DNA of 64,000 nt from a virus: the IMG/VR virus record IMGVR_UViG_3300042455_001893, positions 1 through 64,000 of that record; one strand, given 5' to 3'. Below, piece after piece: positions 1 to 64,000 of the stretch. Numbering within the stretch: position 1 is the stretch's first letter; every line of letters starts with the position of its first letter. The notes under the pieces are model-generated. The model was not told where the DNA came from and ran no database searches. It saw only the letters and a list, made by a program, of their open reading frames with translations. The translations under genes were made by a program, and so were the position numbers.

Positions 1-2031
1 TCTTTCACAGAGATCACTGTCGTATAAAAAACTAGCAGTGAATGGTGAAATTTCATTGTCAATTTGATCAGTAATCCAACCTATGACTTCTTTTTGTATA
101 AATGTTCTGTTCAAAGTCAACAGTTGCGCCGCCGCCCTATAGAATCCTCTGTTATTAATTAATGGATACACAGGTTCATCTGTGCCTTGTAGATAGTGAT
201 AACCAAATAGTCTATCAGTCAATGTGATCTGATCAGTGCCCACTACTCCTACAGTGAGGTCTCTTCTGAAATACAAGAAGGCCCATGGACTAGAACTTAT
301 ACCGGGTTTTGGTCTTATGATACAGCGTCTGAATTCATCACCAACTATGGACACGTTGGCCGGCAGTCTCAGGGGTAGATTTTCTTCGTAGACTCCACTT
401 TCAACTAGAACACTCAGTTGTATATTTTTCTGTACATCACCATATGATATAACTTCACCAGGTTGGAATGTGCCAAATCTAAGATCAACGTCAAAAATTT
501 CATCCCCTTCTGAGTCTAGAGCGCCTGTGTGTCCAAGGATCTGAGCCAAGGCTCCCGATGTTTCGCCTCTTAGGAAAAGACCTTCTCGTATGTCTCTGCT
601 TCTGATAGCACTGGGAGTTGATGTAGTGTAGTCTCCAGTAAAGTCTGTGCGATAGCCTCCAGTTTCTATGAAAAATCTAGGAAGGGATACAGTGACCAAC
701 GGCTGGCTGGTGAATCCAGATCCTTGATCTGTGACTGTGATGCTGATCACACTGCCACCTACCACGTCGGCAGTACCAAATGCGCCTGCTCCAGTAGTGT
801 CGCCGGGTGCTGGTACAATCCTAACAGATGCTAGACCAAATCCACTGCCACCACTGTTTACTACCACGTTGTTGACCTTGTAGGTCAAATCCACAGTAGC
901 TAACTGACCATTGTCGCTGTCATCTGTGGTTGCCACATTGGTGTTGGAGAGAGGCAATATAGTGTACACTCCAGAGGACACGATGCGGAATGTTAACACG
1001 CCACCTGCTTCTGTTGTAGATAATATCTGTAGTCTAGCTGGTTCGCTAAATGTTCCCCCAGTCACAGTTAGTATATCGCCAACTTGATAATTTACACCCA
1101 CTGTATTCACAACCACAGTGTCAACACTCATTAGGGCACTGCCGCTGAATCCTGAACCGCTGCCCGGAGCATCTTCAATCCTAGTCAATGTACAGTTAGA
1201 TACTCCGTTGTTGTAGGTCAATGTTTTTTTGTAGGGGCCTATTTCGTTTCTAGCCTCTAGCACAATTTCTTCTGCTCTTTTCAGTGCCGCTTCAATAGTT
1301 CTATAGGCATAGGCCAATGCTCGACCTTGTAGTGCTGCGCTGACACCTGGTCGATCGTCTTGACCCGATGTAGCCACATATAGATTGATGCTACTGCCAA
1401 AGGCAGAATTATCCACATATCGTTTGGTCGCAGCGATCAATCCATCATAGACATCATCGTCATCTGGCTCAGGATCTCTGGATAGGATTAACGGGCCGCT
1501 CATTGTGCCAAAAGCACCATTTACCAGCCCAGTTCTTGGATCGATGGCATTGGTGCCTGACCTGGAAACTTTGCCATCAGCATAGCGTTTGTTGATGGCT
1601 TCGTGATCAAATACAGGGACCAGTGGAATATTATCAGTACCTAGGTCTCTGATCCTAAATTGAGTACTGCCAGATCGTGCGCTGAGATTGCCCCCCAACT
1701 GTGGACTGGTGTCACCGACCACTTCAGAGAACTCTGAGCTGATACGTATTTCATTTTGATTGGTGGTAAAATCAAGATTTATACCGGCACCTGAAGTGAT
1801 CTGTTTGTATACAATACCTGTTTCTGTGTTGTTAACACTGAGTATGGCATTTTCCTGTCCGAGGTAGCTATTTGGAGTGTCGTCTAGATTTTTAAAAGTT
1901 AGCTTTTCACCTAGACCCAATGAGCTGTACAGCTCACGAAAGTTGTCGTTCACCTTGCGGAACGAGTCGCGAATACTGTCGCCTGTGCCGTCGTTGCCTA
2001 CAACGCCGATATCAATAATTTTTCTTGCCAT
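1..2031 (-). CDS. Virion structural protein, T4-like marine phage type (partial)
   Basis: The reading frame starts at ATG 2031 and stays open to the left edge, so about 676 codons of a longer protein are visible and the C-terminus is missing. The N-terminus (MARKIIDIGVVGNDGTGDS, then SIRDSFRKVNDNFRELY) is a signature I associate with large structural proteins of marine T4-like phages. The rest is rich in Gly, Thr, Ser and Val with repeated short beta-type motifs (for example 'V..GGSGFG..SV.IVPAPG'), as expected for a fibrous or baseplate-associated protein. An AGGA Shine-Dalgarno lies just before the ATG and a late promoter lies 30 bp upstream. The exact role (neck, baseplate or fibre) is not resolvable. 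Confidence 0.8.
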   Translation of the reverse strand, partial: MARKIIDIGVVGNDGTGDSIRDSFRKVNDNFRELYSSLGLGEKLTFKNLDDTPNSYLGQENAILSVNNTETGIVYKQITSGAGINLDFTTNQNEIRISSEFSEVVGDTSPQLGGNLSARSGSTQFRIRDLGTDNIPLVPVFDHEAINKRYADGKVSRSGTNAIDPRTGLVNGAFGTMSGPLILSRDPEPDDDDVYDGLIAATKRYVDNSAFGSSINLYVATSGQDDRPGVSAALQGRALAYAYRTIEAALKRAEEIVLEARNEIGPYKKTLTYNNGVSNCTLTRIEDAPGSGSGFSGSALMSVDTVVVNTVGVNYQVGDILTVTGGTFSEPARLQILSTTEAGGVLTFRIVSSGVYTILPLSNTNVATTDDSDNGQLATVDLTYKVNNVVVNSGGSGFGLASVRIVPAPGDTTGAGAFGTADVVGGSVISITVTDQGSGFTSQPLVTVSLPRFFIETGGYRTDFTGDYTTSTPSAIRSRDIREGLFLRGETSGALAQILGHTGALDSEGDEIFDVDLRFGTFQPGEVISYGDVQKNIQLSVLVESGVYEENLPLRLPANVSIVGDEFRRCIIRPKPGISSSPWAFLYFRRDLTVGVVGTDQITLTDRLFGYHYLQGTDEPVYPLINNRGFYRAAAQLLTLNRTFIQKEVIGWITDQIDNEISPFTASFLYDSDLCER

Positions 2032-2060
2032 GGTCGATCCTAAGATTTATGGTTGCTCTA

Positions 2061-2068
2061 CTATTTAG
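2061..2068 (-). promoter_or_regulatory. T4-type late promoter (CTAAATAG)
   Basis: Minus-strand CTAAATAG lies 30 bp upstream of the structural gene start at 2031 and leaves room for an AGGA ribosome binding site. The core matches the T4 gp55-type late motif TATAAATA and the CTAAATA variant of marine T4-like phages. Confidence 0.6.
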
Positions 2069-2091
2069 CCCAAAGTTTTATAAGCCGAATG

Positions 2092-2097
2092 TAAATA
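2092..2097 (+). promoter_or_regulatory. Late promoter core abutting ATG 2102
   Basis: GTAAATA is followed by CAAG and then the ATG at 2102. T4-type late transcription would start about 6 nt after the motif, so the mRNA would be almost leaderless. It is one of a recurrent set in this window. Confidence 0.45.
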
Positions 2098-2101
2098 CAA
2101 G

Positions 2102-2389
2102 ATGTTCTTAAAAAAAGAAACTCAACAAACTCAACATGTTAGACTCAGTAAACTAGGAGTTGCACACAACTACACCAGAAGAAAAACTATTGCAGTTTTT
2201 CGTTGTGATAACTGTGATAGAGAATTTACACGTGAGCTACGCAAGATGGATCACAGAAGATTGAGCAACAACTATTTTCATGTATGTGCATTATGCGATG
2301 CAAAAAAGTTTGCTCAACGCAAGGGGGTTGAACGCAAGCAGATCTGGGACATGCCCGCCAGTACCACCTTGCCAGTGGGCAAATACTAG
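2102..2389 (+). CDS. Conserved phage zinc-binding small protein
   Basis: A 95-residue basic protein with two CxxC pairs: C-D-N-C at about residues 40-43 and C-A-L-C at about 66-69. Their arrangement suggests one treble-clef or zinc-ribbon site. It looks like a conserved small protein of marine T4-like phages. No catalytic residues are evident and a nucleic-acid-binding role is only a guess. It ends tail-to-tail with iscA (4 bp overlap). There is no clear Shine-Dalgarno; the start is preceded by a late-promoter core. Confidence 0.7.
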   Translation: MFLKKETQQTQHVRLSKLGVAHNYTRRKTIAVFRCDNCDREFTRELRKMDHRRLSNNYFHVCALCDAKKFAQRKGVERKQIWDMPASTTLPVGKY

Positions 2390-2712
2390 ACTCTAAAACT
2401 TTCTCCACAGCCGCAACGGTCTCGTTCGTTAGGATTTTGAAAATCAAATCCCTCATTAAGCCCATTGCGGACCCAGTCCATAGTTAACCCGTCCAAATAG
2501 GCTAGGCTTTTTTCATCTACCAATACAACAAAACCGTCGTGTGCAAAATTTGTTATTCCAATTTCTGCGGTGTACTCATCTACGTACTCAATGGTATATG
2601 CTAGGCCACTGCAACCTGTAGTTCTTACACCTATACGAATACCCACACCTTTGCCACGTTTAGCAAGCATTTCTTTAATTTTAGTTTTGGCTGTGTCGGT
2701 TACGGTAATCAT
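2386..2712 (-). CDS. iscA: Iron-sulfur cluster assembly protein, IscA/ErpA family
   Basis: A 108-residue A-type Fe-S carrier with the complete family cysteine set: Cys34 (in TTGCSG) and Cys100/Cys102 (in RCGCGESF). Full length for the family. It would take a cluster from IscU and pass it to apo-proteins in the cytoplasm. The start ATG lies inside the 3' end of iscU (32 bp overlap), so the two are co-transcribed and probably translationally coupled. No cysteine desulfurase is in the window, so sulfur would come from host IscS. Fe-S proteins encoded nearby that could use it include two radical-SAM enzymes and a CDGSH-like protein. Confidence 0.92.
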   Translation of the reverse strand: MITVTDTAKTKIKEMLAKRGKGVGIRIGVRTTGCSGLAYTIEYVDEYTAEIGITNFAHDGFVVLVDEKSLAYLDGLTMDWVRNGLNEGFDFQNPNERDRCGCGESFRV

Positions 2713-3070
2713 TTACGGCTGCTTTGATAGCATCTTCTGCCAGTATCGAACAATGTATCTTAACTGGGGGTAGAGCTAATTCTTCGGCGATGTCGGAGTT
2801 TTTGATTGATCCGGCTTGATCAAGGGTTTTTCCTTTGACCCACTCTGTAATGAGGCTCGAGCTCGCAATAGCCGATCCGCAGCCATACGTTTTAAATTTT
2901 GCATCTGTAATAATACCTGTATCATGATCAACCCTTATTTGAAGTTTCATAACATCGCCGCAAGCAGGGGCACCAACCATACCAGTACCAACACTAGGAT
3001 CACCCTTGTCAAAAGATCCGACGTTCCTGGGATTCTCATAATGATCAATTACCTTTTCTGAATAGGCCAT
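2681..3070 (-). CDS. iscU: Iron-sulfur cluster scaffold IscU
   Basis: A 129-residue protein covering the full IscU fold. The three cluster-ligating cysteines are present: Cys37 (PACGD), Cys64 (YGCGSA) and Cys107 (KIHCS), the last preceded by His106. The LPPVK loop at residues 100-104 is the site recognised by the HscA chaperone in bacteria, so this scaffold could plug into host HscA/HscB. It precedes iscA in the same leftward operon. Its upstream neighbours are a 38-residue membrane protein and SOD. Confidence 0.94.
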   Translation of the reverse strand: MAYSEKVIDHYENPRNVGSFDKGDPSVGTGMVGAPACGDVMKLQIRVDHDTGIITDAKFKTYGCGSAIASSSLITEWVKGKTLDQAGSIKNSDIAEELALPPVKIHCSILAEDAIKAAVNDYRNRHSQN

Positions 3071-3071
3071 C

Positions 3072-3188
3072 CTAATCCTTTTTAAACAGACTTAAAATCT
3101 TAGCCTGAATTGTCTTGGCAAAGTCGGGCTGAGGGAAATTCCAACCAATGAATGCACCCAGTGCTAACCAAAATAATGTTTCTAACAT
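3072..3188 (-). CDS. 38-residue single-pass membrane protein
   Basis: A short ORF starting MLETLFWLALGAFIGWNFPQ, with an N-terminal hydrophobic segment (residues about 2-18) and a lysine-rich tail. AGGAG sits 6 nt before the ATG. The ATG follows directly on the SOD stop (TGACATG), and the stop lies next to the iscU start. This placement and the good ribosome binding site make it a real gene. The function is unknown; it resembles small conserved membrane proteins of marine T4-like phages. Confidence 0.7.
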   Translation of the reverse strand: MLETLFWLALGAFIGWNFPQPDFAKTIQAKILSLFKKD

Positions 3189-3189
3189 G

Positions 3190-3750
3190 TCATTCTCCTA
3201 TTAAGCGGTCGTTAACGACAGACCAGTCGATAACACGCCAAATATTATTTAGATATTTGGCTTTATTCTGTTGGTAGTCTAATGCCCAAGCGTGTTCCCA
3301 CCAATCAATAAGCAGGGAAATCTTCATGCCTTTAGTATATTCGTGATTGGGGATAGTGTGCAGTTTGCCCGCGGTATCCATATAGACCCAACCAGATCCT
3401 TGAATAGCCATAGCTTCTTTTTCCACAGCCTCTTTGAACTTGTCAAAGCTACCGTATATGTTGTCGATTAATTCGCCTGCTGCTTCTGCAGGCTTGTTAG
3501 CAGCTCTGGGAGGAGTTAGATTTCCAAAGAACAAATTATGTAGCATTGCACCACCATAATTAAATTTAGAATCACCTTCGCCTGCATTGTATCTTTCAAA
3601 ATACTTAGCAGCTAGTCCAGAGTAATGATAGTCAAGCGTATCTTTGCTCATTACAGGATCAAGTTCTTCTTTGCCAAAACTTAACTTGTTTTGAACAATT
3701 TCCCTAGTATCTGTATCTTCGTGTAGGTATTTGATGAAATGTAGCGCCAT
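3190..3750 (-). CDS. sodB: Superoxide dismutase, Fe/Mn family
   Basis: A 186-residue protein matching the length of Fe/Mn SODs. All four metal ligands are visible: His42 (DYHYSG), His71 (AMLHNLFF), Asp149 and His153 (IDWWEHAWALDY). GSGWVYM (about residues 118-124) is the conserved family stretch. It would convert superoxide to H2O2 and O2 in the cytoplasm. The metal cannot be settled by eye. The gene heads a leftward run (sod, 38-residue membrane protein, iscU, iscA), suggesting an oxidative-stress and Fe-S protection unit. The ATG follows a late-promoter core by 4 nt. Confidence 0.93.
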   Translation of the reverse strand: MALHFIKYLHEDTDTREIVQNKLSFGKEELDPVMSKDTLDYHYSGLAAKYFERYNAGEGDSKFNYGGAMLHNLFFGNLTPPRAANKPAEAAGELIDNIYGSFDKFKEAVEKEAMAIQGSGWVYMDTAGKLHTIPNHEYTKGMKISLLIDWWEHAWALDYQQNKAKYLNNIWRVIDWSVVNDRLIGE

Positions 3751-3754
3751 GCTG

Positions 3755-3762
3755 TATTTAGT
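3755..3762 (-). promoter_or_regulatory. Late promoter core for sodB (ACTAAATA)
   Basis: Minus-strand TAAATA is followed by CAGC and ATG 3750. It lies back to back with the plus-strand late promoter at 3764-3771, so the pair forms a divergent late promoter island of under 20 bp. Confidence 0.5.
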
Positions 3763-3763
3763 G

Positions 3764-3771
3764 TATAAATA
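3764..3771 (+). promoter_or_regulatory. T4 late promoter, perfect TATAAATA
   Basis: A perfect TATAAATA, followed 7 nt later by an AAGGAG Shine-Dalgarno and ATG 3792. Confidence 0.75.
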
Positions 3772-3791
3772 ACCTACAAGGAGATTTTAAT

Positions 3792-4088
3792 ATGATCGGT
3801 TTATTAAAGAAACTATTTGGTGGTAAGCCAGCAGAACAAACTGCGGAAGTTCCATATAAAGTAGAGGCAGAACCAGTGGTTGAGGCAGCGCCTGCACCAG
3901 CAGTTGAGGCAGTGGTAGTGGTTCCGGATGCAGTTGTTCCGGCGGCTGTAGTTGCAGCACCAACGGCAGAGCCACAGAAAAAGGCTGCTCCTGCAAAGAA
4001 AGCAGCCCCAAAGAAGCAACAGTTCGCTAAAAAGCCTGCAACAGCTAAAAAGCCACCTGCTCCTAAAAAACCAAAATCACAAGCCTAA
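3792..4088 (+). CDS. Ala/Pro/Lys-rich low-complexity phage protein
   Basis: 98 residues in three parts: a short amphipathic N-terminus (MIGLLKKLFGG), an acidic/Val-Ala-Pro-rich middle (about 20-60), and a C-terminal third of KKAAPAKK-type repeats like the basic tails of histone H1-like proteins. The tail suggests binding to nucleic acid or another polyanion, and the N-terminal helix might sit at a membrane; both are inferences. It has its own late promoter and a strong AAGGAG site. It overlaps the uvdE stop convergently by 12 bp. Confidence 0.7.
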   Translation: MIGLLKKLFGGKPAEQTAEVPYKVEAEPVVEAAPAPAVEAVVVVPDAVVPAAVVAAPTAEPQKKAAPAKKAAPKKQQFAKKPATAKKPPAPKKPKSQA

Positions 4089-5102
4089 TTTTTTAGCTTG
4101 TTCATAAAGTGCAAAGCTGGCCAAGTTCTTGGCCTTGCTTTCGCACATGATATCAAATTGGTCTCTGAATCTCAGTGCCCATTCATTCGCTGCTGTATTC
4201 CAGTAGAAGTTTGAGTGTGCTCTGAGTTTTTGTTTTTTGTGTCCGGATTCGATTAGCGCATCAAGGGCGGGAAGGGTGTCTGTGGCATGGCCAATAACAA
4301 CGTCTTCCCGTGAAACACTATAATGTATAACAGGCCTAACACCACGCCAGCTATCAATAATCCTTTTAACACGGTCATCATTCGGGTCAATATATTCTCC
4401 TGAGTTAATCCAATGGTGATGAATATCTAGTACTAGGGCACAATCATTCACTAGTTCGATGCTAGAATCGATGCCCCAAGTCATTTCATCGTTTTCGATA
4501 GTAATACAATTTCGAGCTTCGGGTGAAAGCCTAGTCAACGCTCTGCGAATACCTTCGGGTCCTTGCTTGCCTGAAATGTGTACGTTAATTTTAAAATCTT
4601 GAAATGTTCGACCGTAGCCCATCCAGCGAGCCATATCGGTATGATATTCAAATTCTTCAATCGATCGTTCTACAATACCTTCGTTAATAGATGCAAGCAC
4701 AGTGAACTGACCAGGATGCATAGACAACCGAACACGCCTCTTGCGAGCCAAATCTCCCACTTGTCCAAATGCTCTTTCGCAATAGGCTCGTACATCGGCA
4801 CGCCGCCAAAACCCGCACCAATCCTGCTGAGTATATACAGGTAGTATATCGCTACTGAGTCGTACCATTCTAAGATCTTCATGTTGTTCTCCAACTAATT
4901 CTACCAGCTTGCGAGTAGATTCTATGTTACCTACCATTAGGTCCCATAGTTTTTGTTCTGCAATCTGTTTAGTTTGTCTATTTAACCAAGCCACGGTAGT
5001 GCTACCAGTGTTATACTGTTTGCAATTGTCAGCCTGTTTGATACCATCGATCTGACTGGGGCCATCAATCCACTTGCAGGCAAAACCTATACGTTTAGTC
5101 AT
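4077..5102 (-). CDS. uvsE: UV damage endonuclease (UvdE/UvsE family)
   Basis: 341 residues. The TIM-barrel endonuclease family is recognisable from RLSMHPGQF (His129), TIENDE (Glu203) and the LDIHHHW stretch (His228-230), which carry metal ligands. It would nick DNA 5' of UV photoproducts for light-independent repair, which suits a phage in sunlit water. The start overlaps the downstream end of the WYL-like gene by 8 bp, indicating one leftward operon driven from 5413-5441. Confidence 0.9.
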   Translation of the reverse strand: MTKRIGFACKWIDGPSQIDGIKQADNCKQYNTGSTTVAWLNRQTKQIAEQKLWDLMVGNIESTRKLVELVGEQHEDLRMVRLSSDILPVYTQQDWCGFWRRADVRAYCERAFGQVGDLARKRRVRLSMHPGQFTVLASINEGIVERSIEEFEYHTDMARWMGYGRTFQDFKINVHISGKQGPEGIRRALTRLSPEARNCITIENDEMTWGIDSSIELVNDCALVLDIHHHWINSGEYIDPNDDRVKRIIDSWRGVRPVIHYSVSREDVVIGHATDTLPALDALIESGHKKQKLRAHSNFYWNTAANEWALRFRDQFDIMCESKAKNLASFALYEQAKKLGL

Positions 5103-5406
5103 TTTTTACTTTCGCTGAAATTACATTGGCGATACGAAAGGAACGCCATTCCTTTTTGTCCAAGCACCAAACGCTCATCACATCTGGGTTTTGTTTCTTT
5201 TCTTTCTTTACTATAGGAAAGTCAATGGGATTATCTGTATTAGTAAAGTGTTGAAAATTTGGAGCAGGGATAGGATCAGGAATAAACTCTGCCTTAAGTG
5301 TACAAGGCATCGATCGAATCTCACCATTCACTTTGGTAAATTCTACAATGCACTCGTTTTCAAGAAGCAGAGTGCGTAATGCTTCGGCTGTAATAGTATT
5401 TGTCAT
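5095..5406 (-). CDS. WYL_2/DUF2693-like SH3-fold phage protein
   Basis: About 103 residues when started at ATG 5406 (MTNTITAEAL). The C-terminal half (V-M-S-V-W-C-L-D-K-K-E-W-R-S-F-R-I) resembles the small beta-barrel WYL_2/DUF2693 proteins common in T4-like phages, thought to bind ligand or nucleic acid. An in-frame upstream ATG exists, but 5406 fits better with the sigma70 -10 at 5413-5418. Its end overlaps the uvsE start. Confidence 0.65.
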   Translation of the reverse strand: MTNTITAEALRTLLLENECIVEFTKVNGEIRSMPCTLKAEFIPDPIPAPNFQHFTNTDNPIDFPIVKKEKKQNPDVMSVWCLDKKEWRSFRIANVISAKVKND

Positions 5407-5412
5407 ACTACT

Positions 5413-5441
5413 AGTATAACACAATTACCGCCAGTTGTCAA
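5413..5441 (-). promoter_or_regulatory. Sigma70-type early promoter
   Basis: Minus strand TTGACA (5436-5441), exactly 17 bp, TATACT (5413-5418). It lies inside the 3' end of the glycosyltransferase gene and drives 5406 and uvsE. Confidence 0.8.
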
Positions 5442-6246
5442 TTACAAACTGATCCATAACTTCGTCGGGTTTTGGATCTCCGTGAAACACACAGACAGCG
5501 CACTCTAGATGTATCTTTGGACTGCGCACATCTTTGAAAAACCTTTTGCCGCCCTGATACACCAATTCATTTCGATCACGGATCTCCCATTTGTAACTCT
5601 GTATCCATCGTTCGGGCCAAAAGGTTATACGGCTTTTTGCTACTTGCCAAATCCAATCTTGGTCGCCGTGCAATTTTTGAGCCTGCTTGGGATTGTTTTG
5701 GAAGGTGGTAAAGATATCTGGATGTAGTCCTGCGGGCCAACTCATGACAGAACTGTTGAGAATGTTCCACTGGGGATTAAACTTTCTATTAAAGTCTCTA
5801 ATGCCTAAAAACTCTCGGTCATAGCCTAAAATTAATTTATCAATATTCTGATGTATAACAATATCTAGATCAAAATATAAAACTCGGCCTCGCAGATTTA
5901 GCCCGGGATCAAACATGTGAACCTTGTGCCACCACCCTTTTGCATACCCGGCATGTGGTCTTACAATGCTGGTAACACCGTCTATGGGATGTTGATCATC
6001 AGTTAAACAGAAAAACTCATAGGGAACGGTTAGATGTCTAGCAACCATGTTACGCAGACGCTCAACATATTCTCTACCATAGCGTGTACCAAATCGAACA
6101 CACAATACAGAAATTGGTTGGACTTGAGTTTGTATAGAGGTAGGTACTGGTATTGGTTCTTCTACAGTAATTTCAGTAGAAGGGAAACCAAATTTTTTAT
6201 AGTGTCTCCACTGATCTTTAGTGAGATTTTCTCTTGACAATTTCAT
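5425..6246 (-). CDS. Glycosyltransferase, GT-A fold (GT8-like)
   Basis: 273 residues. YFDLDIVI gives a DxD metal/nucleotide-sugar motif at Asp126/Asp128, and the preceding KGWWHKVHMF stretch is a feature I associate with sugar transferases in marine phages and bacteria. It would transfer a sugar from a nucleotide-sugar donor, perhaps to a host glycan, phage DNA or a virion protein; the acceptor cannot be read. It overlaps the kdsA 3' end by 29 bp, linking it to an outer-core/LPS theme. The first about 45 residues are a Pro/Val-rich non-catalytic extension. Confidence 0.75.
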   Translation of the reverse strand: MKLSRENLTKDQWRHYKKFGFPSTEITVEEPIPVPTSIQTQVQPISVLCVRFGTRYGREYVERLRNMVARHLTVPYEFFCLTDDQHPIDGVTSIVRPHAGYAKGWWHKVHMFDPGLNLRGRVLYFDLDIVIHQNIDKLILGYDREFLGIRDFNRKFNPQWNILNSSVMSWPAGLHPDIFTTFQNNPKQAQKLHGDQDWIWQVAKSRITFWPERWIQSYKWEIRDRNELVYQGGKRFFKDVRSPKIHLECAVCVFHGDPKPDEVMDQFVIDNWR

Positions 6247-7051
6247 CGATGGCTACTAGGTCTTTTAAAATATTGCTGAGGTCGTCCAACTTGATCATAT
6301 TAGGACCGTCGCTGGGTGCGTTATCTGGATCTTCGTGACATTCCATAAACAAAGTTGATACGCAACCTGTGGCTATAGCAGCTCTCGCCAAGTACGGGAC
6401 CATGGTCCTATCTCCTCCAGATCTTTCTCCCATTCCCCCAGGCTGTTGAACAGAATGTGTGGCATCAAAGACCACTGGATAGCCAGTGCTTGCCATGATA
6501 GGTAAACTGCGCATGTCGACCACAAGATTATTGTATCCATGAGTGTATCCTCTTTCGCATAACATAATGCGTTCATTGCCAGTTGAAGCAATCTTTGCCG
6601 CAACGTTCTTCATATCGTGAGGAGCAAGGAACTGCCCCTTCTTGACATTGATAGCACATCCGGTTTCGCCTGCGGCTAGTAATAGATCAGTTTGTCTGCA
6701 CAGGAACGCTGGAATCTGTAGTATGTCAATGCCTGCCTCTGCACATTCTTTTGCCTGCCACGATTCGTGAATATCTGTTAAAACAGGCACTCCGAAAGTG
6801 TGCTTGATAGTATTAAGTATTTGCAAACCTTCGTCAATGCCAACGCCTCGTTTGGTGCTAATGCTAGAACGATTAGCTTTGTCAAAACTGCTTTTGTATA
6901 TCAAAGGAATGCCAAGCAATGCTGTGATAGCAATAAGTCTAGCACAGGTTGCCTCGGCATGGTCCTGACTTTCTATTTGGCACGGTCCAGCAATAAGAAC
7001 AAACGGCAAATCGTTGCCAATAGGTAAAGAGCTAATATTAAATGTGCGCAT
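6218..7051 (-). CDS. kdsA: 3-deoxy-8-phosphooctulonate synthase (KDO-8-P synthase)
   Basis: 277 residues from ATG 7051, close to the usual 280. AGPCQIES near residues 21-28, YKSSFDKANRSS, LTDIHE and FDATHSVQQPGG are family landmarks. The enzyme condenses PEP with arabinose-5-phosphate to make KDO-8-phosphate for lipopolysaccharide. That implies a Gram-negative host and may let the phage alter the host surface. An upstream TTG at 7066 is in frame, but the ATG lies 9 nt after the neighbouring stop and fits the family N-terminus. It is followed by a glycosyltransferase in the same operon. Confidence 0.94.
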   Translation of the reverse strand: MRTFNISSLPIGNDLPFVLIAGPCQIESQDHAEATCARLIAITALLGIPLIYKSSFDKANRSSISTKRGVGIDEGLQILNTIKHTFGVPVLTDIHESWQAKECAEAGIDILQIPAFLCRQTDLLLAAGETGCAINVKKGQFLAPHDMKNVAAKIASTGNERIMLCERGYTHGYNNLVVDMRSLPIMASTGYPVVFDATHSVQQPGGMGERSGGDRTMVPYLARAAIATGCVSTLFMECHEDPDNAPSDGPNMIKLDDLSNILKDLVAIDEIVKRKSH

Positions 7052-7059
7052 ATTATTAT

Positions 7060-7251
7060 TTACCAATGCCTAATGGTGTTGGCAATAATAAAGCAACAGG
7101 TTATAACGTGAATGACAACCCAAAATGTTTTTAAGAATAATACTATGCGAGCTTCGCTTAGAGAGAGGATAGGCACATCTGGCCTATCTTCATCTGTCTG
7201 CCCCATTAGGTGCCCGGTTGCTCGAGCCCATATGCGTTCAAACGAGTTCAC
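7060..7251 (-). CDS. 63-residue membrane protein, conserved phage type
   Basis: Starts at GTG 7251, overlapping the queD TGA (GTGA), and ends 8 nt before the kdsA ATG. Residues about 36-58 form one hydrophobic helix; the N-terminal half is charged (GQTDEDRPDVPILSLSEAR). The tight coupling on both sides supports a real gene. I recognise no domain. The alternative ATG start (residue 16) would remove part of the charged region. Confidence 0.6.
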   Translation of the reverse strand: MNSFERIWARATGHLMGQTDEDRPDVPILSLSEARIVLFLKTFWVVIHVITCCFIIANTIRHW

Positions 7252-7754
7252 GCAAATAAATCCTCATTCCATTCTCTATGACCTTCACGGAACGCCATAT
7301 TGCTCTGCGTTTCGCGAACTTCAACACGATAGCACCATAGGCGTTTGCTTTCACCATCACCCCACATGTCTGGAATGTATACACCATTAACATACTTGTA
7401 GAGTTGATCAGCTAGGCCTTCGCAACCTAGTTTAGGAAGGATAGTAAGTTTAGCCAACTTACGCTTTTCCATTTCCTTGTAAAAGTCTAACTCAGGATCG
7501 TCTTCTGCTACTAACAGGGTATGATCAAATTGACTTTCTAAGATGCCTTTGAGTTCTTTAAGACCTCCGTAGTCAGCAGCCCAATTACGAGCGTCAAGGT
7601 CGTTGGTGCCAAAGTAAAATTTCATATTAAATGAATAACCGTGAATTAGATTACAATGACTATCAGCTCGCCATTGCCTATAGGCGCATGGGAATGAGTC
7701 GTGATATTCTTTTGTTGAAGTGTACTTATATTGTACGGGTTGAAGATTTGCCAT
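7248..7754 (-). CDS. queD: 6-pyruvoyl-tetrahydropterin synthase / QueD family
   Basis: 168 residues. Cys23 (FPCAYRQW) and the histidines of SHCNLIHGYSF (His33, His38) match the catalytic Cys and zinc-ligand region, and DYGGLKELKGILESQFDHTLL is the conserved core helix/strand. QueD converts dihydroneopterin triphosphate to 6-carboxytetrahydropterin on the way to queuosine or 7-deazaguanine DNA bases. Other 7-deazaguanine genes are not in the window, so the end use (tRNA queuosine, DNA modification or pterin) is open. It has an AAAGGAG ribosome binding site. Confidence 0.88.
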   Translation of the reverse strand: MANLQPVQYKYTSTKEYHDSFPCAYRQWRADSHCNLIHGYSFNMKFYFGTNDLDARNWAADYGGLKELKGILESQFDHTLLVAEDDPELDFYKEMEKRKLAKLTILPKLGCEGLADQLYKYVNGVYIPDMWGDGESKRLWCYRVEVRETQSNMAFREGHREWNEDLFA

Positions 7755-7852
7755 CTCTAGTCTCCTTTATTAAGGTAGCAAGTTTGACGACATGCAGAGT
7801 TTATAAAGCGGGATGAATGACGTAAAAAGTCCGCTGTGCCTGTGTGTATAGA

Positions 7853-8485
7853 TTAAGTATACAAGGTATTTATAGGTAATGCAACTCCAATAGATTCTTT
7901 TTTAACATTATTTTTTTGCCATTCTGTAGGCAACGTCCAACCTTCTGTATTGATGATATTAAATTGAATATGGGGAAACAATGAAAACAATTTGCCTATT
8001 TGGTATATCCAATAGCTGGGATCAACAGCATTAGAGTTTGGATGAGAATAATTATTGGTTCCTTTGTAAACATTGTTCACGTGTTCTTGCCTGCCGTATA
8101 AATCAAAACCAACAAGTGATACCGTAGGTAAATTTAATTGTGCGGCAACAAGAACAGCATACGGGCCAGATCCCCAATGTATAGGATTGTCGGGACGAAG
8201 CTCTCCCTGATAGGGCAAGTCTGGCAGCAGTTTTATATTTTTGTTTTTTTCTATCTTTCTAAAATAGTGATGCCAGTTGTCTCGAACGTGGATCATAGTA
8301 TTAGCAGTTGCAGGATTTTCTAATGCTTCTCTAACCATTCTATGATCACAACAGATCAAATGATCAACAACAAGATCTCTATGTATGGCATTGCAGCCTA
8401 TAAGAACATGCGTGTCTTTAAAATCGTTTAGGTTGATTCTACCACGACTTTCGCCGTTGCCTATAACTAGGGCCTGTGAGCCCAT
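7853..8485 (-). CDS. MptE-like / DUF115 Rossmann-fold protein
   Basis: 210 residues. LVIGNGESR near the N-terminus is a nucleotide-binding glycine loop, and HWGSGPYAVLVAAQL...VSLVGFDLYG matches the C-terminal core of the 6-hydroxymethylpterin pyrophosphokinase MptE-like / motility accessory factor family. In bacteria such proteins sit in surface glycosylation loci, and similar ones occur in marine phages. Its position near a glycosyltransferase and kdsA fits glycan modification, but the substrate is unknown. Confidence 0.65.
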   Translation of the reverse strand: MGSQALVIGNGESRGRINLNDFKDTHVLIGCNAIHRDLVVDHLICCDHRMVREALENPATANTMIHVRDNWHHYFRKIEKNKNIKLLPDLPYQGELRPDNPIHWGSGPYAVLVAAQLNLPTVSLVGFDLYGRQEHVNNVYKGTNNYSHPNSNAVDPSYWIYQIGKLFSLFPHIQFNIINTEGWTLPTEWQKNNVKKESIGVALPINTLYT

Positions 8486-8488
8486 GTG

Positions 8489-9364
8489 TTAACCTCGTTC
8501 TTTGATCTCGCCAAAGGGATACCATGCACCGGGACTGCCTGCTCTTAGACAGACCCAGCCGACACCAGTACCAACTCTGGCAGCGGTATTCCAAACAATG
8601 TCGCCTACGGCATAAGTACCTTCTTGCGGAGAATTGCTAGCATACATTTGTATGTGACCACTGAATCTCACCGCACCCGCCACATGTAGATCTACAGCAG
8701 GATCTGGATTTTCAACGCCCACACTTAGTTTGCCGTTGACTTTAACTTGTATGGGATTTCTATTGGCATTACCTAGATCAATATTACCATTGGCCTTGAC
8801 TGAAATACGAGAAGTATTGTCAGTGACAATGTCAAAATCCGTGCTGGCAAAAGTGCCAACCATTCCGTGAAAGTCATCATTGGTGCCCAGCATTACCTCA
8901 ATGGCATTTTCCGCCACGCTGAATGCAGCATTAGGAGCTTCTGTGCCTAGACCTAATCGGTCTGTAGTGCCATTGTAGATCAAATACTGATTGATATTAA
9001 CCGATCCATCTACGATCAACCCTTGAAGTCTACCCACAGTTTGTAGGTTACTTTTAAGTACGGTAGACCCTAGTTCTTTAGTGGACAGCACCACAGTGTT
9101 GCCAATGGAGAAATTCTTGTCTTTATCTAGATCAATGCTTTCTGAAGAGAAAAATCTATCAGGATTTCCGTTGTACACCAACTGTTTGGTGTAGCCTTTG
9201 CCGCTCCAGATAATGCCTTTACCAAAGTTTTCCTCGCCCTTGCGAGCCCGGAATTCTAGGAACTGCGTGATTTCTTGAGCAACAGGTTGATGGGCCGATT
9301 CAACAAGTTCTTTAAGAACTCTGCTTAAATCAGTGAGAGTTTGATCGATATTGGTATTGTTCAT
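8489..9364 (-). CDS. Fibre-like virion structural protein
   Basis: About 291 residues. A coiled N-terminal region (residues 5-50) is followed by beta-rich repeats (SIGNTVVLSTKELGSTVL, RLGLGTEAPNAAFSV) and a C-terminal part with the GDIVWNTA...GWVCLRAGSPG.W.PFG pattern seen in fibre tips and fibre-like proteins of marine T4-like phages. A late promoter core (GATAAATA) stands 5 nt before the ATG. I do not accept the in-frame TTG 15 nt upstream, which falls within the promoter core. Confidence 0.75.
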   Translation of the reverse strand: MNNTNIDQTLTDLSRVLKELVESAHQPVAQEITQFLEFRARKGEENFGKGIIWSGKGYTKQLVYNGNPDRFFSSESIDLDKDKNFSIGNTVVLSTKELGSTVLKSNLQTVGRLQGLIVDGSVNINQYLIYNGTTDRLGLGTEAPNAAFSVAENAIEVMLGTNDDFHGMVGTFASTDFDIVTDNTSRISVKANGNIDLGNANRNPIQVKVNGKLSVGVENPDPAVDLHVAGAVRFSGHIQMYASNSPQEGTYAVGDIVWNTAARVGTGVGWVCLRAGSPGAWYPFGEIKERG

Positions 9365-9370
9365 ACCAGT

Positions 9371-9378
9371 ATTTATCA
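9371..9378 (-). promoter_or_regulatory. Late promoter core (GATAAATA)
   Basis: Minus GATAAATA then CTGGT then ATG of the fibre-like gene. Position is accurate to about 1 bp. Confidence 0.5.
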
Positions 9379-9394
9379 AACTCCGATCTAAACA

Positions 9395-10561
9395 TTAGAC
9401 AATTTTTAGCAGAATTATGTCTTCGTTGATACGCCCGTTCATGCGTGTATCAACTGCATTGATATCTTCGAGGAACTTGCGTAACACCACTTTGCCTGCT
9501 GCCTTAAATTCTTTAAGTTGATCAGCTGGCTTACGCAGTGTCTTTTGTACAGATGTTGCTTCGTTGAAGCCTGTAATTGTGGTGCCTTTGACGCCAAGTT
9601 CTTGGAACTCAGCAGCCAAGTACTTGCCCAACTTGCGGCTCTTGGTATTGTAGGTCCACAATTCTTTAGCACCCAGAATATCAGCAGGATTGATAGATAC
9701 CAATTTAAGCGGCTCATCTGCCTTCTTGTACTTGAGTTTGGCAATAATCTTCTCTGCAGGCACAGCCTTTTTGGCCTTGGGCTTGCGATTAACCTTGGCT
9801 TCTTGCGCCAACATCTCGCAGGCACTGACAATTTCCTGATAGAATGCTGTAATCTTACGCAGTTGCACCTTGCTTAAATGGCTGTAGGCTTCTTTGAGTT
9901 GCTCGTCTTTGGTTGTTGCAACCTCTACGAGTTCATCTAGATCTTTAACATAAAAATCTCGAATAACACGAGCATGAGCCGCTTTGGCCTGATGTGCCTT
10001 TAACAGGTTAAGAACTTTGAATGCCTTGGGGTCAAATGTTTCTGGATCTGTTTGAAACGCTTCGATGGCTGTTTCAATTTCTTCAGTCATTTTGTACGAT
10101 GATTCACGCACACGATCTTGAATACTGACAACAGGGCCTGTAGGTTTAATCTCAACTTCCTCGCTGTCGTCTGTGTCATCTTTGCCTTCGCTAACAATCT
10201 TGGCAATGGCTTGGCCTAACCAAACTGCCGAACTACGACCCTCATTGAAGTCTACACGAACAGGAGGCATGCCTTTCAACAAACAGGCAGCAATGGCACC
10301 TACAGTTGTACCACAGCGATTGTCTTTGGTCTTTTTAAATTCAGCAATTTGCTCTTTGGTGTAGCCGTTAGCACTCATCCAATTGATCACTTTGGGTTTG
10401 AGTTCTTTACCACTGGACTCTAACCGATACCAGCTCATGGCAACATGAAAATGACGCAGGAACTGATTGGTATCCCAAGCTTCGTGGCCGTCCCACTTTG
10501 GACTAAAGTCTTTGCCTTTAGATGCACGAGCTTCTGCTAGATGTTTTGCTTTTGTGGCCAT
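9395..10561 (-). CDS. Conserved marine-phage protein, 388 aa, unknown function
   Basis: A charged, mostly helical protein. The N-terminus (about 1-120) is globular with conserved-looking stretches (FLRHFHVAMSWYRLE, GTTVGAIAACLLKGMPP). The middle is acidic and helical, and residues about 260-290 form a Lys/Ala-rich linker. No enzymatic motif is visible. I recognise it only as a type common in T4-like phages of marine bacteria; scaffold, regulator or DNA-binding roles are all possible. It has its own perfect early promoter at 10593-10621. Confidence 0.75.
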   Translation of the reverse strand: MATKAKHLAEARASKGKDFSPKWDGHEAWDTNQFLRHFHVAMSWYRLESSGKELKPKVINWMSANGYTKEQIAEFKKTKDNRCGTTVGAIAACLLKGMPPVRVDFNEGRSSAVWLGQAIAKIVSEGKDDTDDSEEVEIKPTGPVVSIQDRVRESSYKMTEEIETAIEAFQTDPETFDPKAFKVLNLLKAHQAKAAHARVIRDFYVKDLDELVEVATTKDEQLKEAYSHLSKVQLRKITAFYQEIVSACEMLAQEAKVNRKPKAKKAVPAEKIIAKLKYKKADEPLKLVSINPADILGAKELWTYNTKSRKLGKYLAAEFQELGVKGTTITGFNEATSVQKTLRKPADQLKEFKAAGKVVLRKFLEDINAVDTRMNGRINEDIILLKIV

Positions 10562-10592
10562 TCCGCACTCCTATTAATTAAACAATACTAAT

Positions 10593-10621
10593 ATTATAGC
10601 ATCGTTTGATCTATTTGTCAA
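10593..10621 (-). promoter_or_regulatory. Sigma70-type early promoter, perfect consensus
   Basis: Minus TTGACA (10616-10621), 17 bp, TATAAT (10593-10598), about 32 bp upstream of ATG 10561. Confidence 0.88.
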
Positions 10622-10817
10622 GTGGGTCATTTTGAAAAGTTTTGATAAGGATTGGATCACCATCGTCTGTTTCTTGATAGACTGTGGATAATATGTAGCC
10701 GTCACTGAGACTAGATTGGGCTATTCCAAATGCTTCCTTTTGGCTTGCAGTGGTTTCTAATAATTCATTGTGACCGGCTTCATCTTCGGCCCAAACTTCG
10801 TATAGCATATATGTCAT
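10611..10817 (-). CDS. Small acidic phage protein (68 aa)
   Basis: Star-shaped gene cluster member with start MTYMLYEVWAEDEAGHNELL, strongly acidic, no motif. Its 3' end overlaps the -35 of the promoter for the next gene. An AGGAGGTTAG-type site precedes the ATG. The function is unknown. Confidence 0.6.
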   Translation of the reverse strand: MTYMLYEVWAEDEAGHNELLETTASQKEAFGIAQSSLSDGYILSTVYQETDDGDPILIKTFQNDPLDK

Positions 10818-10838
10818 TTTGGTTGCTTTCTAACCTCC

Positions 10839-11357
10839 TTAACGGTTATCATCTTCAACGTCTAAAACAATCCAACCCAATTGTTTTAGATCCTCGCGAA
10901 TTTCATCAGTGACTACACTCTCCGGAACATATCCCTTAGTGCCATCTAGATCACCATTGCCCAGGCCTTCTCCAATACCAGAGCAGTACCAATCAATGTA
11001 ATCGCCTTGTTCACGCATATTGGCAATTATCCCACCGGCACTGCGCCAACTAGCTGACCACCGTTCGTCTTTGAGAACGGGCATGACATCCAATTTTTGG
11101 AATTGTCTATTGCATATAGCGGCATATAAGTTTTGAGCATAGGAGTCACTGTTTCGAACTTTATTTAACATCAGTTCGCAGGTGCGAAGATCGTACTCCA
11201 TGTTGTTTTCCTGCCACTCGAGAGTAAGTTCTCGTGAGTCTGCTTCAGCTCGCCACTTGGCCCACATGTCAACATAGGCCTGTGCGTTGACTCGTTGTTC
11301 TTCAGTGATAGCGGGATCTTCCAATTGCTTTTCAGAACGTTCCTGTTGGAAGGTCAT
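10839..11357 (-). CDS. Conserved phage protein, 172 aa, unknown
   Basis: Started at ATG 11357 (MTFQQERSEK), 4 nt after the stop of the upstream gene; a longer version would begin inside that gene. The N-terminal half is helical and charged. The C-terminal half contains YIDWYCSGIGEGLGNGDLDG, a loop-rich stretch, and an acidic tail. No known domain is recognised. Confidence 0.6.
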   Translation of the reverse strand: MTFQQERSEKQLEDPAITEEQRVNAQAYVDMWAKWRAEADSRELTLEWQENNMEYDLRTCELMLNKVRNSDSYAQNLYAAICNRQFQKLDVMPVLKDERWSASWRSAGGIIANMREQGDYIDWYCSGIGEGLGNGDLDGTKGYVPESVVTDEIREDLKQLGWIVLDVEDDNR

Positions 11358-11361
11358 TCGA

Positions 11362-11691
11362 TTAGGGCTTTTTGAAATCTTTAACATCTTCGATTGCCAA
11401 TTTGAGAGTTTCTGCGTAGTTTAATGCTGTCTGTTCTTTTAGATGAATACTGCCTTCGAAGTCTACATAGCCTTTAGTCAACAGAGTCCAAATGTGTGTC
11501 CAACGACTCTTAGACCAAAAGTTGGTTCTAACAGTGGTATAAACCATTACAGCAACGCCCGAGTCGTCTGCTTCGATCCATAGATTGTGTGAACAGTCTG
11601 GACTGCCACACTCGCAGACCACATGGTAGGCACGACTATCTCCCCAGTCATTGGTTTTTAAAATTCCTTCGGCAGGTGTTTGTGCTTTCAT
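11362..11691 (-). CDS. Conserved phage protein with CxC...C cluster
   Basis: 109 residues. CECGSPDCSHNLWIEAD at about residues 26-42 holds three cysteines and a histidine and could bind one metal ion; the rest is a mixed alpha/beta region with several tryptophans. It overlaps the preceding gene by 4 bp (ATGA). Function unknown. Confidence 0.6.
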   Translation of the reverse strand: MKAQTPAEGILKTNDWGDSRAYHVVCECGSPDCSHNLWIEADDSGVAVMVYTTVRTNFWSKSRWTHIWTLLTKGYVDFEGSIHLKEQTALNYAETLKLAIEDVKDFKKP

Positions 11692-11888
11692 GTTTTATCT
11701 CGTTGATGTTTGTATTCTCGTTTGAGCCAGTATTTGTATCGTTCCCAATACTGATTTATTGTAGCAGGTTCTTCACCGTAGAGCAACCGTTCTTCGCGAT
11801 TCTCCATCCAGAGTTCGTTGACCCAGTGTCTAAAGGCACTAGACGGGTGTTGGCGGTCGTTTGGTACAATATTCACACGTTGGGTCAT
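11688..11888 (-). CDS. Small basic Trp/Tyr-rich phage protein
   Basis: 66 residues from ATG 11888, behind GAGGA. Rich in W, Y, R and E (FRHWVNELWMENREERLL). It overlaps the end of the 52-residue zinc-ribbon gene by about 50 bp in another frame, so one of the two starts may be wrong. Function unknown. Confidence 0.5.
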   Translation of the reverse strand: MTQRVNIVPNDRQHPSSAFRHWVNELWMENREERLLYGEEPATINQYWERYKYWLKREYKHQRDKT

Positions 11889-11997
11889 CACATTTATCCT
11901 CTAACCATTTATCGCAAGATCTGCAATAATAAGCATCATACTCTTGCGAGTACGATTTTTTATTCTCGCAATCACAATAGTTTGGGTTCAGGTCCAT
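11839..11997 (-). CDS. 52-residue zinc-ribbon-like protein
   Basis: Short ORF starting MDLNPNYCDCENKK. It has cysteines in C-x-C, C-x-x-C and C-x5-C-x-x-C arrangement (C8, C10, C25, C28, C36, C41, C44), enough for one or two zinc sites. The ATG overlaps the stop region of the upstream 279-aa gene, as usual for coupled phage genes. The dense, regular cysteine spacing argues strongly that it is coding. A nucleic-acid or protein-binding role is likely but unproven. Confidence 0.65.
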   Translation of the reverse strand: MDLNPNYCDCENKKSYSQEYDAYYCRSCDKWLEDKCDDPTCEYCTKRPPTPV

Positions 11998-12827
11998 AGA
12001 CTATCACGAGCTTTGATCAGTCGAATCATCATAGCTTCATCTTCTTTTTCATAACCCTCTTCGATCTTTTGAAGCAACTTATGAGCCTTATCGCTGGCTT
12101 TTTTAAGTACAGGATCTTTAGGGGTACTGAAACTTAGCTTGCCACCATTGGCTTCACGCTGTGCTTCGCAGGCCGCAGTCCAGCCACTTGCTTCATATGG
12201 ATCAGGACGAGCACGATAAGTCACAGTCCACCACACATAAAGCTCTTTGATCTCTTTTGCACGAAGGGCTTGTCCAGTTGGCTTGCCGTATTCAGGATCG
12301 TCTGGTTCACACCAATCAGTGTTGGTCAATGTCATTGCCCAATCTAAATGATCAAGACCTGCTTGAGGACAACGCCAAGTGCGCCAACGGAACCAACCGC
12401 TAGCCCAAAAGGGAGGATCATACTTAGCACGAGCTTCTTTATCTCCCCAAGCGATGTGCGACCATGCGGATTCGATTTCGACGAAATCCACCAACTCATT
12501 AAATAGGCATGGCAGGAACCGATTGCCAACATCGCACCAAGCACCAGGCTTGATGTCACGAGTATGAGCGGTAAGAGAGTGAGTACGACTAACCCAGCGA
12601 TTATTGATGTAATACTTAACATCGTAGATCTTTCTAACGGGCCAAGTGACAAAATCCTGGATATAGCCTAGGGCCTCTTCAGCTAGCCAGTAACGAAAAT
12701 TGTGCTTCATCTGAGCCGCAGTGGTCCAGTCGTCCCATTCTTCTGAGGTACCCGCACTGAGTTTTTTAGTGCCGCGAAGCCAATCTGCAAAGGGAGTGCA
12801 TGACCAGTAGTTTGTGTGATGTGCCAT
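11988..12827 (-). CDS. Conserved phage protein, Trp-rich, 279 aa
   Basis: Exceptionally tryptophan-rich (more than 20 W), for example in FWASGWFRWRTWRCPQAG and LYVWWTVTYRARPDPY, with a helical C-terminal third. No catalytic motif recognised. It belongs to the class of conserved unknowns in marine T4-like phages. It is driven from a perfect early promoter at 12858-12886, about 31 bp upstream. Confidence 0.7.
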   Translation of the reverse strand: MAHHTNYWSCTPFADWLRGTKKLSAGTSEEWDDWTTAAQMKHNFRYWLAEEALGYIQDFVTWPVRKIYDVKYYINNRWVSRTHSLTAHTRDIKPGAWCDVGNRFLPCLFNELVDFVEIESAWSHIAWGDKEARAKYDPPFWASGWFRWRTWRCPQAGLDHLDWAMTLTNTDWCEPDDPEYGKPTGQALRAKEIKELYVWWTVTYRARPDPYEASGWTAACEAQREANGGKLSFSTPKDPVLKKASDKAHKLLQKIEEGYEKEDEAMMIRLIKARDSLWT

Positions 12828-12857
12828 TATAGTGTGTTTTCTCTGTTGAACAACTTA

Positions 12858-12886
12858 ATTATACTATCTTTTAGATAACATGTCAA
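12858..12886 (-). promoter_or_regulatory. Sigma70-type early promoter, perfect consensus
   Basis: Minus TTGACA (12881-12886), 17 bp, TATAAT (12858-12863). Confidence 0.88.
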
Positions 12887-12903
12887 GATGATTCTTTTTT
12901 GAC

Positions 12904-13287
12904 TCAAATTTTTCTTTGATAGCCAGCCAAATTGAGCATGATCGAATACTGCTCGTAGGCTTTTTGGACAGCCGTATTTGATTGCCGATACCAACTTTCT
13001 TCACGTTCCTTTTCCATAAGTATGGCAAACATATCGGCATCGCTATATCCGTGATTGTGATTGCCAAAAAATCTCTGTTCCATTTCTACAAGAGCTCGAA
13101 AACGGCTTTCGGGTATTTGAACGGTGAAGACTTTTTCTGTTTCATATTCTACAAAATCTTTCCTCACTATATCTGCTCGTAAGGGATCTGTAAAATACTT
13201 AGGAGGATGATATCTGGCCCTCCGTTTTTGATCATCTACGATTTGTATTTCGTAGTTTTTGCAAAACTGATCAATTTGTTCTTTCAT
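12904..13287 (-). CDS. Conserved phage protein, 127 aa, unknown
   Basis: A charged alpha/beta protein (MKEQIDQFCKNYEIQIVDDQ; YEQYSIMLNLAGYQRKI at the end). It lies directly after thyX, sharing a base with its stop, so it is probably co-transcribed and may act in the same nucleotide or replication context. No motif found. Confidence 0.6.
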   Translation of the reverse strand: MKEQIDQFCKNYEIQIVDDQKRRARYHPPKYFTDPLRADIVRKDFVEYETEKVFTVQIPESRFRALVEMEQRFFGNHNHGYSDADMFAILMEKEREESWYRQSNTAVQKAYEQYSIMLNLAGYQRKI

Positions 13288-13949
13288 TATACAAGACTTT
13301 CAGCCAATGGAAAGATTTCTGCAATCACTTTTGCACAGGCCTTGGCAACTTCCTGATGCTCTAGTTGTGTGCCGTTAGCTGATCGTAGTTCAATGAAGTG
13401 TACCCATGAACGTAGTGTACCATTCATGTACAAGCGACTTTCTGTAAGACCTTCCGGCAGCACAGCACGAGCCTGTTCCTTGGCTATACCGTTAGCAATG
13501 GCCCATTCATATTCTCGTTTGGCAGCGTAGATAACTCGCTGTTGAGCACGATACCATTCATTTTGTAACAGCTGATCATCGACTGGGACGCTGTTCTGTC
13601 TATTTTTTGGATCTTGGAGTCGTGCTTCTCTACATACAAACGACAGGTCTTTAGTAGGGTCAGCATATCGCTGACTGAACTCTTGGAAACTGAAACTTCT
13701 GTGTCGCAAGATTTGTCGGGCAATATCTCTGGTTGTGGTGATTTCGATACAGGCACTGACCATTTCGAGTGGGCTCCAGTGTTGGTGTTTGACCAAGTAT
13801 CTGATGAGTTTTTCTGATGTGTCTGTGTTGAGCTGATTGGAAGGATTGCTGACACGGGCGCAATACGCAATGAGTTCCTGCGCATCTTCGATGCCCATAT
13901 TTCGAAATTCGGCTGCGGGTTGACTATATGATAAAAGTTTAACATTCAT
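13287..13949 (-). CDS. thyX: Flavin-dependent thymidylate synthase ThyX
   Basis: 220 residues. The ThyX signature RHRxxSxxxxSxRY is intact at residues 82-95 (RHRSFSFQEFSQRY). It makes dTMP from dUMP with FAD, NADPH and methylene-tetrahydrofolate, supplying thymidine for phage DNA. The start ATG follows a late-promoter-like core (AGTAAATA) by 3 nt. The gene is followed closely by a 127-aa unknown. Confidence 0.95.
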   Translation of the reverse strand: MNVKLLSYSQPAAEFRNMGIEDAQELIAYCARVSNPSNQLNTDTSEKLIRYLVKHQHWSPLEMVSACIEITTTRDIARQILRHRSFSFQEFSQRYADPTKDLSFVCREARLQDPKNRQNSVPVDDQLLQNEWYRAQQRVIYAAKREYEWAIANGIAKEQARAVLPEGLTESRLYMNGTLRSWVHFIELRSANGTQLEHQEVAKACAKVIAEIFPLAESLV

Positions 13950-13952
13950 GTT

Positions 13953-13960
13953 TATTTACT
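13953..13960 (-). promoter_or_regulatory. Late promoter core (AGTAAATA) before thyX
   Basis: Minus AGTAAATA, then AAC, then the thyX ATG. A late promoter for a nucleotide-synthesis gene would be unusual, so part of the match may be chance. Confidence 0.35.
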
Positions 13961-13962
13961 GC

Positions 13963-14511
13963 TTAGGTTAGTATATCGAAGTTTACAACACATCGTGGCC
14001 CTGTTTTAGGAATGCCACCACCGTGATATATTTCTCCGTCAAACACAACCACTCGGCCACGTTTAGGAGAAACTGATTGAACTACGTTATTGTCCTTGTC
14101 AAAGAATACAGTGTCTCCATCTGCATCGTTGACATAATATAATACCACGGTATGTTTAAAAGGGAAGTCTTGATGTGCTGCGTAATTTTTTAATTTTGTT
14201 TTATAGGGCAATATAAGATAAATCCTAGCCACCATTATTTCTTTTAATATTAATCCTAGGTCTTGACAAACAACCTGCGGTATTAATGCAAAATTATCTA
14301 GATGGTCAGAACGTTGTGAACTAGACTTTAGCACGTGAACAAACGAAATAGAGTTAACTCCCGGTTCATTGGCAGTTGATTCGTACTTGCACCGCAGATC
14401 AACTGTGGGGTGCATGATCTCTTCTTCCACACTGGTCTTTCCTAAAATACTCAACTCATAATAATCTTGAAGATGCTTGGGAATCAAGTCATCATAGATT
14501 TTGATATTCAC
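13963..14511 (-). CDS. 2-oxoglutarate/Fe(II) oxygenase
   Basis: 182 residues. The double-stranded beta-helix iron triad is visible as His113-x-Asp115 (AAHQD) and His163 (YHGGG), with Arg173 ten residues later for 2-oxoglutarate. It would hydroxylate or otherwise oxidise an unknown substrate using O2 and 2OG. The start is GTG 14511, overlapping the upstream stop (GTGA). It is the first of a dozen such enzymes in the window. Confidence 0.8.
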   Translation of the reverse strand: MNIKIYDDLIPKHLQDYYELSILGKTSVEEEIMHPTVDLRCKYESTANEPGVNSISFVHVLKSSSQRSDHLDNFALIPQVVCQDLGLILKEIMVARIYLILPYKTKLKNYAAHQDFPFKHTVVLYYVNDADGDTVFFDKDNNVVQSVSPKRGRVVVFDGEIYHGGGIPKTGPRCVVNFDILT

Positions 14512-15017
14512 TTTGGTTCTTCAATAGGTTCGTCAAAACAAAGACTTTCCATAGTCTTGTAATGTTCGTAGGCTTTTTTAAGTGCTTCGAACTTTTCGAG
14601 TTTTGTAGGATCAGGAACAAGTATAGCTAATCTCTGCTCCATCTTCTTCATAAATTCTTTTAGGCTCTGACCATCAATTTTAATATCAGTACCTGCTGCC
14701 ATTTCGATACCAGTGGTGTTAATGTTAACCGTGCTAGGACTAACTCCGTAGCTAGGGCTTATAGTATATCCACTAGTTCCAGTAGTCCATTGACTGTTGG
14801 AATTAATATTATTAATTGTAGTAATACCACCAACTGTTGCTCCACCGTAAGTAAATGTAGTACTAGGTAGAGTTATTGTATTAATATTTGAATATTGATC
14901 TGAGCCAGTCAGTGTAATAGTATCTAAGGTATCGATCATGGTGCTTGCCTGAGCAGCACCATAATCACTTAGATCAATTTCAATATCATCGAATGTGATA
15001 TCGTCCTTGTTGCTCAT
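14508..15017 (-). CDS. Virion-associated-type protein, Thr/Ser-rich
   Basis: 169 residues. An acidic N-terminus (ITFDDIEIDLSDYG) is followed by a Thr/Ser/Gly-rich middle (about 35-110) and a charged helical C-terminus (FEALKKAYEHYKTMESLCFDE) that recurs in marine phage proteins. Probably a minor structural or assembly protein. It is coupled to the oxygenase downstream by a GTGA overlap. Confidence 0.55.
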   Translation of the reverse strand: MSNKDDITFDDIEIDLSDYGAAQASTMIDTLDTITLTGSDQYSNINTITLPSTTFTYGGATVGGITTINNINSNSQWTTGTSGYTISPSYGVSPSTVNINTTGIEMAAGTDIKIDGQSLKEFMKKMEQRLAILVPDPTKLEKFEALKKAYEHYKTMESLCFDEPIEEPK

Positions 15018-15019
15018 AA

Positions 15020-15208
15020 TTAGGCCTTGGCTTCTTTGCGGGCGTTCTTTTCTTCTGTGATTTCGTTGCGACGAGCTTTAACACCCTTGGCAACTTCTTG
15101 AAGAGCTTTGCGAGCACGAGTTCCTGCTGCACCGTTGCCGGCTGTGAATTTTGCGTCCTCGGCTAAGAATGCTTCGAAGTCTGCTTTTAATTGATCAACT
15201 GTTGACAT
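15020..15208 (-). CDS. Small histone-H1-like basic protein
   Basis: 62 residues. The segment GNGAAGTRARKALQEVAKGV (about 25-44) matches the G-N-x-A-A-G-T-R-A-R-K motif of small histone-like proteins in marine viruses, followed by a very basic C-terminus. Likely a DNA- or virion-associated protein. A good AAGGA site precedes the ATG. Confidence 0.6.
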   Translation of the reverse strand: MSTVDQLKADFEAFLAEDAKFTAGNGAAGTRARKALQEVAKGVKARRNEITEEKNARKEAKA

Positions 15209-15244
15209 AATATTTTTTCCTTATAGTTATGTTCTAATACTTAT

Positions 15245-15268
15245 AAGCCACCCTGTTTACAGGGGCTT
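15245..15268 (-). other. Hairpin directly after the 15.3-kb tRNA
   Basis: AAGCC/GGCTT and CCTG/CAGG form a stem with a TAAA loop, starting 6 nt after the tRNA CCA on the minus strand. There is no U-run, so it is more likely a 3' processing or stability hairpin than an intrinsic terminator. Confidence 0.5.
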
Positions 15269-15273
15269 AAAAC

Positions 15274-15384
15274 TGGTATGGTCGGTAGGTTTCGAACCTA
15301 CAAAGGCGCTGTCTACGACTTTGCCCCGTCCCCATTCTCGACTATGAGTCGAGCGGGAGGTCTGCCAATTCCACTCACGACCAC
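15274..15384 (-). tRNA. Anomalous long tRNA, CAU anticodon, long variable region
   Basis: A tRNA body of 107 nt plus encoded ACCA. The acceptor stem is GTGGTCG/CGACCAT (closing G-U), with a Leu-like D arm (GTGGAATTGGCAGAC). The anticodon arm is CTCGA-CTCATAG-TCGAG, giving CAU, and the T arm is perfect (GTAGG-TTCGAAA-CCTAC). The stretch between anticodon arm and T arm is about 35 nt, and there are extra residues before the anticodon stem, longer than ordinary class II tRNAs. It has its own near-consensus promoter with the predicted +1 at or next to nucleotide G1. Identity (Met, Ile2 or something novel) is unclear. Confidence 0.65.
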
Positions 15385-15390
15385 AACTAT

Positions 15391-15419
15391 ATTATATAAT
15401 CATAATGAACAAAGGTCAA
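15391..15419 (-). promoter_or_regulatory. Sigma70-type promoter dedicated to the 15.3-kb tRNA
   Basis: Minus TTGACC (15414-15419), 17 bp, TATAAT (15391-15396). The first tRNA nucleotide is 7 nt past the -10, so transcription should begin at the tRNA 5' end. Confidence 0.8.
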
Positions 15420-15498
15420 TGATTTTCCAAATAAATAAATTTTGTATAACTCCATTTTTTGGTAGTTGAGAAGATAGGTTAATTCTAAAGGAAATTAC

Positions 15499-16293
15499 AT
15501 GAACAAACGTATTTTAGTTATGGGCCTACCTGGTTCAGGTAAAACATATTTGGCACAACATATTGTTGACCATTTACAAGCAGATAAAAAACGTGTAGGT
15601 TGGTTAAATGCTGACGATGTGCGTAAAAAGTATAACGACTGGGATTTTAGCAACGAAGGTCGTATTCGTCAAAGTCATCGTATGCGCGAATTAGCAGATG
15701 CAATGACTGATGTTGATTACGTCATCTGTGACTTTGTTGCTCCTCTAGTTGAGATGCGTAACAACTTTAAAGCAGATTGGACTATCTGGGTAGATACAAT
15801 TGACAAAGGTCGGTTTGAAGATACTAACAAAGCCTTTATTCCGCCAGAGATTTACGACTTTAGGATTACAGAACAAGATGGAGAAAAATGGGGGGAGTTT
15901 ATTGCCGCACACATTATAGACAATCGTCGTCGTCCTGTGTTTGACTGGAAAAAAGAAACTGTTCAGATGTTAGGCAGATGGCAACCATGGCATGCAGGTC
16001 ATCGAGCACTCTTTGAAAGATTACTGGCCAAGACTGGACAGGTCATCATCCAAGTACGTGATGTACAAGGATGGCAAGGTAGTAATCCTTTCGAAGTTGA
16101 CAAAGTTAAAGGATTTATCAAACGTGATTTAGATATGCTTTATCAAGGGCAATACGAAATTCAAGTTGTCCCAAATATTGTTCATATTGGCTGGGGTCGT
16201 GGTGTAGGATATACCAGTGGTGAGGAAACGTTTGATGAATCTATTACTGACATCAGTGCTACTAAAATTCGGAAAAATCTAGGTCTAGTATGA
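15499..16293 (+). CDS. APS-kinase-like / nucleotidyltransferase fusion
   Basis: 264 residues with two domains. The N-terminal P-loop kinase has Walker A GLPGSGKT (9-16) and NADDVR (38-43), the latter resembling the D-x-D-x-x-R region of adenylylsulfate kinases. From about 150 a nucleotidyltransferase domain has GRWQPWHAGH (HxGH at 165-168) and an ISATKIRK loop near the C-terminus, the equivalent of ISSTxxR. It could phosphorylate an adenylylated or small substrate and transfer a nucleotidyl group. PAPS production for the sulfotransferase 1 kb away is an attractive but unproven idea. A good AAAGGA site precedes the ATG. Confidence 0.75.
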   Translation: MNKRILVMGLPGSGKTYLAQHIVDHLQADKKRVGWLNADDVRKKYNDWDFSNEGRIRQSHRMRELADAMTDVDYVICDFVAPLVEMRNNFKADWTIWVDTIDKGRFEDTNKAFIPPEIYDFRITEQDGEKWGEFIAAHIIDNRRRPVFDWKKETVQMLGRWQPWHAGHRALFERLLAKTGQVIIQVRDVQGWQGSNPFEVDKVKGFIKRDLDMLYQGQYEIQVVPNIVHIGWGRGVGYTSGEETFDESITDISATKIRKNLGLV

Positions 16294-16739
16294 TCGGTAT
16301 TGAAATAATATTTTATTTCTTTCTATGGACTTTTATGATATACTGGATACACCGAGCCAGTCATAAAATTTCATTTCTGTCAAAACTACATTTTCATCAT
16401 CACGCTTATATTAAAAAACACAAGATAGTTTGGCATTGGAATAACATTTTTCTGTTCAATGACAATTGGCCTAGCACGTTTGATTATTGGATAACTGAAG
16501 TTCTACCTACTTTTATTTTCAGCTGGATCACCGGTCAATGGTGGATAATTATTTTATTTTATGTTTATGCAGCCATTATACAAGAAAGGCTAGAACACAA
16601 TAGAAAATTCAATTTGTATCCTTGGTACACATCTGGTCAATGGCATTATTTGCATCATACAGAAAGTAGATGCAATTATGGTATCGGAACACCTTTTTGG
16701 GATTGGGTCTTTAAAACAAATCGATCAATTAGATTATAG
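16290..16739 (+). CDS. Fatty-acid hydroxylase / sterol desaturase superfamily
   Basis: 149 residues, shorter than typical bacterial members (200 or more). Histidine boxes for a di-iron centre are present: HRASH (21-25), HFHHH (34-38) and HYLHH (119-123). Hydrophobic segments around 1-20, 68-100 give a membrane enzyme. It would hydroxylate or desaturate a lipid or carotenoid-like substrate. Translationally coupled to the upstream gene (stop/ATG overlap). The C-terminus overlaps a convergent gene. Confidence 0.8.
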   Translation: MIGIEIIFYFFLWTFMIYWIHRASHKISFLSKLHFHHHAYIKKHKIVWHWNNIFLFNDNWPSTFDYWITEVLPTFIFSWITGQWWIIILFYVYAAIIQERLEHNRKFNLYPWYTSGQWHYLHHTESRCNYGIGTPFWDWVFKTNRSIRL

Positions 16740-17103
16740 ATTTAAGTTGTCCGAGTCTGTTTCTCACGTTCAAAAAATCAGCAATTACAGTTTTTGTGGC
16801 AGTTCTTTGCCAATCTCGATCTTGCCAAAACTTTTTTGCATTTTGATTTACAGGATGATTAATAAATTCAGAAAATGATTCTTCATCTTTAAAAAAAGTA
16901 TAAATTTCTAATTTACATCCTGTTTCATCTAAGATTAAAAATCTATCTAGGATTCTGCCCTGTCTGATAAAATCAGCTGCTAACGCTCTAACTCCTGTGC
17001 CTTTTTTTCCTTGGAGTTTTTCTTCTAATCCTCGATAATAAAAATCATCCACACTTGTGCCATTTCTATTTTTTTCTTCGAATATAACTTTTTGTAGTAT
17101 CAT
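16729..17103 (-). CDS. Small alpha/beta protein, unknown (124 aa)
   Basis: No motif recognised. The predicted pattern (beta strand, helices, then 'LEIYTFFKDEESFSEFINHP') is compatible with a ferredoxin-like/ABM-type fold, and a similar pattern occurs in the 131-aa protein at 27418. It is coupled to the sulfotransferase gene upstream (4 bp overlap), so may act with it. Confidence 0.55.
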   Translation of the reverse strand: MILQKVIFEEKNRNGTSVDDFYYRGLEEKLQGKKGTGVRALAADFIRQGRILDRFLILDETGCKLEIYTFFKDEESFSEFINHPVNQNAKKFWQDRDWQRTATKTVIADFLNVRNRLGQLKSII

Positions 17104-17840
17104 AACACTAATTGATTAACAATATATGAAGGAAGGGCTGAATAATGTGTGTGATTTTTTTTAACTTCTTTTATAATTAAACTTTGCAGTTCTTCAAAAT
17201 TTCCAATATAAGAATTGATATCGTCGGTGTCGTTATAATTATGATCAAAAATAATTTTTTTGTTAAAATAAGTGTCTAAATTGTTTGCAATGTTATTATT
17301 TACAATATCTTCAAAATATAGTTTTTCGATAATATTAGAATCTTTAGCAAATAAATTCTCTAGTTCCCAATATGTTCTACAAAGTTGATTGAAAAATGTC
17401 ATTATTCTTCTTACTTCTCTTTTGGATTCAACAAAAATAAACGGATCATGTTTTTTAGAGCTACCTATGTAGTCATTATGGTCTATTGCGATCAGCATAC
17501 TTCCTATGACTTTCCAAATATCTTTTCTTAAAATTAAGATCACATCTAGATTATTATCTTTAATTAAATTTTTTAAATCTGAGTGAAAGGACAAGAAAGT
17601 TTTAAAACCAAAATAATCTACATTTTTCTTTGATTTTACACTAATAAATTTTTTAATGATTAAATCTTGATCGAATGAATTATTTTTCATCGAGTTAGCT
17701 AATCTGTGTAAGTTATGCGGATTAAACGGTTCGTAATTAGGAAACTCTGGAATCCAAATATCATCAAATTCGTTCAGCACATCGCAGACAAACGTAGTGC
17801 CGCTACGAGGAGTCCCAACAATAACAAAGTTTTTATTCAT
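17100..17840 (-). CDS. Sulfotransferase family protein
   Basis: 246 residues. IVGTPRSGTTFVCDVL at the N-terminus is the 5'-phosphosulfate-binding loop of PAPS-dependent sulfotransferases (TPRSGTT, residues 9-15), and LILRKDIWKVIGSM near 100-115 matches the 3'-phosphate-binding region. It would transfer sulfate from PAPS to an unknown acceptor such as a glycan, lipid or small molecule. The upstream fusion gene with an APS-kinase-like domain may supply PAPS. AT-rich codon use like the rest of the island. Confidence 0.8.
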   Translation of the reverse strand: MNKNFVIVGTPRSGTTFVCDVLNEFDDIWIPEFPNYEPFNPHNLHRLANSMKNNSFDQDLIIKKFISVKSKKNVDYFGFKTFLSFHSDLKNLIKDNNLDVILILRKDIWKVIGSMLIAIDHNDYIGSSKKHDPFIFVESKREVRRIMTFFNQLCRTYWELENLFAKDSNIIEKLYFEDIVNNNIANNLDTYFNKKIIFDHNYNDTDDINSYIGNFEELQSLIIKEVKKNHTHYSALPSYIVNQLVL

Positions 17841-17878
17841 TTTTTATTTTACCATATGCGATGTTTTTTACGGATGCA

Positions 17879-18643
17879 TTATATACAATATTCTGATTCA
17901 GCAGTAGCTTCTTGCAATCTTTGATCAGTAAGGGCTGATCTCAATCCTGTGATAGTGATATTTGGTCTTGGTTTATTTGAAATATTAAAAGTTCCATGCG
18001 GAACATTCAAGGTATCGAACATATGAACATCGCCAGCTCTCCACTGAGTGTGTACTGCATTACCGTATATAAGGATCTGGCCGGGTTCGTAATCTTCTAG
18101 ATGTACAATAATCCTAACTATTTTTGACGGGTCTGTGGGATTGCGATGCCATAATTTATCAATGTGCATGGCGAACGTCTGACCAGGCCATTGCACATGG
18201 CAACGATAACTAACTTTTTCTAAATGCCAATGGTCTACCATTTTTTTAATTTTAGGAAACTGATCTAGATATTCTTCTAAAACTAAGTTAGTATGATCAA
18301 CATGGTCTAAACCGTGAGCCTTTCTGTCGTTTTGCTCTTGTGTTCTCATTGGACTAACACCCCCAGGGAATCCCGGACGTTGACCTGCCGCCGTACTTTG
18401 ATCCCAGGATAATGATTTTGATTTATCTATAATTTTAGCAACATCGTCTGCCCAATCTCCTTTGAATCTTCCCAGCCGATGATACCATTCACCCTCATGC
18501 TCCTGTTTAAATTTATCAAAATGATAGTTGCTAAAGGTCTTGGTGTATTCGTAAGAGCTTTCATAGTTCTTACCATCTTGATGATTAAAATCTTGTGGTA
18601 GGGTTTTAAATTTTACCCTATCGATGTATTGGTTGATATTCAT
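17879..18643 (-). CDS. 2-oxoglutarate/Fe(II) oxygenase (Asp/Asn hydroxylase-like)
   Basis: 254 residues. Iron ligands His160-x-Asp162 (AMHIDK) and His216 (VPHGTF), with Arg226 for 2OG. The extended N-terminus (about 1-140) and the H-V-Q-W-P-G-Q-T-F lead-in resemble aspartyl/asparaginyl beta-hydroxylase-like or cupin-type oxygenases. Substrate unknown. Confidence 0.8.
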   Translation of the reverse strand: MNINQYIDRVKFKTLPQDFNHQDGKNYESSYEYTKTFSNYHFDKFKQEHEGEWYHRLGRFKGDWADDVAKIIDKSKSLSWDQSTAAGQRPGFPGGVSPMRTQEQNDRKAHGLDHVDHTNLVLEEYLDQFPKIKKMVDHWHLEKVSYRCHVQWPGQTFAMHIDKLWHRNPTDPSKIVRIIVHLEDYEPGQILIYGNAVHTQWRAGDVHMFDTLNVPHGTFNISNKPRPNITITGLRSALTDQRLQEATAESEYCI

Positions 18644-18673
18644 GACATTTTTCTTATGACAGCAAGGTGCATA

Positions 18674-19576
18674 TTATTTTTTTTCTAATGCGTTAATTGC
18701 ATTAGAAACAGTTTTTTCCAATTCTTCTTTACCAAATTTTTGCGACATATTGTAGTCTTTCAAAAAGTCAGCTTGTACTTTTTGATCTGTGACATATTCT
18801 TTCAATATAGAATTCCAAAATTCTACAGCTTTTGTATCAGTTCCCTTGGGCAATACCACGGCAAATCCGTCAGTACTTTTCCACTTAGGGAAGATTTCTT
18901 TAAACGTGGGAATGTTGGGATATTCTGCTAATCTAGTTGTGCTGTCTACAGCCAGTAATCGGATGGTTCCCGAATCAACAAAACTCTTTGTGATCAACAA
19001 TGGTACTGCTGCAAACTGCACATGATTGCCTGCAATATCTTGTACTACTGGAGCTCCACCTTTGTAGGGCACAAGAGTGGCACTTTTCATTTTTCCATCT
19101 GAAAGTTCTATTAACTGCTGTATAGTCATTAGTTGTCCGGGTGCGCCGTAGGCTAGAGTTTTTGGATTACCTTGATACAAATCAGTTAGAGACCGTATGC
19201 CACTATCTTTATGAGTGACAAACGCCATAATACTATTTTTTATCAACGTCACTGTTTCTAATTCTGCTTGAGGATTTTTCAATCTTTGGACGGCTATGGT
19301 GCCGGCTGTTGCAAAAGAAATATGATATCCGTCTTTGGGCATTGCGGCAATTTCATTCATGCCAATCAATCCTTCGGCTCCTGGTCTGTAAACTGCTACA
19401 AACTTAATGTTTTTTTTCGCTGCCCAATTTTCAAAATGCCTAAAAGTTTGATCAACACCGCCTCCTGGAGCAAATGGCATCACCACTTTAATGAGTTGGG
19501 AACCAGCGTCGAATGCTTGGCTGGGAGCAGATAAAAAAAACATCATGCTCAGTCCTAATAAAAATTTTTGTATCAC
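18674..19576 (-). CDS. Tripartite tricarboxylate transporter receptor (TctC/Bug family)
   Basis: 300 residues. A clear signal peptide (MIQKFLLGLSMMFFLSAPSQA, cleavage about residue 21) is followed by the Bug fold: VVMPFAPGGGVD (about 32-43), the ligand loop around PGAEGLIGMNEIA, and YGAPGQL. Such periplasmic receptors capture carboxylates for TctAB permeases; the permease genes are absent here. The start is GTG 19576 with GGAG upstream. A Bug receptor on a phage is unexpected. It might feed host TctAB, act as a sensor, or be a recently acquired cargo gene. Confidence 0.87.
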   Translation of the reverse strand: MIQKFLLGLSMMFFLSAPSQAFDAGSQLIKVVMPFAPGGGVDQTFRHFENWAAKKNIKFVAVYRPGAEGLIGMNEIAAMPKDGYHISFATAGTIAVQRLKNPQAELETVTLIKNSIMAFVTHKDSGIRSLTDLYQGNPKTLAYGAPGQLMTIQQLIELSDGKMKSATLVPYKGGAPVVQDIAGNHVQFAAVPLLITKSFVDSGTIRLLAVDSTTRLAEYPNIPTFKEIFPKWKSTDGFAVVLPKGTDTKAVEFWNSILKEYVTDQKVQADFLKDYNMSQKFGKEELEKTVSNAINALEKK

Positions 19577-19620
19577 TACTCATCTCCGTAAGTGAAAATA
19601 TTTATGCAATAAAGTGCTAT

Positions 19621-19628
19621 GATAAATA
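19621..19628 (+). promoter_or_regulatory. Late promoter core (GATAAATA), leaderless arrangement
   Basis: GATAAATA-TTTC-ATG. The same 8-mer core and TTTC spacer precede the cyclase ATG at 59612 on the other strand. Confidence 0.55.
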
Positions 19629-19632
19629 TTTC

Positions 19633-20568
19633 ATGAAAAACAATACTTGGAATAAATTACTAGAATTAAAAAAATTACCTTTTGGCAGTGTACATTGCAT
19701 TAAAGATCAAGATTTAGAACAAGAAGTATCTGATATCATTGTTGATGTTCTGCAAAATGATTGTATGAATGATGATGAAATACACGATAAATTTACAAAA
19801 GAGTATAAAGCATGGATAATGAAAACCACCTCTAATCAAGTTATAGGTTTGGAAAAATTCCAAGGCCTCGCTTTTTCAAACGGAACCACAGAAGCTTTTG
19901 ATAAATTTTATCTAAAAAATCGTAATCGTAGGTTAAGGTATTTTCGAGGCGAATACATGTATCATTCAATAGCTGCCAAGCTATATTTTGATCAGAGTGT
20001 CTGTATTGAAGATGAACCAATACAAGAAAATGACGTGGTGATTTTTAGTCTTCCGTTCGCTGGCACCGGAAATGAACATGTAATGACTGATTCGGTTTTA
20101 GAAACTTGTGAAGCACTAAAAGTTCCAGTGTTAATCGACTGTTGCTACTTTGGAGTTTGTGGCGGAATCAATTTTGATTTTTCTTATGAATGTATTACTG
20201 ATATCACATTCAGCCTTAGTAAAAATTTTCCGGTACAACACCTTAGAATCGGCATGAGACTAACCAAAGAAGACAATGATGATGCTTTATATGTTTATAA
20301 TAAAAACAAATACGTCAATAGACTGTCGGCTGCGGTTGGATTAAAACTATTACAACGATATACTGCCGATTACAATTATCAAAAATATCGTGCAGTACAA
20401 GAAAAGTTTTGTGAAATTTTAAAAGTAGAAATGTCAAAGTGTGTTTTTTTCGCAACTTCTACTGAGTCATTCGAAGAATACAATCGTGGAATAAAAGAAA
20501 ATAGACTTTGTTTTTCAAAATATCTAAAATCAGAAATGTTGCCGCACAACTTCTATGATAAATCCTGA
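19633..20568 (+). CDS. PLP-dependent aminotransferase-like protein (fold type I)
   Basis: 311 residues from ATG 19633; the upstream extension would run into the divergent gene. FSNGTTEAFDKFY (small-domain glycine turn), VLIDCCYFGVCGG (the Asp expected to bind the pyridine nitrogen) and ITFSLSKNFPVQHLRIG, with the putative Schiff-base lysine in SLSKN, follow the order of fold-type-I aminotransferases. Shorter than classical members (about 400). Substrate unknown. Could provide an amino group in a pathway with the neighbouring ligases and oxygenases. Confidence 0.6.
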   Translation: MKNNTWNKLLELKKLPFGSVHCIKDQDLEQEVSDIIVDVLQNDCMNDDEIHDKFTKEYKAWIMKTTSNQVIGLEKFQGLAFSNGTTEAFDKFYLKNRNRRLRYFRGEYMYHSIAAKLYFDQSVCIEDEPIQENDVVIFSLPFAGTGNEHVMTDSVLETCEALKVPVLIDCCYFGVCGGINFDFSYECITDITFSLSKNFPVQHLRIGMRLTKEDNDDALYVYNKNKYVNRLSAAVGLKLLQRYTADYNYQKYRAVQEKFCEILKVEMSKCVFFATSTESFEEYNRGIKENRLCFSKYLKSEMLPHNFYDKS

Positions 20569-21196
20569 ATATTCCTCTAGGTTTGGAACTATAGATGATC
20601 TAGTATATCTAGAAAAATTATTAGTTGACACCAAAAATTATAAACAGAACACTTCCAAAATTTGGTCGTATCCTTTTGATGATAAAGATTTTGATATCTC
20701 TGTTTTTATCAAATCTATCGAAACAATGATTTCTAATGAAACTCAAACTAAAAATAAGATTGCTCTAGTATTTGACAAAGAAGAAAATATTAAATGTATT
20801 GCTATTGGTCAGTTCTGGAATATGATCAAATCTTGGCGGCAATGTATAATACTTTGTAGTCCTAATAATTCTATTTTCAATGCTGTGGATAATGGCATTG
20901 CTGACACCAGCACATTGCTCATTTCACATGCAGAAAGTATAGGATATTATTCCTATGATTTTATTGTGGCTAATCCTAAAACTACCAACCGCTGGAATAG
21001 AATGAGACAACAGATACCAATAATAAAAGATAGGTATGAATTTTTTGACGAGGCAATTATTCCTGCTGGTACAATGCCGTCACATCCAAGATATAGGCAA
21101 ATGATGAGAAATAGAACCTGGAATGTAGATCTTCTTTATCGAATTGGTTATTTGAAAAATCAATATAGAAATAATGATTTTTTAATTTCTTTATAA
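20555..21196 (+). CDS. GNAT-like acyltransferase or related phage protein
   Basis: 213 residues. The overall alternation (IALVFDKEENIKCIAIGQFW; long helix; PKTTNRWNRMRQQIP) suggests an acetyltransferase-like fold without a textbook acetyl-CoA loop, so the call is weak. It overlaps the 3' end of the PLP-type gene by 14 bp, suggesting a functional pair. Confidence 0.4.
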   Translation: MINPEYSSRFGTIDDLVYLEKLLVDTKNYKQNTSKIWSYPFDDKDFDISVFIKSIETMISNETQTKNKIALVFDKEENIKCIAIGQFWNMIKSWRQCIILCSPNNSIFNAVDNGIADTSTLLISHAESIGYYSYDFIVANPKTTNRWNRMRQQIPIIKDRYEFFDEAIIPAGTMPSHPRYRQMMRNRTWNVDLLYRIGYLKNQYRNNDFLISL

Positions 21197-21778
21197 TCAA
21201 TCTTTGACTAGATTCCGTTCAGCGAAATATTGAAGTGTATTTTCAAATTCTGTGTAATCGTCGCATGGTCGATTTTTTAGAGACTCTGTTGGTTTTCCAG
21301 AATAATGTGCAATTGTTAATAGATACCTATCTTTGATTCCTGTAGTGACAGTGAAATGTGGAATTTGTGTGTTCAATAACACAAATTTGTTGTGATCGTA
21401 TTTGAGTTCGATAAATCTTTCGTACATCATAGACCCAGTAGATTCTTTAGGATTTGCATCAGGAGCGAATAAAACAAGATAATTTTCATCCTCACCTAGC
21501 GTCAAGTTAAGAGTTATATTCCGCCATGCGTCTCTATGCCAATTGTAAAAATGGTTGGCTTCTATTAAAAATATAGATGCACGTAAATTTAGATCACACA
21601 TTACTTTGTGTACTTCGGTTCCTAAAAAATAGTCTTTAGGTAGATTATATTGTTTAAAAGTTTTTGACGAATCATATAATTTAACTTCTACCTGACTATA
21701 ATTGAAACTACGATATTCTTTAAAAATTTTATGATCTTCGGGAATTCCAAGATTAAGTTTTCTAAAACATTTTTCCAT
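21197..21778 (-). CDS. 2-oxoglutarate/Fe(II) oxygenase
   Basis: 193 residues. His81-x-Asp83 (NWHRDAWRN), His141 (IPHFTV) and Arg151. The 'W-H-x-D-x-W-R-x-x-x-L-N' form is typical of phage aspartyl-hydroxylase-like oxygenases. It is co-oriented with the radical-SAM gene directly upstream. Confidence 0.8.
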   Translation of the reverse strand: MEKCFRKLNLGIPEDHKIFKEYRSFNYSQVEVKLYDSSKTFKQYNLPKDYFLGTEVHKVMCDLNLRASIFLIEANHFYNWHRDAWRNITLNLTLGEDENYLVLFAPDANPKESTGSMMYERFIELKYDHNKFVLLNTQIPHFTVTTGIKDRYLLTIAHYSGKPTESLKNRPCDDYTEFENTLQYFAERNLVKD

Positions 21779-21779
21779 G

Positions 21780-23216
21780 TTAATACTCCATTGCCAGCTT
21801 ATAATATTTTTCTATAAGTTTTTCTGTCATCTGATTTTTTACTCGGATTTCGAAAAGATCTAGATAATTGCTGTCGAGAATCTCTTGTTTGGAAAATCCT
21901 ATATTTCTATGCGCCGAATAATTCCAAACACTAGGAACTGCTATACCAGCTATTTTTTTTATATTATTGTTAACCCATTCGGTGGCTCTGTCTCTAGTCA
22001 TATGGCTAGAAACCCATTCCCAATCACTATCATTAATAAATCTATAACCATATTTTTCATATTCTCTTTCAAATTCACTTGATGCAACGCCTTTATGTAT
22101 CGATAGCACATTATAAAACCAGTCGTGAATTTTATTCTGTATAAACCATTCTTGAGAATCTTGCCAGTCTTGTTCTGTTTCTTTTCCAAGGCCCACTATC
22201 ATAGAGCAGTTTATTATCACATCATCACCCCATTTTGTTCTGATGTCTCTAAGTGAAGATTTATTATTTTTGGCGCCCCAACCTTTTCCTATGATTTTAC
22301 AAGATTCGGGGTCGAATGATTCGATACCAAAATGGCAACTTACCAAACCACTTTCGGGTAATAGTTCTTGTTGTTCCGGCCATATGTACAACAGGTCTAG
22401 TCTAGCATATCCTATATATTCTATTGTGAAAGGTAATTGCTTTACCATCTCACAGAATGCTCTTGTTCTTTCTCTATGGCTATTCAGTGTATCATCTGAT
22501 AGATGATATCTAGTGGTTCCAAAGTTTTCATAGTTATGAATTAAAGATTGTTTAATACTCTCCATAGATTTATTAAAATCATCTTTGTCTTTTCCTATGT
22601 TAGGATATTGACAAAACTTGCATTTAAATATACAACCTCTACTTAATTCTAAAGGAAGAGATTCTTCTGGTAGGATAAAATCATTTTTTTCATAACGCAT
22701 TGAACAATTTTGAATATCATATTTTTGTGTAGGATGTATTATCTTAACATCGTTTTCTATGGTAAACTTAGGATGAGAAGATCCTTTAAAAATATAATGG
22801 CAGTATTCGAGAAAGCTGTGTTCCGCTTCATCTTTAAACACAGCATCTACCTTCCAATTAATTTTTTTCCGACCGTAGTTGATCCAATTTATTGCCCAGA
22901 CTCCCCCGATGACAATTTTAACCCAGGGAAAATTTTCTTTGACTTCATCTAGGATATCATGAATTAGTTGTTCACCATGTACAAATCTTTGATTTGTTTT
23001 AAGCAAAGCAAAAGGAGCATATCCTACTATTTTTGTTTCTGTCGTAATGAATTTTTTTAATAGAGATAATCTCTGTTCCTTTGTCATAAAGTAAATGTAA
23101 TCAAGTACCTGCGTTGAATAGCCATTAGATCTCAACCACCAAGCTATCTGGTATGGTCCAAGATATCGTACCTGTCTACGAGGATCAGTGTTAGTAGTGA
23201 GTATGAGTACTTGCAT
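21780..23216 (-). CDS. Radical SAM protein with N-terminal B12-binding-like domain
   Basis: 478 residues. The N-terminal about 140 residues resemble a cobalamin-binding/Rossmann domain (LILTTNT...RYLGPYQIAWWLRSNGYS; VIGGVWA). The radical-SAM cluster motif is C195-x3-C199-x2-C202 (RGCIFKCKFC). The core continues with HLSDDTLN and IGYARLDLL. Members perform methylation or C-C/C-S bond chemistry on lipids, peptides or antibiotics; the substrate cannot be named. The 4Fe-4S cluster would depend on Isc proteins. A 2OG oxygenase lies 1 nt downstream. Confidence 0.85.
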   Translation of the reverse strand: MQVLILTTNTDPRRQVRYLGPYQIAWWLRSNGYSTQVLDYIYFMTKEQRLSLLKKFITTETKIVGYAPFALLKTNQRFVHGEQLIHDILDEVKENFPWVKIVIGGVWAINWINYGRKKINWKVDAVFKDEAEHSFLEYCHYIFKGSSHPKFTIENDVKIIHPTQKYDIQNCSMRYEKNDFILPEESLPLELSRGCIFKCKFCQYPNIGKDKDDFNKSMESIKQSLIHNYENFGTTRYHLSDDTLNSHRERTRAFCEMVKQLPFTIEYIGYARLDLLYIWPEQQELLPESGLVSCHFGIESFDPESCKIIGKGWGAKNNKSSLRDIRTKWGDDVIINCSMIVGLGKETEQDWQDSQEWFIQNKIHDWFYNVLSIHKGVASSEFEREYEKYGYRFINDSDWEWVSSHMTRDRATEWVNNNIKKIAGIAVPSVWNYSAHRNIGFSKQEILDSNYLDLFEIRVKNQMTEKLIEKYYKLAMEY

Positions 23217-23219
23217 TTT

Positions 23220-24032
23220 TTATTTTGAAGATTCCCACCATATTGCATAATCTGAATATTTGTTTACAGATCTTGTAAGTAAGTCATACAATTTATCAGG
23301 GTTCCAGGCGTTGTGATTCACAGAAGGTCGATGCGAATGAACTAAAAATGTCACCCTAGCACATCGATCGTATTCAAATGCTTCGATACCGTGTGCTGCT
23401 CTCGTACTAGTCAACGCCCAGGCGTGTCTCTGGCAAGGATGACTGCTGTAAATTTTTTTATTTAAATCTACGTATTTCTCCCATTCTTGTGGGTACACAT
23501 TTTCTGATTCTATAATGTAAGTGGATATGCGATTGTTTTCGTTGGTTTTTCTAGGACAAAAATATAACGCATCCTCTTTAACTTCGTTGTGAAGATAAAA
23601 TCTCATCCCTAGCCAATCATCGGCATCGGTGTGCAATGGAGCTGCCACGTTTGATTTTTGTAAAAGGATAGTTACTCCGGACAATATATTGTAGGGGAAA
23701 AGATGAATGTATTCAACTACATCTGGAAATATCTTATCAAACTCTGAAATCCAAGAATTGCTGTATCCGTGATGAAATGCACTAACTTGGATCCAGGGAT
23801 AAAATCCCCAGCCTTTCATACCCCGTTCCTCGAAATGCATAATTTTTTGACCGGTCTCGGGATGATTAATATTTCCTACAAGTTTGGGGGCTTTTGTGAA
23901 GGCCCAATCTGTAAATAGATCGATATCGACCTTAGGAGGTTCTGGGAGATCTAGAGGAATATAAATCAAATCTCGAAATTGATCAAACTTTTTTGGCCAG
24001 TGTTGAGAAGGAATTTGAGTGGTGTGAATCAT
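23220..24032 (-). CDS. 2-oxoglutarate/Fe(II) oxygenase
   Basis: 270 residues from ATG 24032; an upstream in-frame TTG would overlap the divergent desaturase. His134-x-Asp136 (PLHTDADDW), His214 (AAHGIEAFE) and Arg223/226 form the Fe/2OG site. The region preceding the triad is long and aromatic. Its start is 18 bp from the divergent desaturase start, so regulation must be shared or lie within genes. Confidence 0.75.
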   Translation of the reverse strand: MIHTTQIPSQHWPKKFDQFRDLIYIPLDLPEPPKVDIDLFTDWAFTKAPKLVGNINHPETGQKIMHFEERGMKGWGFYPWIQVSAFHHGYSNSWISEFDKIFPDVVEYIHLFPYNILSGVTILLQKSNVAAPLHTDADDWLGMRFYLHNEVKEDALYFCPRKTNENNRISTYIIESENVYPQEWEKYVDLNKKIYSSHPCQRHAWALTSTRAAHGIEAFEYDRCARVTFLVHSHRPSVNHNAWNPDKLYDLLTRSVNKYSDYAIWWESSK

Positions 24033-24049
24033 TTTAATTAAATAAGGGT

Positions 24050-24862
24050 ATGTTAACAAATCTACTACAAAAAATTTCAATCAATAAAAATCTAAGAACA
24101 ATAACGATACCGCAGCATGTGATATTTATCAGTGGTATCGCGATGGTACTGTTAGATATGACATCGGCATGGTGGCTGTTAGCTGCGTATGTAGGATGGT
24201 TCTTTATTGGATTCATTGGATTTAATATTTTCTATCATAGGTATATTTCACATTCTGCCTTCCAGACGCATAAAATTTTAGAAATTGTTGGAGTATATCT
24301 AGGACTGCTAGCAGGTAGAGGCAGTCCAGTTTGGATGGCAAACATACATACTCCCTATCATCATAGATATAGTGATACTGATCTAGATCCTCATACTCCT
24401 ACTAAAGGTTTTTGGCATGCGTATTTGACATGGCAGAACAATCCTCCTAAACTTAACCCAATGTTTTGTAGAAAAATGCTTAGGGATCCTGTAATGAAAT
24501 TTATGAGCGATCATTACTATAAAATTTTCTGGATCACATTTGTATTGTTATTTGTTATAAAATGGGAATTGGCCGTTTTCTTTTTTATGGGTGCTGGAGT
24601 TCTACAAACACACAGTGAAGCAATAATTGCAACTTTTGGACATACGCCAAACTATGGAACTAGAGAACATGAAACAGGGGATAACAGCAGAAATTTAAGG
24701 GGTATCTTTAATTGGATTACACTGGGCAGCGGACTGCACAATAATCATCATGCACGTCCCGGACATTACAGCTACGAAACACATCCTGGAGATTTTGATT
24801 TTGCTAGACGAATTATTGAGCTGATAGCTAAACCTGGATCGCTTAGAACAGGAACAGACTAA
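24050..24862 (+). CDS. Membrane fatty-acid (acyl-lipid/acyl-CoA) desaturase 1
   Basis: 270 residues with the three histidine boxes of delta-9-type di-iron desaturases: HRYISH (63-68), HTPYHH (100-105) and HNNHH (230-234). Hydrophobic segments near 25-60 and 158-185. It would introduce a double bond into a fatty acyl chain at the membrane, using O2 and an electron donor not encoded here. It is followed by a second desaturase with stop/start overlap (TAATG). Confidence 0.9.
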   Translation: MLTNLLQKISINKNLRTITIPQHVIFISGIAMVLLDMTSAWWLLAAYVGWFFIGFIGFNIFYHRYISHSAFQTHKILEIVGVYLGLLAGRGSPVWMANIHTPYHHRYSDTDLDPHTPTKGFWHAYLTWQNNPPKLNPMFCRKMLRDPVMKFMSDHYYKIFWITFVLLFVIKWELAVFFFMGAGVLQTHSEAIIATFGHTPNYGTREHETGDNSRNLRGIFNWITLGSGLHNNHHARPGHYSYETHPGDFDFARRIIELIAKPGSLRTGTD

Positions 24863-25623
24863 TGCAGATAGGAACTTACACCTTTCATCGCTATCATCAT
24901 TCGTTAATATTGATTCAACATGGACTTTTACTTTGGGTGTTGTTTTATCATTTTAGTTTTTTAGGAATAATTGCTGGCTTAATTGCTAAAGAATTATTTA
25001 AAGGTATAGGCGACGAGATAGGTGCCCATAGATATTTCACACATAAAAGTTTTAAGACTACAAAATTTAAAGAGAATTTATTGATTTTTTTACATTTCTT
25101 TAATATGCAAGGGCCGTTGTTATCCTATGTAGGTATACATCGAATGCATCATGCATTTACTGATACAGAAAAAGATCCGCATACTCCACTTAAAGGAAAA
25201 TTAAAAGTTCTATACTGGTTAAATCCTATTTCAGTAAATCCGTCGATGGTACGGGACTACCTAAAAGATTTTAGATTTAGATTTCTTGCCAAATGGTATT
25301 ATGAATTATATATAGGATTTTCTATAATCTTTATATTTCTTTTTGGGCTCGTTTCTTATGTTTATATTTTTAGTTTTTCAGCAATATTGGGATTGTATTT
25401 AAACGGATTGGTAAACATTTATTGCCATGACGGAATAGGAACACAAGATTTTATCACAGGGGAAAGTAGCAGAAACAAAAATTCAAGAGCAATGGTTTTT
25501 CTTTTAAAAGGAGGTCACCTCCATAATAATCACCACGCATATGCGGCAAGCTCTACTACCAAAGTAGAATCTCACGACTATGACTTTTTTGGTATAATTA
25601 TAAACAAATTTTTTAAATTATGA
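24862..25623 (+). CDS. Membrane fatty-acid desaturase 2
   Basis: 253 residues. Histidine boxes HRYFTH (56-61), HRMHH (93-97) and HNNHH (about 225-230). Divergent from its upstream neighbour, so the pair may act at different positions or on different acyl chains. Coupled on both sides: it shares bases with the desaturase 1 stop and the TauD-like start. Confidence 0.9.
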   Translation: MQIGTYTFHRYHHSLILIQHGLLLWVLFYHFSFLGIIAGLIAKELFKGIGDEIGAHRYFTHKSFKTTKFKENLLIFLHFFNMQGPLLSYVGIHRMHHAFTDTEKDPHTPLKGKLKVLYWLNPISVNPSMVRDYLKDFRFRFLAKWYYELYIGFSIIFIFLFGLVSYVYIFSFSAILGLYLNGLVNIYCHDGIGTQDFITGESSRNKNSRAMVFLLKGGHLHNNHHAYAASSTTKVESHDYDFFGIIINKFFKL

Positions 25624-26450
25624 AAATTTCAATTACTCCAACAGACACTCAATACGGCGCCTATATTAGTGGCGTAGATTTTTCTTCCAAAATAGATTCA
25701 CACTACATAACGGAAATAAAAGAATTATGGAATAAGTACCAAGTATTGATTTTTGTTGATCAGCATCTTACAGTGAATGACTTGGAAAAATTTGTATTAT
25801 ATTTTGGTGAGCATTGTCGAGATCCGTTTATTGATCCAATTAACGGATCAGACTATGTAGCAGAAGTGCTGAGAGAGCCTAACGAATCTACTGAAATATT
25901 TGCCGAAGGTTGGCATTCTGATTGGTTCCACATGAAAGAGCCACCAAAAGGAACTGCATTATATGCTAAAGAAATTCCACCGAGTGGTGGCGATACACTA
26001 TTTTCCGATCTGTATAAAGCATACGACACACTTCACGATGACCTTAAACAGATTTTAGAAAATCATCGAGGAATAAATTCTGCTAGACGCGGGTATGCGC
26101 CCGATGCTAGATACGGGGTGTCAGATGTTGGTAGGTCAATGAAACTTAGATATTCAGATGAAGCGTATGAGATCCAACATCATCCGTTGGTGTTGGAGCA
26201 TCCTGAAACAGGAAAGAAAGTAATCAACTGCAATCGAGGTTATACTATTGGAATTGAAGGTTTAGACAAAGATAAATCTTACAAAATACTAGCAGAAATT
26301 TTTAATCACCAGAAAAATCCAAAATTTATCTATACACATCGGTGGGCTAATAATCAACTAGTGCTCTGGGATAATCGTTGTACCTTACACAGAGCTACTG
26401 GTGGATATGACGGGCACCGACGATCCCTGTATCGTGTCACAATAAAATAA
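25620..26450 (+). CDS. TauD/TfdA-family 2OG oxygenase
   Basis: 276 residues, full length for the family. His99-x-Asp101 (GWHSDWF), the distal His257 (TLHRATGGYDG) and Arg268 region are intact. TauD-type enzymes hydroxylate small molecules such as taurine, carnitine precursors or amino acids. It forms an operon with two desaturases, suggesting a modified fatty acid or lipid head group, but this is inference. Confidence 0.9.
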   Translation: MKISITPTDTQYGAYISGVDFSSKIDSHYITEIKELWNKYQVLIFVDQHLTVNDLEKFVLYFGEHCRDPFIDPINGSDYVAEVLREPNESTEIFAEGWHSDWFHMKEPPKGTALYAKEIPPSGGDTLFSDLYKAYDTLHDDLKQILENHRGINSARRGYAPDARYGVSDVGRSMKLRYSDEAYEIQHHPLVLEHPETGKKVINCNRGYTIGIEGLDKDKSYKILAEIFNHQKNPKFIYTHRWANNQLVLWDNRCTLHRATGGYDGHRRSLYRVTIK

Positions 26451-26451
26451 T

Positions 26452-27375
26452 TTAATATCCGTTTTCGTTTTCACGTAGGTGCTCGAAAAAAGGAGCCAGT
26501 TTAAAATTTTCCGTAATCCTACCTCTTTTAAGATTGTCCTGTGCAGGATATCCCTCATCCATTAAACTCCAATCAGTAATACGTAGAGAAGTAGTCTTAC
26601 ACAGTTTTGCCTTGGCTTTTTCTAAAGGAAAATGCCAGCTATAAGAATCATCATCTATTAAACTATTTTTCCAATCTTCTGTATTAGAATCAAAATTAAA
26701 AACTTTTTCTAAAATATCTAAAATTTCTTTTCTAGAATAATTTTGATTTTTTTCTAAGGAATATCTACCAATTTGCCCTACATTTCTAAACTCCAACGCC
26801 ACTGGATAATTATTTTTTTGTATCAACTCTTTCAGACGATCTGGAACATGTTCGTTTATTCCCTTAGCTAGAATACAACCAATGGCCAGTTTTATCTTAT
26901 TATCCACGCAATTTTGAAATGCTCTAACTTTTTTCTTTGCACATCGTAAATTATCCATGGTAGCATAAACCGTGTCATCGTCGGCGCCGTTCATGCTAAG
27001 ATACACTGTTTTTAATCCAGCATCCACTAATTTTTTTACGTAAGTTTCATTTGCTAAACGCAATCCGTTTGTGACTAAAACTATTCGATGCTTGATAGGC
27101 ATACTTGTTATAAGTTTTATGATCTTAGGTAAATCTTTGTGTAATGTAGGCTCCCCACCAATTAATCTAAATTCCGTTCTTTTTTTAAATTTGCTTATAG
27201 TTTCAATGAGCTTGTTAAATTCTATGTCTTTGTAGCTTCTGTTTGGCAGATAGCAATTGCTGCATTCCATATTGCAACGATGAACGATGTCTACATAGAC
27301 TATTTTAAATTCGCTGTTTTCCGGATCTATTTCGTTATTTTTTTTAAAATGGATGGGTGTATAAAGTGTTGTCAT
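26452..27375 (-). CDS. Radical SAM enzyme (SPASM/twitch-like)
   Basis: 307 residues. CNMECSNC (Cys34, Cys38, Cys41), the SAM-binding GGEP near 73, and VTNGL/LSMNGA stretches. The C-terminus has only a single extra Cys (KLCKTTSLRI, about residue 257), so it probably lacks full SPASM auxiliary clusters. Enzymes of this type modify peptides or small molecules. Convergent with the TauD-like gene with 1 bp between stops. Confidence 0.85.
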   Translation of the reverse strand: MTTLYTPIHFKKNNEIDPENSEFKIVYVDIVHRCNMECSNCYLPNRSYKDIEFNKLIETISKFKKRTEFRLIGGEPTLHKDLPKIIKLITSMPIKHRIVLVTNGLRLANETYVKKLVDAGLKTVYLSMNGADDDTVYATMDNLRCAKKKVRAFQNCVDNKIKLAIGCILAKGINEHVPDRLKELIQKNNYPVALEFRNVGQIGRYSLEKNQNYSRKEILDILEKVFNFDSNTEDWKNSLIDDDSYSWHFPLEKAKAKLCKTTSLRITDWSLMDEGYPAQDNLKRGRITENFKLAPFFEHLRENENGY

Positions 27376-27383
27376 ATCTCTTA

Positions 27384-27391
27384 GATAAATA
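27384..27391 (+). promoter_or_regulatory. Late promoter (GATAAATA)
   Basis: Core 27 bp upstream of ATG 27418, with a GAGGA ribosome binding site between. Confidence 0.55.
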
Positions 27392-27417
27392 ATAGTGTAT
27401 TTAAACGAGGAACTAAT

Positions 27418-27813
27418 ATGCTAACAGTAACCTGGACTTATGAAAGACTAACACAAGAATATCCGTTCTACATGGATACTCCCGAAGGAGCTGCCTTTCA
27501 GGAGATCATTGATACTATTAGACAAAATTCGGGATTAGTAATCAGTCGTGAAATTTCTAGGACTGAAGACGGATTAACACTAGTGTCTGTATATAATTAC
27601 GAATCTGTTGCAAAATGCAGAGAATTTACCTCCGTAATTAATTCTGAGATATCCACCTATTTTTCTTCTAGAGACAACTATCTAATTAAATGCGGACATA
27701 AACTCACCGGAATATCAAACGAACCTGCGTTTGCTACACTTATCAAATTAGACAACGAACCTGTTGTTGTTGTGGATGAAACAAAGCTAGAGCTAACTAG
27801 AGTACTGCCGTAA
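27418..27813 (+). CDS. Small alpha/beta protein, unknown (131 aa)
   Basis: No motif. The pattern of N-terminal strand, helix, 'TEDGLTLVSVYNYESVAKCREF' is like dimeric ferredoxin-like domains and echoes the protein at 16729. It has its own late promoter and ribosome binding site, so it is expressed independently. Function unknown. Confidence 0.55.
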   Translation: MLTVTWTYERLTQEYPFYMDTPEGAAFQEIIDTIRQNSGLVISREISRTEDGLTLVSVYNYESVAKCREFTSVINSEISTYFSSRDNYLIKCGHKLTGISNEPAFATLIKLDNEPVVVVDETKLELTRVLP

Positions 27814-28389
27814 TTAAATTAAAATATAATCTAGCAGTTTTTCTCGAACTTGCTGATATGTCAAAGTTATATCAGCGAACCTTAAACTTACACAGAATCT
27901 TTTTTCATTGCTAAAATTAACTACATTATGAGGTATATCTGTTCTCACTAAAGTTGGTACAGCGATGGTTAATTCTTCAATAGATACACAGTCACTTGCT
28001 GACCATCTTGTTCTACGGAGTCCTTCTTTGTTTACAGATGTTTCTCCAACAGTATCTGATGAATACCATTTCATCACATGATTTGTAGAACCATAAATCC
28101 AATTTAATCCGCAATGAATTCCGTGAAAGGTTCCGTTCTCTTCAACAAATCCGTCAACATGAATAACTAAAGATTCTTGCGCAGGACCATACATAAAATA
28201 TATATTTTTTAAAGGAAGATCTTTTTCTTCAAAAAATTTCGATACATCATCTTTCACTAGTTCATCTATAGGCAAGAAATCCAAACCCCAGGTATCATGT
28301 CTTGAAAATCTTCCATCTAAGATGACGCCTGGCTTTAAGATGTCATCGAAGGGAAATTTAAATTGGGTGTAATTTGTAGTATTTTTCAT
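27814..28389 (-). CDS. 2-oxoglutarate/Fe(II) oxygenase-like protein
   Basis: 191 residues. His77-x-Asp79 (VIHVDG), His154 (DIPHNV) and Arg164. The HCGLNWIYG...MKWY and VRTDIPHNVVNF blocks recur in phage oxygenases of this type. Its stop abuts the stop of the convergent gene. Confidence 0.7.
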   Translation of the reverse strand: MKNTTNYTQFKFPFDDILKPGVILDGRFSRHDTWGLDFLPIDELVKDDVSKFFEEKDLPLKNIYFMYGPAQESLVIHVDGFVEENGTFHGIHCGLNWIYGSTNHVMKWYSSDTVGETSVNKEGLRRTRWSASDCVSIEELTIAVPTLVRTDIPHNVVNFSNEKRFCVSLRFADITLTYQQVREKLLDYILI

Positions 28390-28395
28390 ATATTA

Positions 28396-28890
28396 TTAAT
28401 CAATGCACATTACAATGTGTATTCTAATTTGATCTAAAGATCCATTAATAAAAGTGTGATCTTGTGTTGTATCTGCTCGATACACAACTCCCTCATGTAG
28501 CTGATGGCATTCATTTTTATATGGCCATATCATCCAACACTGATCATTTGTGATTATAGGTAAATGCAATCTAGGGGTTGGATCTCGATGGATAGAATAA
28601 CATTTTCTAGAATTCATTAACATTATTCTAGTTCTAAAACCATTGTGGTCTTTAATAAATTTTTCTAGAAGTGTCCCACGAAGCTCTGGATATATAAATT
28701 TATAATTTCGTTCCTGTTGTTCTTCTAATTCTTCAATACGACCAATGCCTGTGATCCAATCATTTGAACCGTTTTCTAATCCTTGACATATTAGCTGATT
28801 GTCGTTAACGTTAATTTTTTTTACCAATTCCAAAACTTCTTTCTGTAAAGTTTGGAAATTGATAAATTTATATAGTGGCTGTAATATCAT
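28396..28890 (-). CDS. 2-oxoglutarate/Fe(II) oxygenase (Asp/Asn hydroxylase-like)
   Basis: 164 residues. His101-x-Asp103 (YSIHRDPTPRLH), His145 (QDHTFING) and Arg156. Close in style to the aspartyl-hydroxylase-like group. It has a leaderless-type late core (AATAAATA, 7 nt before the ATG) and is divergent from the PP-loop gene. Confidence 0.75.
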   Translation of the reverse strand: MILQPLYKFINFQTLQKEVLELVKKINVNDNQLICQGLENGSNDWITGIGRIEELEEQQERNYKFIYPELRGTLLEKFIKDHNGFRTRIMLMNSRKCYSIHRDPTPRLHLPIITNDQCWMIWPYKNECHQLHEGVVYRADTTQDHTFINGSLDQIRIHIVMCID

Positions 28891-28897
28891 GGTAAAG

Positions 28898-28905
28898 TAT
28901 TTATT
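28898..28905 (-). promoter_or_regulatory. Late promoter core (AATAAATA)
   Basis: Minus AATAAATA then CTTTACC then ATG 28890. Confidence 0.45.
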
Positions 28906-28933
28906 ATATTAATTTTCCATAATTTTTTTTGTC

Positions 28934-28941
28934 TATAAATA
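28934..28941 (+). promoter_or_regulatory. Late promoter, perfect TATAAATA
   Basis: TATAAATA overlaps the first ATG (28941) and stands 5 nt before the second in-frame ATG (28947). Together with 28898-28905 it forms a divergent late promoter pair. Confidence 0.6.
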
Positions 28942-30116
28942 TGAACATGTTTAATCAAGAAGTAGAAGGATTTTGGCAGGTAGGTGCTACGAAATTTAAA
29001 AATAAATTTCAAGCATTGGTATTTGCTACCGACACCAATCAGGAAGTTAGTTACATATATTTTGATCAAATTTGGAACAATTTTGATAGATCCTTGTTGG
29101 GGAAAGTTTCTCTCAAAAAACTTTATCAACAACGTGCTCAACAGATTAGAGATAGCTACGATTATCTAATTTTATATTTTTCGGGAGGCGCTGACAGCTA
29201 TAATGTTCTTAGGTCCTTTATAGACAACGGTATTAAATTAGACGAAGTTTGTGTGAAATGGCCAATGGCCGCTATAAAATCTCAAGTTTACAAGGCCAAT
29301 ACACTAGACACTTCGGCTAGGAACACTCTTAGTGAATGGGACTTTGCCATTAAACCTGTTCTTGATTGGCTGTCACAATATCATCCTCAGATTAAAATCA
29401 ATATTGCAGATTGGACAGATAATTTAAGTCCTGAAATTTATACAGAAGATTTATGGCATCATGTTAACACATGGAATGATATAGAAATACCTTTTATGCT
29501 GACATATAGTAAATCGGAATTTCTCAAATTAAATAAGGGTAAAACAGTTGGATCTATTTATGGAATAGATAAACCGTTGTTAGCTTATAGAGATAATAAA
29601 TGGTTTATGAGTTTTACCGACACTGGTACAGGGATGGGAATTCCTTCACAAGAAAATAGATACGGAACTGAATATTTTTATTGGTCTCCAAAATTCCCAA
29701 TATTAGCTATGGAACAAGCCTATCAGTTGTCATCATATGTTGATGATAATTTTCATTTAAGACAATATTATTATTCAGATGTAAGTAAAGATTGGCCATT
29801 GGATTTTACATTATTATCTATTAGAATGCAAAACTCTGTAGCAAGGCAAGTATTATATGATAACTGGACAAATAATTTTCAGGCTGATAAACCAAATATT
29901 GCAGACAGAGAAGATAAACATTTTTGGATTTTTGAGCATCCAGAATTAACCAAATGTCGTGATAGTTTTTTAGATATGAATAGTCTATTTTTATCTCAAT
30001 TAGATAAAAGATTGTATTTAGGAGTGGAAAGAAGCCAACGAGATTTTGGAAAAGTAAGAGGAAGATATCAACATTTATTTTCAAAGTGGCATTTTGTGAG
30101 ATTAATAAATGAATAA
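28941..30116 (+). CDS. PP-loop ATPase (asparagine synthetase / PAPS reductase-like)
   Basis: About 391 residues; the start could be ATG 28941 or 28947, and the upstream TTG is rejected. LILYFSGGADSYNVL near residues 78-92 holds the SGGxDS pyrophosphate loop that adenylates substrates. The rest lacks the glutaminase domain of asparagine synthetase. The ATP-grasp gene follows with an 8-bp overlap, so the two probably act on the same substrate, perhaps forming an amide bond. Conserved domain boundaries beyond the loop cannot be set by eye. Confidence 0.75.
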   Translation: MNMFNQEVEGFWQVGATKFKNKFQALVFATDTNQEVSYIYFDQIWNNFDRSLLGKVSLKKLYQQRAQQIRDSYDYLILYFSGGADSYNVLRSFIDNGIKLDEVCVKWPMAAIKSQVYKANTLDTSARNTLSEWDFAIKPVLDWLSQYHPQIKINIADWTDNLSPEIYTEDLWHHVNTWNDIEIPFMLTYSKSEFLKLNKGKTVGSIYGIDKPLLAYRDNKWFMSFTDTGTGMGIPSQENRYGTEYFYWSPKFPILAMEQAYQLSSYVDDNFHLRQYYYSDVSKDWPLDFTLLSIRMQNSVARQVLYDNWTNNFQADKPNIADREDKHFWIFEHPELTKCRDSFLDMNSLFLSQLDKRLYLGVERSQRDFGKVRGRYQHLFSKWHFVRLINE

Positions 30117-31350
30117 TATTTTGTTGTTATGTCGCGGATATCATCATTTATCTACGATCTATGATTTAATAAATCAAGGTTATAATTTAGATATAATTGT
30201 TCCTAAAGATCATCCCGAATTTGATCTAATGAAGCCACATCTATCTAAATTTGATAACATATTTGTTGTTGATACTACCGATCAATTTTTAAATTTACTT
30301 TCTCAATTATTAGAAACAAAAAAATATCAATATATCTATCCTACATTCCCCGATCATCATATGAAATTAATTGCTGAAATAAACAGTAAATTTGATCTAC
30401 CGGGAATTAAATTAAAATCATACGAAAAAATTAAAGAAAAAATAGTTTATTACAAAATATGGAAAGATCTAAAGATCAATGTTCCTAAAATTTATCAAAT
30501 TGTTAAAAATAAAAAAACATTAAACATTGTATCTTCAGATATTAAATTTCCATGTTTAGTAAAACCGTCAGGGGGAATGGCAAGTTTGGGGATAAAAATA
30601 ATTTCTTCTAGAGAAAGTCTTGTAGATTTTTTTAAAGACGTCGATGTTAAAGTACACGATTATCAAGAAAGCCATGGTGAAAAATTTAAAACTTTTGAAT
30701 ATTATTCGGCAGATAGTGATTACATAATTCAGGAATATATTGATGGACCAATAATCTCTGTGATTGGACACATACTTAATAAATCTCTTAGTTTAGATTT
30801 TTTTTATGATATAGAATCTAATTCATATCCCTATGCGGCTGAAACAGCATTAGTGTATCCGTCTAAATATTTTAACAGCGATTTTTATGAAAATATCAAA
30901 ATTAAATTAGAAAAGTTTATTTCTTTAACTGAGTTAGATAATTGTCCGTTCATGCTAGATGTGATATTAAAAGAGGGAAATATTTATTTCATTGATTTTG
31001 CAGCTCGAGTTTCCGTAGGATGCCATCTATTGCAATACTCTGGAGAAAATCACTATGCATCAAAGTTAGTTAACTCTATTCTTAAAAATAAAAATATGTT
31101 GTTAAACAAAAGCAAGTGTAGTATGAAAAGAGATTTAGGATTAAAACCGGGTCTCATTAAAAGCATAGAGATTAAAAAAGACTTTCTTGCAGACTATATT
31201 AAATTACCAACTAATAATAAAGTTAATCTTCCAAGGAACGATTTAGCAATTAGCAATAACGGATATGTTTATATATCAGGTAGTGATCTTAACGATTTAA
31301 ACGAAAAATATCAAAATTTAATTTCTTCTATAATTGTTAATTATACCTGA
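30109..31350 (+). CDS. ATP-grasp ligase
   Basis: 413 residues. The central region has the ATP-grasp lysine stretch FPCLVKPSGGMASLGIKI (about 148-165), IIQEYIDG (about 207-214) and the metal-binding YFIDFAARV (about 300-308). Such enzymes join a carboxylate to an amine or thiol through acyl phosphate. Paired with the PP-loop gene. Very AT-rich with many Ile/Lys/Asn codons, suggesting acquisition or drift of the island. Confidence 0.85.
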   Translation: MNNILLLCRGYHHLSTIYDLINQGYNLDIIVPKDHPEFDLMKPHLSKFDNIFVVDTTDQFLNLLSQLLETKKYQYIYPTFPDHHMKLIAEINSKFDLPGIKLKSYEKIKEKIVYYKIWKDLKINVPKIYQIVKNKKTLNIVSSDIKFPCLVKPSGGMASLGIKIISSRESLVDFFKDVDVKVHDYQESHGEKFKTFEYYSADSDYIIQEYIDGPIISVIGHILNKSLSLDFFYDIESNSYPYAAETALVYPSKYFNSDFYENIKIKLEKFISLTELDNCPFMLDVILKEGNIYFIDFAARVSVGCHLLQYSGENHYASKLVNSILKNKNMLLNKSKCSMKRDLGLKPGLIKSIEIKKDFLADYIKLPTNNKVNLPRNDLAISNNGYVYISGSDLNDLNEKYQNLISSIIVNYT

Positions 31351-32192
31351 CCAATGCTTTGATGTGCTGATCCGTTTAGAAGAATATCAAACGGATGTAA
31401 TTTACCAAAGTGGGAATTTAATACAAAGCAATCTTCATTTTCTATATAATCAATCCAGGGCGTGAATCCTAATACTAAATGGGTTCTTTTTTTAGTAGAT
31501 TTTTTTGTGGCATATACCCTATGTGGTAAATTTGTATCCCAAGTATATATTTTTCCTAGCTCTAAATGAGTCGGCAGCTTATTTTCGAGTTGGAATAGAA
31601 AAGAAGAATCAGTGTCGATAGGAATGTTGATCCTGAGATTTTCGAATATAGTTTCATCTTTGTGCCAAAGGAATTCTTCACCTACCCTATCATGCATGTC
31701 GGCATCTAACACAGCTATCCTACTTCGTGTAGGTGAAAGACGAAATTCACTGATAAAATTTTTAAGATTAGTTTGTGAGATGCATGGTGATAGTTTTCTA
31801 AATCCATAACTGTCAAAGTATGTATTTCTTGTAGAACGAAAATTTTCTGTACTGCCGTAATAAAATTGATCCGGAGCGTTTACAGGTGTGCCTAGTGTAT
31901 GTTGATTAGGATCAATTGTGTCTATTAGATCTGGGTTGTATACCATGCTGAGACCACCGTAGGCCTTACTTTGACCTTTGGTTGTTTGCCAACCTTTGGT
32001 TCCAAACGTTTCCAGTGCTGATAGGGTATCTTTTACAAGTGAAGGAATATCAATTTTGTGAGGCAATTCTATTATATCGTCTACTTTAGTTGATGTAGCA
32101 ATATCATTTATTGCTGTATAGAAATCGCTCTGTTCGTATATCCACTGGAACAATGACAGGTGCGCAGGACAATCTTTTACGTAAAACTTCAT
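31341..32192 (-). CDS. 2-oxoglutarate/Fe(II) oxygenase
   Basis: 283 residues. His177-x-Asp179 (FLWHKDETIFENLR), His224 (NLPHRVYA) and Arg236. The long N-terminal half (about 1-150) is unique. Convergent with the ATP-grasp gene (10 bp overlap). Its ATG overlaps the upstream stop (TAATG). Confidence 0.8.
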   Translation of the reverse strand: MKFYVKDCPAHLSLFQWIYEQSDFYTAINDIATSTKVDDIIELPHKIDIPSLVKDTLSALETFGTKGWQTTKGQSKAYGGLSMVYNPDLIDTIDPNQHTLGTPVNAPDQFYYGSTENFRSTRNTYFDSYGFRKLSPCISQTNLKNFISEFRLSPTRSRIAVLDADMHDRVGEEFLWHKDETIFENLRINIPIDTDSSFLFQLENKLPTHLELGKIYTWDTNLPHRVYATKKSTKKRTHLVLGFTPWIDYIENEDCFVLNSHFGKLHPFDILLNGSAHQSIGQV

Positions 32193-32815
32193 TAATTTGG
32201 TCCTTTAAAGAATCCAGCAGATATTGCTTCGGAAAAGACATTCCATTTGTCTTCATGGCTTATTGACGACAGTGCTACCATTTGATAACACGAATCGTCG
32301 TTCGAGTCTCCGCAGACATTGTATATATTTTCTAATATTTCAAAAGAATCAACTGAAACAGACGATGCAAGTTTTGTTATTTCTTTAAAACTTTTCGAGT
32401 ATTTTCCTTCTCTTGTGATCATAGCAACTTTTATTTTATTCTGTGAATTTAAAAATTCAAGCTGAGCGTTAAGTATAATTGGACTAAATCTAACAGCACT
32501 AGGGCCCCACTTGGTTAATCCGTTGCTTCTAAAATCTGGATGTATCCAAAATCTAGTTAATACTCTTGCAATTTTCTCTCCCCATTTGTGAGGAGAATAT
32601 TCTATGGCACCAAAGGATACAATCTTATTTTCGTGTATCGCTGTCACAAAATAATAATATTGTGCAGGAGTTAGATTTACATAATTTTCATACAATGGAT
32701 CTGCACAGCACCGAGATTTTATAGTTTCCATGCATTCATTCCACAAGTCCTCTCCGGGATTCGATTTAAGCGATAGGGATTTTGGCATCATATAAATATA
32801 TTTAATCGGAATCAT
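32192..32815 (-). CDS. GNAT-like N-acyltransferase
   Basis: 207 residues. FVTAIHENKIVSFGAIEYSP followed by RVLTRFWIHPDFRSNG fits strand 4 and the start of the acetyl-CoA-binding motif of GNAT folds, though the usual Q/R-x-x-G-x-A is degraded. The start may be ATG 32815 or the tandem ATGs at 32791/32788, which follow a TTAAATA core. Coupled to the oxygenase downstream. Confidence 0.5.
   Translation of the reverse strand: MIPIKYIYMMPKSLSLKSNPGEDLWNECMETIKSRCCADPLYENYVNLTPAQYYYFVTAIHENKIVSFGAIEYSPHKWGEKIARVLTRFWIHPDFRSNGLTKWGPSAVRFSPIILNAQLEFLNSQNKIKVAMITREGKYSKSFKEITKLASSVSVDSFEILENIYNVCGDSNDDSCYQMVALSSISHEDKWNVFSEAISAGFFKGPN
32791..32798 (+). promoter_or_regulatory. Late promoter, perfect TATAAATA
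   Basis: 24 bp upstream of the desaturase 3 ATG at 32822, overlapping the 5' end of the divergent gene. Confidence 0.6.
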
Positions 32816-32821
32816 CCCTCT

Positions 32822-33589
32822 ATGAAAAATTACAAATACCTGTTAACTACGTTTTTCCCTTTACACATACTATTGGTTTTGTTGTTTTTTTTCGTAGATT
32901 ACAATTTTACCAGTCTATTGTATTTTCTAGCAGGCTATATTTTTATTGGTGGGTACGGAGTAGCAATAGGACTTCATAGATGGGCATCTCATAGATCGAT
33001 CATTTTAAAATCATGGGCAGAGAATTTGATAATTTATGCCAGTGTGTTATCATGCCAGGGTCATCCAATCTGGTGGGCCGCGGTACACCGAGGATATCAT
33101 CATAGATTTGCCGATACAGAAAAAGACGAACATTCTCCAATTTTTGGAAGATGGCATGCTTTTGTGGGTTGGATTTTAAAACATGATCCTACCAATGTAA
33201 ACTACAAGTTTGCTGTTGACCTAGTACGTGATAAAAAAATGGCATTCACAGCCAAGTATTATGAAGTAATTATTTTGTTATCGTGGATAGTTCTGGGATT
33301 GATTGATTTAAATTTATTATATTGGTTTGCTATTGTGCCAACAATTGTTGCATTTCATGGTGAGGGACTTATTAATACATTCTGTCATAGTGACAACGTT
33401 GGATATAGAAATTTTGAAACTAAAGATAAATCAAGAAATATCCCTATGTTAGGCTTAATGTTTTGGGGAAACGGATGGCATAATAATCATCATCAAATGC
33501 CGTCTAGTTTTGATTTTGGAAAATCTGTAAGCGGAAAAAAATGGGAGTTTGATGCATGTACTCTGTTAGCTCATCCGGTCAAAAAATAA
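32822..33589 (+). CDS. Membrane fatty-acid desaturase 3
   Basis: 255 residues. Histidine boxes HRWASH (52-57), HRGYHH (89-94) and HNNHH (about 222-227), with hydrophobic segments at 8-25, 32-50 and 145-170. Third member of this family in 9 kb. Under its own late promoter, so it is not simply part of the desaturase 1/2 operon. Confidence 0.9.
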   Translation: MKNYKYLLTTFFPLHILLVLLFFFVDYNFTSLLYFLAGYIFIGGYGVAIGLHRWASHRSIILKSWAENLIIYASVLSCQGHPIWWAAVHRGYHHRFADTEKDEHSPIFGRWHAFVGWILKHDPTNVNYKFAVDLVRDKKMAFTAKYYEVIILLSWIVLGLIDLNLLYWFAIVPTIVAFHGEGLINTFCHSDNVGYRNFETKDKSRNIPMLGLMFWGNGWHNNHHQMPSSFDFGKSVSGKKWEFDACTLLAHPVKK

Positions 33590-33597
33590 AATTTGAG

Positions 33598-34488
33598 ATG
33601 GATCAAAATTTTAGATTTGGATACAATGGAAACCAGTACAATCTAAGACAACACCAATCAGACGCATTTCAATGTTGGTACTCTAAAGCAACTAGAACTC
33701 CTAGCTCGTTCAGAGATGAGTGTATCAATGTCTGTGAAATAATTAGCAATTACTCAAAAACTGTGAACAAACTTCCTTATGTGTTGTTAAGCGGAGGGGC
33801 TGATAGCGAAGTTGTGGTTAGAGCTTTCTTAGAATTAGGACAACCATTTAAGGTTATAACAAATAGATTTAACAAAAATTTAAACTTACACGAAATAGAA
33901 GTGGTTGAAAAATTATCTAAAGAATTAAATTTTGAAGTTATCTATGTAGATATAGATGTACTAACCTGGTTAGGTTCTCCGGAATCTCTAAGAATGGCAG
34001 AACAAGGAAAATGTTTCCAAGCGGAAATGTTGCCTACAATGAAATTAATGGATCATGTATATTTTAACCTAAATGGTATACCTGTTTTGGGGAATGGTGA
34101 CTTTTATGCAAATAGATTAGATGGCGAATGGAAATACGTAGAATATGAATATATCTTATCTTGGTGTAGATACGCCATAGCAAACAACATGACAGCAGCT
34201 ATTAATTTTTTTCAGATGACTCCTGAAATTGTGTTATCAGTTGGCTATGATCCTATTATGTTGGAATTATTTCAATCTCCACCAAGTGAAACTATAAACT
34301 CTAGATATGCCAAATATAGAATTTATCAAAAAAATTGGAATATAGAAATAAGGGAAAAATATCATGGATGCGAATTAATCCAAGATTGTTGTGACCAAAT
34401 ACAGCAGAAGTTTTTATCAGCATATAAACCTTATACTGATAAATGGAAAATGCCTGTTGGTGAGTTTCTAAGAAGATTGGCGAAATAA
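33598..34488 (+). CDS. PP-loop ATPase 2
   Basis: 296 residues from ATG 33598, 9 nt after the desaturase stop; an upstream ATG at 33556 overlaps the desaturase. YVLLSGGADSEVV (65-70 for SGGADS) is the PP-loop, followed by FKVITNRFN and VIYVDID strands of an alpha-hydrolase-like fold. Related in design to the enzyme at 28941. Substrate unknown; candidates are asparagine-synthetase-like, QueC-like or PAPS-reductase-like chemistry. Confidence 0.72.
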   Translation: MDQNFRFGYNGNQYNLRQHQSDAFQCWYSKATRTPSSFRDECINVCEIISNYSKTVNKLPYVLLSGGADSEVVVRAFLELGQPFKVITNRFNKNLNLHEIEVVEKLSKELNFEVIYVDIDVLTWLGSPESLRMAEQGKCFQAEMLPTMKLMDHVYFNLNGIPVLGNGDFYANRLDGEWKYVEYEYILSWCRYAIANNMTAAINFFQMTPEIVLSVGYDPIMLELFQSPPSETINSRYAKYRIYQKNWNIEIREKYHGCELIQDCCDQIQQKFLSAYKPYTDKWKMPVGEFLRRLAK

Positions 34489-34530
34489 CATGTTTCAAGA
34501 ACTTTTAGAAAAATTTTTAAGGATTAGTCA

Positions 34531-35235
34531 ATGAATAATATAGTGGTCCCCCCAGGTGTAAGTGGAAGAAGTCAATCTTATTCGCCTAATAACGTAAGCC
34601 TAGAGAATCTTACTAACGAAGTCAGCCTACTCAACTTAGGAGTTTTTGAACCGCTAAAATGGAAGATAGACTGCGGACAAGTTATGCAGGAGATTGCACA
34701 GTTTAAAGACGACTGGCAAGACTATCTTCCTAGAACAGACAGGCCTAATAACAGAAAATCTCTCACCCTTACATGTTTGCCCGGCACAGATCATAAAACC
34801 AATCCTAGTCTAGCACAAGCATCATATGCAGCCAAACGCCGGCTGAGTGAGTTGGAGTTCAGTCAAAAGACTGTAGTCTACGATACCTGCCATAGTCTTA
34901 GACCTTTTTTAGATGAGTGGGATCAGTTGGGCAGGACATTTTTGATTCGGTCGGATACAGGGGGTTATTTTGTCCCCCATAGAGACCATCCGTCAATGCC
35001 TAGAGATGTTTTCCGTTTAATTGTGTTCTTAAACAATTGTGGACCATTGGACTATGATTGGTGGATGGATGATCGAAAACTACAGATAGAACATGGCAGA
35101 GTCTATTATCTCAACACAAGGATGACACATCGCACTATTAGTTGGGTAGATAACAGTCTACATCTTATACTTAATGTAGCTATGACTACAGAGAATGTTG
35201 CCAAAGTAATTTCTAGTCTACAACATACTCACTAG
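34531..35235 (+). CDS. 2-oxoglutarate/Fe(II) oxygenase-like protein
   Basis: 234 residues. His150-x-Asp152 (FVPHRDHPSMPRD) and His200 (MTHRTIS) are present, but no Arg is found about ten residues after the distal His (VDNSLHLIL), so co-substrate binding may differ. AAGGA precedes the ATG. GC is somewhat higher than its neighbours. Confidence 0.7.
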   Translation: MNNIVVPPGVSGRSQSYSPNNVSLENLTNEVSLLNLGVFEPLKWKIDCGQVMQEIAQFKDDWQDYLPRTDRPNNRKSLTLTCLPGTDHKTNPSLAQASYAAKRRLSELEFSQKTVVYDTCHSLRPFLDEWDQLGRTFLIRSDTGGYFVPHRDHPSMPRDVFRLIVFLNNCGPLDYDWWMDDRKLQIEHGRVYYLNTRMTHRTISWVDNSLHLILNVAMTTENVAKVISSLQHTH

Positions 35236-35783
35236 TTTTTCCAAACAACATATTGGCTATATTTTTCTAGGCTTTTTTCTAATAGTTCTAGATGTCGTTC
35301 CTTATCTAACCAACCTCTTATATAGATCGTTGTTCGTTGTTTGTCTTCTTTAACTCTATGAATTGCAGAAGTAGAATTTAAAATATACGCACAAGGAATT
35401 TTAGGAACTCTAGTAGTAATCCACGATGTACCATCAAAAACTTCTAAACTATCAACTGCTCCTTTTACAATAAATCGATACCCTGCCGGTTCTGTATCTA
35501 GTATATGTTTATATTCTCCAGGAGCGAATTTCATTTCTGGATAAACATCTACGTGAGAATCTACGGTCTGTTGTTGTATTTTATATTGTAAATTGGAAAT
35601 CTTATCAAATGGTAATTGTTTAAGAACTTCATCAAAATTATTTTTTTTGATCGTTTCATCAGAAATGAGAGTAGAATTCCAATAAGGATTATATTTAGAT
35701 ATGACGGGGGTTCCGTCCACTACAGAAAACTCTATATTATCTAATTCTATATCTAGGGGACAGAATAAAATCTTATCTAACAT
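35232..35783 (-). CDS. 2-oxoglutarate/Fe(II) oxygenase-like protein
   Basis: 183 residues. His77-x-Asp79 (SHVDVYPEM), His142 (AIHRVKED) and Arg150. Small oxygenase of the phage type. Convergent with the previous gene (4 bp overlap). A GTTAAATA late-type core lies 6 nt before the ATG. Confidence 0.7.
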   Translation of the reverse strand: MLDKILFCPLDIELDNIEFSVVDGTPVISKYNPYWNSTLISDETIKKNNFDEVLKQLPFDKISNLQYKIQQQTVDSHVDVYPEMKFAPGEYKHILDTEPAGYRFIVKGAVDSLEVFDGTSWITTRVPKIPCAYILNSTSAIHRVKEDKQRTTIYIRGWLDKERHLELLEKSLEKYSQYVVWKN

Positions 35784-35789
35784 ATAAGA

Positions 35790-35797
35790 TATTTAAC
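35790..35797 (-). promoter_or_regulatory. Late promoter core (GTTAAATA)
   Basis: Minus GTTAAATA then TCTTAT then ATG 35783. Confidence 0.4.
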
Positions 35798-35823
35798 CTT
35801 ATACCTAACTGATAAAAAATTTG

Positions 35824-37608
35824 TTAATGTATAGCTGTCCAAGAACCGCCGGCCACAGCTTTTATTTTTGCTGCTCCTGTGTCGTAGTACATCATACCGT
35901 TCACTCTGTTTCCTGATCCGCCAATAGCAGTATCGGCTGCTGTCTCGTCGGCATATGTAGGAAGCACAGGCATATTATTAAAAGTAGTTTTAGTTGTAGC
36001 AATTGTTAGTCTGCTAGCAGAGACTCCGCTGGTATTGCTGGTAAAAAATTCAAATCTACCAGGAACTACTCCTGTGGAAACCGCACCATCAGTGACCACA
36101 CGCATTTGAGCTACTCCGGTATTGTTTGTTCCGTCGTAACCAGCGAAGGCAAAGTCGAAGATTGGGTCTCCATTTTGAACCGCTAAAGGTGTCCCAGTTT
36201 GTCCAGGGAAACTTGGTACTCCTCTTGCCCTAACTAAGATAATGTTGCTGGCGTTTACAGCACTGTTATGCCCAGAAAAAATCTGTAAAGGTCCATCAGA
36301 AACGTCGTCAGCGAAAAGAAAAAGATTTCCAGCTTCGGTAAAGCGGCCTGCTTCTAGTTCATTCCCTGCAGTATTTGTAACTAAAAATCTCAAGGATGAG
36401 GGCATTACGCCAGAGGATACTGTGCCAGTAACTCTTGCTTGAATTGATGCCGCTGAGATAGTGTTTGTGCCGTCATAACCATTAAACTGAATGCTTCCTA
36501 CTCTATCGTTATTGATTAATGATAAAGGAGTATCAATTGTTCCTCTAGATCTTCTTATAACTAATCTAGCGGCTTGATCATCTTCATGAGCAGCAGTGAT
36601 CGCAAGAGGAAAACTTAGGTAATTCGTAGATTGAAAGTCGCCTCCATCTACTACCCTCAGAGTGCCCTCAACCCGTGCGTTAGTTTGGAATGTAATCGGA
36701 GTGTCGCAAATGATAGCACTTGAATCTGCAGATGAAATCAAATTGGTTATTATATTTCCAGTTACATTACCTAATAAATTGCCAGTAAATCCACCTGCCG
36801 CAGTAATTGACCGTGTGCTAGCATTCAGCATTAATGTGCTATCATCTCCTACAATATTAATATTGTAGTTCATACCAGCTTCAATTCCTGAACCAGCACC
36901 AATTGCAACTCCGTTTATAGTAGATCCTGCAGGCAAATTCACTGCTGAGCCGATGGTTAAGCTGGCTGCATTGACTGCTTTTGTTCTAGCATTGATAATA
37001 ACTGTGCTATCATCGCCTACTAGATTGATGTTGTAATTCATTCCGGATTCAATTGCAGCACCTAGAACAATTCCGTTTACAGTAGATCCCGCAGGTAAAT
37101 TAACAGACGAGCCTGTGGATGTGATAGTAGCACTACCAAGTATAATACTAGATCCGCTTAGATATAGATCTCTGAATCTAAAGGATGAGCTACCTAAATC
37201 GTAGGCAATGTTTGTAGACGGAATAACGTGTCCTTTGACTGTTCCGTTTAAATTAACAGCACCTGTTAGTGCGTTTAACAACAGCGTAGAATCGTTGGCA
37301 TAGTGTGACCCAATAAATCCATCAGCAGTTAATGTTCCATTAAATGTGGAAAGATCAAATGTGGAATTTATTCTACCTAATGTATCATCATAGGTAAAAG
37401 TAATGTTTTGGTGGGTGCCGTTAATCAGCATTGAGGATGCAATATCTTGTACATCTTCTGTGACTAGGGTACCTGCGGGCAATCCGCCGGCAGTGGTACC
37501 GTTTCCAATATACAGTGAACTTGTTGAGGTATCCCAAACAAGTTCGCCCACAACTGGGGTATAACTCATTCGATCTGCAGTCGGTCCACGTCTGATTTGT
37601 AAGGCCAT
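35824..37608 (-). CDS. Fibre-like virion protein with internal repeats
   Basis: 594 residues. The N-terminus (MALQIRRGPTADRMSYTPV, then GELVWDTSTSSLYIGNG) is a standard opening of marine T4-like phage fibre proteins. Two tandem copies of an about 65-residue unit (S-x-V-N-L-P-A-G-S-T-x-N-G ... M-N-Y-N-I-N) lie at about 165-275, and two divergent copies of an about 80-residue unit (R-x-R-G ... G-Y-D-G-T-N) at about 345-520. Probably host recognition or structural fibre. It has a late promoter and CGGAG site. Confidence 0.8.
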   Translation of the reverse strand: MALQIRRGPTADRMSYTPVVGELVWDTSTSSLYIGNGTTAGGLPAGTLVTEDVQDIASSMLINGTHQNITFTYDDTLGRINSTFDLSTFNGTLTADGFIGSHYANDSTLLLNALTGAVNLNGTVKGHVIPSTNIAYDLGSSSFRFRDLYLSGSSIILGSATITSTGSSVNLPAGSTVNGIVLGAAIESGMNYNINLVGDDSTVIINARTKAVNAASLTIGSAVNLPAGSTINGVAIGAGSGIEAGMNYNINIVGDDSTLMLNASTRSITAAGGFTGNLLGNVTGNIITNLISSADSSAIICDTPITFQTNARVEGTLRVVDGGDFQSTNYLSFPLAITAAHEDDQAARLVIRRSRGTIDTPLSLINNDRVGSIQFNGYDGTNTISAASIQARVTGTVSSGVMPSSLRFLVTNTAGNELEAGRFTEAGNLFLFADDVSDGPLQIFSGHNSAVNASNIILVRARGVPSFPGQTGTPLAVQNGDPIFDFAFAGYDGTNNTGVAQMRVVTDGAVSTGVVPGRFEFFTSNTSGVSASRLTIATTKTTFNNMPVLPTYADETAADTAIGGSGNRVNGMMYYDTGAAKIKAVAGGSWTAIH

Positions 37609-37638
37609 ATTAATAACTCCGGGGCAATGTTAGTCTAG

Positions 37639-37646
37639 TATTTATG
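37639..37646 (-). promoter_or_regulatory. Late promoter (CATAAATA)
   Basis: Minus CATAAATAC 31 bp upstream of the fibre gene ATG, with GGAG in between. Confidence 0.6.
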
Positions 37647-37668
37647 CCACTGTATCAGAACCTCGAAC

Positions 37669-37697
37669 CAAAAAAAATAGAGCTCCGAAGAGCCCTA
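37669..37697 (-). terminator. Rho-independent terminator, UUCG loop
   Basis: Minus strand TAGGGCTC-TTCG-GAGCTCTA followed by eight T. An 8-bp stem (one G-U) with the extra-stable UUCG tetraloop. It ends the metallophosphoesterase transcript before the fibre gene's late promoter. Confidence 0.92.
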
Positions 37698-37716
37698 TTT
37701 TAAACTGCACAGTTTA

Positions 37717-38319
37717 TTACATTGTAGGTCCGTTGCCGTTCTTAAAACCTACTGATCCGCCTTCTGCTTCGATGCGCTTTAACACATCTTCAAACAAGAT
37801 AGGAGCAAAGTCCGGAGTTTGTTCTACACAAACACAATGATATCTAGGATCAATCTCATCACTGTATAAGATTTCTCCTGTTTTAACATCAACTCCACGG
37901 GCCTTACGCACTCGATTTGAGTGTAAATGTCCGTGAATGTTAACTCCAAAACGACCCATCGAATCCGAGTGTAACGGGATATGGCTTAAGATCATGCCGT
38001 TCATAACATGGTATGCACGTAATTCTCTAAAGTACATTCTATACTCGTCATCGCGGAAGATGTCGTGATTACCGCGGATTAATACCTTGTCACCGTTTAA
38101 CCTACGTAACGTTCCTAACGCTTTGCGGTTAATAACAACATCACCTAAGTGGTAGACCTTGTCAGTGGGTTTTACCCGTTCGTTCCACGCCTTAACCATA
38201 GCTTCGTCCATTTCATCTGGATCCGTCCACGGTCTTAATTTTTCACCATCGTTGCGTGTGAAGCGGCATACACCTGTGTGTCCAAAGTGCGTGTCGCTTA
38301 CTAAGAATACACTTGGCAT
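37717..38319 (-). CDS. Calcineurin-like metallophosphoesterase
   Basis: 200 residues. All five family blocks are visible: VSDTHFGH (Asp9, His11), HLGDVV, RGNHD, SHIPLH and HGHLH. Two-metal phosphoesterase, possibly acting on cyclic nucleotides, nucleic acid ends or protein phosphate. A strong AAGGAGG site. Similar enzymes are common in marine phages. Terminated at 37669-37697. Confidence 0.9.
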   Translation of the reverse strand: MPSVFLVSDTHFGHTGVCRFTRNDGEKLRPWTDPDEMDEAMVKAWNERVKPTDKVYHLGDVVINRKALGTLRRLNGDKVLIRGNHDIFRDDEYRMYFRELRAYHVMNGMILSHIPLHSDSMGRFGVNIHGHLHSNRVRKARGVDVKTGEILYSDEIDPRYHCVCVEQTPDFAPILFEDVLKRIEAEGGSVGFKNGNGPTM

Positions 38320-38332
38320 ATCTGCCTCCTTG

Positions 38333-38506
38333 TTAGTAAGTTTCTTTTACAATATCAAATTTTTCTGCAGGCCATTTAGCTTTGAACTCATCTGTCTTAA
38401 TGTAGTCGTTGTATGCTTTAGCATCAAAGAACACCTTGTGAAATGCTGTTGTAAATGTACCTTTTGGGTTTATAGTCAAATAAACCGATTTTGCTTTGCC
38501 TGCCAT
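38333..38506 (-). CDS. Small conserved phage protein (57 aa)
   Basis: Starts at ATG 38506 (MAGKAKSVYLTINPKGTF), after AAAGGA; a longer reading frame upstream is non-coding and covers the promoter. Basic and beta-rich at the N-terminus, with a charged helix at the C-terminus. Unknown function. Driven by a perfect early promoter. Confidence 0.65.
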   Translation of the reverse strand: MAGKAKSVYLTINPKGTFTTAFHKVFFDAKAYNDYIKTDEFKAKWPAEKFDIVKETY

Positions 38507-38531
38507 ATAATCCTTTACTGTGTAAGTATAT

Positions 38532-38560
38532 ATTATACAGTCAAAACAAAGCCCTGTCAA
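38532..38560 (-). promoter_or_regulatory. Sigma70-type early promoter, perfect consensus
   Basis: Minus TTGACA (38555-38560), 17 bp, TATAAT (38532-38537). The -35 lies inside the infA terminator hairpin. Confidence 0.88.
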
Positions 38561-38576
38561 ACAAAATCAACAGGGC
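38542..38576 (-). terminator. Rho-independent terminator after infA
   Basis: Minus GCCCTGT and ACAGGGC (38551-38576) form a 7-bp stem, followed by TTTGTTTTG. It overlaps the promoter of the next gene. Confidence 0.8.
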
Positions 38577-38597
38577 CAATTTGTTGAATTTCTTTTA

Positions 38598-38816
38598 TTA
38601 CAATCTATAAGAGACTCGGCCTTTGGTCATGTCATAGGGGCTAACTTCCACCTTGACACGATCGCCTAGAATGATACGAATTTTGTGTTGCTTGAGTCTG
38701 CCACTAGTATAGCACAATAAGACATTGGGTAGATTGTCTACTTTTACCTTAAACATATTACCGGGCAAGACTTCTTCTACAACGCCTGTTAATTCGATTA
38801 TATCTTCTTTGGCCAT
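38598..38816 (-). CDS. infA: Translation initiation factor IF-1
   Basis: 72 residues, exactly the bacterial length. MAKEDIIELTGVVEEVLP, MFKVKV, GRLKQHKIRIILGDRVKVE and SPYDMTKGRVSYRL follow the S1/OB-fold sequence of bacterial IF-1. IF-1 blocks the ribosomal A site and supports IF-2/IF-3 during start-codon selection. A phage-borne copy next to an initiator-type tRNA gene suggests control of initiation. Note VLLCYTSG replacing the common V-x-A-H-I-S-G. Terminated at 38542-38576. Confidence 0.95.
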   Translation of the reverse strand: MAKEDIIELTGVVEEVLPGNMFKVKVDNLPNVLLCYTSGRLKQHKIRIILGDRVKVEVSPYDMTKGRVSYRL

Positions 38817-38823
38817 CTAGTTT

Positions 38824-39048
38824 TTATCTTTCCTTTTTAACGCGGCCAATTCGGCTCGCTTTGTTCCAATCGTATTTAACGCCATCTGGACACTTACCAT
38901 CTTTGATGCTGTCTACACCAAATACTCCTACGATTTCAAATTCGCCACCTTGGATGGTAACGAACACATTTAATTCTTTGGCAAATGCCATTGCTAAATC
39001 CAAATTAGCAAACTCCGTTGAGCTTTGTTTTTCTATTACTTTGTACAT
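38824..39048 (-). CDS. Conserved phage protein (74 aa)
   Basis: Starts at ATG 39048 (MYKVIEKQSSTEFANLDLA); the longer frame would run through tRNA-Thr and the promoter, so it is rejected. A small alpha/beta protein with GVFGVDSIKDGKCPDGVKYDW and a basic tail. A type I know from marine phages, function unknown. Directly followed by infA (7 nt), same operon. Confidence 0.7.
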   Translation of the reverse strand: MYKVIEKQSSTEFANLDLAMAFAKELNVFVTIQGGEFEIVGVFGVDSIKDGKCPDGVKYDWNKASRIGRVKKER

Positions 39049-39054
39049 ACGACT

Positions 39055-39083
39055 ATTATACTGTCTTTCTTTCAATTTGTCAA
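39055..39083 (-). promoter_or_regulatory. Sigma70-type early promoter, perfect consensus
   Basis: Minus TTGACA (39078-39083), 17 bp, TATAAT (39055-39060). It drives 39048 and infA, and its -35 abuts the CCA end of tRNA-Thr. Confidence 0.88.
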
Positions 39084-39084
39084 G

Positions 39085-39158
39085 TGGTGCTCTAGCCAAG
39101 AATTGAACTTGGAATTCAGTCTTACCAAGACTGTGTAATACCATTTTACTACAAGAGC
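39085..39158 (-). tRNA. tRNA-Thr(GGU)
   Basis: Cloverleaf with anticodon arm CAGTC-TTGGTAA-GACTG and encoded CCA. The acceptor has one U-U mismatch. Confidence 0.88.
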
Positions 39159-39159
39159 G

Positions 39160-39235
39160 TGGTCCGGCCAGCAGGAATCGAACCCACATTCAAGAGGTAG
39201 AAGCTCTTTGTATTATCCATTATACTATGGCCGGA
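39160..39235 (-). tRNA. tRNA-Arg(UCU)
   Basis: Acceptor TCCGGCC/GGCCGGA, anticodon loop CTTCTAC (UCU), T loop TTCGATT, CCA encoded. Confidence 0.93.
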
Positions 39236-39239
39236 AATT

Positions 39240-39313
39240 TGGAGCGGGATAGGAGAATCGAACTCCTGACTAAACCTTGGCAAGGTTTCGTTTGACCATT
39301 AAACTAATCCCGC
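39240..39313 (-). tRNA. tRNA-Gly(GCC)
   Basis: Acceptor GCGGGAT/ATCCCGC, anticodon arm AAACC-TTGCCAA-GGTTT, discriminator U, CCA encoded. Confidence 0.95.
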
Positions 39314-39314
39314 A

Positions 39315-39887
39315 TTAAACATATTCTATATCTGCTGCCAATATAAAACGATACTGATTGCTTTGTACAACACCCGGCCTGTGCCACTGATCACTGGGAT
39401 AGATCAACCATGCGTATTCACTAGGTTTTACAAACAACTTGCCGTCACCTGCTGGCCCGTTAGGAGCCATTTCTGTACCACAGTAATCGTAATCTTTAAC
39501 ATCATCGGGTATGTGCAGATACAAAACACCACTCAACATTTTGGCAGTGTCATGAGTAGGATGCCAGTGATGATGCCACAGATTTTCACGATCCTCGGCA
39601 CTCTCAAGATTGGTCATAAACGACCAAGCCATCATGTTATTAACTTTTACTTCACGTCCTAGGTACATGAATACACTGAACAAAAAACTCATACGATACT
39701 TTAACCATACAGCTTCGGGTCTAGCAAATATATTTTCTTTAGTTTGATATTTGGGACTATTAGTAAAGTAATTCCCGTCAGCAATGATTGCTTTTATAAT
39801 GCCTATGGCTTCTTCATTGTCAGATTGTGTAATTACTGAACTGAAATTAAACTTGCGAAATACTTCGTTTTGATCTATTACTTTCAT
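39315..39887 (-). CDS. 2-oxoglutarate/Fe(II) oxygenase (PF13759-like)
   Basis: 190 residues. HHHWHPTHDTAKMLSGVLYLH (about 105-125) resembles the H-x-H...S-G-V-x-Y-x block of the 2OG-FeII_5 family, with a distal His169 (QWHRPGV) and Arg180. Which of the clustered histidines bind iron cannot be fixed by eye. It lies between two tRNA-Gly genes, an insertion within the array. Confidence 0.75.
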   Translation of the reverse strand: MKVIDQNEVFRKFNFSSVITQSDNEEAIGIIKAIIADGNYFTNSPKYQTKENIFARPEAVWLKYRMSFLFSVFMYLGREVKVNNMMAWSFMTNLESAEDRENLWHHHWHPTHDTAKMLSGVLYLHIPDDVKDYDYCGTEMAPNGPAGDGKLFVKPSEYAWLIYPSDQWHRPGVVQSNQYRFILAADIEYV

Positions 39888-39895
39888 TATATCCT

Positions 39896-39969
39896 TGGAG
39901 CGGAGTGAGAGAATCGAACTCTCGACCGAAGATTGGAAATCTGCTGTTTTACCATTAAACTAACCCCGC
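39896..39969 (-). tRNA. tRNA-Gly(UCC)
   Basis: Acceptor GCGGGGT/ACTCCGC, anticodon loop TTTCCAA (UCC), CCA encoded. One mismatch in the anticodon stem. Confidence 0.9.
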
Positions 39970-39986
39970 ATACTATTATTTAACAA

Positions 39987-40175
39987 TCAAGTTTCGTGAT
40001 CCTCTGGAGGATTGGCCAAAGGTGAAGTTGAAGGTTTTTTCTTAGACCATGATGAATAACTGGCTCCTTCTTCTCTGCTGCTGACATTTCTTTCGATCTG
40101 TTGTATCACACCACCCTTGGCCAGGAACTCTGCCATGGCTGTGGCTGTAGCTGCTTCGTATTCGTCTTTAGTCAT
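39987..40175 (-). CDS. Small conserved phage protein (62 aa)
   Basis: MTKDEYEAATATAMAEFLAK helix followed by GGVIQQIERN and a Ser/Lys/Pro-rich tail (SYSSWSKKKPSTSP). A type familiar from marine T4-like phages. Function unknown. Confidence 0.65.
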   Translation of the reverse strand: MTKDEYEAATATAMAEFLAKGGVIQQIERNVSSREEGASYSSWSKKKPSTSPLANPPEDHET

Positions 40176-40195
40176 TGTTTTCTCTTTTTAAAAAA

Positions 40196-40272
40196 TGGTC
40201 GGAGTACAAGGATTCGAACCTTGGACCCCCTGGTCCCAAACCAGGTGCGCTACCAGACTGCGCCACACTCCG
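40196..40272 (-). tRNA. tRNA-Pro(UGG)
   Basis: Acceptor CGGAGTG, anticodon arm CCTGG-TTTGGGA-CCAGG, standard T loop TTCGAAT, CCA encoded. Confidence 0.95.
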
Positions 40273-40275
40273 AAA

Positions 40276-40425
40276 TTAACTTGGTATCATATGAGGAACA
40301 TATGGTACTGCTCTGGGACCGTGTCTCTGTTGTAATAACATACGTGCTTCCTCTGCCGAATTAGCACCCACACGATCCTTAAATTCTTTGCCGTCTACTC
40401 TAATTGTTGCTTCGTATAATTTCAT
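40276..40425 (-). CDS. 49-residue conserved small protein
   Basis: Short ORF MKLYEATIRVDGKEFKDRVG..., ending HMIPS. One beta hairpin then a helix (SAEEARMLLQQRHG). It overlaps the upstream 250-aa gene's stop by 4 bp (ATGA) and ends 4 nt before the tRNA-Pro 5' end. Regular codon pattern and coupling support it. Function unknown. Confidence 0.65.
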   Translation of the reverse strand: MKLYEATIRVDGKEFKDRVGANSAEEARMLLQQRHGPRAVPYVPHMIPS

Positions 40426-41174
40426 TTGAATCCAAACGGACATTTTGATGCGGGCATTGAAGTTAATAATGATCTATGTTGCCCTCCCCACATAGATTTT
40501 TGAGTAAACTCTTTTGAAATCTTTTCGTACTCGTTAGCATCAACTTCATGATGTTTTAATTCTACTTCACGTTCAGTTAACGGGATAAGCTGTACCAACG
40601 GATCACCTGCATTAACCGTTAGTGTAGTTCCCTTTTTCACAAAAATATTCACATGTGTATTATGCTGTGCTTTAAAATCTAATATTCCCGATAACGCATG
40701 GTAGTTAGCATGTCTATCTGTATTGTGATAGGTACATTGATTCCAGGCAAATTTAACACCAGTTTTTTCTTTGATTAACCAAGGACTAGAAATTTTCACA
40801 TGCTGGTATCCCTTGTACAATTCTTCCCAATACATAAAGGGAGGATGGGGATTGGCATCTAGGCCGCCCATAGGATCATGTTTAAAAAATAATCCGTCCT
40901 TCATCATTTCAATTTTAAAATCTGTCCAACTAGGTAGTATAAATCCAGAGGTAAACAAATTGACCATACCAACACATCTCTTGGCTGTTGGTATTGGAAT
41001 TAATTCCTTGCTTCTAGGATCCTGCAGTGATTTTACATCAACCATAGGTGGCAATTGTTTCCACTCTGCGGGAACAAATTTATGAGCATGATCAATTTTG
41101 AACAGATTCTGCACAACTGGATTATCTATAAAACAATCTACAATTATCTTTTTTCTTCGAAATAAAAACATCAT
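40422..41174 (-). CDS. Conserved phage protein, DUF6065-like (250 aa)
   Basis: A beta-rich protein with GMVNLFTSGFILPSWTDFKIE and YHNTDRHANYHALSGILDFKAQ blocks, possibly jelly-roll/cupin in fold. I associate this with a conserved phage family (tentatively DUF6065) of unknown role. The histidine-rich middle could bind metal. GAGGA precedes the ATG at 41174. Confidence 0.6.
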   Translation of the reverse strand: MMFLFRRKKIIVDCFIDNPVVQNLFKIDHAHKFVPAEWKQLPPMVDVKSLQDPRSKELIPIPTAKRCVGMVNLFTSGFILPSWTDFKIEMMKDGLFFKHDPMGGLDANPHPPFMYWEELYKGYQHVKISSPWLIKEKTGVKFAWNQCTYHNTDRHANYHALSGILDFKAQHNTHVNIFVKKGTTLTVNAGDPLVQLIPLTEREVELKHHEVDANEYEKISKEFTQKSMWGGQHRSLLTSMPASKCPFGFK

Positions 41175-41184
41175 GTCCTCAAAT

Positions 41185-41260
41185 TGGTTGCGGGAGTCGG
41201 AGTCGAACCGACGATCTGAAGCTTATGAGACTTCCGAGATACCACCTTCTCCATCCCGCG
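41185..41260 (-). tRNA. Initiator-type tRNA-fMet(CAU)
   Basis: Position 1 is C opposite A72 (CGCGGGA ... TCCCGCA), the unpaired 1-72 that marks bacterial initiator tRNA. D arm GGAG...CTC, anticodon loop CTCATAA, T arm GTCGG-TTCGACT-CCGAC, CCA encoded. The three G-C pairs at the base of the anticodon stem of canonical initiators are replaced (GAAGT/GCTTC). Confidence 0.85.
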
Positions 41261-41266
41261 ATAATT

Positions 41267-41418
41267 AGTGCCTAGCTACTCCCACCACAGGAGCCCTAGA
41301 CTGAGCGGTTACTCTGTCCATAACATTTATTCTTATGGGAAGGTGTTAAACCTCACCTAATGCGTCTCCGGATTCCCTACACAGGATCGGAAGGCCTTTG
41401 CACTACAAACCTAGCACT
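41267..41418 (-). ncRNA. Structured RNA candidate between orf 41475 and tRNA-fMet
   Basis: A gene-free stretch (41261-41474). An outer stem AGTGC-TAG with CTA-G-GCACT (8 bp, one bulged G) encloses about 135 nt with internal hairpins: AGGTG/CACCT, CCATAA/TTATGG, a bulged TCCGAT/ATCCGGA stem and CTCC/GGAG. A further CGGGC/GCCCG hairpin lies between it and the upstream stop. The element ends 7 nt before tRNA-fMet, so tRNA processing could free it. No ORF is credible. Confidence 0.5.
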
Positions 41419-41474
41419 CTTTATGGTGACTGCCCCACCCCCTTTGTATAACGGGCAAGGGCGCCCGGGGTCTG

Positions 41475-42047
41475 TTAGATCAAGCCTTCAGCTTGCAGTG
41501 TTGCTACAACATCATCACTGAGTGGAATTTCAGTTTTGATATTTAACTCAAGAACTTCATCATTGAGTTTTTGTTTCTGCTTCTTGAGATTTTGGATCTC
41601 TGCCTTGGCTTGATCAATTTGATCTCGTCCAACAACACTGGTAGATACCGTGTCGTCACGGCCGTACAAACTTGCACGGCTTTCTTCTTTGCGGCTGCGG
41701 ATCTTGTCCAACTTGCCGTTGACCACAGCCAAGTCACTCACTGGATTCAATGTGGCTATTTCAGTCAACTGTGTGACACGCTTGTCAATGAACGCAGCCT
41801 TGGCCAATGACAGGTCAATTCCGCAATTTGCGTTGGCTGTACCAACCAGTCCGCGAATGTTGTACAAGGCCAACAACAGCTTTTGTCGGCGACCATCATT
41901 TGTGATCAAAAGGTTATTGGCCTTTTGAATCTCATCTTGTGCGTTCTGGAACTCGTTGATCTCAATGCTGGTATCAATCTTAATACCCTTGATTGCTTCA
42001 TTGATCGAATTCTGAACTGCGTTTGCCTTACGTAGGGAAATGTTCAT
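41475..42047 (-). CDS. Coiled-coil phage protein, unknown
   Basis: 190 residues from ATG 42047 (MNISLRKANAVQNSINEAIK). Largely helical with heptad-like stretches at about 30-60 and 145-175 (AEIQNLKKQKQKLNDEVLEL). No enzymatic motif. Overlaps the rpoZ 3' end by 20 bp, so it is in the same operon. Confidence 0.65.
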   Translation of the reverse strand: MNISLRKANAVQNSINEAIKGIKIDTSIEINEFQNAQDEIQKANNLLITNDGRRQKLLLALYNIRGLVGTANANCGIDLSLAKAAFIDKRVTQLTEIATLNPVSDLAVVNGKLDKIRSRKEESRASLYGRDDTVSTSVVGRDQIDQAKAEIQNLKKQKQKLNDEVLELNIKTEIPLSDDVVATLQAEGLI

Positions 42048-42276
42048 CACGTTGTCCTTTCTTCTTTGTTTTAACAGTTTTTAAAAAATCAAGTCTAGTA
42101 TACTTGCCCTGTTCGATTTCGTTTAGAGCAGTAACAATAAATCCATGACTACCTTTATCAACTCTAGGAGCATGACCGTTTTTCAACTCTCGAGCTCGTT
42201 GACTTGCAGCCAATACCATTTCAAATCTATCGCCGTATGCTGCCACTGCGTCTTCTGATGAAAGTTGTTTGTTCAT
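42028..42276 (-). CDS. rpoZ: RNA polymerase omega subunit homologue
   Basis: 82 residues. SSEDAVAAYGDRFEMVLAAS, then QRARELKNGHAPRVDKG and IVTALNEIEQGK align clearly with the bacterial omega core (R-F-x-L-V-L-x-A-x-x-R-A-R ... A-L-x-E-I-x-x-G). Omega clamps the beta-prime subunit and supports assembly, and in hosts it links to ppGpp. A phage copy could replace the host subunit and bias transcription. The C-terminus is basic and unrelated. A long structured leader precedes it. Confidence 0.85.
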   Translation of the reverse strand: MNKQLSSEDAVAAYGDRFEMVLAASQRARELKNGHAPRVDKGSHGFIVTALNEIEQGKYTRLDFLKTVKTKKKGQRDEHFPT

Positions 42277-42559
42277 ATATTCCTTTAGGTTAAAAATAAC
42301 GGGTCAACGAAAGGTCAAGTAATAGACCGGACAATATACAATGAAGAGTTGTAGTCTTCGTTGACAATGTGCAAAATACAATACACAGAGGTCCATATAT
42401 TTCCGATTAACAAATGACATTCTATTAGGGATCGGATCACATAAACACGGCCATTGTTCAGATGGTTGTAAGTTTGGAGTAAGCATGAAGCTCACACCTT
42501 TGTGTCTATTCTCATCTACCCTTCGCTTTACCGGTCATGTATTGCTACACAACAAAACT
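42277..42559 (-). ncRNA. Long structured leader upstream of rpoZ
   Basis: About 275 nt between a perfect promoter (42560-42588) and the rpoZ ATG, with no convincing ORF. GTCAACGAA/TTCGTTGAC, a perfect 9-bp stem (42303-42365 region), encloses GGTC/GACC and ACAA/TTGT hairpins. Further upstream are CCGAT/ATCGG, GTGAGC/GCTTAC and ACAC/GGTGT hairpins. AAAGGA precedes the ATG. It may be a regulatory 5' UTR or a processed small RNA. Confidence 0.45.
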
Positions 42560-42588
42560 ATTATAGCACTCTTTAGACTAAATGTCAA
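42560..42588 (-). promoter_or_regulatory. Sigma70-type early promoter, perfect consensus
   Basis: Minus TTGACA (42583-42588), 17 bp, TATAAT (42560-42565), at the 3' end of the oxygenase gene. Drives the rpoZ leader and operon. Confidence 0.88.
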
Positions 42589-43202
42589 GTCTTTTTTGCC
42601 ACTAATTTCACATCCCAAGCCAAAATTGTTCTGTGGCCCTTGCCTTTCCACGGATACACAGTGTGTGGAATATAGCTGGGAAATATGATCATCTTCATGG
42701 GATTTGGGGTAAACCGCCATTGATCTACAAAAACAAAATGTGCAGGGTTTCTTACCACCGGCAATCTAAACTCAATCACAGCATCCGATATGTTGTCTGT
42801 GAGATCAAGATCAGGAACATCAATGTAGATGTTGCCGCTGATATGTGCTTCATGATTGTGCATGGCCTGATAGTCGCCTGCAGTCTGACGTATAGTCCAT
42901 GCTGAAACCAACATGGGTTGAAATGCTGACAGATCGTTGCGACCGCTTTGTTTGATCTGCGCATCCATGTATTCCTGGCACTGCGCTTCTACATAGCGTT
43001 TGATATGCCCTGTGTCTAGATTGAATTGATTTGGCAAGAGTTGAATCTGCTGTCCGCCACGTATGCTAATAGCAGGATTACCCTCATCATTGAGTTCTGT
43101 CTTGGTATGTGCAGTATCTACTAGACTTTTCAAATTGGTGAATACATCCGCCGGCACATCGGCCACAGCCATCACAGTTGGATTAAAATATGCAAATTTC
43201 AT
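42585..43202 (-). CDS. 2-oxoglutarate/Fe(II) oxygenase (PF13759-like)
   Basis: 205 residues. His115-x-His117-Glu (MHNHEAHISGNIYID) is the H-x-H/S-G-x-x-Y block of the 2OG-FeII_5 family, with His180 (IPHTVYPW) and Arg191. Higher GC than the 16-36 kb island, and similar in style to the oxygenase at 39315. Located within the tRNA region. Confidence 0.82.
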   Translation of the reverse strand: MKFAYFNPTVMAVADVPADVFTNLKSLVDTAHTKTELNDEGNPAISIRGGQQIQLLPNQFNLDTGHIKRYVEAQCQEYMDAQIKQSGRNDLSAFQPMLVSAWTIRQTAGDYQAMHNHEAHISGNIYIDVPDLDLTDNISDAVIEFRLPVVRNPAHFVFVDQWRFTPNPMKMIIFPSYIPHTVYPWKGKGHRTILAWDVKLVAKKT

Positions 43203-43216
43203 ATGTACCTAAAAAA

Positions 43217-43290
43217 TGGTGCCCCTTGACAGAATCGAACTGCCGTAACCTGATTACAAAACAGGTGTAATACCATTATACTAAAGGGGC
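43217..43290 (-). tRNA. tRNA-Thr(UGU)
   Basis: Acceptor GCCCCTT/AAGGGGC, anticodon loop TTTGTAA (UGU), CCA encoded. Confidence 0.93.
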
Positions 43291-43307
43291 AATACTTACT
43301 TAAAACT

Positions 43308-43382
43308 TGGTGGACCGTCCCGGGATCGAACCGGGGATTGAAGCTTGCAAAGCTACTGTGTTCCCATCTATACCAACAGCCC
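43308..43382 (-). tRNA. tRNA-Ala(UGC)
   Basis: Acceptor GGGCTGT/ACGGTCC with a G-U at pair 3, the alanine identity position. Anticodon loop TTTGCAA, CCA encoded. Confidence 0.93.
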
Positions 43383-43388
43383 AATATT

Positions 43389-43538
43389 TTACTTACCTTC
43401 GTTGAGTTTATACTCTTGAAGTTTTTCTTTAAATGCTTGTTCGGTTAGTCCGTGCCAACCGATGCACTTACCAGTAGGCGAACGACCGCAACCACACTTA
43501 CCAACCTGATCTGCATTTTCTTTAACTCGAACTTGCAT
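43389..43538 (-). CDS. CDGSH-like iron-sulfur (or zinc) small protein
   Basis: 49 residues from ATG 43538, 6 nt after a strong GGAGG site. CGCGRSPTGKCIGWH (about 14-28) follows C-x-C-x2-S-x4-C-x-G-x-H, close to the CDGSH motif C-x-C-x2-S/T-x3-P-x-C-D-G-x-H but with the Pro and Asp replaced. CDGSH proteins bind a labile 2Fe-2S cluster. In this genome it could receive clusters from IscU/IscA. Zinc binding is the alternative. Confidence 0.6.
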   Translation of the reverse strand: MQVRVKENADQVGKCGCGRSPTGKCIGWHGLTEQAFKEKLQEYKLNEGK

Positions 43539-43539
43539 G

Positions 43540-43752
43540 TTAGCCTCCACTGGATACTGTTCCGGATGCATGAGTGGTAAAATTACCACCTCCCTGTTTG
43601 CGTGGTTCACGTTTTGGCACCACGGCAGCACATAGTTCAGCATCAATCATAGCACGTTTCCATTCACCTCGTTTGTGCGGATCTAGAACTCTACTCATTG
43701 CTAGACTTGCTTTAGTCAAAGCACTCATTCTATAATTTGGACCTGGTTTCAT
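43540..43752 (-). CDS. Small basic phage protein (70 aa)
   Basis: MKPGPNYRMSALTKASLAMS, then DPHKRGEWKRAMIDAE, and a Gly/Thr-rich end. A type common in marine phages, function unknown. Its stop lies within the Shine-Dalgarno region of the CDGSH-like gene, so the two are coupled. Confidence 0.65.
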   Translation of the reverse strand: MKPGPNYRMSALTKASLAMSRVLDPHKRGEWKRAMIDAELCAAVVPKREPRKQGGGNFTTHASGTVSSGG

Positions 43753-43759
43753 TGTATTT

Positions 43760-43976
43760 CCTTTATTAAAATCTGGTTGCTCTGCATCCCCCGGCGGTAA
43801 TTATAGTACAGAAAGATATGACGCTATCATACCCCTCACTCGTACCTTCCACCCGCTTCCCGACAGGGACCGTTCTCGCATTGCTAGCGGCCTTTGGGTT
43901 TAAAGACTACCACCCGTAGTTGTCACACTACTTCTCATCGTGTGGGTCACACTATCCGAAGACACTCGGAACGTTA
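43760..43976 (-). ncRNA. Gene-free structured stretch between tRNA-Ser and orf 43540
   Basis: About 217 nt with no credible ORF. Minus-strand local stems include GTGTG-ACC-CACAC, CCGA/TCGG, CCC-TGTC-GGG and GATA/TATC. A TATAAT without a good -35 lies near 43794 and may drive the 43752 gene. I see no single long closing stem here, so RNA status is uncertain. Confidence 0.35.
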
Positions 43977-44064
43977 TGGCGGAGCATGTAGGAATCGAAC
44001 CTACTCACCCATTACTGAATGACAGATTAGCAATCTGTTGCCTTAACCGGTCGGCCAATGCTCC
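43977..44064 (-). tRNA. tRNA-Ser(GCU)
   Basis: Class II tRNA. Acceptor GGAGCAT/ATGCTCC, discriminator G, anticodon arm ACAGA-TTGCTAA-TCTGT, CCA encoded. Confidence 0.95.
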
Positions 44065-44072
44065 GTGTTGCT

Positions 44073-44148
44073 TGGTGGGTTCTGCCAGGGTCGAACTGAC
44101 GACATTCTGCGTGTAAGGCAGACGCTCTACCAACTGAGCTAAGAACCC
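44073..44148 (-). tRNA. tRNA-Val(UAC)
   Basis: Acceptor GGGTTCT/AGAACCC, anticodon arm TCTGC-CTTACAC-GCAGA, CCA encoded. Confidence 0.95.
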
Positions 44149-44155
44149 TAAACTA

Positions 44156-44239
44156 TGGTGCGCAAGGAGAGACTCGAACTCTCAATCCTTTCGGCACTGG
44201 CTTCTAAGACCAGCGTGTATACCATTCCACCACTTGCGC
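44156..44239 (-). tRNA. tRNA-Leu(UAG)
   Basis: Class II tRNA, acceptor GCGCAAG/CTTGCGC, anticodon loop CTTAGAA, variable arm GCCGAAAGG, CCA encoded. Confidence 0.95.
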
Positions 44240-44261
44240 AAATTTCTAACTAATAATATAC

Positions 44262-44290
44262 ATTATATAGTCTAATCACCTGTGTGTCAA
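44262..44290 (-). promoter_or_regulatory. Sigma70-type promoter inside the tRNA array
   Basis: Minus TTGACA (44285-44290), 17 bp, TATAAT (44262-44267), 23 bp upstream of tRNA-Leu(UAG). It splits the array into at least two transcription units. Confidence 0.88.
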
Positions 44291-44320
44291 CAACTTTATG
44301 AAAAAACTTATAAAATAATT

Positions 44321-44412
44321 TGGTACCAGCGGAGGGAATCGAACCCTCTCAAGAACGCTAATCTGGCGCTAAAAGGTTTATAAAACCTCTCTGACTACCA
44401 AGTCTCGCTGGC
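44321..44412 (-). tRNA. Anomalous class II tRNA with UAU anticodon
   Basis: 92 nt with CCA. Acceptor GCCAGCG/CGCTGGT (closing G-U), minimal D arm (GAC-TTGGTA-GTC), anticodon loop TTTATAA giving UAU (Ile AUA codon), a long variable region with CGC/GCG stem, perfect T arm GAGGG-TTCGATT-CCCTC. Ile tRNAs are normally class I, so this may be a Leu/Ser-like tRNA with a changed anticodon or a novel type. Confidence 0.7.
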
Positions 44413-44419
44413 ATTTATT

Positions 44420-44503
44420 TGGTATGAGCGGAGGGACTTGAACCCTCAATCCCGAAGGCGGCAGATTTTAAGTCTGCTGTGTATACCATTCCACCACGCT
44501 CAC
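44420..44503 (-). tRNA. tRNA-Leu(UAA)
   Basis: Class II, anticodon arm GCAGA-CTTAAAA-TCTGC, acceptor GTGAGCG/CGCTCAT, CCA encoded. Confidence 0.93.
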
Positions 44504-44509
44504 ATATCT

Positions 44510-44585
44510 TGGTGCCGCCTCTAGGGATCGAACCTAGTTCCTCGGTTCTTCAAACCGGTGCTATGACCACATCAGCTAAAGCGGC
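44510..44585 (-). tRNA. tRNA-Phe(GAA)
   Basis: Acceptor GCCGCTT/AGGCGGC, anticodon loop TTGAAGA (GAA), T arm CTAGG-TTCGATC-CCTAG, CCA encoded. One mismatch at the outer anticodon-stem pair. Confidence 0.88.
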
Positions 44586-44587
44586 AT

Positions 44588-44661
44588 TGGGGTGAAGGGG
44601 AGAATCGAACTCTCTCTTACTGTTTCACAGACAGCCGTGCAGCCACTACACTACCAACACC
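44588..44661 (-). tRNA. tRNA-His(GUG), mismatch-rich
   Basis: Anticodon arm GCTGT-CTGTGAA-ACAGT. The extra G at -1 faces C73, the histidine identity pair. The acceptor carries two adjacent U-U mismatches and the T stem an A-C. It overlaps the 3' end of the coding frame at 44617-44823. Confidence 0.8.
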
Positions 44662-44823
44662 ATTAACTTTTTCTAACACATCCTTACGCATAAGGAACTG
44701 TCGTTGATTGTCAGGGCGATGAACCAAGAGATACTCAACGCCATCTATATTCTGAGTTTGACGAGAATCTTCACAGACTACTCGTTCGTTGTTTAAACGA
44801 TTTTTAAAAGTAATAGGTTTCAT
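44617..44823 (-). CDS. Small conserved phage protein running into tRNA-His
   Basis: 68 residues from ATG 44823 (MKPITFKNRLNNERVVCEDS). Residues 1-54 (ending about LMRKDVLEKVN) form a compact beta-rich protein. The last about 14 residues are encoded by the 5' half of tRNA-His, as if the original stop were lost when the tRNA arrived. AAGGAGATATAAA precedes the ATG. Function unknown. Confidence 0.6.
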   Translation of the reverse strand: MKPITFKNRLNNERVVCEDSRQTQNIDGVEYLLVHRPDNQRQFLMRKDVLEKVNGVGSVVAARLSVKQ

Positions 44824-44893
44824 TTTATATCTCCTTGTTATGGCCAATCCTTGCACTTTGCTTGGATCTTACGTAATAGAATTTTACTAATTT

Positions 44894-44967
44894 TGGTATC
44901 GCTGCCACGAGTTGAACGTGGACTTAGACCTTCGCAGGGTCTTGTGATATCTTTTCACTACAGCGAT
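44894..44967 (-). tRNA. tRNA-Arg(GCG)
   Basis: Acceptor ATCGCTG/CAGCGAT perfect, anticodon arm AGACC-CTGCGAA-GGTCT, T loop TTCAACT, CCA encoded. A G34 arginine anticodon is rare in bacteria, which use ICG for CGN. Confidence 0.85.
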
Positions 44968-44969
44968 AA

Positions 44970-44977
44970 AATAAATA
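44970..44977 (+). promoter_or_regulatory. Late promoter core (AATAAATA)
   Basis: AATAAATA-CTTG-ATG (44982). It sits 3 bp from the 5' end of the divergent tRNA-Arg. Confidence 0.5.
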
Positions 44978-44981
44978 CTTG

Positions 44982-45653
44982 ATGTTAGACATCTTTTTAA
45001 ATCGACGAACACAGCGAGCATTTACTAATGACGCTATACCTCAAGAGCATATTGACTCAATACTAACAGCTGGTTGTTCAGCCCCTAGTAAGCAACGTGC
45101 ATATCCTTGGCGTGTTATTGCATTAACTCAAAGCCACAAAGCTCTTGAATTAAAAAATAAACTGTTCTTAGACAGTTTCATTAACATGCCAATTCGTAAA
45201 CATTTACTAACAGCCCAATCACCTTTACTGTTAGCATGGATAGGAGTTCCTATCTTAGACAACTTTGACCTAGGTCTTGTTTCTAATGGTACTACAGTAC
45301 GTGAACAAGGAATAAATGTATCTTCTAGATCTGCTGATCCTAAAACACAATATACTGTTCGAACACGTTCTGAAAAAGATACAATGATTGCTGCTAGTTT
45401 TTCTATGATACAAGCAGAATCTCTAGGATATCGTACTGCCTTTACATCATGCTTTTTCGAAGACCAAGCTCACAAGATTTTAGGTCTTGCAGAAAATGAA
45501 TGGCCCATTGTGTTTCTATCTGTTGGCCAACCCAATGACTCTCGAGTAAGAGAAACGGTAAACAACGGACCAACAACAGTTGGGTTTTCTGATCCACGTC
45601 CTTTTCCAGAGCCACCTAAGTTAACTCCTGCTGAACTATCTACTATTATCTAG
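44982..45653 (+). CDS. Nitroreductase-family FMN oxidoreductase
   Basis: 223 residues from ATG 44982; the TTG before it is rejected. RRTQRAFTNDAIPQEHIDSIL, then AGCSAPSKQRAYPWRVI at the N-terminus and ESLGYRTAFTSCF plus LGLAENEWPIVFLSVGQP near the C-terminus match the FMN-binding nitroreductase fold. It would use NAD(P)H to reduce quinone-, nitro- or flavin-like substrates. It is the only rightward gene within the tRNA array, under a late promoter, so it is expressed separately. Confidence 0.88.
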   Translation: MLDIFLNRRTQRAFTNDAIPQEHIDSILTAGCSAPSKQRAYPWRVIALTQSHKALELKNKLFLDSFINMPIRKHLLTAQSPLLLAWIGVPILDNFDLGLVSNGTTVREQGINVSSRSADPKTQYTVRTRSEKDTMIAASFSMIQAESLGYRTAFTSCFFEDQAHKILGLAENEWPIVFLSVGQPNDSRVRETVNNGPTTVGFSDPRPFPEPPKLTPAELSTII

Positions 45654-45654
45654 T

Positions 45655-45729
45655 TGGCCGGTCCTGCAGGAATCGAACCCACACCGCTTGGTTCGAAGCC
45701 AAGCATTCTATCCATTGAACTAAGGACCG
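45655..45729 (-). tRNA. tRNA-Arg(UCG)
   Basis: Acceptor CGGTCCT/AGGACCG, anticodon arm CTTGG-CTTCGAA-CCAAG, CCA encoded. Its 3' end lies 1 bp from the nitroreductase stop. Confidence 0.93.
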
Positions 45730-45737
45730 TTATTTTT

Positions 45738-45811
45738 TGGCAGAGGGTAAAGGAATCGAACCTTTAATAGCGGAATCAAAATCCGCGGTTATACCATTTA
45801 ACTAACCCCCA
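45738..45811 (-). tRNA. tRNA-Gln(UUG)
   Basis: Anticodon arm GCGGA-TTTTGAT-TCCGC, T arm normal, open 1-72 pair (U-U) as in glutamine tRNAs, CCA encoded. Confidence 0.9.
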
Positions 45812-45817
45812 ACAACT

Positions 45818-45893
45818 TGGTGGTAATAGTTGGACTCGAACCAACGATAGGCTGCGTATGAAGCAACTGCATTAGCCACTATGCTATATTACC
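45818..45893 (-). tRNA. tRNA-Met (elongator) or tRNA-Ile2 (CAU)
   Basis: Acceptor GGTAATA/TATTACC, anticodon loop TTCATAC (CAU), CCA encoded. Elongator Met versus lysidine-modified Ile2 cannot be told apart safely. Confidence 0.88.
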
Positions 45894-45977
45894 ATATAAA
45901 AACACACTCAAGTCCGCGGCACGGAAGGCACTATACCCGCGATGGTCTATGACCAGGCCTAATGTGTTTTTATATGG
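45892..45977 (-). ncRNA. Stem-closed RNA element between tRNA-Lys and tRNA-Met
   Basis: A 15-bp perfect inverted repeat (45892-45906 with 45963-45977, TGTGTTTTTATATGG) encloses about 56 nt with TGGTC-ATA-GACCA and CGCGG/CCGCG stems. The arms include the CCA of tRNA-Lys and the GG start of tRNA-Met, so the element fills the whole gap and would be released by tRNA end processing. Confidence 0.65.
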
Positions 45978-46048
45978 TAGGGGTGCTCGGGAACGATCCG
46001 AGTTTTACTGGTTAAAAGCCAGTTACTTCACCTTAAAGTTTCACCCCC
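45975..46048 (-). tRNA. tRNA-Lys(UUU) with swapped T loop
   Basis: Anticodon arm ACTGG-CTTTTAA-CCAGT, acceptor GGGGGTG/CACCCCT, CCA encoded. The T loop is ATCGTTC: A at 54 and U at 58 replace the universal U54/A58. Confidence 0.85.
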
Positions 46049-46099
46049 GTTATCTTATCACTCTTGTCACTAGTCATGACAGATCTCCTTTTAAAAAAT

Positions 46100-46174
46100 T
46101 GGTAGCCTATCTTGGGAACGATCCAAGGACCCCCGCCTTATCAAGACGGTGCTCTACCACTGAGCTAATAGGCT
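46100..46174 (-). tRNA. tRNA-Ile(GAU) with swapped T loop
   Basis: Acceptor AGCCTAT/ATAGGCT, anticodon arm CCGTC-TTGATAA-GGCGG, CCA encoded. The T loop is ATCGTTC, the same 54/58 swap as tRNA-Lys. Confidence 0.88.
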
Positions 46175-46183
46175 GTATTAGGC

Positions 46184-46291
46184 GGACGAATCATTATCAC
46201 TGCCACGCCCAGGTCATTCGGCAGGGGTACGCCACTTGGCGGTTAGGAAAGGTAACCCGTGTGCATCTAACACTGCTCAAATGATTCGTCC
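46184..46291 (-). ncRNA. Stem-closed cloverleaf-like RNA between tRNA-Ser and tRNA-Ile
   Basis: A 12-bp perfect stem (GGACGAATCATT, 46184-46195, with 46280-46291) encloses 84 nt holding three hairpins: GTTAG/CTAAC, CGCC/GGCG (loop of 4) and TGCC/GGCA. The layout is like a cloverleaf, but without a tRNA T loop. It starts 5 nt after the tRNA-Ser CCA and ends 9 nt before tRNA-Ile. Confidence 0.65.
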
Positions 46292-46296
46292 ATAGT

Positions 46297-46386
46297 TGGC
46301 GGAAGTAGTAGGATTCGAACCCACGGACCCTTTCGAGCCTTCAGTTTTCAAGACTGCTGCCTTAAGCCATGCTCAGCCATACTTCC
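46297..46386 (-). tRNA. tRNA-Ser(UGA)
   Basis: Class II, acceptor GGAAGTA, anticodon loop CTTGAAA (UGA), variable arm CTCGAAAGG, discriminator G, CCA encoded. Confidence 0.95.
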
Positions 46387-46391
46387 ATGAT

Positions 46392-46472
46392 TGGTACCCC
46401 GGGCGGGAGTTGAACCCGCATTTAAATTTCTCTTTTTGAGAGAGACGACTTTGCCAATTTGTCTACCGGGGC
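46392..46472 (-). tRNA. tRNA-Leu(CAA), short variable arm
   Basis: Acceptor GCCCCGG/CCGGGGT, anticodon arm TCTCT-CTCAAAA-AGAGA, variable segment AATTTAAAT only 9 nt, CCA encoded. Confidence 0.85.
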
Positions 46473-46482
46473 AAAAGAAAAA

Positions 46483-46515
46483 CTCCACAGCATCGACTAT
46501 GTCGAACGAGTGGAG
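46483..46515 (-). ncRNA. Hairpin between tRNA-Cys and tRNA-Leu(CAA)
   Basis: CTCCAC/GTGGAG outer stem, symmetric 4-nt internal loop, TCGAC-TAT-GTCGA inner stem. It fills the 50-nt gap and may direct processing or be a small RNA. Confidence 0.45.
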
Positions 46516-46522
46516 CCATGTT

Positions 46523-46600
46523 TGGAGTGGCGGGTGAGATTTGAACTCACGATTTTACGGATTTGCAATCCGTTGCAATGGGCCTCTCTGCCACCGCCAC
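46523..46600 (-). tRNA. tRNA-Cys(GCA)
   Basis: Acceptor GTGGCGG/CCGCCAC, discriminator U, anticodon arm ACGGA-TTGCAAA-TCCGT, CCA encoded. Confidence 0.94.
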
Positions 46601-46607
46601 ATAAATT

Positions 46608-46682
46608 TGGAAGACCGTAGGGGAGTCGAACCCCTCTTACCAGGATGAAAACCTAGTGTCCTAACCGATAGACGAACGGTCC
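46608..46682 (-). tRNA. tRNA-Glu(UUC)
   Basis: Acceptor GGACCGT/ACGGTCT, anticodon loop TTTTCAT (UUC), CCA encoded. Confidence 0.93.
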
Positions 46683-46690
46683 ATAAAACT

Positions 46691-46766
46691 TGGCGTACCC
46701 TCACGGCCTCGAACCGCGAACCTCTGGTTTTGGAGACCAGCGCTCTGCCAATTGAGCTAAGGATAC
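46691..46766 (-). tRNA. tRNA-Trp(CCA)
   Basis: Anticodon arm CTGGT-CTCCAAA-ACCAG, acceptor GTATCCT/AGGGTAC, discriminator G, CCA encoded. Confidence 0.94.
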
Positions 46767-46771
46767 ATTAT

Positions 46772-46848
46772 TGGCTCCCCGGGGAAGGCTCGAACTTCCG
46801 ACATCGGCATTAACAGTGCCGCGCAACTACCAACTGTGCTACCGAGGA
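46772..46848 (-). tRNA. tRNA-Asn(GUU)
   Basis: Acceptor TCCTCGG/CCGGGGA, anticodon arm CGGCA-CTGTTAA-TGCCG, CCA encoded. Confidence 0.94.
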
Positions 46849-46855
46849 ATAAACT

Positions 46856-46930
46856 TGGCGGTCTGTGGGGGAATCGAACCCCCGTAAGCGGATAGACAAT
46901 CCGCAGTAATAACCTCTATACGAACAGACC
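46856..46930 (-). tRNA. tRNA-Asp(GUC)
   Basis: Acceptor GGTCTGT/ACAGACC, anticodon arm GCGGA-TTGTCTA-TCCGC, discriminator G, CCA encoded. Confidence 0.95.
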
Positions 46931-46938
46931 TAAAATTG

Positions 46939-47133
46939 TTAAGCAACGCCGCGGAACGTGACACGGCACCGTTCTTGGCCACCATATTGGGCTTCTGCTA
47001 TACGCACAGCATCTCCGGATGTCTGGGCATTTACTACAGTTTCAAATTGTCGAAGGCTCTCAGTTTGAAAAGCACCGCTGGTACCTTCACCTGCATACGA
47101 ACCCACTTCAACATAAACACGATACGATTGCAT
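46939..47133 (-). CDS. Small conserved phage protein (64 aa)
   Basis: Starts at ATG 47133 (MQSYRVYVEVGSYAGEG) after AAAGGA. Strand-helix pattern with a central AQTSGDAVRIAEAQYGG stretch, as in small RRM-like or sporulation-related folds; no firm family. It has its own promoter between it and tRNA-Tyr, so it can be made independently of the array. Confidence 0.65.
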   Translation of the reverse strand: MQSYRVYVEVGSYAGEGTSGAFQTESLRQFETVVNAQTSGDAVRIAEAQYGGQERCRVTFRGVA

Positions 47134-47163
47134 TTGATTTCCTTTTAAGTTCACAGTATTAAT

Positions 47164-47192
47164 AGTATAACACCAATCCAAAAAAAAGTCAA
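47164..47192 (-). promoter_or_regulatory. Sigma70-type early promoter
   Basis: Minus TTGACT (47187-47192), 17 bp, TATACT (47164-47169), upstream of 47133 and the tRNA genes that follow. Confidence 0.8.
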
Positions 47193-47201
47193 CCATTCGT
47201 T

Positions 47202-47290
47202 TGGTGGACGAGGTAGGAGTCGAACCTACAATGTTTCTTATGTGGCGGATTTACAGTCCGTTGCCTTCAACCAATTCAGCGCACTCGTCC
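47202..47290 (-). tRNA. tRNA-Tyr(GUA)
   Basis: Class II, acceptor GGACGAG/CTCGTCC, anticodon loop CTGTAAA (GUA), variable arm ACATAAGAAACATT, CCA encoded. Confidence 0.95.
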
Positions 47291-47299
47291 AAAATTGTT

Positions 47300-47351
47300 T
47301 ACACTCTCCGCTATGCTTTTAGACACCGTTCAAAGGTGAATGAAGAGTGTA
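47300..47351 (-). ncRNA. Structured element A upstream of tRNA-Tyr
   Basis: TACACTCT/AGAGTGTA (8 bp, perfect) encloses a CACC-GTTCAAA-GGTG hairpin. It lies 10 nt before the tRNA-Tyr 5' end. Confidence 0.5.
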
Positions 47352-47417
47352 TATTAAAACGTACTCGGCTCGTGGCCTTGTCCCCTAAACATTCTAGTTT
47401 TGGAGTACGCTTTAATA
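47352..47417 (-). ncRNA. Structured element B, 15-bp closing stem
   Basis: TATTAAAACGTACTC pairs with 47403-47417 at 14 of 15 positions (one A-C). Inside are GGC-TCGTG-GCC and AAAC-ATTCTA-GTTT hairpins. It abuts element A with no spacer. The region 47418-47530 adds TTATCC/GGATAA and GCAGC/GCTGC hairpins. Confidence 0.6.
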
Positions 47418-47531
47418 TAACTAGTATTTTTTTATCCACACAAGGATAAGCCATCCACTAGTCCGCCCGTTCGCAGCATGTTTTGAGTGCGCTGCCCGGG
47501 CCTCGTTCCCGTAATCTATTGCACTTTTGCG

Positions 47532-47693
47532 TTATTCAGCAAGTTTTTGAAACTGCCTTTCTCGCTCTTCTAGTTGATCTAGCATGTTATTTCTTGCAAA
47601 CTTTTGCCAGATAAGTTTCCTTGTCTGTTCTGCCGTTAGCACAAAATTCTCGCTATGTTCAACTTCGTAGTTTTTATCTATCTCTAATTCCAT
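47532..47693 (-). CDS. 53-residue charged helical protein
   Basis: Short ORF MELEIDKNYEVEHSENFVLT..., ending RERQFQKLAE, after AAGGA. Mostly charged helix. It is the first gene after the terminator at 47709-47739 and precedes the tRNA array. Function unknown. Confidence 0.6.
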   Translation of the reverse strand: MELEIDKNYEVEHSENFVLTAEQTRKLIWQKFARNNMLDQLEERERQFQKLAE

Positions 47694-47708
47694 TTTTCCT
47701 TGCGGAAA

Positions 47709-47739
47709 ACAAAAAACCCCAGGGTTTTAATCCTAGGGT
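47709..47739 (-). terminator. Rho-independent terminator
   Basis: Minus CCCTAGG-ATTAAAA(C)-CCTGGGG (7 bp, one G-U) followed by TTTTTT. It ends the leftward transcript of the 47767-47910 gene. Confidence 0.85.
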
Positions 47740-47766
47740 CCTTTGAAGTTTAAGTGTATTTTGAGT

Positions 47767-47910
47767 TTACACTAACATCTCCACGGACCCCGGCTCTAGC
47801 TCTGGTGTACGATCATATGATAGACTATTAATCGCTAACCAGCAAGAGGCCATCACGCCTACCTGCTTAGGTATCGAATTAAAATGACTAAAAGATGATC
47901 TGAGTTTCAT
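47767..47910 (-). CDS. Small phage protein (47 aa)
   Basis: From ATG 47910 (MKLRSSFSHFNSIPKQVGVM). No motif. Preceded by two perfect early promoters and followed by a terminator, so it forms a monocistronic, probably strongly expressed early unit, typical of host-takeover proteins. That role is inference. Confidence 0.5.
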   Translation of the reverse strand: MKLRSSFSHFNSIPKQVGVMASCWLAINSLSYDRTPELEPGSVEMLV

Positions 47911-47967
47911 TTGCTTTCTTTTCCTTTCTTTTCCTTTTATAGACAACACCTTGCTGTCTATGTTTTA

Positions 47968-47996
47968 ATTATACAGTTATTTAGTCTCTGTGTCAA
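47968..47996 (-). promoter_or_regulatory. Sigma70-type early promoter, perfect (proximal)
   Basis: Minus TTGACA (47991-47996), 17 bp, TATAAT (47968-47973). Confidence 0.88.
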
Positions 47997-48053
47997 CCTT
48001 TATTTGCATTTTAGGCAAAATAAATTTTGACGCCTTCCTAACCAACTGTATGT

Positions 48054-48082
48054 ATTATATTGTCTTTTTATTTATGTGTCAA
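48054..48082 (-). promoter_or_regulatory. Sigma70-type early promoter, perfect (distal)
   Basis: Minus TTGACA (48077-48082), 17 bp, TATAAT (48054-48059). Tandem with the proximal promoter 86 bp downstream. Confidence 0.88.
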
Positions 48083-48100
48083 TAGAAATACGGTCACATT

Positions 48101-48120
48101 ATGTGGCTTTTTTGCCACAT
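48101..48120 (-). terminator. Hairpin after orf 48121, possible terminator
   Basis: ATGTGGC and GCCACAT (7 bp) with a 6-nt homopolymer loop, immediately after the stop. There is no U-run after it on the minus strand, so it is weak or acts as a 3'-end stabiliser. Confidence 0.45.
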
Positions 48121-48375
48121 TTAATCAAATGTTGATTCGCCGCTGATTAGAATGTGTTTGCCAATTTCAAAAAGACCCACGCTGCCGGGCAGGTCCATTG
48201 CAGCCACATGTATCTGGCACTCTCCACTATTGTCAATTGAGCAGGCAACGAATTCTTTTATGACACCTTGGTCAATTGACTGCCTGATAAAGTCAACCAC
48301 CTCCAGCATGGCTTTTTTTTGCTCTTCTTCTTGAATCTGTTCTTTGCGTCTGCTGTTAATGCTTACGACTTCCAT
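48121..48375 (-). CDS. Conserved phage protein (84 aa)
   Basis: MEVVSINSRRKEQIQEEEQK helix, then a beta-rich half (FVACSIDNSGECQIHVAAMD). Follows the clpP gene by 10 nt, same operon. Function unknown. Confidence 0.6.
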   Translation of the reverse strand: MEVVSINSRRKEQIQEEEQKKAMLEVVDFIRQSIDQGVIKEFVACSIDNSGECQIHVAAMDLPGSVGLFEIGKHILISGESTFD

Positions 48376-48385
48376 ATTTGACCTT

Positions 48386-48973
48386 TTATATTAAATGATC
48401 GGCAATGCCGAGTTCGATGGCTTCTTGTGCTGTTAGATAAACATCACTGGCTGGCAACAGTTTTGTTTTAATTCTTGATGGGGCTAATCCGGTTGCGTTC
48501 TTAAGTATGTCAACCATCTTCTTGTTTAACATCTCATTCTCTTTCATTTCTGCTTTTAGGTCGTGAAACTTGGCGTCAGTTCCGCCGGAGAATTGATGAC
48601 ACATAATACCTGTGTTGGCTGCAATGTGTCTTTCTCCATGATCGCCACTGGTAAAAATCAAAAATGCAGCACTCATAACACTGCCTATACCCACAGTGCG
48701 AACAATGTGTTTGCTGTTTCGCATGATGTCAATGAGAGCAAATGCCTGGTAAAGATCTCCGCCCGATGAATTAACATACAGAGTAAGAACTTTTTCTTTA
48801 GCTTCTAGATTTTCGTAGACCAACCATTTGATGCATTCGTTGACGTTTTCTTCGGTAATTTCGCCGGTTAGAAAATGAACCGAATTTTCCAGTAATTTTA
48901 TGCCAATACGATCGCTGGCGTTAAATTCGTCTATTTTTTTCACTGCTGCCCCTTGCGTACTATTACTTATCAT
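48386..48973 (-). CDS. clpP: ClpP-like serine protease
   Basis: 195 residues, close to bacterial ClpP. LYVNSSGGDLYQAFALIDIM and IMCHQFSGG are family blocks. The triad is Ser101 (VMSAAF), His126 and Asp177 (PASDVYLTAQEA), with the same Ser-His spacing (25) as E. coli ClpP. The nucleophile motif is altered from A-S-M-G to M-S-A-A. It could use host ClpX/ClpA or process capsid proteins, as phage ClpP-type prohead proteases do; the position among early small genes favours a regulatory role. A TATAAT at 48982-48987 lies just before the ATG. Confidence 0.88.
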   Translation of the reverse strand: MISNSTQGAAVKKIDEFNASDRIGIKLLENSVHFLTGEITEENVNECIKWLVYENLEAKEKVLTLYVNSSGGDLYQAFALIDIMRNSKHIVRTVGIGSVMSAAFLIFTSGDHGERHIAANTGIMCHQFSGGTDAKFHDLKAEMKENEMLNKKMVDILKNATGLAPSRIKTKLLPASDVYLTAQEAIELGIADHLI

Positions 48974-48990
48974 ATCTAGTAATTATACTA

Positions 48991-49371
48991 TCAGTTAATA
49001 GAGAATACACCTACAGCCCAGCCAATAATAACGATATAGGTCAAATAATGGAGAGCTTGATCTAGCCCAAACCAAACCCAAAATGTGCGATCTGCAGGAG
49101 TCAGCCCTTGATTCAACTGTTGTTTTGCCCAATCGATATGATAGTGTGCTACCATGTCAAATAGTGCGGCAAAAACTGCCATTGTGCCTAAAAATGGCAA
49201 CAAAATAACCCAAGTCCAAACTCCGTGCATAGTGGCGTGATGTACCCCACCCTCTGCACCGTAGATGCCCTTTTGTTCTAGCATATAGGGAAATTGCAGT
49301 AGAAAATCACATATAAAATGTTTAATGCCAAAGAGAGCCAAAAGCAGTATAATCAGCTGTATTTCAGTCAT
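48991..49371 (-). CDS. DUF3307-like membrane protein
   Basis: 126 residues from ATG 49371 (ATGA overlap with the upstream stop). Four hydrophobic segments (about 3-22, 45-75, 95-125). KHFICDFLLQFPYMLEQK and HHATMHGVWTW match the H-x3-D-F-x-L-Q ... H-x3-H pattern of DUF3307 proteins. Unknown function in the inner membrane. Confidence 0.7.
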   Translation of the reverse strand: MTEIQLIILLLALFGIKHFICDFLLQFPYMLEQKGIYGAEGGVHHATMHGVWTWVILLPFLGTMAVFAALFDMVAHYHIDWAKQQLNQGLTPADRTFWVWFGLDQALHYLTYIVIIGWAVGVFSIN

Positions 49372-49589
49372 ACAACTTTGCCCAATCCTAACCAAATAAG
49401 TTGATCTAATTCTGTTTGATAATCTTGTCCTAGTCTACGTTTTTCATAGATCGCTCGTAGTACATCTGTCCCATCACCGTAGTTCATAACACCTGAGCCA
49501 CGTGACTCCAATTCTTCAATTAGATCATCGGTGTCAAAGTCACTTAAATCAACATCTACTTCGACTTCTTTATACATAGTTTTATACAT
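49368..49589 (-). CDS. Small acidic phage protein (73 aa)
   Basis: An acidic N-terminal half (EVEVDVDLSDFDTDDLIEEL) and a helical C-terminus (VLRAIYEKRRLG). Overlaps both neighbours by 1-4 bp. Function unknown. Confidence 0.6.
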   Translation of the reverse strand: MYKTMYKEVEVDVDLSDFDTDDLIEELESRGSGVMNYGDGTDVLRAIYEKRRLGQDYQTELDQLIWLGLGKVV

Positions 49590-49774
49590 TATACAAAATC
49601 CTTAAACATCTGCTTACGGCCATCTTCGCCAATATGCAGATCAAACAGATCTTTTACTGTGGTCAGCATGGCGCAGGCCAACATGAGCTGATCATGTCTG
49701 TCGTCACACATCATGATCTGACGATCAATGGGTTCCATTAGTTCTATCATTCGTTCTTTTATAGGATCATTCAT
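49589..49774 (-). CDS. Small helical phage protein (61 aa)
   Basis: MNDPIKERMIELMEPIDRQI, then CDDRHDQLMLACAMLTTVKD. Helical, charged. Coupled to its neighbours. Unknown function. Confidence 0.6.
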   Translation of the reverse strand: MNDPIKERMIELMEPIDRQIMMCDDRHDQLMLACAMLTTVKDLFDLHIGEDGRKQMFKDFV

Positions 49775-50228
49775 TTTTTTCCTTGGTAAGTTCGCACATC
49801 AATTGAAAGTGATCGTAGGCTTTGCGTACACTTTCGTGTTGCATCAGTTTGTCTGCTTCCTCTTGCATGGCCTTAACACCAGCTTCCGCATGATCTCTGT
49901 AACTACCATAGGTCAACGGACATAATTCATCTCCAAACTCTTTGGCTAGCTTCTCCCAGGCTTTCTTTTGTCCGGGAGTAATAGGAGTTCTCTGTGGCTT
50001 CATTTCGCTGGCTTTGGATATGGCTCGACAGATGGCATCTTCAGCCACACGGCCTGCCGCAATCATGGCAGCATAGTTAGGATCAATATTAAAACAGCGA
50101 GACTGCCCTCCGGGGTAAGACATAACCAAGTGAGTACCTTTTGTAAAGCTATCCAACAGGTCATTATCATACTCTGCCACAGGGACATAACGTCTTCCAA
50201 GTTTTTCATAATAGATCTTTTTAGTCAT
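49767..50228 (-). CDS. Conserved phage protein (153 aa)
   Basis: MTKKIYYEKLGRRYVPVAEY followed by YPGGQSRCFNIDPNYAAMIA and a long helical region. A common marine-phage type without known function. Confidence 0.65.
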   Translation of the reverse strand: MTKKIYYEKLGRRYVPVAEYDNDLLDSFTKGTHLVMSYPGGQSRCFNIDPNYAAMIAAGRVAEDAICRAISKASEMKPQRTPITPGQKKAWEKLAKEFGDELCPLTYGSYRDHAEAGVKAMQEEADKLMQHESVRKAYDHFQLMCELTKEKNE

Positions 50229-50234
50229 ACTGTA

Positions 50235-50456
50235 TTAGACGAAATCGTATGAGCGTTCAAAAATAGGGCCATCACAAATATACAACTCGCCATCAATGCC
50301 ACGCATTAGGTAGTCACCGGGCTTGCCCTGTTTGTAATTGCCTTCCAGTGTGTTAACACGAAATTCCTCATCAATTTTTTTAGCATGAACAACAATAGGA
50401 CGCTTAACACAGGCACCCATGTCCGCTACTTGTTCAAATGTATCAAATGTTTTCAT
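50235..50456 (-). CDS. Small conserved phage protein (73 aa)
   Basis: Beta-rich, with V-H-A-K-K-I-D-E-E-F and G-K-P-G-D-Y-L-M-R-G-I-D-G-E-L-Y-I-C blocks, as in a phage family that often carries P-G-D-x-L. Function unknown. Confidence 0.65.
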   Translation of the reverse strand: MKTFDTFEQVADMGACVKRPIVVHAKKIDEEFRVNTLEGNYKQGKPGDYLMRGIDGELYICDGPIFERSYDFV

Positions 50457-50458
50457 AA

Positions 50459-50626
50459 TTAATGTACCGCCTCTTTTGCGTCTACTTCACACTCAACGAC
50501 CCAATTGTTAAATTCTGTAAACTTGTTTACATTGACTCCGAGTCCTACAGCTTCATTTACAAAATGTTGTAGGAGTGAATTGTAGAGTTCATCTGGCATT
50601 GTGTTTTTATCAAATTTAATTTTCAT
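50459..50626 (-). CDS. 55-residue small protein
   Basis: Short ORF MKIKFDKNTMPDELYNSLLQ..., ending DAKEAVH. Starts inside the 3' end of the upstream gene and ends 2 nt before the next ATG. Good codon pattern and coupling. Function unknown. Confidence 0.6.
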   Translation of the reverse strand: MKIKFDKNTMPDELYNSLLQHFVNEAVGLGVNVNKFTEFNNWVVECEVDAKEAVH

Positions 50627-50894
50627 ATGTTTTCCAAGTGTTTGTTTCGTTGTCCCAATGTCGTCGATCGTAAAAATTAAAATGAATGTTATAGCCTAGC
50701 AGGCCCAAAGATAATTCAAATCCTGCATGGTCTTGTCTAACAGTAAAGTTAAATTCAAACTCAACTAGACCGCCTGATAGATACTGTTCTATCTCCCAGC
50801 ATTTATTTTCAGTAAGCTGTCCGTTGATGTTGCTAAGATAGTAAAATCTTGATCGACGCCACGGATTATCTATACTAAAATTTATGTGTATCAT
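50616..50894 (-). CDS. Conserved phage protein (92 aa)
   Basis: Starts INFSIDNPW and contains an F-N-F-T-V-R-Q-D-H-A-G-F-E-L block and a Y-D-R-R-H-W-D end; beta-rich with many aromatics. Familiar from T4-like marine phages, function unknown. Confidence 0.65.
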   Translation of the reverse strand: MIHINFSIDNPWRRSRFYYLSNINGQLTENKCWEIEQYLSGGLVEFEFNFTVRQDHAGFELSLGLLGYNIHFNFYDRRHWDNETNTWKTYEN

Positions 50895-51082
50895 TCTGGT
50901 AGTGGTCTAAATCTAGATAAAAAACTTTCTCGATAACAACTGTATTCTCTATTTTTGCTTTCTGGCAAATGATCATTGATGTAGTGAATCCAAGTATGAT
51001 TTTCTACTTCCACAATCTGTATTACCCTAAAAATCTTACCGTTGCCGCCATCCCATTTACTGCCTTCTTTGATTATTGTCAT
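50891..51082 (-). CDS. Small conserved phage protein (63 aa)
   Basis: Beta-rich, GSKWDGGNGKIFRVIQIVEV then HTWIHY. Probably a small SH3/Tudor-like barrel. ATGA coupling to the next gene. Confidence 0.55.
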   Translation of the reverse strand: MTIIKEGSKWDGGNGKIFRVIQIVEVENHTWIHYINDHLPESKNREYSCYRESFLSRFRPLPE

Positions 51083-51085
51083 GTT

Positions 51086-51490
51086 TTATCCTTTCCAATT
51101 TTCTTTTACATCCTCTGGAACTTGTACAGTCATATGTAGCATGAATCTGTAGGCTTCCCATGCTGTTTTGGCTGCATGGTTATTGGCCATGTTAGTAGGG
51201 AATAGGTCGGCCCAAATTGCGCCTTCGGGAATACGAAAAGCACGAATATCTTGTAGACGAGGTTGAAACACCTTGCCTTCGTTGTACAATCGCATGCCTA
51301 CTTCCATACACTGCTCTTCGTCTAGTCCTTCTAGATAATCATGACGATACATATAATCTTGAATGCAGAATTTAACGGTTTCTATATCGCGAAGTGCAGT
51401 ACCCGAAATGATCCAAGCAACATCGTCATAACTCACTTCACCATTGACAATGTCTCGAATACATCGTCCAAAACTGAAACCTATTTTCAT
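51086..51490 (-). CDS. Conserved phage protein (134 aa)
   Basis: MKIGFSFGRCIRDIVNGEVS, mixed helix/strand, AIWADLFPTNMANNHAAKTA near the C-terminus. No domain recognised. Confidence 0.6.
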   Translation of the reverse strand: MKIGFSFGRCIRDIVNGEVSYDDVAWIISGTALRDIETVKFCIQDYMYRHDYLEGLDEEQCMEVGMRLYNEGKVFQPRLQDIRAFRIPEGAIWADLFPTNMANNHAAKTAWEAYRFMLHMTVQVPEDVKENWKG

Positions 51491-51714
51491 TTTTGTGTTC
51501 TCTGTAGTTCTTGCAGAAGTTCGTTCATCATTTTAAATTGCGATTGTATCTGTTTTTTAAGTTCTTCGGGACTCTGAGTGGGCAAACACTCTGCTGAGTA
51601 CTGTGCTGATTTTGACATCATCGCACGTTGTTGCAGGCAAGCAGTGAGATCGTTGTAAGACACCAACGGTGTAATAGCACCCAGATTAGTAATTAGTACC
51701 AATTGATATAACAT
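51487..51714 (-). CDS. Small phage protein with hydrophobic N-terminus (75 aa)
   Basis: A hydrophobic start (MLYQLVLITNLGAITPLVS) may be a membrane anchor or uncleaved signal; then a charged coiled-coil-like helix (EELKKQIQSQFKMMNELLQE). GGAG before the ATG. It has its own early promoter. Confidence 0.55.
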   Translation of the reverse strand: MLYQLVLITNLGAITPLVSYNDLTACLQQRAMMSKSAQYSAECLPTQSPEELKKQIQSQFKMMNELLQELQRTQK

Positions 51715-51743
51715 GCCAACTCCTAGTAATTAACGATATGTAT

Positions 51744-51772
51744 ATTATAACACCATACTGCTCACAAGTCAA
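51744..51772 (-). promoter_or_regulatory. Sigma70-type early promoter
   Basis: Minus TTGACT (51767-51772), 17 bp, TATAAT (51744-51749). It restarts transcription inside the leftward early operon. Confidence 0.85.
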
Positions 51773-52026
51773 CCCCAACGCAACATAAAGAGTACAGCAT
51801 CTTTGGAATCTTCAAAAAGAAATTCTGCACCGTTTCGTTCAAACTGGCCCTTACAATTATCCGATAACCAATTGGTGATATCTATGGCATGATTGTTGTC
51901 CGTTAGTCGACTGATTTTAAATCGAGTCCAACCAATGCCTTCAAACAGACCCCAAAGTACCTCTCGATCTATTTCTCTAGCCATTTCACTAGCGGCCTTA
52001 TTGGCAATTTCTTCTTCTAGTGTCAT
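51769..52026 (-). CDS. Paralogous small phage protein, 'DAVLFMLRW' family
   Basis: 85 residues from ATG 52026 (ATGA overlap). N-terminal helix, then RFKISRLTDNNHAIDITNWL and a C-terminal EDSKDAVLFMLRWG. The end motif D-A-x-x-F-x-L-x-W/Y recurs in neighbouring genes. Function unknown. Confidence 0.65.
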   Translation of the reverse strand: MTLEEEIANKAASEMAREIDREVLWGLFEGIGWTRFKISRLTDNNHAIDITNWLSDNCKGQFERNGAEFLFEDSKDAVLFMLRWG

Positions 52027-52280
52027 GCCCATTTCATTGCAAACATAGTTGCATCCTGTTCATTTTGAAAATACCAAGCACGACCGGTTGGGTGTGCAAG
52101 ATCACGGAATTTGTTTTGACAATTCTCTAAACACCATGTGAGTTTTTCTGCAAAGTCATCATCTCGTAACACTATAGCATGATAGGTACCTAATAGTGTC
52201 ATTAGCTTATCGTCTACTTTGAGATGTTCTTCTGCCCGTTGAGCCCTCATAATAGTTGGAGTTGGATCCGGATCTATCAT
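52023..52280 (-). CDS. Paralogous small phage protein, 'DATMFAMKW' family
   Basis: 85 residues. The second half (TWCLENCQNKFRDLAHPTGR, then WYFQNEQDATMFAMKW) shows the family pattern: W-x-x-x-N-C-x, a helix, an aromatic strand, then D-A-x-x-F. ATGA coupling. Confidence 0.65.
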   Translation of the reverse strand: MIDPDPTPTIMRAQRAEEHLKVDDKLMTLLGTYHAIVLRDDDFAEKLTWCLENCQNKFRDLAHPTGRAWYFQNEQDATMFAMKWA

Positions 52281-52639
52281 TTACCGTGTCTCAACAACCA
52301 TTCTGTTAGCCTGGCACCCTGTAATTTGGCACGGACTTGATACTTGTAACCACGATCAAAGTGATCTACCATTCTATGCCATACAGGAGTTTCGACTGCA
52401 TGTTCCATTATCCATTTGCCTTGTTCGCTCTGTTGCCAGTCCCAAAGCGGTTGGGCAGCATATAGGTCTGGGTCTTCTACATCTCCCATTGTAAATGTAT
52501 ATACTATGATTTCTTTGGTTTCTTCTACACGATCATCTATTATCATATACTGATATATAGTCTTAGTGGGTCGGTCGCCAAGAAAAATGTATTCATGCCC
52601 CCACTGATCAGTTTCCCATTTGAATTTCATTTTAGACAT
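52277..52639 (-). CDS. Phage protein (120 aa), unknown
   Basis: From ATG 52639 (MSKMKFKWETDQWGHEYIFL), overlapping the upstream stop. Beta-rich N-terminal half, Trp-rich second half (LWDWQQSEQGKWIMEHA). It may be a distant member of the neighbouring family but lacks the terminal motif. Confidence 0.6.
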   Translation of the reverse strand: MSKMKFKWETDQWGHEYIFLGDRPTKTIYQYMIIDDRVEETKEIIVYTFTMGDVEDPDLYAAQPLWDWQQSEQGKWIMEHAVETPVWHRMVDHFDRGYKYQVRAKLQGARLTEWLLRHGK

Positions 52640-52883
52640 TGCCTCTGCCCCCAAATTTCAGCATGAACATCATGGCATCACGTTCATCTGTAAACTGAAA
52701 GTACAAGGCATGATAGTGCTCTTCACGCCATAGTTCTTTACAGTTGTTTATACACCACACAGCCATTTCTTCAACCTGGGCAACAGTTATCTGATTGAAG
52801 TTTACTCTATAGGGAAACACAGCTCTAGCCCTAGTGCTGAGAACTTCATTAATTGTACCTACTCTAGTCTTGGCCATTACCAT
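52632..52883 (-). CDS. Paralogous small phage protein, 'DAMMFMLKF' family
   Basis: 83 residues. WCINNCKELWREEHYHALYF, then Q-F-T-D-E-R-D-A-M-M-F-M-L-K-F is the clearest form of the family pattern. Overlaps both neighbours. Confidence 0.65.
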   Translation of the reverse strand: MVMAKTRVGTINEVLSTRARAVFPYRVNFNQITVAQVEEMAVWCINNCKELWREEHYHALYFQFTDERDAMMFMLKFGGRGNV

Positions 52884-53175
52884 ATTTTAACAGGAACATT
52901 GTGCGTTTTTGATCATCATAAAAATCCAATCGAACAGTATGCTGTGATTTTTTGCCTTCATACCATCCTAACTCTACTACCGGCCACCATTCACCGCCCT
53001 CTGGAGGTCTAACATATTCCGTATCCTTTACGTATTCTCTATGATCACGTAGTGTGAAACCTAAGACATCTTTCATCTTTGTTCGTGAAAGATACACAGA
53101 GGGCTTTTCACGTTGTTTAATACGCTCGAGCACACTGGTCCATTGACCAGGAGTCATCACAATTGGCTTACTCAT
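52864..53175 (-). CDS. Paralogous small phage protein ('KRTMFLLKY' end)
   Basis: 103 residues. DFYDDQKRTMFLLKYG is the terminal family motif in degraded form. The N-terminal part is distinct (MTPGQWTSVLERIKQREKPS). Confidence 0.6.
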   Translation of the reverse strand: MSKPIVMTPGQWTSVLERIKQREKPSVYLSRTKMKDVLGFTLRDHREYVKDTEYVRPPEGGEWWPVVELGWYEGKKSQHTVRLDFYDDQKRTMFLLKYGNGQD

Positions 53176-53398
53176 TTAACCACTTTTGTATAATGGTGTT
53201 AGCTTCTTTTAGGTCTCGAGTATTCCAAAGACGGTATTCTTCGTTGTGCCCGCGATCTCCATCATTGAGATAGATTTTACCAATCTCTGGAAAATAATTC
53301 AAGAACGCCTGCCCAAGTCGATAGTGAGGATTACGCATGAATTCCATAATCCAATGCTGTTCAAATTCCTTGTAGCGTTCTTTTGAAATCACATCCAC
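53168..53398 (-). CDS. Small phage protein (76 aa), probable paralogue
   Basis: GTG start 53398 overlapping the upstream stop. YRLWNTRDLKEANTIIQKWL at the end matches the family only loosely. Unknown function. Confidence 0.55.
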   Translation of the reverse strand: MDVISKERYKEFEQHWIMEFMRNPHYRLGQAFLNYFPEIGKIYLNDGDRGHNEEYRLWNTRDLKEANTIIQKWLNE

Positions 53399-53658
53399 AT
53401 CAACTGGAATACAGTTGCCTCAACGTCTTCTTTAATGTAGATGGTCCACATAGGATCGCCGCTGTTAAAACGATGACACATATCCGCAGTCGGACAGACT
53501 CTCTTCATCCATTCTTCAAATGCTCGATCATCCTCGGGATATACCCAACAGTACCAACCGCGAGGAGGAGGATCTAAAATCAATTCTTTAATAGGATGCC
53601 CGGCATTAGGGGAAGTTTTACCATCTTCAAACCTCCAATGATGCACACTGACTTTCAC
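53389..53658 (-). CDS. Paralogous small phage protein ('EATVFQLMW' end)
   Basis: 89 residues, GTG start (GTGA overlap). PPPRGWYCWVYPEDDRAFEE in the middle, and KEDVEATVFQLMWM as the family end. Confidence 0.6.
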   Translation of the reverse strand: MKVSVHHWRFEDGKTSPNAGHPIKELILDPPPRGWYCWVYPEDDRAFEEWMKRVCPTADMCHRFNSGDPMWTIYIKEDVEATVFQLMWM

Positions 53659-53975
53659 GACCAGGTCCTGTGTTTTTCAGCCACCCATTCGTTGCCGTCA
53701 TATTCCGCAATTTCCCATTCAACATCACCAGGTACCTCAACAATTTTTAGATTGGCGTGGTCTCCGTTTGCTGCCATGCCTAGGTCTCTCACAATCTTTA
53801 CAAGATAAGGATCGTCTCTAGGAATCTCTCGTCCGTACCATTTTGGATCAGTTATACCTGCCATCTGTTTGTATTCTTTTTCAGCACGGCCGCTGAGTCC
53901 AAATCCACCATAGCAGGTATTGATAACAATAAATTGAATACCCCTGAGAGTTTTAATCAGTTGTTCGTGTGTCAT
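53655..53975 (-). CDS. Phage protein (106 aa), unknown
   Basis: From ATG 53975 (MTHEQLIKTLRGIQFIVINT), ATGA overlap. Contains GRAEKEYKQMAGITDPKWYG and a C-terminal beta strand (NLKIVEVPGDVEWEIAEYDG). No domain known. Confidence 0.6.
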   Translation of the reverse strand: MTHEQLIKTLRGIQFIVINTCYGGFGLSGRAEKEYKQMAGITDPKWYGREIPRDDPYLVKIVRDLGMAANGDHANLKIVEVPGDVEWEIAEYDGNEWVAEKHRTWS

Positions 53976-54208
53976 AGTTTCTCTCCGCAATGTGGACATA
54001 GTTTGGTTGTAGCATTACGCATTTCTTTTAGTGTCTTGTTTAGTTTACGAGAATCAGCAATAATCCTGCGTATACTCTTACGATCCCTATCGTGTTTGGC
54101 CTTGCCCAATTCTTCTTTAAGGTGTAGCTTCATTTTCTGAAGACGGCCTTCAAAGATTTCAATAAAGCCTGTTATGCCCGGGCTTTTGTCTGCAGGTGTA
54201 CCACTCAT
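53972..54208 (-). CDS. Small basic helical protein with C-terminal CxxC
   Basis: 78 residues. A long basic helix (KMKLHLKEELGKAKHDRDRK) and a terminal CPHCGEKL, half a zinc ribbon that could dimerise around zinc. ATGA coupled. Confidence 0.6.
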   Translation of the reverse strand: MSGTPADKSPGITGFIEIFEGRLQKMKLHLKEELGKAKHDRDRKSIRRIIADSRKLNKTLKEMRNATTKLCPHCGEKL

Positions 54209-54387
54209 TCTTCTAATCCTATTGCACGTCTAAAATGTTGTTCCAGTGTAGTTTCAGCCATTCGAGTCTGGTGAAAGGATTCTACACACCGTTCTATGAT
54301 CAGTTGCGCAAACAGATCTAACCCTTCTTGATCAGGATTAAAATCTATACCTGCACATTGTTTAAGTTCTTTAAGTCTAGTGTTCAT
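54205..54387 (-). CDS. Small phage protein (60 aa)
   Basis: MNTRLKELKQCAGIDFNPDQ, LDLFAQLIIERCVESF. A small helical type that recurs in marine T4-like phages. Unknown function. Confidence 0.6.
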   Translation of the reverse strand: MNTRLKELKQCAGIDFNPDQEGLDLFAQLIIERCVESFHQTRMAETTLEQHFRRAIGLEE

Positions 54388-54662
54388 TTTCCGCTCTTGT
54401 ATTTTAGTGTAAACATTACTGCATCCTTTTCGTCATGGAACCAGTAGGCAGCAATTTCATCCCACTGATAACCTACATCGCTGACATCAGTGACGTCAAA
54501 CCAAACATAACTTTTACAATGTGCTAGACACCATTTTTTGATTTTCCAGAAAGGCTCTCCTGCTTGCTCGCAATCAACGTCTGTGATAAGCACCTGATGA
54601 CATTGTTCCAGAACATCATCAGGTGGCTTAAACTTCTTCCATTCTTCTGAATAGGCGTACAT
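54384..54662 (-). CDS. Paralogous small phage protein ('DAVMFTLKY' end)
   Basis: 92 residues. KKWCLAHCKSYVWFD and AAYWFHDEKDAVMFTLKYKS give the full family pattern. ATG overlaps the upstream metallophosphoesterase stop. Confidence 0.65.
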   Translation of the reverse strand: MYAYSEEWKKFKPPDDVLEQCHQVLITDVDCEQAGEPFWKIKKWCLAHCKSYVWFDVTDVSDVGYQWDEIAAYWFHDEKDAVMFTLKYKSGK

Positions 54663-55513
54663 TAAACTTCCAATACAATGTTGGGATTCCAGCCAGTATC
54701 TTCAGTATAGCCATCGCTTTCGTACCCCCTAGGATTACAAACTACACGAGTACTGCCTAACACATAATCAAACGGATGATGAGTATGTCCGTGAGTCCAA
54801 AGTTTAATCTGTGGATGATCAAGAATAAAATCACTTAGGTCGCTGTGATAGCCACCGTTCATGATGTAGTCATGTGCATACTGCGGATGACAACTCATAT
54901 GGCTAGGAGTGTGATGTCCTACCACAACAAACTTTTGCTCTTGAGGATAGCCGTCCATTACAGTCTTAAAATATTGCAGTGTTTTGCGATGACGATCTGC
55001 AATGTCAGCAGGCTTGAGAGCTCGGTAGCCGGATTGATCATGTCGAATAATTCTAAAATCGTTCATCATGTCCGCAAGCGCATGAAGTGTAAATGGGTCA
55101 TGCTTGTTGCAGTCAGTCCAAAGTGTTGCACCCATAAACACAATGTCGTTGATTACCTTGGTGTCATTTTCCAAGAAATAGATATTGGGATACTTGGCAC
55201 ATTCTTCACGCAGATGATCAATGCTGGCAAAGAATTTACCGTGGTAGAACTCGTGATTACCTGCAACATAAATCACATGCGGAAATTGAAAACTACAACG
55301 CTTTAAGAAATCACGGAATCGCTGAGCCTTAAGCTGTCTGCTGCCTAACATTTCAAGCATGGCCGCAGTTCTAACATTTTCGTCCTGATGGTCGTGGAGA
55401 TCTTGGGCAACCATAATATCGCCGCTCAAAATTAGTAGATCGTAATCAGCATCGTTAGGGATCATAATGTCCGAGAACTCTAAGTGCAGGTCTGAAACCA
55501 ATTTAATTTTCAT
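54662..55513 (-). CDS. Metallophosphoesterase (calcineurin-like)
   Basis: 283 residues. VSDLHLEF (Asp8, His10), ILSGDIMV, YVAGNHEFYH, VVVGHHTPS and WTHGHTHHPFDY are the five metal-binding blocks. The form S-D-x-H-L-E-F with a long insert is like phage and bacterial Ser/Thr phosphatase-type or 2',3'-cyclic phosphodiesterase-type enzymes. First gene of the leftward operon, behind a perfect early promoter. Confidence 0.92.
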   Translation of the reverse strand: MKIKLVSDLHLEFSDIMIPNDADYDLLILSGDIMVAQDLHDHQDENVRTAAMLEMLGSRQLKAQRFRDFLKRCSFQFPHVIYVAGNHEFYHGKFFASIDHLREECAKYPNIYFLENDTKVINDIVFMGATLWTDCNKHDPFTLHALADMMNDFRIIRHDQSGYRALKPADIADRHRKTLQYFKTVMDGYPQEQKFVVVGHHTPSHMSCHPQYAHDYIMNGGYHSDLSDFILDHPQIKLWTHGHTHHPFDYVLGSTRVVCNPRGYESDGYTEDTGWNPNIVLEV

Positions 55514-55537
55514 GGTATTTTCCGATAATGTACATAT

Positions 55538-55566
55538 ATTATAGCATCAGTTTAAAACCCTGTCAA
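55538..55566 (-). promoter_or_regulatory. Sigma70-type early promoter, perfect consensus
   Basis: Minus TTGACA (55561-55566), 17 bp, TATAAT (55538-55543). It heads the 48-55.5 kb operon and lies next to a divergent late promoter. Confidence 0.88.
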
Positions 55567-55570
55567 TCGG

Positions 55571-55578
55571 TTAAATAC
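55571..55578 (+). promoter_or_regulatory. Late promoter (TTAAATAC)
   Basis: TTAAATAC, then GGGAG and ATG 55601. It drives the rightward run of small membrane genes. Confidence 0.55.
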
Positions 55579-55600
55579 TCATATAACCGGGAGCGAACCG

Positions 55601-55882
55601 ATGGGCGACATTTTCAAGATTATAGGCGATCTGGGCATGCCAGTAGCCGCTGCACTAGCAGGTGGGTATTTTGTATACTTAACCATTAAGCTATTGCTAC
55701 AGGGCGTACTTGGCTCTATCAACGGCATGAAGGGCATTATTATTGCTCTAGACAATCGTGTCAAAACCATGAATCACGATGTAATACGTATTGATACTAT
55801 TGTATCCAATGCACTAGGTCTACGGCCTGATGCAGATCGTATTGCCCGAGCCGATGGAAAGAATGATGCTCGTAGAGATTAA
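55601..55882 (+). CDS. Small membrane protein (holin-like topology)
   Basis: 93 residues: hydrophobic helix at about 10-35 then a charged amphipathic helix (GIIIALDNRVKTMNHDVIRI). Same design as the protein at 56579, so probably a duplicated pair. One TM plus a coiled segment is compatible with holin-like or membrane-tether roles; neither is proven. GGGAG before the ATG. Confidence 0.65.
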   Translation: MGDIFKIIGDLGMPVAAALAGGYFVYLTIKLLLQGVLGSINGMKGIIIALDNRVKTMNHDVIRIDTIVSNALGLRPDADRIARADGKNDARRD

Positions 55883-56093
55883 TTTCGTTCTAGATCTAAA
55901 ACTGATCGCATATTTTTTATTAAGTTTTGGATTTGGCATAGCATTCTATTATATATTTTATAGCGATAATTCAGACTCTAAATTAGATCGTATGAAACAT
56001 GATCTAGCAGTAAGGAAAGAATGGTTTCGAATGGTGCGCGAGCAAAAGGCTACAAACCCAAAATGGCCAGCAGAGTGGGCGAGGAGAGATTGA
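55863..56093 (+). CDS. Small single-pass membrane protein
   Basis: 76 residues from ATG 55863 (MLVEINF region); alternative in-frame ATGs exist at 55830 and 55854. TM at about 10-32 (LIAYFLLSFGFGIAFYYIF) and a charged tail ending NPKWPAEWARRD. Coupled to the next gene (TGATG). Confidence 0.6.
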   Translation: MMLVEINFVLDLKLIAYFLLSFGFGIAFYYIFYSDNSDSKLDRMKHDLAVRKEWFRMVREQKATNPKWPAEWARRD

Positions 56094-56287
56094 TGTTGCA
56101 TTTTGACTATTCGTGGGATCTAAGTCCAAATGGAATAATATTGGATAACGAACTTAACGTAGATAAGCTAGGATGGAAAGGCGGAGACTATTTCCAGCTA
56201 GTTAACATTGACGGAAGATGCTATCTTAAAAAAGTAGACCCGTTGGTAAAATTTTTAAAGGACGGTGAAAATGGACAAGTGGACTAA
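56093..56287 (+). CDS. Small soluble phage protein (64 aa)
   Basis: From ATG 56093 (MLHFDYSWDLSPNGI), overlapping the upstream TGA and behind GAGGAG. Beta-rich, one domain (GDYFQLVNIDGRCYLKKVD) like an AbrB/SpoVT-style swapped-hairpin sequence, but this is weak. Confidence 0.6.
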   Translation: MLHFDYSWDLSPNGIILDNELNVDKLGWKGGDYFQLVNIDGRCYLKKVDPLVKFLKDGENGQVD

Positions 56288-56417
56288 CTGGTATGACAGT
56301 TTGCCTGAACATACTAGAGAATATTTAAAAAATCAACCGTTGTGGCATGATATTGATCTTGTTAAGGCAGGACTAGTAGGATTCGTAATAGGATTGATAT
56401 TTGGGTTAACAGTTTAA
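56271..56417 (+). CDS. 48-residue membrane protein
   Basis: Short ORF MDKWTNWYDSLPEHTREYLK..., with a C-terminal TM (AGLVGFVIGLIFGLTV). Overlaps the previous gene's 3' end by 17 bp. Coupled and in series with other membrane genes. Function unknown. Confidence 0.6.
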   Translation: MDKWTNWYDSLPEHTREYLKNQPLWHDIDLVKAGLVGFVIGLIFGLTV

Positions 56418-56437
56418 TCAACAAATAGGAGCGAACT

Positions 56438-56578
56438 ATGTTGTTTGAAGCATTTCTAGTGTTTTGGATGCTAGAGGTTTTAGTTCTAGCATCAGTAGCA
56501 GTTTGGTATTATTACGAGCCCGCAGAAAAAGAAAAGAAAATCTGGGACCCTTGGGGAATCTGGAAGGAGGTAAAATAA
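56438..56578 (+). CDS. 46-residue membrane protein
   Basis: Short ORF MLFEAFLVFWMLEVLVLASV..., then acidic/basic tail ending WDPWGIWKEVK. AGGAG 6 nt before ATG. Its 3' end holds GGAGG, the ribosome binding site for the gene at 56579. Confidence 0.65.
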   Translation: MLFEAFLVFWMLEVLVLASVAVWYYYEPAEKEKKIWDPWGIWKEVK

Positions 56579-56911
56579 ATGGATATAGTTGAACTTGTAA
56601 ACAAATATGGTTTTCCAATTGTCATGGCAGTGGGAATGGGCTTTATCATCAAGTATGTTTGGGAATGGGCCACGAAAGAAGTCAAGCCCGTTATCAGCGA
56701 AGCTAACACCGTTCTTATCGCCCTAATCGATCGTATACGTATGTTGGACAACGATTTGATTCGACTAAATCAAAAGGTCAATACAGTATTACACCTACGA
56801 GGCAAGACAATTGAGTTTGAACGTGTAGAAGCAGAAACAGAAATTAACAAGATTACACAATCTAAAAAGAAATCTGAGGACGATAAGTCAGCCGCAGCAG
56901 GCGAAAGTTAA
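56579..56911 (+). CDS. Small membrane protein, paralogue of 55601
   Basis: 110 residues: TM helix at about 10-30 (GFPIVMAVGMGFIIKYVWEW), then an amphipathic helix (TVLIALIDRIRMLDNDLIRL) and a Lys/Glu/Ala-rich tail. Same plan as 55601. Begins directly at the previous stop (TAAATG). Confidence 0.65.
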   Translation: MDIVELVNKYGFPIVMAVGMGFIIKYVWEWATKEVKPVISEANTVLIALIDRIRMLDNDLIRLNQKVNTVLHLRGKTIEFERVEAETEINKITQSKKKSEDDKSAAAGES

Positions 56912-56929
56912 TTTGTAGGAGGAGCGATT

Positions 56930-57088
56930 ATGGTAAATGCAATTGCCTCGCTATTACTAGCAGGCATGTTATCAAACGAGCCTCGGTGTGTCAAATGGAC
57001 ATGGACTGGCGATGTATACAATCGCAAAGTGGTATGCCTGGAATGGTCTAAACCTCCACCTAAAGATAAGGCACCCAAGAAAACATGA
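56930..57088 (+). CDS. 52-residue secreted or anchored protein
   Basis: Short ORF MVNAIASLLLAGMLSNEPRC..., with a short hydrophobic N-terminus and two cysteines (C20, C36); WTWTGDVYNRKVVCLEW in the centre, KDKAPKKT tail. AGGAGGAG site. Overlaps the next ATG (ATGA). A small conserved type in marine phages. Confidence 0.65.
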   Translation: MVNAIASLLLAGMLSNEPRCVKWTWTGDVYNRKVVCLEWSKPPPKDKAPKKT

Positions 57089-57567
57089 TTGATCCTATCA
57101 CACTTGGTATTGCCTTCACGGCCGCACAACAGTCAGTGAGCTATATTAAAAAGGCCATTGCTCTGGGCAAAGATGTCAACAGTCTCTATGGACAGTTTGC
57201 CAAGTTCTTTGAAAACAGCGATAAGATTCACAGTGCTAATGTAGAGGCACAAACTAGCAAAAAGATTCTCACAGACGGTCAGATTAGAGCCATGTCAGTT
57301 CAGATTGCCATGCAGAGCAAGGCCTTGCGTGACACTGAAAAAGAATTGAAAGAAATGTTGATATGGTCAGGTAACAAAGATGTTTGGGACGAGATGATGG
57401 CCGAGCGTGTGCGTATGTATAAAGAACGTGCTAAACTAGAAGCAGACATAAAAAATGCCAAAATACAAGCACAGTCTGACATGATAGACAGAGTACTTAT
57501 AGGTACAAGTTTTATGGCAATAGCGGTCCCTACGGTGATGTTTACTTTTGCTATGATAGTTAGATAA
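57085..57567 (+). CDS. Conserved marine-phage membrane-associated protein (160 aa)
   Basis: Starts MIDPITLGIAFTAAQQSVSY, a hallmark I associate with a protein widespread in T4-like marine phages. Helical middle (AMQSKALRDTEKELKEMLIW), C-terminal TM (MIDRVLIGTSFMAIAVPTVM). Possibly a lysis or membrane-remodelling factor; function unknown. Convergent with the cyclase (2 bp apart). Confidence 0.65.
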   Translation: MIDPITLGIAFTAAQQSVSYIKKAIALGKDVNSLYGQFAKFFENSDKIHSANVEAQTSKKILTDGQIRAMSVQIAMQSKALRDTEKELKEMLIWSGNKDVWDEMMAERVRMYKERAKLEADIKNAKIQAQSDMIDRVLIGTSFMAIAVPTVMFTFAMIVR

Positions 57568-57569
57568 GA

Positions 57570-59612
57570 TTACTTCTCGTGAGCAACAAACTCGCCGTTC
57601 CAGTTGTCGCCTAGATCTTGCAGTTTCATAAAGTCGCAACGCTCGATCCAGATTTTGTAGTACTTGTCCATTTGTCCACCAAAGTTGCCCTTTAGCTTTG
57701 CACACATAGCGGCAGCTTCGTCAAACTTTTTCTGTCGGTACAAGTCATGCATCACTTCGTGTGCTATCTTATCTCTAGTGTAGTCTGCACCCTTAGTACG
57801 TAATACTGTATAGATCAAGTCTGCCACAGTTTTTCCTTTAGGCTGTAAGTTATCTATCATTAGATAAAAGAAGTCGTCTTTGGTACGATTGTATGTTTCA
57901 GCACCAATAATACATAGTACACCATAGGCCTTACAACGTGCTTCTAGTCGTGCCGCGGTTGACACCATATCACCTAAGATGTCATAACCGTGTCTGTCAG
58001 TTGATCCCATCTCGCCAATAAAGCCAATACCAGTATTGCAACCCCAACCCATTGCGGCAGGTGGTAATCCTTGTGCTTCCATCAGTTTTGTGTATTCGTC
58101 AACAGCATCCAGCATCTCTAGGCCAACAGCAACAATAGTTCTAGCATGATTGGTGTCTTCGATAGGAGCACCATGTATGTGCATACTCGCATCACCTACA
58201 TACTTTAATATCATGCCGTTGTTGTTCATGATAGGACGACTGATAGCATCCATGTAGCCGTTCATATACTTGCCTAGTCCGCCTACATCATCACCATAGT
58301 GTTCACCAATAGGAGTAAAGCCACGCAGGTCACTGAACATAACTGATACATCTTTGCGTACACCACGCTTGATTAAGTCTGGATCTTTTTGTAGTAGCTC
58401 TACAACTTCTTTAGAGCAATAACCCGCAAACTGTTTCTTTATGGCCTGCTTCTGTAAGAACTCGCTTACAAATTTAACGCCATAAGTATGAAGAGCAACG
58501 ATAACAAGCCCAAACGTGATTGCAGTCGCATCTGATAGGATGAGCCAATTACTGAAAGCGTACATAGTACCAGGAACGACGGCACCAACAATAACCACAG
58601 CAGAACCAATTCCAACATAAGTCCACCTCGATAAGAAAATTAACAATATGCCGAATACTAGTAATGCTAGGATTTCAACTCCGTCGGCATAGTCGGGACG
58701 TTGAATTACCACTCCGTTGATCATAGTTGCCATTGCTGCCGCTTGTACATCCTGCGGCCACACTGCACCTTTAGCTGTAGGCAAAGGATTAGCAATGCCT
58801 GCGGCTGTTGGACCTACTATAACTATAGCACCATTAAAGTTTTTGGGCAAGTCCAAAAGACTCGCCTGTTGGTTTTCTTGACTCCAATCGATCCATACAC
58901 GACCTAACGCATCTGTTGTAATAGGACCAAACTTGGGTATGCGCATTTTCTCAACACCATTTTCATTGAGCTTGACTTGGAAGGTTGAATCACCAGCTGC
59001 GACTCTAAGTGCTTCCATAGACATACTGGGATATAATTTACCATCAACGGATACAACTAGGGGCAGTCGTCGATTAACACCGTCTACTTCTGGCAGTGTA
59101 CTAACGATACCAATGCCTGCTGCTGCATTTTCTAACTGAGGTACATTGGCAATAAGTCCCGGGTATTGTACAATTTGATCCTGCCACTCTGGACCTAGTA
59201 CAGCACTACCTGGATTGCGAGGAGAGTTCTTAGTTTTTTGTGATGGTACGCTGCCCATTACAACTGGATATTGTTTTAGGGCCGTTGCGAGAACAGCATC
59301 GCCACCAGTGCGATCAGGCTCAGCCATGATAACATTGAGCACAACAAGGCCAGCACCACGATCATAAAGATCTTTAATAATTTTTGCATACTCTGCCCTT
59401 GGTAAAGGCCACTGGCCATATTTGTCCAATGCTGCTTCATCTATGTTTACCGTATAGATGTTATTGGCAGTTGGAGTTTTATTAGTAATCAGTGTGTCAA
59501 AGTAGCGTAGTCTTACACTTTCTACAAAGACAGGATCGGCGATTCTTATACTTACAATAAGTGCCAATGTTAATAGGGCAGTCCAAGGACTAGTTAGGAT
59601 TTTTTTCAGCAT
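57570..59612 (-). CDS. CHASE2-domain adenylate cyclase (class III)
   Basis: 680 residues. A TM helix (9-25), a periplasmic CHASE2 sensor (about 30-308), three TM helices (about 312-380) and a cytoplasmic class III cyclase domain (about 420-605). Metal Asp428 (FSDLRGF) and Asp474 (KYVGDA) are intact. Lys470 and Asp544 (GYDILG) are the adenine-selecting pair, so the product should be cAMP. Arg555 is kept, but the transition-state Asn is Ser551. A late promoter core CATAAATA-TTTC precedes the ATG. It is last in the curlin/FecR cluster and should report on the periplasm or surface. Confidence 0.92.
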   Translation of the reverse strand: MLKKILTSPWTALLTLALIVSIRIADPVFVESVRLRYFDTLITNKTPTANNIYTVNIDEAALDKYGQWPLPRAEYAKIIKDLYDRGAGLVVLNVIMAEPDRTGGDAVLATALKQYPVVMGSVPSQKTKNSPRNPGSAVLGPEWQDQIVQYPGLIANVPQLENAAAGIGIVSTLPEVDGVNRRLPLVVSVDGKLYPSMSMEALRVAAGDSTFQVKLNENGVEKMRIPKFGPITTDALGRVWIDWSQENQQASLLDLPKNFNGAIVIVGPTAAGIANPLPTAKGAVWPQDVQAAAMATMINGVVIQRPDYADGVEILALLVFGILLIFLSRWTYVGIGSAVVIVGAVVPGTMYAFSNWLILSDATAITFGLVIVALHTYGVKFVSEFLQKQAIKKQFAGYCSKEVVELLQKDPDLIKRGVRKDVSVMFSDLRGFTPIGEHYGDDVGGLGKYMNGYMDAISRPIMNNNGMILKYVGDASMHIHGAPIEDTNHARTIVAVGLEMLDAVDEYTKLMEAQGLPPAAMGWGCNTGIGFIGEMGSTDRHGYDILGDMVSTAARLEARCKAYGVLCIIGAETYNRTKDDFFYLMIDNLQPKGKTVADLIYTVLRTKGADYTRDKIAHEVMHDLYRQKKFDEAAAMCAKLKGNFGGQMDKYYKIWIERCDFMKLQDLGDNWNGEFVAHEK

Positions 59613-59616
59613 GAAA

Positions 59617-59624
59617 TATTTATG
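59617..59624 (-). promoter_or_regulatory. Late promoter core (CATAAATA) before the cyclase
   Basis: Minus CATAAATA-TTTC-ATG 59612, with the same spacer as at 19621. The cyclase can thus be transcribed apart from the genes before it. Confidence 0.5.
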
Positions 59625-59629
59625 CTGTT

Positions 59630-61285
59630 TTATTGTCCCTGTGTCACAGTAATTTTAGCACAACCGCCTACAGTGGTGCAGTTGTGAGTGATTGAATAGT
59701 AGTTTTGAGTACTGCCACTTTGTGTTAGACTTAGATCAGTAGGTGTACCGCTTAGATTAACTTTGGCCATATGACTGGCGCTGCCTTGTTGCAGTACGTC
59801 GACATTCTTATTACCGCCACTTAGTGTGATTTCAGCATAGTGACTGCCGCCGTCTTTTTGTTGTACCAGCAAACTATTGTTATTGCCGCTGACATCAGCA
59901 AATATTCCTTTAGTACCACCAGTACTGGTCTGTTGTAGATCTACTAAGTTAAAATTACCCACAACTCTCAAGTCAACATAATTTGCCTGTGTTGTAGCAT
60001 TTCCTGTTTGTGCGATATTAATATCATTGCTTAGACCATTGCCGTAATATTCGACATAATTATTTTTAGTCCCGCTTTGATTTACTTCAACTACGTTTTG
60101 TGTGCCGATCTGTTCTATGTGTACTTGGCTATCGGCAGTTGTTCTATTAACGAATGTTAAAACTTTAGCCGTGTTTGTTGTGTTAGCATTAAATGCGGCT
60201 GCTGATCCACCGCAACATAACGTATTTGCGGCGGCGGTTGTTGGATCAACAATAGTATTGCTAGTTGCTGTACTTGTGGTTGTACTATTAGCATCATAGA
60301 AATAGGTAATCTCTGCAATTTGTACGCTATTACCAGCATTGTTTTTAATAGAAGGGAATATCATAAAATAATAAACATAGGCCGTAGAGTTAGTTACTGC
60401 GATATCGCTACTAACACTAAATCTATTATCGGACAAAGATAGTGCGCCTTGTTGAATTAATGTCCATGTTGATCCGTCATTTGATCCGTAGAGTTTATAA
60501 CTTGTTGGATCTCGCTCTACAGCATCATTAGCTGTAGTTAATTTAAAACTAGTAACAACTCGCCCAGCATTTAATTGGATAGTAACTCCAGCATTTTGTT
60601 TATCGAAGTTTAAGTACTTGGTATAGGGATTGTTATCAAACGCATTAGTAGGACCTTCATTGCTTGGACTATTATTGCTAGTTGGTATTGCTCTGGTAAC
60701 ATACACACCAGAACTGTTATTGTAAATTGCGGTAGGCGCAGGTGGCGGCGGCGCCGCATTACTAGGAGTAGATGTAGCAGTCTGCCCTGAACTTAACGGT
60801 ACTGTAGAATACGTGGCGTTAGCGTATGTATCGGCCTGTTGTATAGTCGGATTAAGTGCGCCAGTCCACGATACTCCGCTGGTAGTTGACATACCCGAGC
60901 TGCCACTGAATAGCTGTCCTGTATTGTTGTCATTGCCTACAAAGAAGAAATAATCTGGACCCATGTTGACAATTTTACCTGTGCCTATAGTACCAGCTAG
61001 TGTGCCGTTGCTGTTGTAAACTTTGCCTTCGTAGGGATAGCTGGCATTCCCTGTCAACCCAAATTGTACATACTGTCCTGACTGCCAACTCCAAGTTCCA
61101 TTGAACCATGGTATTTTGTACATAGTACCAGGTTGCTTACTGTAAATTTGGCAGGTTGTTGTATTCAAACAGGCACTGACATTCCATTGGCTGTCTGCAA
61201 TTTGGTATCGTCCAAACTTTATATCTGTTAGGGCGCCAAATGCGTTAGAGCAGAATAATAACAATAAAAAAATTATTCGTTTCAT
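59630..61285 (-). CDS. Secreted discoidin-like protein with curlin-type repeats
   Basis: 551 residues. Signal peptide (MKRIIFLLLLFCSNAFG). Residues about 20-170 are a Trp/Gly/Tyr-rich surface domain, 171-190 a Pro/Ala linker, about 205-335 an F5/8 type C (discoidin-like) carbohydrate-binding domain (NAFDNNPYTKYLNF; SYKLYGSNDGSTWTL; AEITYF), and 390-551 Asn/Gln/Gly repeats of the type V-x-V-x-Q-x-G-x-x-N like curli subunits. Overlaps fecR by 4 bp. Suggests an amyloid-capable sugar-binding adhesin. Confidence 0.75.
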   Translation of the reverse strand: MKRIIFLLLLFCSNAFGALTDIKFGRYQIADSQWNVSACLNTTTCQIYSKQPGTMYKIPWFNGTWSWQSGQYVQFGLTGNASYPYEGKVYNSNGTLAGTIGTGKIVNMGPDYFFFVGNDNNTGQLFSGSSGMSTTSGVSWTGALNPTIQQADTYANATYSTVPLSSGQTATSTPSNAAPPPPAPTAIYNNSSGVYVTRAIPTSNNSPSNEGPTNAFDNNPYTKYLNFDKQNAGVTIQLNAGRVVTSFKLTTANDAVERDPTSYKLYGSNDGSTWTLIQQGALSLSDNRFSVSSDIAVTNSTAYVYYFMIFPSIKNNAGNSVQIAEITYFYDANSTTTSTATSNTIVDPTTAAANTLCCGGSAAAFNANTTNTAKVLTFVNRTTADSQVHIEQIGTQNVVEVNQSGTKNNYVEYYGNGLSNDINIAQTGNATTQANYVDLRVVGNFNLVDLQQTSTGGTKGIFADVSGNNNSLLVQQKDGGSHYAEITLSGGNKNVDVLQQGSASHMAKVNLSGTPTDLSLTQSGSTQNYYSITHNCTTVGGCAKITVTQGQ

Positions 61286-62376
61286 GGACGTCTTAACACT
61301 CCAGTCTTTTGTACAATGTTTACTACATTACCGCCTGGATCTCCGCTACCAACAAACGTAAACGCATATTGATCATTGTGGCTTATAGACACAAATGTGT
61401 TTGAATCATAGCCTGTGGTTTTAACTTCAGCATAATGATCTGTATTACTTCTATAGGCTGTACCTTTGCCTTTACTTTGTATATCAGGAGAGTCGTTCTT
61501 TTCCCATGCCACGCAAACAGTAGTACTTGGATTACATCCTTTCTTACCATCAGAAAATGTATCTGGCAATAGTACAGGGTCGCTTTTTTCGTTGGCTTTT
61601 TCAACACGCATAGCTATTTGTCGTTGGGCGTCTGCCTCGAGTTCTTCTAATTCAGTATCACGTTTTGATCTGCCGGCATCTTTAATTGCCTGCAAGACTT
61701 CTTGAGGCTTAACAATGATTAAGTTATTACCTATCTTGCCTTCAACGGTATTGACAATAACTGGGGAAGTTGGCATCATTGAAGCACTGGTGACATAGGT
61801 AGCTTCGAATGCCTTGTCTAAGGTCACTGATCCAATGCCTGTAGTCACTGTGATACTGCCAACCTTACATCGTTGTTCATCTAGTTCAAATTGTTTAACG
61901 TCTTTTTCGTCTTTACAACTAGGAACCAGCATGATAAGACTTTGCCCAGTTTCATCCACAGTCATAGTGAAATCAGTGCCACGCACTGCTACTGTAGCTG
62001 TTGGAGTTTTGATGTTTACCTGTTGCGGATTATTTTTAGCAATTTGTCCGCTAGCGTATCGGACAGTGCCCATACCAACTTTGAGCGCGAGCTTGCCTGC
62101 ATCTGATTTCTTAGGATCGAAAACAAAATCGTCGATAAGCAATCTGCTGTTTTCTGTAACTTTGACTTTGGTATCATCTTTGAATGTTATATTACTTACA
62201 CAAGCACCGGTTGTATAAGTGTCCATGCTTTCAATTTCAGCACCCTTAACTCCTGACATCTTTTTCTTATTGCGTTCAACTTCACAGGCTGTGCCTTTGT
62301 TTTCTGAAACCGTGCCAATGCCAGCCCAAGAAGGGCTGGCCACTGTTAGCAGTAGGGCTAACAACAAGACACGCAT
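61282..62376 (-). CDS. FecR-domain periplasmic protein
   Basis: 364 residues. Signal peptide (MRVLLLALLLTVASPSWA). The FecR core is clear: DTKVKVTENSRLLIDDFVFD (about 68-87), KVGMGTVRYASGQIAKNN (about 99-116) and VNIKTPTATVAVRGTDFTMT (about 120-139). A charged coiled stretch follows (about 235-262). FecR domains in CHASE2-cyclase clusters are thought to sense or scaffold envelope signals. It lies between a curlin gene and a curlin-repeat adhesin, with 4-bp overlaps, so it is part of one operon. Confidence 0.87.
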   Translation of the reverse strand: MRVLLLALLLTVASPSWAGIGTVSENKGTACEVERNKKKMSGVKGAEIESMDTYTTGACVSNITFKDDTKVKVTENSRLLIDDFVFDPKKSDAGKLALKVGMGTVRYASGQIAKNNPQQVNIKTPTATVAVRGTDFTMTVDETGQSLIMLVPSCKDEKDVKQFELDEQRCKVGSITVTTGIGSVTLDKAFEATYVTSASMMPTSPVIVNTVEGKIGNNLIIVKPQEVLQAIKDAGRSKRDTELEELEADAQRQIAMRVEKANEKSDPVLLPDTFSDGKKGCNPSTTVCVAWEKNDSPDIQSKGKGTAYRSNTDHYAEVKTTGYDSNTFVSISHNDQYAFTFVGSGDPGGNVVNIVQKTGVLRRP

Positions 62377-62378
62377 AA

Positions 62379-63194
62379 TTATCTCGCAATCGCTGTGGCT
62401 GGAGATACAATAGCTGAACTACTTGTACGAACTGTGATAGTGTTGTTGCTACCCTGTGTTTGTATATTAACTGTGGTATCGTTGGTGCCTTGTTGCTGTG
62501 TGGTGATGCTGTTGTAGTCGCCTGTGGTCATCATAGCAAGAACATGTCCGTTAGCACCCGCTGCATCTAATTGCTGGATGTTGAACACGTTAGCGTTTCC
62601 ATTAGCTACATTTGATACACTACCTCTGCTGCTTAACAAACTACTAGTAACTTGGTTATTATCTCCATCCAAAACTGTGTTAGTAGTAATATTGCTACCA
62701 ACTAGATCTTGTAGAATCATATTGTTATTACCGATAATTTGTTCTGTAATAACGTTTTGGCTGTTTGTAGCGTTGTTGGTATTGCCAATAGTTAATCTAG
62801 TTTGATTACCATTGCCTAACATATTAGTAGTGTAGCTGTTATTACTTCCACGAATATTGTATTGGCTACTGTTAGCATTTCCTGTTTGTGTAATGTCAAC
62901 TATGTTTGTGCTTCCGGTAATAGTTCCATAGTTAGTAGCACTCGGTGCGTCTGGAGTCAGTGTAGTAATACCTGTTCCTGCTACTGTCGTTGCTACAGTT
63001 GTAGTAACGCCGCCAACATTGTTAGTCCCGCCAACTTGTTCAATTGTGATAGTATTGCTACTACCCACTTGTTCGATATAAACCTTGTTAGGACCTGTTG
63101 CTGTCTGAGCACCACTTATGGTGGCAAAGCTCATCAGCATCACTGTGAGTAATTTTCTCGACAACCCACAACCGCCTGTCATTGTTTGTTTCAT
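62379..63194 (-). CDS. Curlin-repeat protein (CsgA/CsgB-like)
   Basis: 271 residues. Signal peptide to about residue 30 (LLTVMLMSFATISGAQTA). Many imperfect repeats follow the curlin pattern (N-x-I-x-I-x-Q-x-G-x-x-N), for example PNKVYIEQVGSSNTITIEQ, NVITEQIIGNNNMIL and STVNIQ-type strands near the end (TVNIQTQGSNNTITVRTS). Beta-solenoid amyloid subunits of this type are exported by CsgG. The reading frame follows the csgG-like gene, so subunit and pore are coded together. Confidence 0.82.
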   Translation of the reverse strand: MKQTMTGGCGLSRKLLTVMLMSFATISGAQTATGPNKVYIEQVGSSNTITIEQVGGTNNVGGVTTTVATTVAGTGITTLTPDAPSATNYGTITGSTNIVDITQTGNANSSQYNIRGSNNSYTTNMLGNGNQTRLTIGNTNNATNSQNVITEQIIGNNNMILQDLVGSNITTNTVLDGDNNQVTSSLLSSRGSVSNVANGNANVFNIQQLDAAGANGHVLAMMTTGDYNSITTQQQGTNDTTVNIQTQGSNNTITVRTSSSAIVSPATAIAR

Positions 63195-63205
63195 TTTTTT
63201 AAAAT

Positions 63206-63255
63206 GTCAGTTTATTGTTTGCTGACAAGTTCCTGGTCATTGACCTATAATTATA
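63206..63255 (-). promoter_or_regulatory. Regulatory region between csgG and curlin genes
   Basis: A perfect palindrome GGTCA-T-TGACC (about 63234-63244), a TATAAT (63250-63255) on the minus strand with no good -35, and a TGTCAG/CTGACA hairpin (about 63206-63228) directly before the curlin ATG. This could form an operator plus promoter and a leader hairpin. Confidence 0.45.
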
Positions 63256-63338
63256 CCACTTCTCTAATCTACTCCTCTCCGTAGACTTACTTCTTGTAAT
63301 TTTATTTAATCTCTGTACTCTAGAAATTAAATGCCGCT

Positions 63339-63386
63339 GTTAAAATTTCAACATGTTAAAATTTCAACATGTTAAAATTCCAACAC
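63339..63386. repeat. Three tandem 16-bp repeats after csgG stop
   Basis: GTTAAAATTTCAACAT twice and GTTAAAATTCCAACAC once. Each unit holds a near-palindrome (GTTRAAATTTYAAC). They lie 2 bp after the csgG stop. Possible operator array or a remnant of slippage. Confidence 0.85.
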
Positions 63387-63388
63387 CA

Positions 63389-64000
63389 TTAAGGTTTGTT
63401 AACCAGTACATCCTTATTAACAAATCCTTTTCGTTTTTGTGAGTCACTGACTGCTACCCAATCACCCTCTTGTCCTATAATTGTAACTAAAGCACCTTTC
63501 TTAAACTGCCAAGTTTTTTGACTTGTTAGGTCGGGCTCTTTATAAATGTAAGAAGCTTCCTTTAAAATCATCTCACCTGAAAGTTTTTCAACCGGTACAA
63601 CTTCTTTCTTTATTTCTGCGGGGGCACTGGATACGGCTTCGGTTTTGGTTTCGGGTTTGGCTTGTGATTGAACCACGACATCTTTCTTCTCCTCTACTAC
63701 TGGTACTGATATTACTACTGGTGCAGGTATTACTACTGGTGCAGGTATTACTACTGGTGCAGGTATCGCCGGAATAACGGCAACCGGAGAACTTACTTTA
63801 TTGCTTTTAAATGCCCAGTGTCCTTTACGAGCACCTTCATTAATAGTTTGAATCACTGCTGCCTGTACAGCTACGTCGATTGCCTTGTTGATACTTTCAT
63901 TTATGCTGCCGCCGATCTCACCCTCTAATGCATTTGCATTTGCACCTAAAGTTGTGCCATCTCCAACAAATCGCAATAATGTCACTTTGTCCATATAACT
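63389..64000 (-). CDS. csgG: CsgG-like curli secretion pore with C-terminal SH3 domain (partial)
   Basis: The frame stays open to the right edge, so the N-terminus is missing and the Met at 63994 is internal. The visible first 65 residues (VTLLRFVGDG...GSINESINKAIDVAVQAAVIQT) match the C-terminal end of CsgG. A Pro/Val repeat linker follows (VIPAPV units, about 70-100), then a Lys/Glu stretch and a bacterial SH3 domain (about 140-200; SYIYKEPDLTSQKTWQFKKG, GDWVAVSD). CsgG forms the outer-membrane channel for curli. The SH3 tail could bind peptidoglycan. Similar CsgG genes are known in marine T4-like phages. Confidence 0.7.
   Translation of the reverse strand, partial: SYMDKVTLLRFVGDGTTLGANANALEGEIGGSINESINKAIDVAVQAAVIQTINEGARKGHWAFKSNKVSSPVAVIPAIPAPVVIPAPVVIPAPVVISVPVVEEKKDVVVQSQAKPETKTEAVSSAPAEIKKEVVPVEKLSGEMILKEASYIYKEPDLTSQKTWQFKKGALVTIIGQEGDWVAVSDSQKRKGFVNKDVLVNKP

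Follow-up and report, generated by a model that had tools for sequence, protein, structure and literature searches.

Gene sets close to the locus analyzed here have been described in phages. The accessible part of a 2022 report on pelagiphages (PMC9599517) gives CsgF, CsgG, CsgA/B, FecR, a second CsgA/B, and an adenylate cyclase for Podoviridae and Myoviridae. In the same source, a histidine kinase is stated to precede csgF in the Podoviridae version, CsgE is missing from the modules too, and relatives of the pelagiphages are expressed in metatranscriptomes. The gene set is already published. The module had been seen in smaller marine viruses and is no novelty among phages. The available parts of the published descriptions do not include four features reported below: the heads of curlin2, the cyclase residue pair, the dyads, and the leader hairpin.

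The gene order in the pelagiphage module and in HTVC008M (NC_020484) is identical to that of the present locus, of which all but csgF and the start of csgG lies in the window (the whole stretch of 64,000 nucleotides that was analyzed). The differences should be noted. The lineage of the window is T4-like and is found on large contigs (module-bearing viral contigs reach 372 kb), its CsgG has an SH3 extension, its curlin2 has a discoidin head, and its cyclase is of the D544/S551 type, whereas that of HTVC008M is T/N. Methylophilales phage Melnitz (MZ577098) has six genes identical in kind and order to those of the present locus, with a cyclase 44.5% identical over its length; however, its curlin2, at 338 aa, comprises just the stalk, and there is no SH3 extension on its CsgG.

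Related arrangements are also found in bacteria. Bacterial curli (type VIII secretion) operons share CsgG, CsgF, and curlin-repeat proteins with the phage locus. In Hyphomonas sp. TMED17 (L256, NHBW01000006), a 705-kb chromosomal contig has csgF, csgG, curlin, FecR, and CHASE2 cyclase genes on the same strand, surrounded by metabolic genes, but there is one long curlin (504 aa) and no curlin2, the cyclase is of the S/N type, and in the tree CsgG falls on the bacterial side, on a long branch. In the cAMP circuit of Sinorhizobium meliloti (CyaD1-FecR (SMc02177)-SMc02178-Clr), a FecR gene lies beside a CHASE2 cyclase gene as in the window, and a neighboring promoter has a functional TGTTN8AACA box, whereas the available part of the report (PMC5498481) names no curli genes.

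We read the present locus as a phage-borne type VIII (curli) operon by which the infected cell may display curlin fibers with exchangeable glycan-binding heads, together with a cAMP signaling pair. We hold this reading tentatively, at a shade below an even chance.

Gene organization of the locus

The window covers positions 1–64,000 of an 80.6-kb virus record, and the remainder of the record completes csgG and adds csgF. The complete order is csgF-csgG-curlin1-FecR-curlin2-CHASE2 cyclase.

57570..59612, − strand: CHASE2 class III nucleotidyl cyclase, 680 aa (Pfam, hydropathy, residue conservation)
59630..61285, − strand: curlin2 (Pfam F5/8C, period of 23, model, profile match)
61282..62376, − strand: FecR-domain protein (Pfam FecR, model, hydropathy)
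62379..63194, − strand: curlin1, a CsgA/B-like curlin-repeat protein, 271 aa, with a signal peptide (Curlin_rpt, period)
63389..64000, − strand: C-terminal part of CsgG in the window (whole gene at 63389–64624 of the record, 411 aa)
64628–65110 of the record, just outside the window: csgF (Pfam CsgF, PF10614, 5e-8)

The five genes of the window had been named in a preliminary description, and all are present on the − strand with correct names. Their domains are recognized by Pfam (CHASE2, E = 1e-38; Guanylate_cyc, 1e-12; F5/8C, 2e-9; FecR, 1e-9; CsgG, 1e-46 with the completed gene). The tight linkage described there holds from curlin1 to the cyclase gene (a gap of 2 bp, then an overlap of 4 bp, then a gap of 17 bp), but not between csgG and curlin1, where the gap is 194 bp instead of less than 20 bp. 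Of the two genes preceding csgF, one has no Pfam match and the other encodes a bilin reductase; a histidine kinase was not found in these two genes by the Pfam search, unlike in the Podoviridae version of the pelagiphage module (PMC9599517, available part).

All six genes are under purifying selection (dN/dS of 0.06–0.19 against relative L011, with dS unsaturated in five). The phage lineage is T4-like, and its terminase is nearest those of PA5oct-type jumbo phages (53% identity). An Rfam search of L002, L029, and L155 at the gathering threshold gave nothing except tmRNA in L029.

Co-occurrence of the genes in viruses and bacteria

Loci were collected as the best 80 matches per query, a sample biased towards relatives of the window, and co-occurrence was counted for same-strand neighbors in loci with sufficient flanking sequence (42 of 80 for CsgG, 40 of 79 for FecR, and 63 of 80 for the cyclase). 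Co-occurrence in related phages had been named beforehand as a refutation test, and it was found: csgF, csgG, FecR, and cyclase genes lie together in 58 of the 63 eligible cyclase-anchored viral loci, as well as in 38/42 CsgG-anchored and 38/40 FecR-anchored ones. Within the same best matches, FecR is present in 42/42 eligible CsgG-anchored loci and curlin1 in 42/42 eligible loci. The cyclase is not strictly required, since a same-strand cyclase gene is absent from 4/42 CsgG-anchored and 2/40 FecR-anchored eligible loci. In six loci, a cyclase gene is nearby on the opposite strand; this check used one locus per FecR segment (114) and skipped three loci in which the two genes overlap (L045, L050, and L053).

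The bacterial csgG loci differ, having csgF in 79/80 but FecR in only 4/80 and a cyclase in 3/80; three of the loci with FecR or cyclase are short contigs. The pairing of FecR with CHASE2 cyclases that had been described for bacteria is supported by its occurrence in Campylobacterota (PMC9239204), in S. meliloti (PMC5498481, available part), and in the bacterial loci collected here (the row of L391, with a FecR match on the strand opposite to the Pfam-searched frame, was left out). L389, L396, and L406 have such a cluster without curli genes, as do the published examples. These clusters would be expected if the pair reprograms host cAMP for phage replication and merely rides along with the fiber genes, with no sensing of fiber assembly. 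The viral loci with the cyclase missing or on the other strand, and the near absence of FecR and cyclase genes around bacterial csgG, favor the same explanation. However, FecR is tied to the csg genes more tightly than the cyclase is, judging from its presence in every eligible CsgG-anchored locus among the best 80 matches, and the Hyphomonas chromosome carries the same operon. We consider this explanation rather unlikely.

Pore components

CsgG consists of a lipobox-like signal, the CsgG domain (PF03783, 1e-46), a proline-rich linker, and a C-terminal SH3 domain (SH3_4, 6e-7). With CsgF, the curli pore components are present. The periplasmic gate CsgE was found in none of the 11 phage records searched, several of which are fragments, and the control matched in E. 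coli only.

The missing gate is in line with a proposal made for Melnitz with structural modeling (PMC9004378, available part), in which CsgG and CsgF would be a repurposed lysis-timing pore (pinholin-like or secretin-like) and the curlins remnants or gating parts. That source reports that csgA and csgB are missing; in GenBank, however, Melnitz-3 is annotated with two curlin-repeat proteins. Curlin1, moreover, is under purifying selection and kept in all 42 eligible loci among the best 80 matches, and variable, predicted glycan-binding heads would be useless in a lysis pore. A lysis pore is very improbable in our judgment.

Curlin-repeat proteins

Curlin1 matches Curlin_rpt with an E-value of 7e-4, at 19.9 bits slightly below the Pfam cut-off of 20.7. 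The curlin repeat is matched at E ≤ 0.001 by 23 of the 40 aligned curlin1 proteins, including that of the window, and the Q-x-G positions are invariant across the 40 rows. The repeats noted earlier have a period of 22 residues in curlin1 and 23 in the curlin2 stalk, both exceeding 500 shuffles (p = 0.002); no period was detected in the curlin2 head (p = 0.18) or FecR (p = 0.60). Profile, period, and signal segment place both curlins with secreted curlin-repeat subunits of the CsgA/B type.

Curlin2 is composed of a signal peptide, an N1 module (residues ~20–180), an F5/8C (CBM32-like) head (~200–330), and a curlin-repeat stalk (~371–551). In its model (pLDDT 85.6), the head matches CBM32 structures, and the stalk matches the Cur1 profile at 99.5%. 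Curlin2 is a curlin stalk bearing exchangeable heads, which are discoidin/CBM32-like, PA14, others, or none. Among 87 stalk proteins, N1 is found in 36, F5/8C in 31, PA14 in 18, and none of these in 25, and F5/8C and PA14 never occur on the same protein. The head make-up differs in 5/10 locus pairs whose cyclases share at least 90% identity and in 148/181 pairs in the range of 80–90%. The heads of the putative fiber are swapped freely among related viruses.

These predicted heads suit adhesion better than a bare pore. They may alternatively bind the host's own glycans, so that the main role of the fiber would be superinfection exclusion, keeping other phages off the infected cell, and not the gluing of cells to one another. 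CBM32-like and PA14 heads that change fast are what would be expected if surface glycans vary between host strains, and shielding is raised among other ideas in the available part of PMC9599517. However, the same facts fit adhesion to other cells or particles, and shielding as the main role is, in our estimate, rather unlikely.

FecR protein

By hydropathy, the only hydrophobic segment of FecR is its signal peptide. A search against PDB sequences gave no match, and the model (pLDDT 84.4) resembles the cell-surface signaling domain of PupR (Z = 14.5, rmsd 2.9, 135 aligned). A cytoplasmic anti-sigma part and a transmembrane helix were not found in FecR, the hydrophobicity being limited to the N-terminal signal segment. 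The iron-sensing reading given in the available part of PMC9599517, as an anti-sigma factor of the FecI/FecR/FecA type, is ruled out because the signal peptide is not followed by another hydrophobic segment. We read the protein instead as a probable soluble envelope protein with the FecR/PupR signaling-domain fold. Its C-terminus weakly matches the curlin2 stalk (56% probability, E = 1e-4), which is suggestive of a curlin-like hairpin.

Active site of the cyclase

In the cyclase, CHASE2 lies between an N-terminal hydrophobic segment and further hydrophobic segments at residues 307–382, and the cyclase domain comes last. The catalytic residues noted earlier are present as far as the metal-binding Asp pair, Lys, and Arg are concerned; D428, K470, D474, and R555 are invariant in 121/121 distinct viral relatives. 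Ser occupies position 551, where other class III cyclases carry their transition-state Asn, so the activity may be low. The paired active-site change D544/S551 is found in 96/121 viral cyclases but in 1/35 from bacterial genomes, and that single one sits on a probable phage contig. Asn is at position 551 in 25/121 viral cyclases. No cNMP-binding protein was found in 10 phage records searched, and any cAMP receptor must therefore be that of the host, in contrast to the S. meliloti circuit.

Control elements upstream of curlin1

The csgG-curlin1 gap and the curlin1 leader contain the following elements.

63338..63385, strand unassigned: three 16-bp dyads TGTT-N8-AACA in tandem, between csgG and curlin1 (sequence)
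63326..63331, − strand: −10-like hexamer TTTAAT, 6 bp past the last dyad (sequence)
63235–63245: shorter hairpin (sequence)
63205..63227, − strand: RNA hairpin between a Shine-Dalgarno-like AGGA (63231–63234) and the curlin1 start codon (sequence, covariation)

Tandem dyad arrays occur in 22/49 distinct gaps of at least 100 bp and in none of the shuffles. A −10-like hexamer follows the dyad end in 25/49 gaps, by a pattern written after the sequences were seen. A sigma-70 scan gave 16 promoter-like sites against 12.0 expected and missed TTTAAT because no −35 accompanies it. The dyads of the window conform to the 16-bp palindrome as first defined for Clr (PMC5498481, available part) but not to the relaxed Clr consensus HGTYHCNNNNGRWACA, since the units lack its inner C and G.

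Among loci from protein searches, the csgG-curlin1 gap holds 23 of the 25 distinct tandem arrays; of the other two, one closely follows csgG on a short contig (L026) and one is within a cyclase gene (L005). An unbiased dyad scan of viral contigs gave 37 loci; nine of these hold module genes, and 11 others have three-unit arrays elsewhere, upstream of genes encoding N-rich secreted proteins or a protein of 143 aa. A curli-only element is rejected by these arrays elsewhere in related phage records. CHASE2 was found in 0/10 of the records searched among these 11, one of 356 kb and some fragments.

It is conceivable that the phage cyclase raises host cAMP, a host receptor of the Crp/Clr type binds the three dyads, and the curlin1-FecR-curlin2-cyclase sub-operon is switched. 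The cyclase itself would then be part of the switched sub-operon, giving second-messenger feedback, and the RNA hairpin would further set curlin translation. The arrays before other genes in records where no CHASE2 cyclase was found speak against this loop, which we regard as improbable. Because of them, the dyad array is an element common to the phage group and the cAMP loop is a lead only.

In 45 leaders, drawn from the 66/138 whose Shine-Dalgarno-like site lies at the chosen distance, and with paired columns read off one row, the hairpin covariation is 0.495 against 0.224 shuffled (0/500) and at most 0.221 when slid. In a first scan, the Shine-Dalgarno-hairpin-ATG arrangement was present in 77/138 curlin1 leaders against a shuffled mean of 16, where shuffling also destroyed the Shine-Dalgarno site, and was at most near the shuffled level in the other five genes. 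The unselected dinucleotide-shuffle test gave stems of at least 7 in 63/138 curlin1 leaders (shuffled mean 20.8, maximum 28). An excess is also found before csgF (87/142; shuffled 39.6, maximum 51) and, though small, before curlin2 (35/105; 22.7, 29) and the cyclase (39/126; 30.6, 37), so stems unique to curlin1 are rejected. RNAalifold predicted no pairs on a 41-row leader alignment.

Discussion

Gene content, order, conservation, purifying selection, and domain make-up are directly supported for this operon, as are head variability, catalytic residues, and the upstream control elements. In the mechanism that we infer, which extends over fiber formation, display, binding, sensing, cAMP output, and benefit, CsgG and CsgF would form an outer-membrane pore without CsgE, and the SH3 domain of CsgG may anchor it to the cell wall. 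Curlin1 would be the fiber subunit, and the curlin2 stalk would place the variable head, here discoidin/CBM32-like, on the fiber. FecR plausibly contacts both the fiber and the CHASE2 sensor because of its PupR-like fold and the probable C-terminal curlin-like hairpin, and the membrane cyclase would convert the envelope state into host cAMP. The benefit would most likely lie in adhesion of infected cells, in their aggregation, or in masking them from other phages.

Several observations count against this fiber operon. Melnitz cultures show no clumping (PMC9004378, available part), CsgE was not found in the 11 records searched, some loci lack a same-strand cyclase, Ser551 is present, 10 phage records gave no cNMP-binding protein, and the FecR-curlin match is weak. 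The S. meliloti FecR gene beside the CHASE2 cyclase is dispensable for plant-signal perception (PMC5498481, available part), which by analogy would speak against the sensing of fiber assembly by CHASE2 that the preliminary description had proposed.

The phage-typical active site of the cyclase poses a simple biochemical question, and the dyads and the leader hairpin offer handles on the timing of fiber production. If the cAMP loop were true, the expression of a modular adhesive surface fiber would have second-messenger feedback hard-wired into it. If fibers form, the purpose of phage curli would be testable through the binding targets of the heads, and a role as a pore only would be argued against. 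These phages would then remodel the surface of the infected cell, using a display tip whose exchange among relatives outpaces the divergence of the other parts of the operon.

Organization of the operon and identity of the phage

The complete record is 80,646 bp long, and the window corresponds to its bases 1–64,000. When the record is read past the end of the window, csgG is complete at 411 aa, and csgF lies 3 bp upstream of it. The whole operon is directed leftward, in the order csgF, csgG, a 194-bp gap, curlin1 (the CsgA/B-like subunit), 2 bp, FecR, a 4-bp overlap, curlin2 (the head and curlin-repeat stalk), 17 bp, and the CHASE2 cyclase. All parts are supported by Pfam, curlin1 slightly below the cut-off. 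The N-termini of CsgF, curlin1, FecR, and curlin2 resemble signal peptides in hydropathy (judged by eye for curlin1), and that of CsgG is a lipobox-like signal. The cyclase has one N-terminal hydrophobic segment and several between the CHASE2 and catalytic domains. No hydrophobic segment was found by hydropathy in FecR beyond its signal-peptide-like start.

Proteins identical to CsgG and FecR are encoded on a 353-kb contig, whose terminase is closest to those of PA5oct-type jumbo Pseudomonas phages (53% identity). The window also encodes a T4 gp9/10-like baseplate protein. A permuted tmRNA is found in a related phage contig (L029:2924–3328), and an alphaproteobacterial family matches it too, a weak hint as to the host. 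Other features of the record are as follows.

Window 35824–37608: 594-aa protein with a Major tropism determinant N-terminal domain
Window 39085–47290, single strand: 29 tRNA genes
Record 66616–67840 (L002:6616–7840 in the fetched locus beyond the window): heme oxygenase gene overlapping a ferredoxin-dependent bilin reductase gene, a phage bilin-synthesis pair just upstream of csgF with a 474-aa gene between
Record 68111–70859 (L002:8111–10859): adjacent genes that by eye look like those for ClpS, a small heat-shock protein, and DnaK
Record 77697–78939 (L002:17697–18939): AhpC-type peroxiredoxin and carboxymuconolactone decarboxylase (AhpD-like) protein

Conservation among phages and counterparts in bacteria

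The gene set is conserved and already published. In pelagiphages, PMC9599517 describes CsgF, CsgG, CsgA/B, FecR, and an adenylate cyclase, in many cases with a second CsgA/B; the terms CHASE2, carbohydrate, and signal peptide are absent from it. PMC7029224 and PMC9004378 describe csgF/G and propose sibling capture or lysis control, with neither discoidin nor CHASE2 appearing in PMC7029224. A tblastn search with the cyclase (at least 80% of length) gave six phage-collection records, all of them the Methylophilales phage Melnitz or the pelagiphage HTVC008M, in which the gene order is identical to that of the operon here. The co-occurrence of csgG, FecR, and cyclase genes in related phages, set as a check in the preliminary description, is borne out in IMG/VR: among the best 80 of more than 500 matches for each query, csgF, csgG, FecR, and cyclase occur together in 38/42 CsgG-anchored, 38/40 FecR-anchored, and 58/63 cyclase-anchored viral loci with enough flank (FecR in 42/42 and cyclase in 38/42 of the CsgG-anchored ones).

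In 80 bacterial csgG loci, csgF is found in 79, FecR in 4, and the cyclase in 3. Of the four loci with FecR, three are on contigs of 3–10 kb and one is on a 705-kb Hyphomonas contig, where csgF-csgG-curlin-FecR-cyclase is flanked by metabolic genes. PMC9599517 places such a combination outside bacterial curli operons; the Hyphomonas operon indicates that at least one cellular genome has it. CHASE2-type cyclases at E ≤ 1e-80 are found in 1/105 genomes of the family of Hyphomonas and 130/385 of its class. In the CsgG tree, the phages are grouped (support 91/89) with four MAG contigs inside, and the long Hyphomonas branch falls with the bacteria. FecR adjoining CHASE2 cyclases has been published for Campylobacterota (PMC9239204) and for S. 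meliloti (PMC5498481). FecR and the cyclase are also same-strand neighbors in two fetched bacterial loci, L389 and L396; in the latter, FecR stands at the head of a cadherin/RTX-type adhesin.

Variable heads of curlin2

Judging from its sequence, curlin2 is a predicted modular adhesin. Across 114 loci, the FecR–cyclase interval is a variable slot, and 87 of the 206 slot proteins of at least 170 aa have the stalk. Among these 87, the head modules N1, F5/8C (discoidin/CBM32-like), and PA14 are found in 36, 31, and 18, respectively, and none of the three in 25; F5/8C and PA14 never occur in one protein. Most rows of a 60-row alignment have a stalk of about 196 residues, and the heads range from 167 to 462. 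Among 77 loci, pairs whose cyclases share at least 90% identity differ in head make-up in 5/10 cases, and pairs at 80–90% do so in 148/181. Of 69 cluster representatives of at least 300 aa from the slot, Pfam assigns curlin repeats to 17, F5/8C-type domains to 12–13, and PA14 to 6. The head in the window resembles CBM32 structures, a good number of which were determined with galactose-type ligands. Ten large related records contain only four F5/8C matches, two being curlin2 of records of this phage's own type and two in frames of similar size. In several loci, the slot also holds ATP-grasp (RimK-like), amidoligase, glycosyltransferase, autotransporter, or peroxiredoxin genes.

Compared with a relative (L011), all six genes give dN/dS of 0.06–0.19. 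Curlin2 has a dS of 1.73 against 0.43–0.80 for its neighbors, a two- to fourfold excess that suggests exchange of the curlin2 gene. The loci compared are of unequal relatedness, and saturation affects several of the other comparisons. CsgG might alternatively serve as a bare lysis pore, against which the exchange of heads speaks.

FecR and the cyclase active site

The FecR model (pLDDT 84) is predicted to adopt the FecR/PupR signaling fold (Z = 14.5 over 135 residues), followed by a match to a "cell surface anchoring domain" (PDB 5ix9, Z = 6.7). In a profile comparison, the C-terminal 70 residues look like a curlin repeat pair (56%, E = 1e-4), with values of ≤0.11% for three controls and only 2% against curlin1; Gln356 is present in 71/72 rows. 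The evidence for a curlin-like repeat pair at the C-terminus is suggestive only.

Asp428, Lys470, Asp474, and Arg555 are invariant across 121 distinct viral cyclases. At positions 544/551, which are usually assigned roles in purine choice and the transition state, 96 of these carry Asp/Ser, 24 Thr/Asn, and 1 Ser/Asn. Of 35 bacterial-genome cyclases, 30 carry Ser/Asn, 3 Thr/Asn, and 1 Asp/Ser, and 1 is unaligned. The sole bacterial-genome Asp/Ser cyclase is on a 9.7-kb MAG contig (L246) whose CsgG is nested among phages. The paired change kept by phages argues for an enzyme that is probably active yet altered.

Control elements upstream of curlin1

Three 16-bp dyads, TGTT-N8-AACA, abut one another in the csgG–curlin1 gap, and TTTAAT lies 6 bp after them. 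Tandem dyads occur in 22/49 distinct csgG–curlin1 gaps of at least 100 bp (0/500 mononucleotide shuffles) and in neither the other module gaps nor the 300 bp before csgF or cyclase. The 353-kb contig has, besides this array, a single further match at 25736. The S. meliloti Clr-box, adjacent to a FecR-CHASE2 cyclase locus, had TGTTN8AACA as its original definition (PMC5498481). However, similar arrays precede other genes in related phage records, in which CHASE2 was not found, and a search of 10 phage records for cNMP-binding proteins gave none. The same arrays stand before genes for N-, S-, and T-rich phrog_20531 proteins (L450:5600–6700 and L428:3290–3826, two fetched loci), the one in L450 starting with a signal peptide similar to that of curlin1. 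Surface-protein genes may swap promoter and signal peptide with one another.

Downstream of the dyads, a hairpin sits between the Shine-Dalgarno-like site and the ATG of curlin1. Its covariation in 45 leaders is 0.495 versus 0.224 in shuffles (0/500), and at most 0.221 when slid. Stems of at least 7 are found in 63/138 unselected curlin1 leaders, versus 20.8 in shuffles, and are likewise commoner than in shuffles in csgF leaders. No Rfam match covers the hairpin in the three loci searched.

Proposed role of the operon

The display half of the mechanism proposed here is the better supported. For the sensing half, the grounds are gene linkage, the fold, and precedent in bacteria, and the S. meliloti FecR data (PMC5498481) count against it. 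Most likely, the infected cell would be made to display curlin fibers at its surface, the tips being exchangeable glycan-binding heads, and FecR and the CHASE2 cyclase would report the state of the envelope through cAMP.
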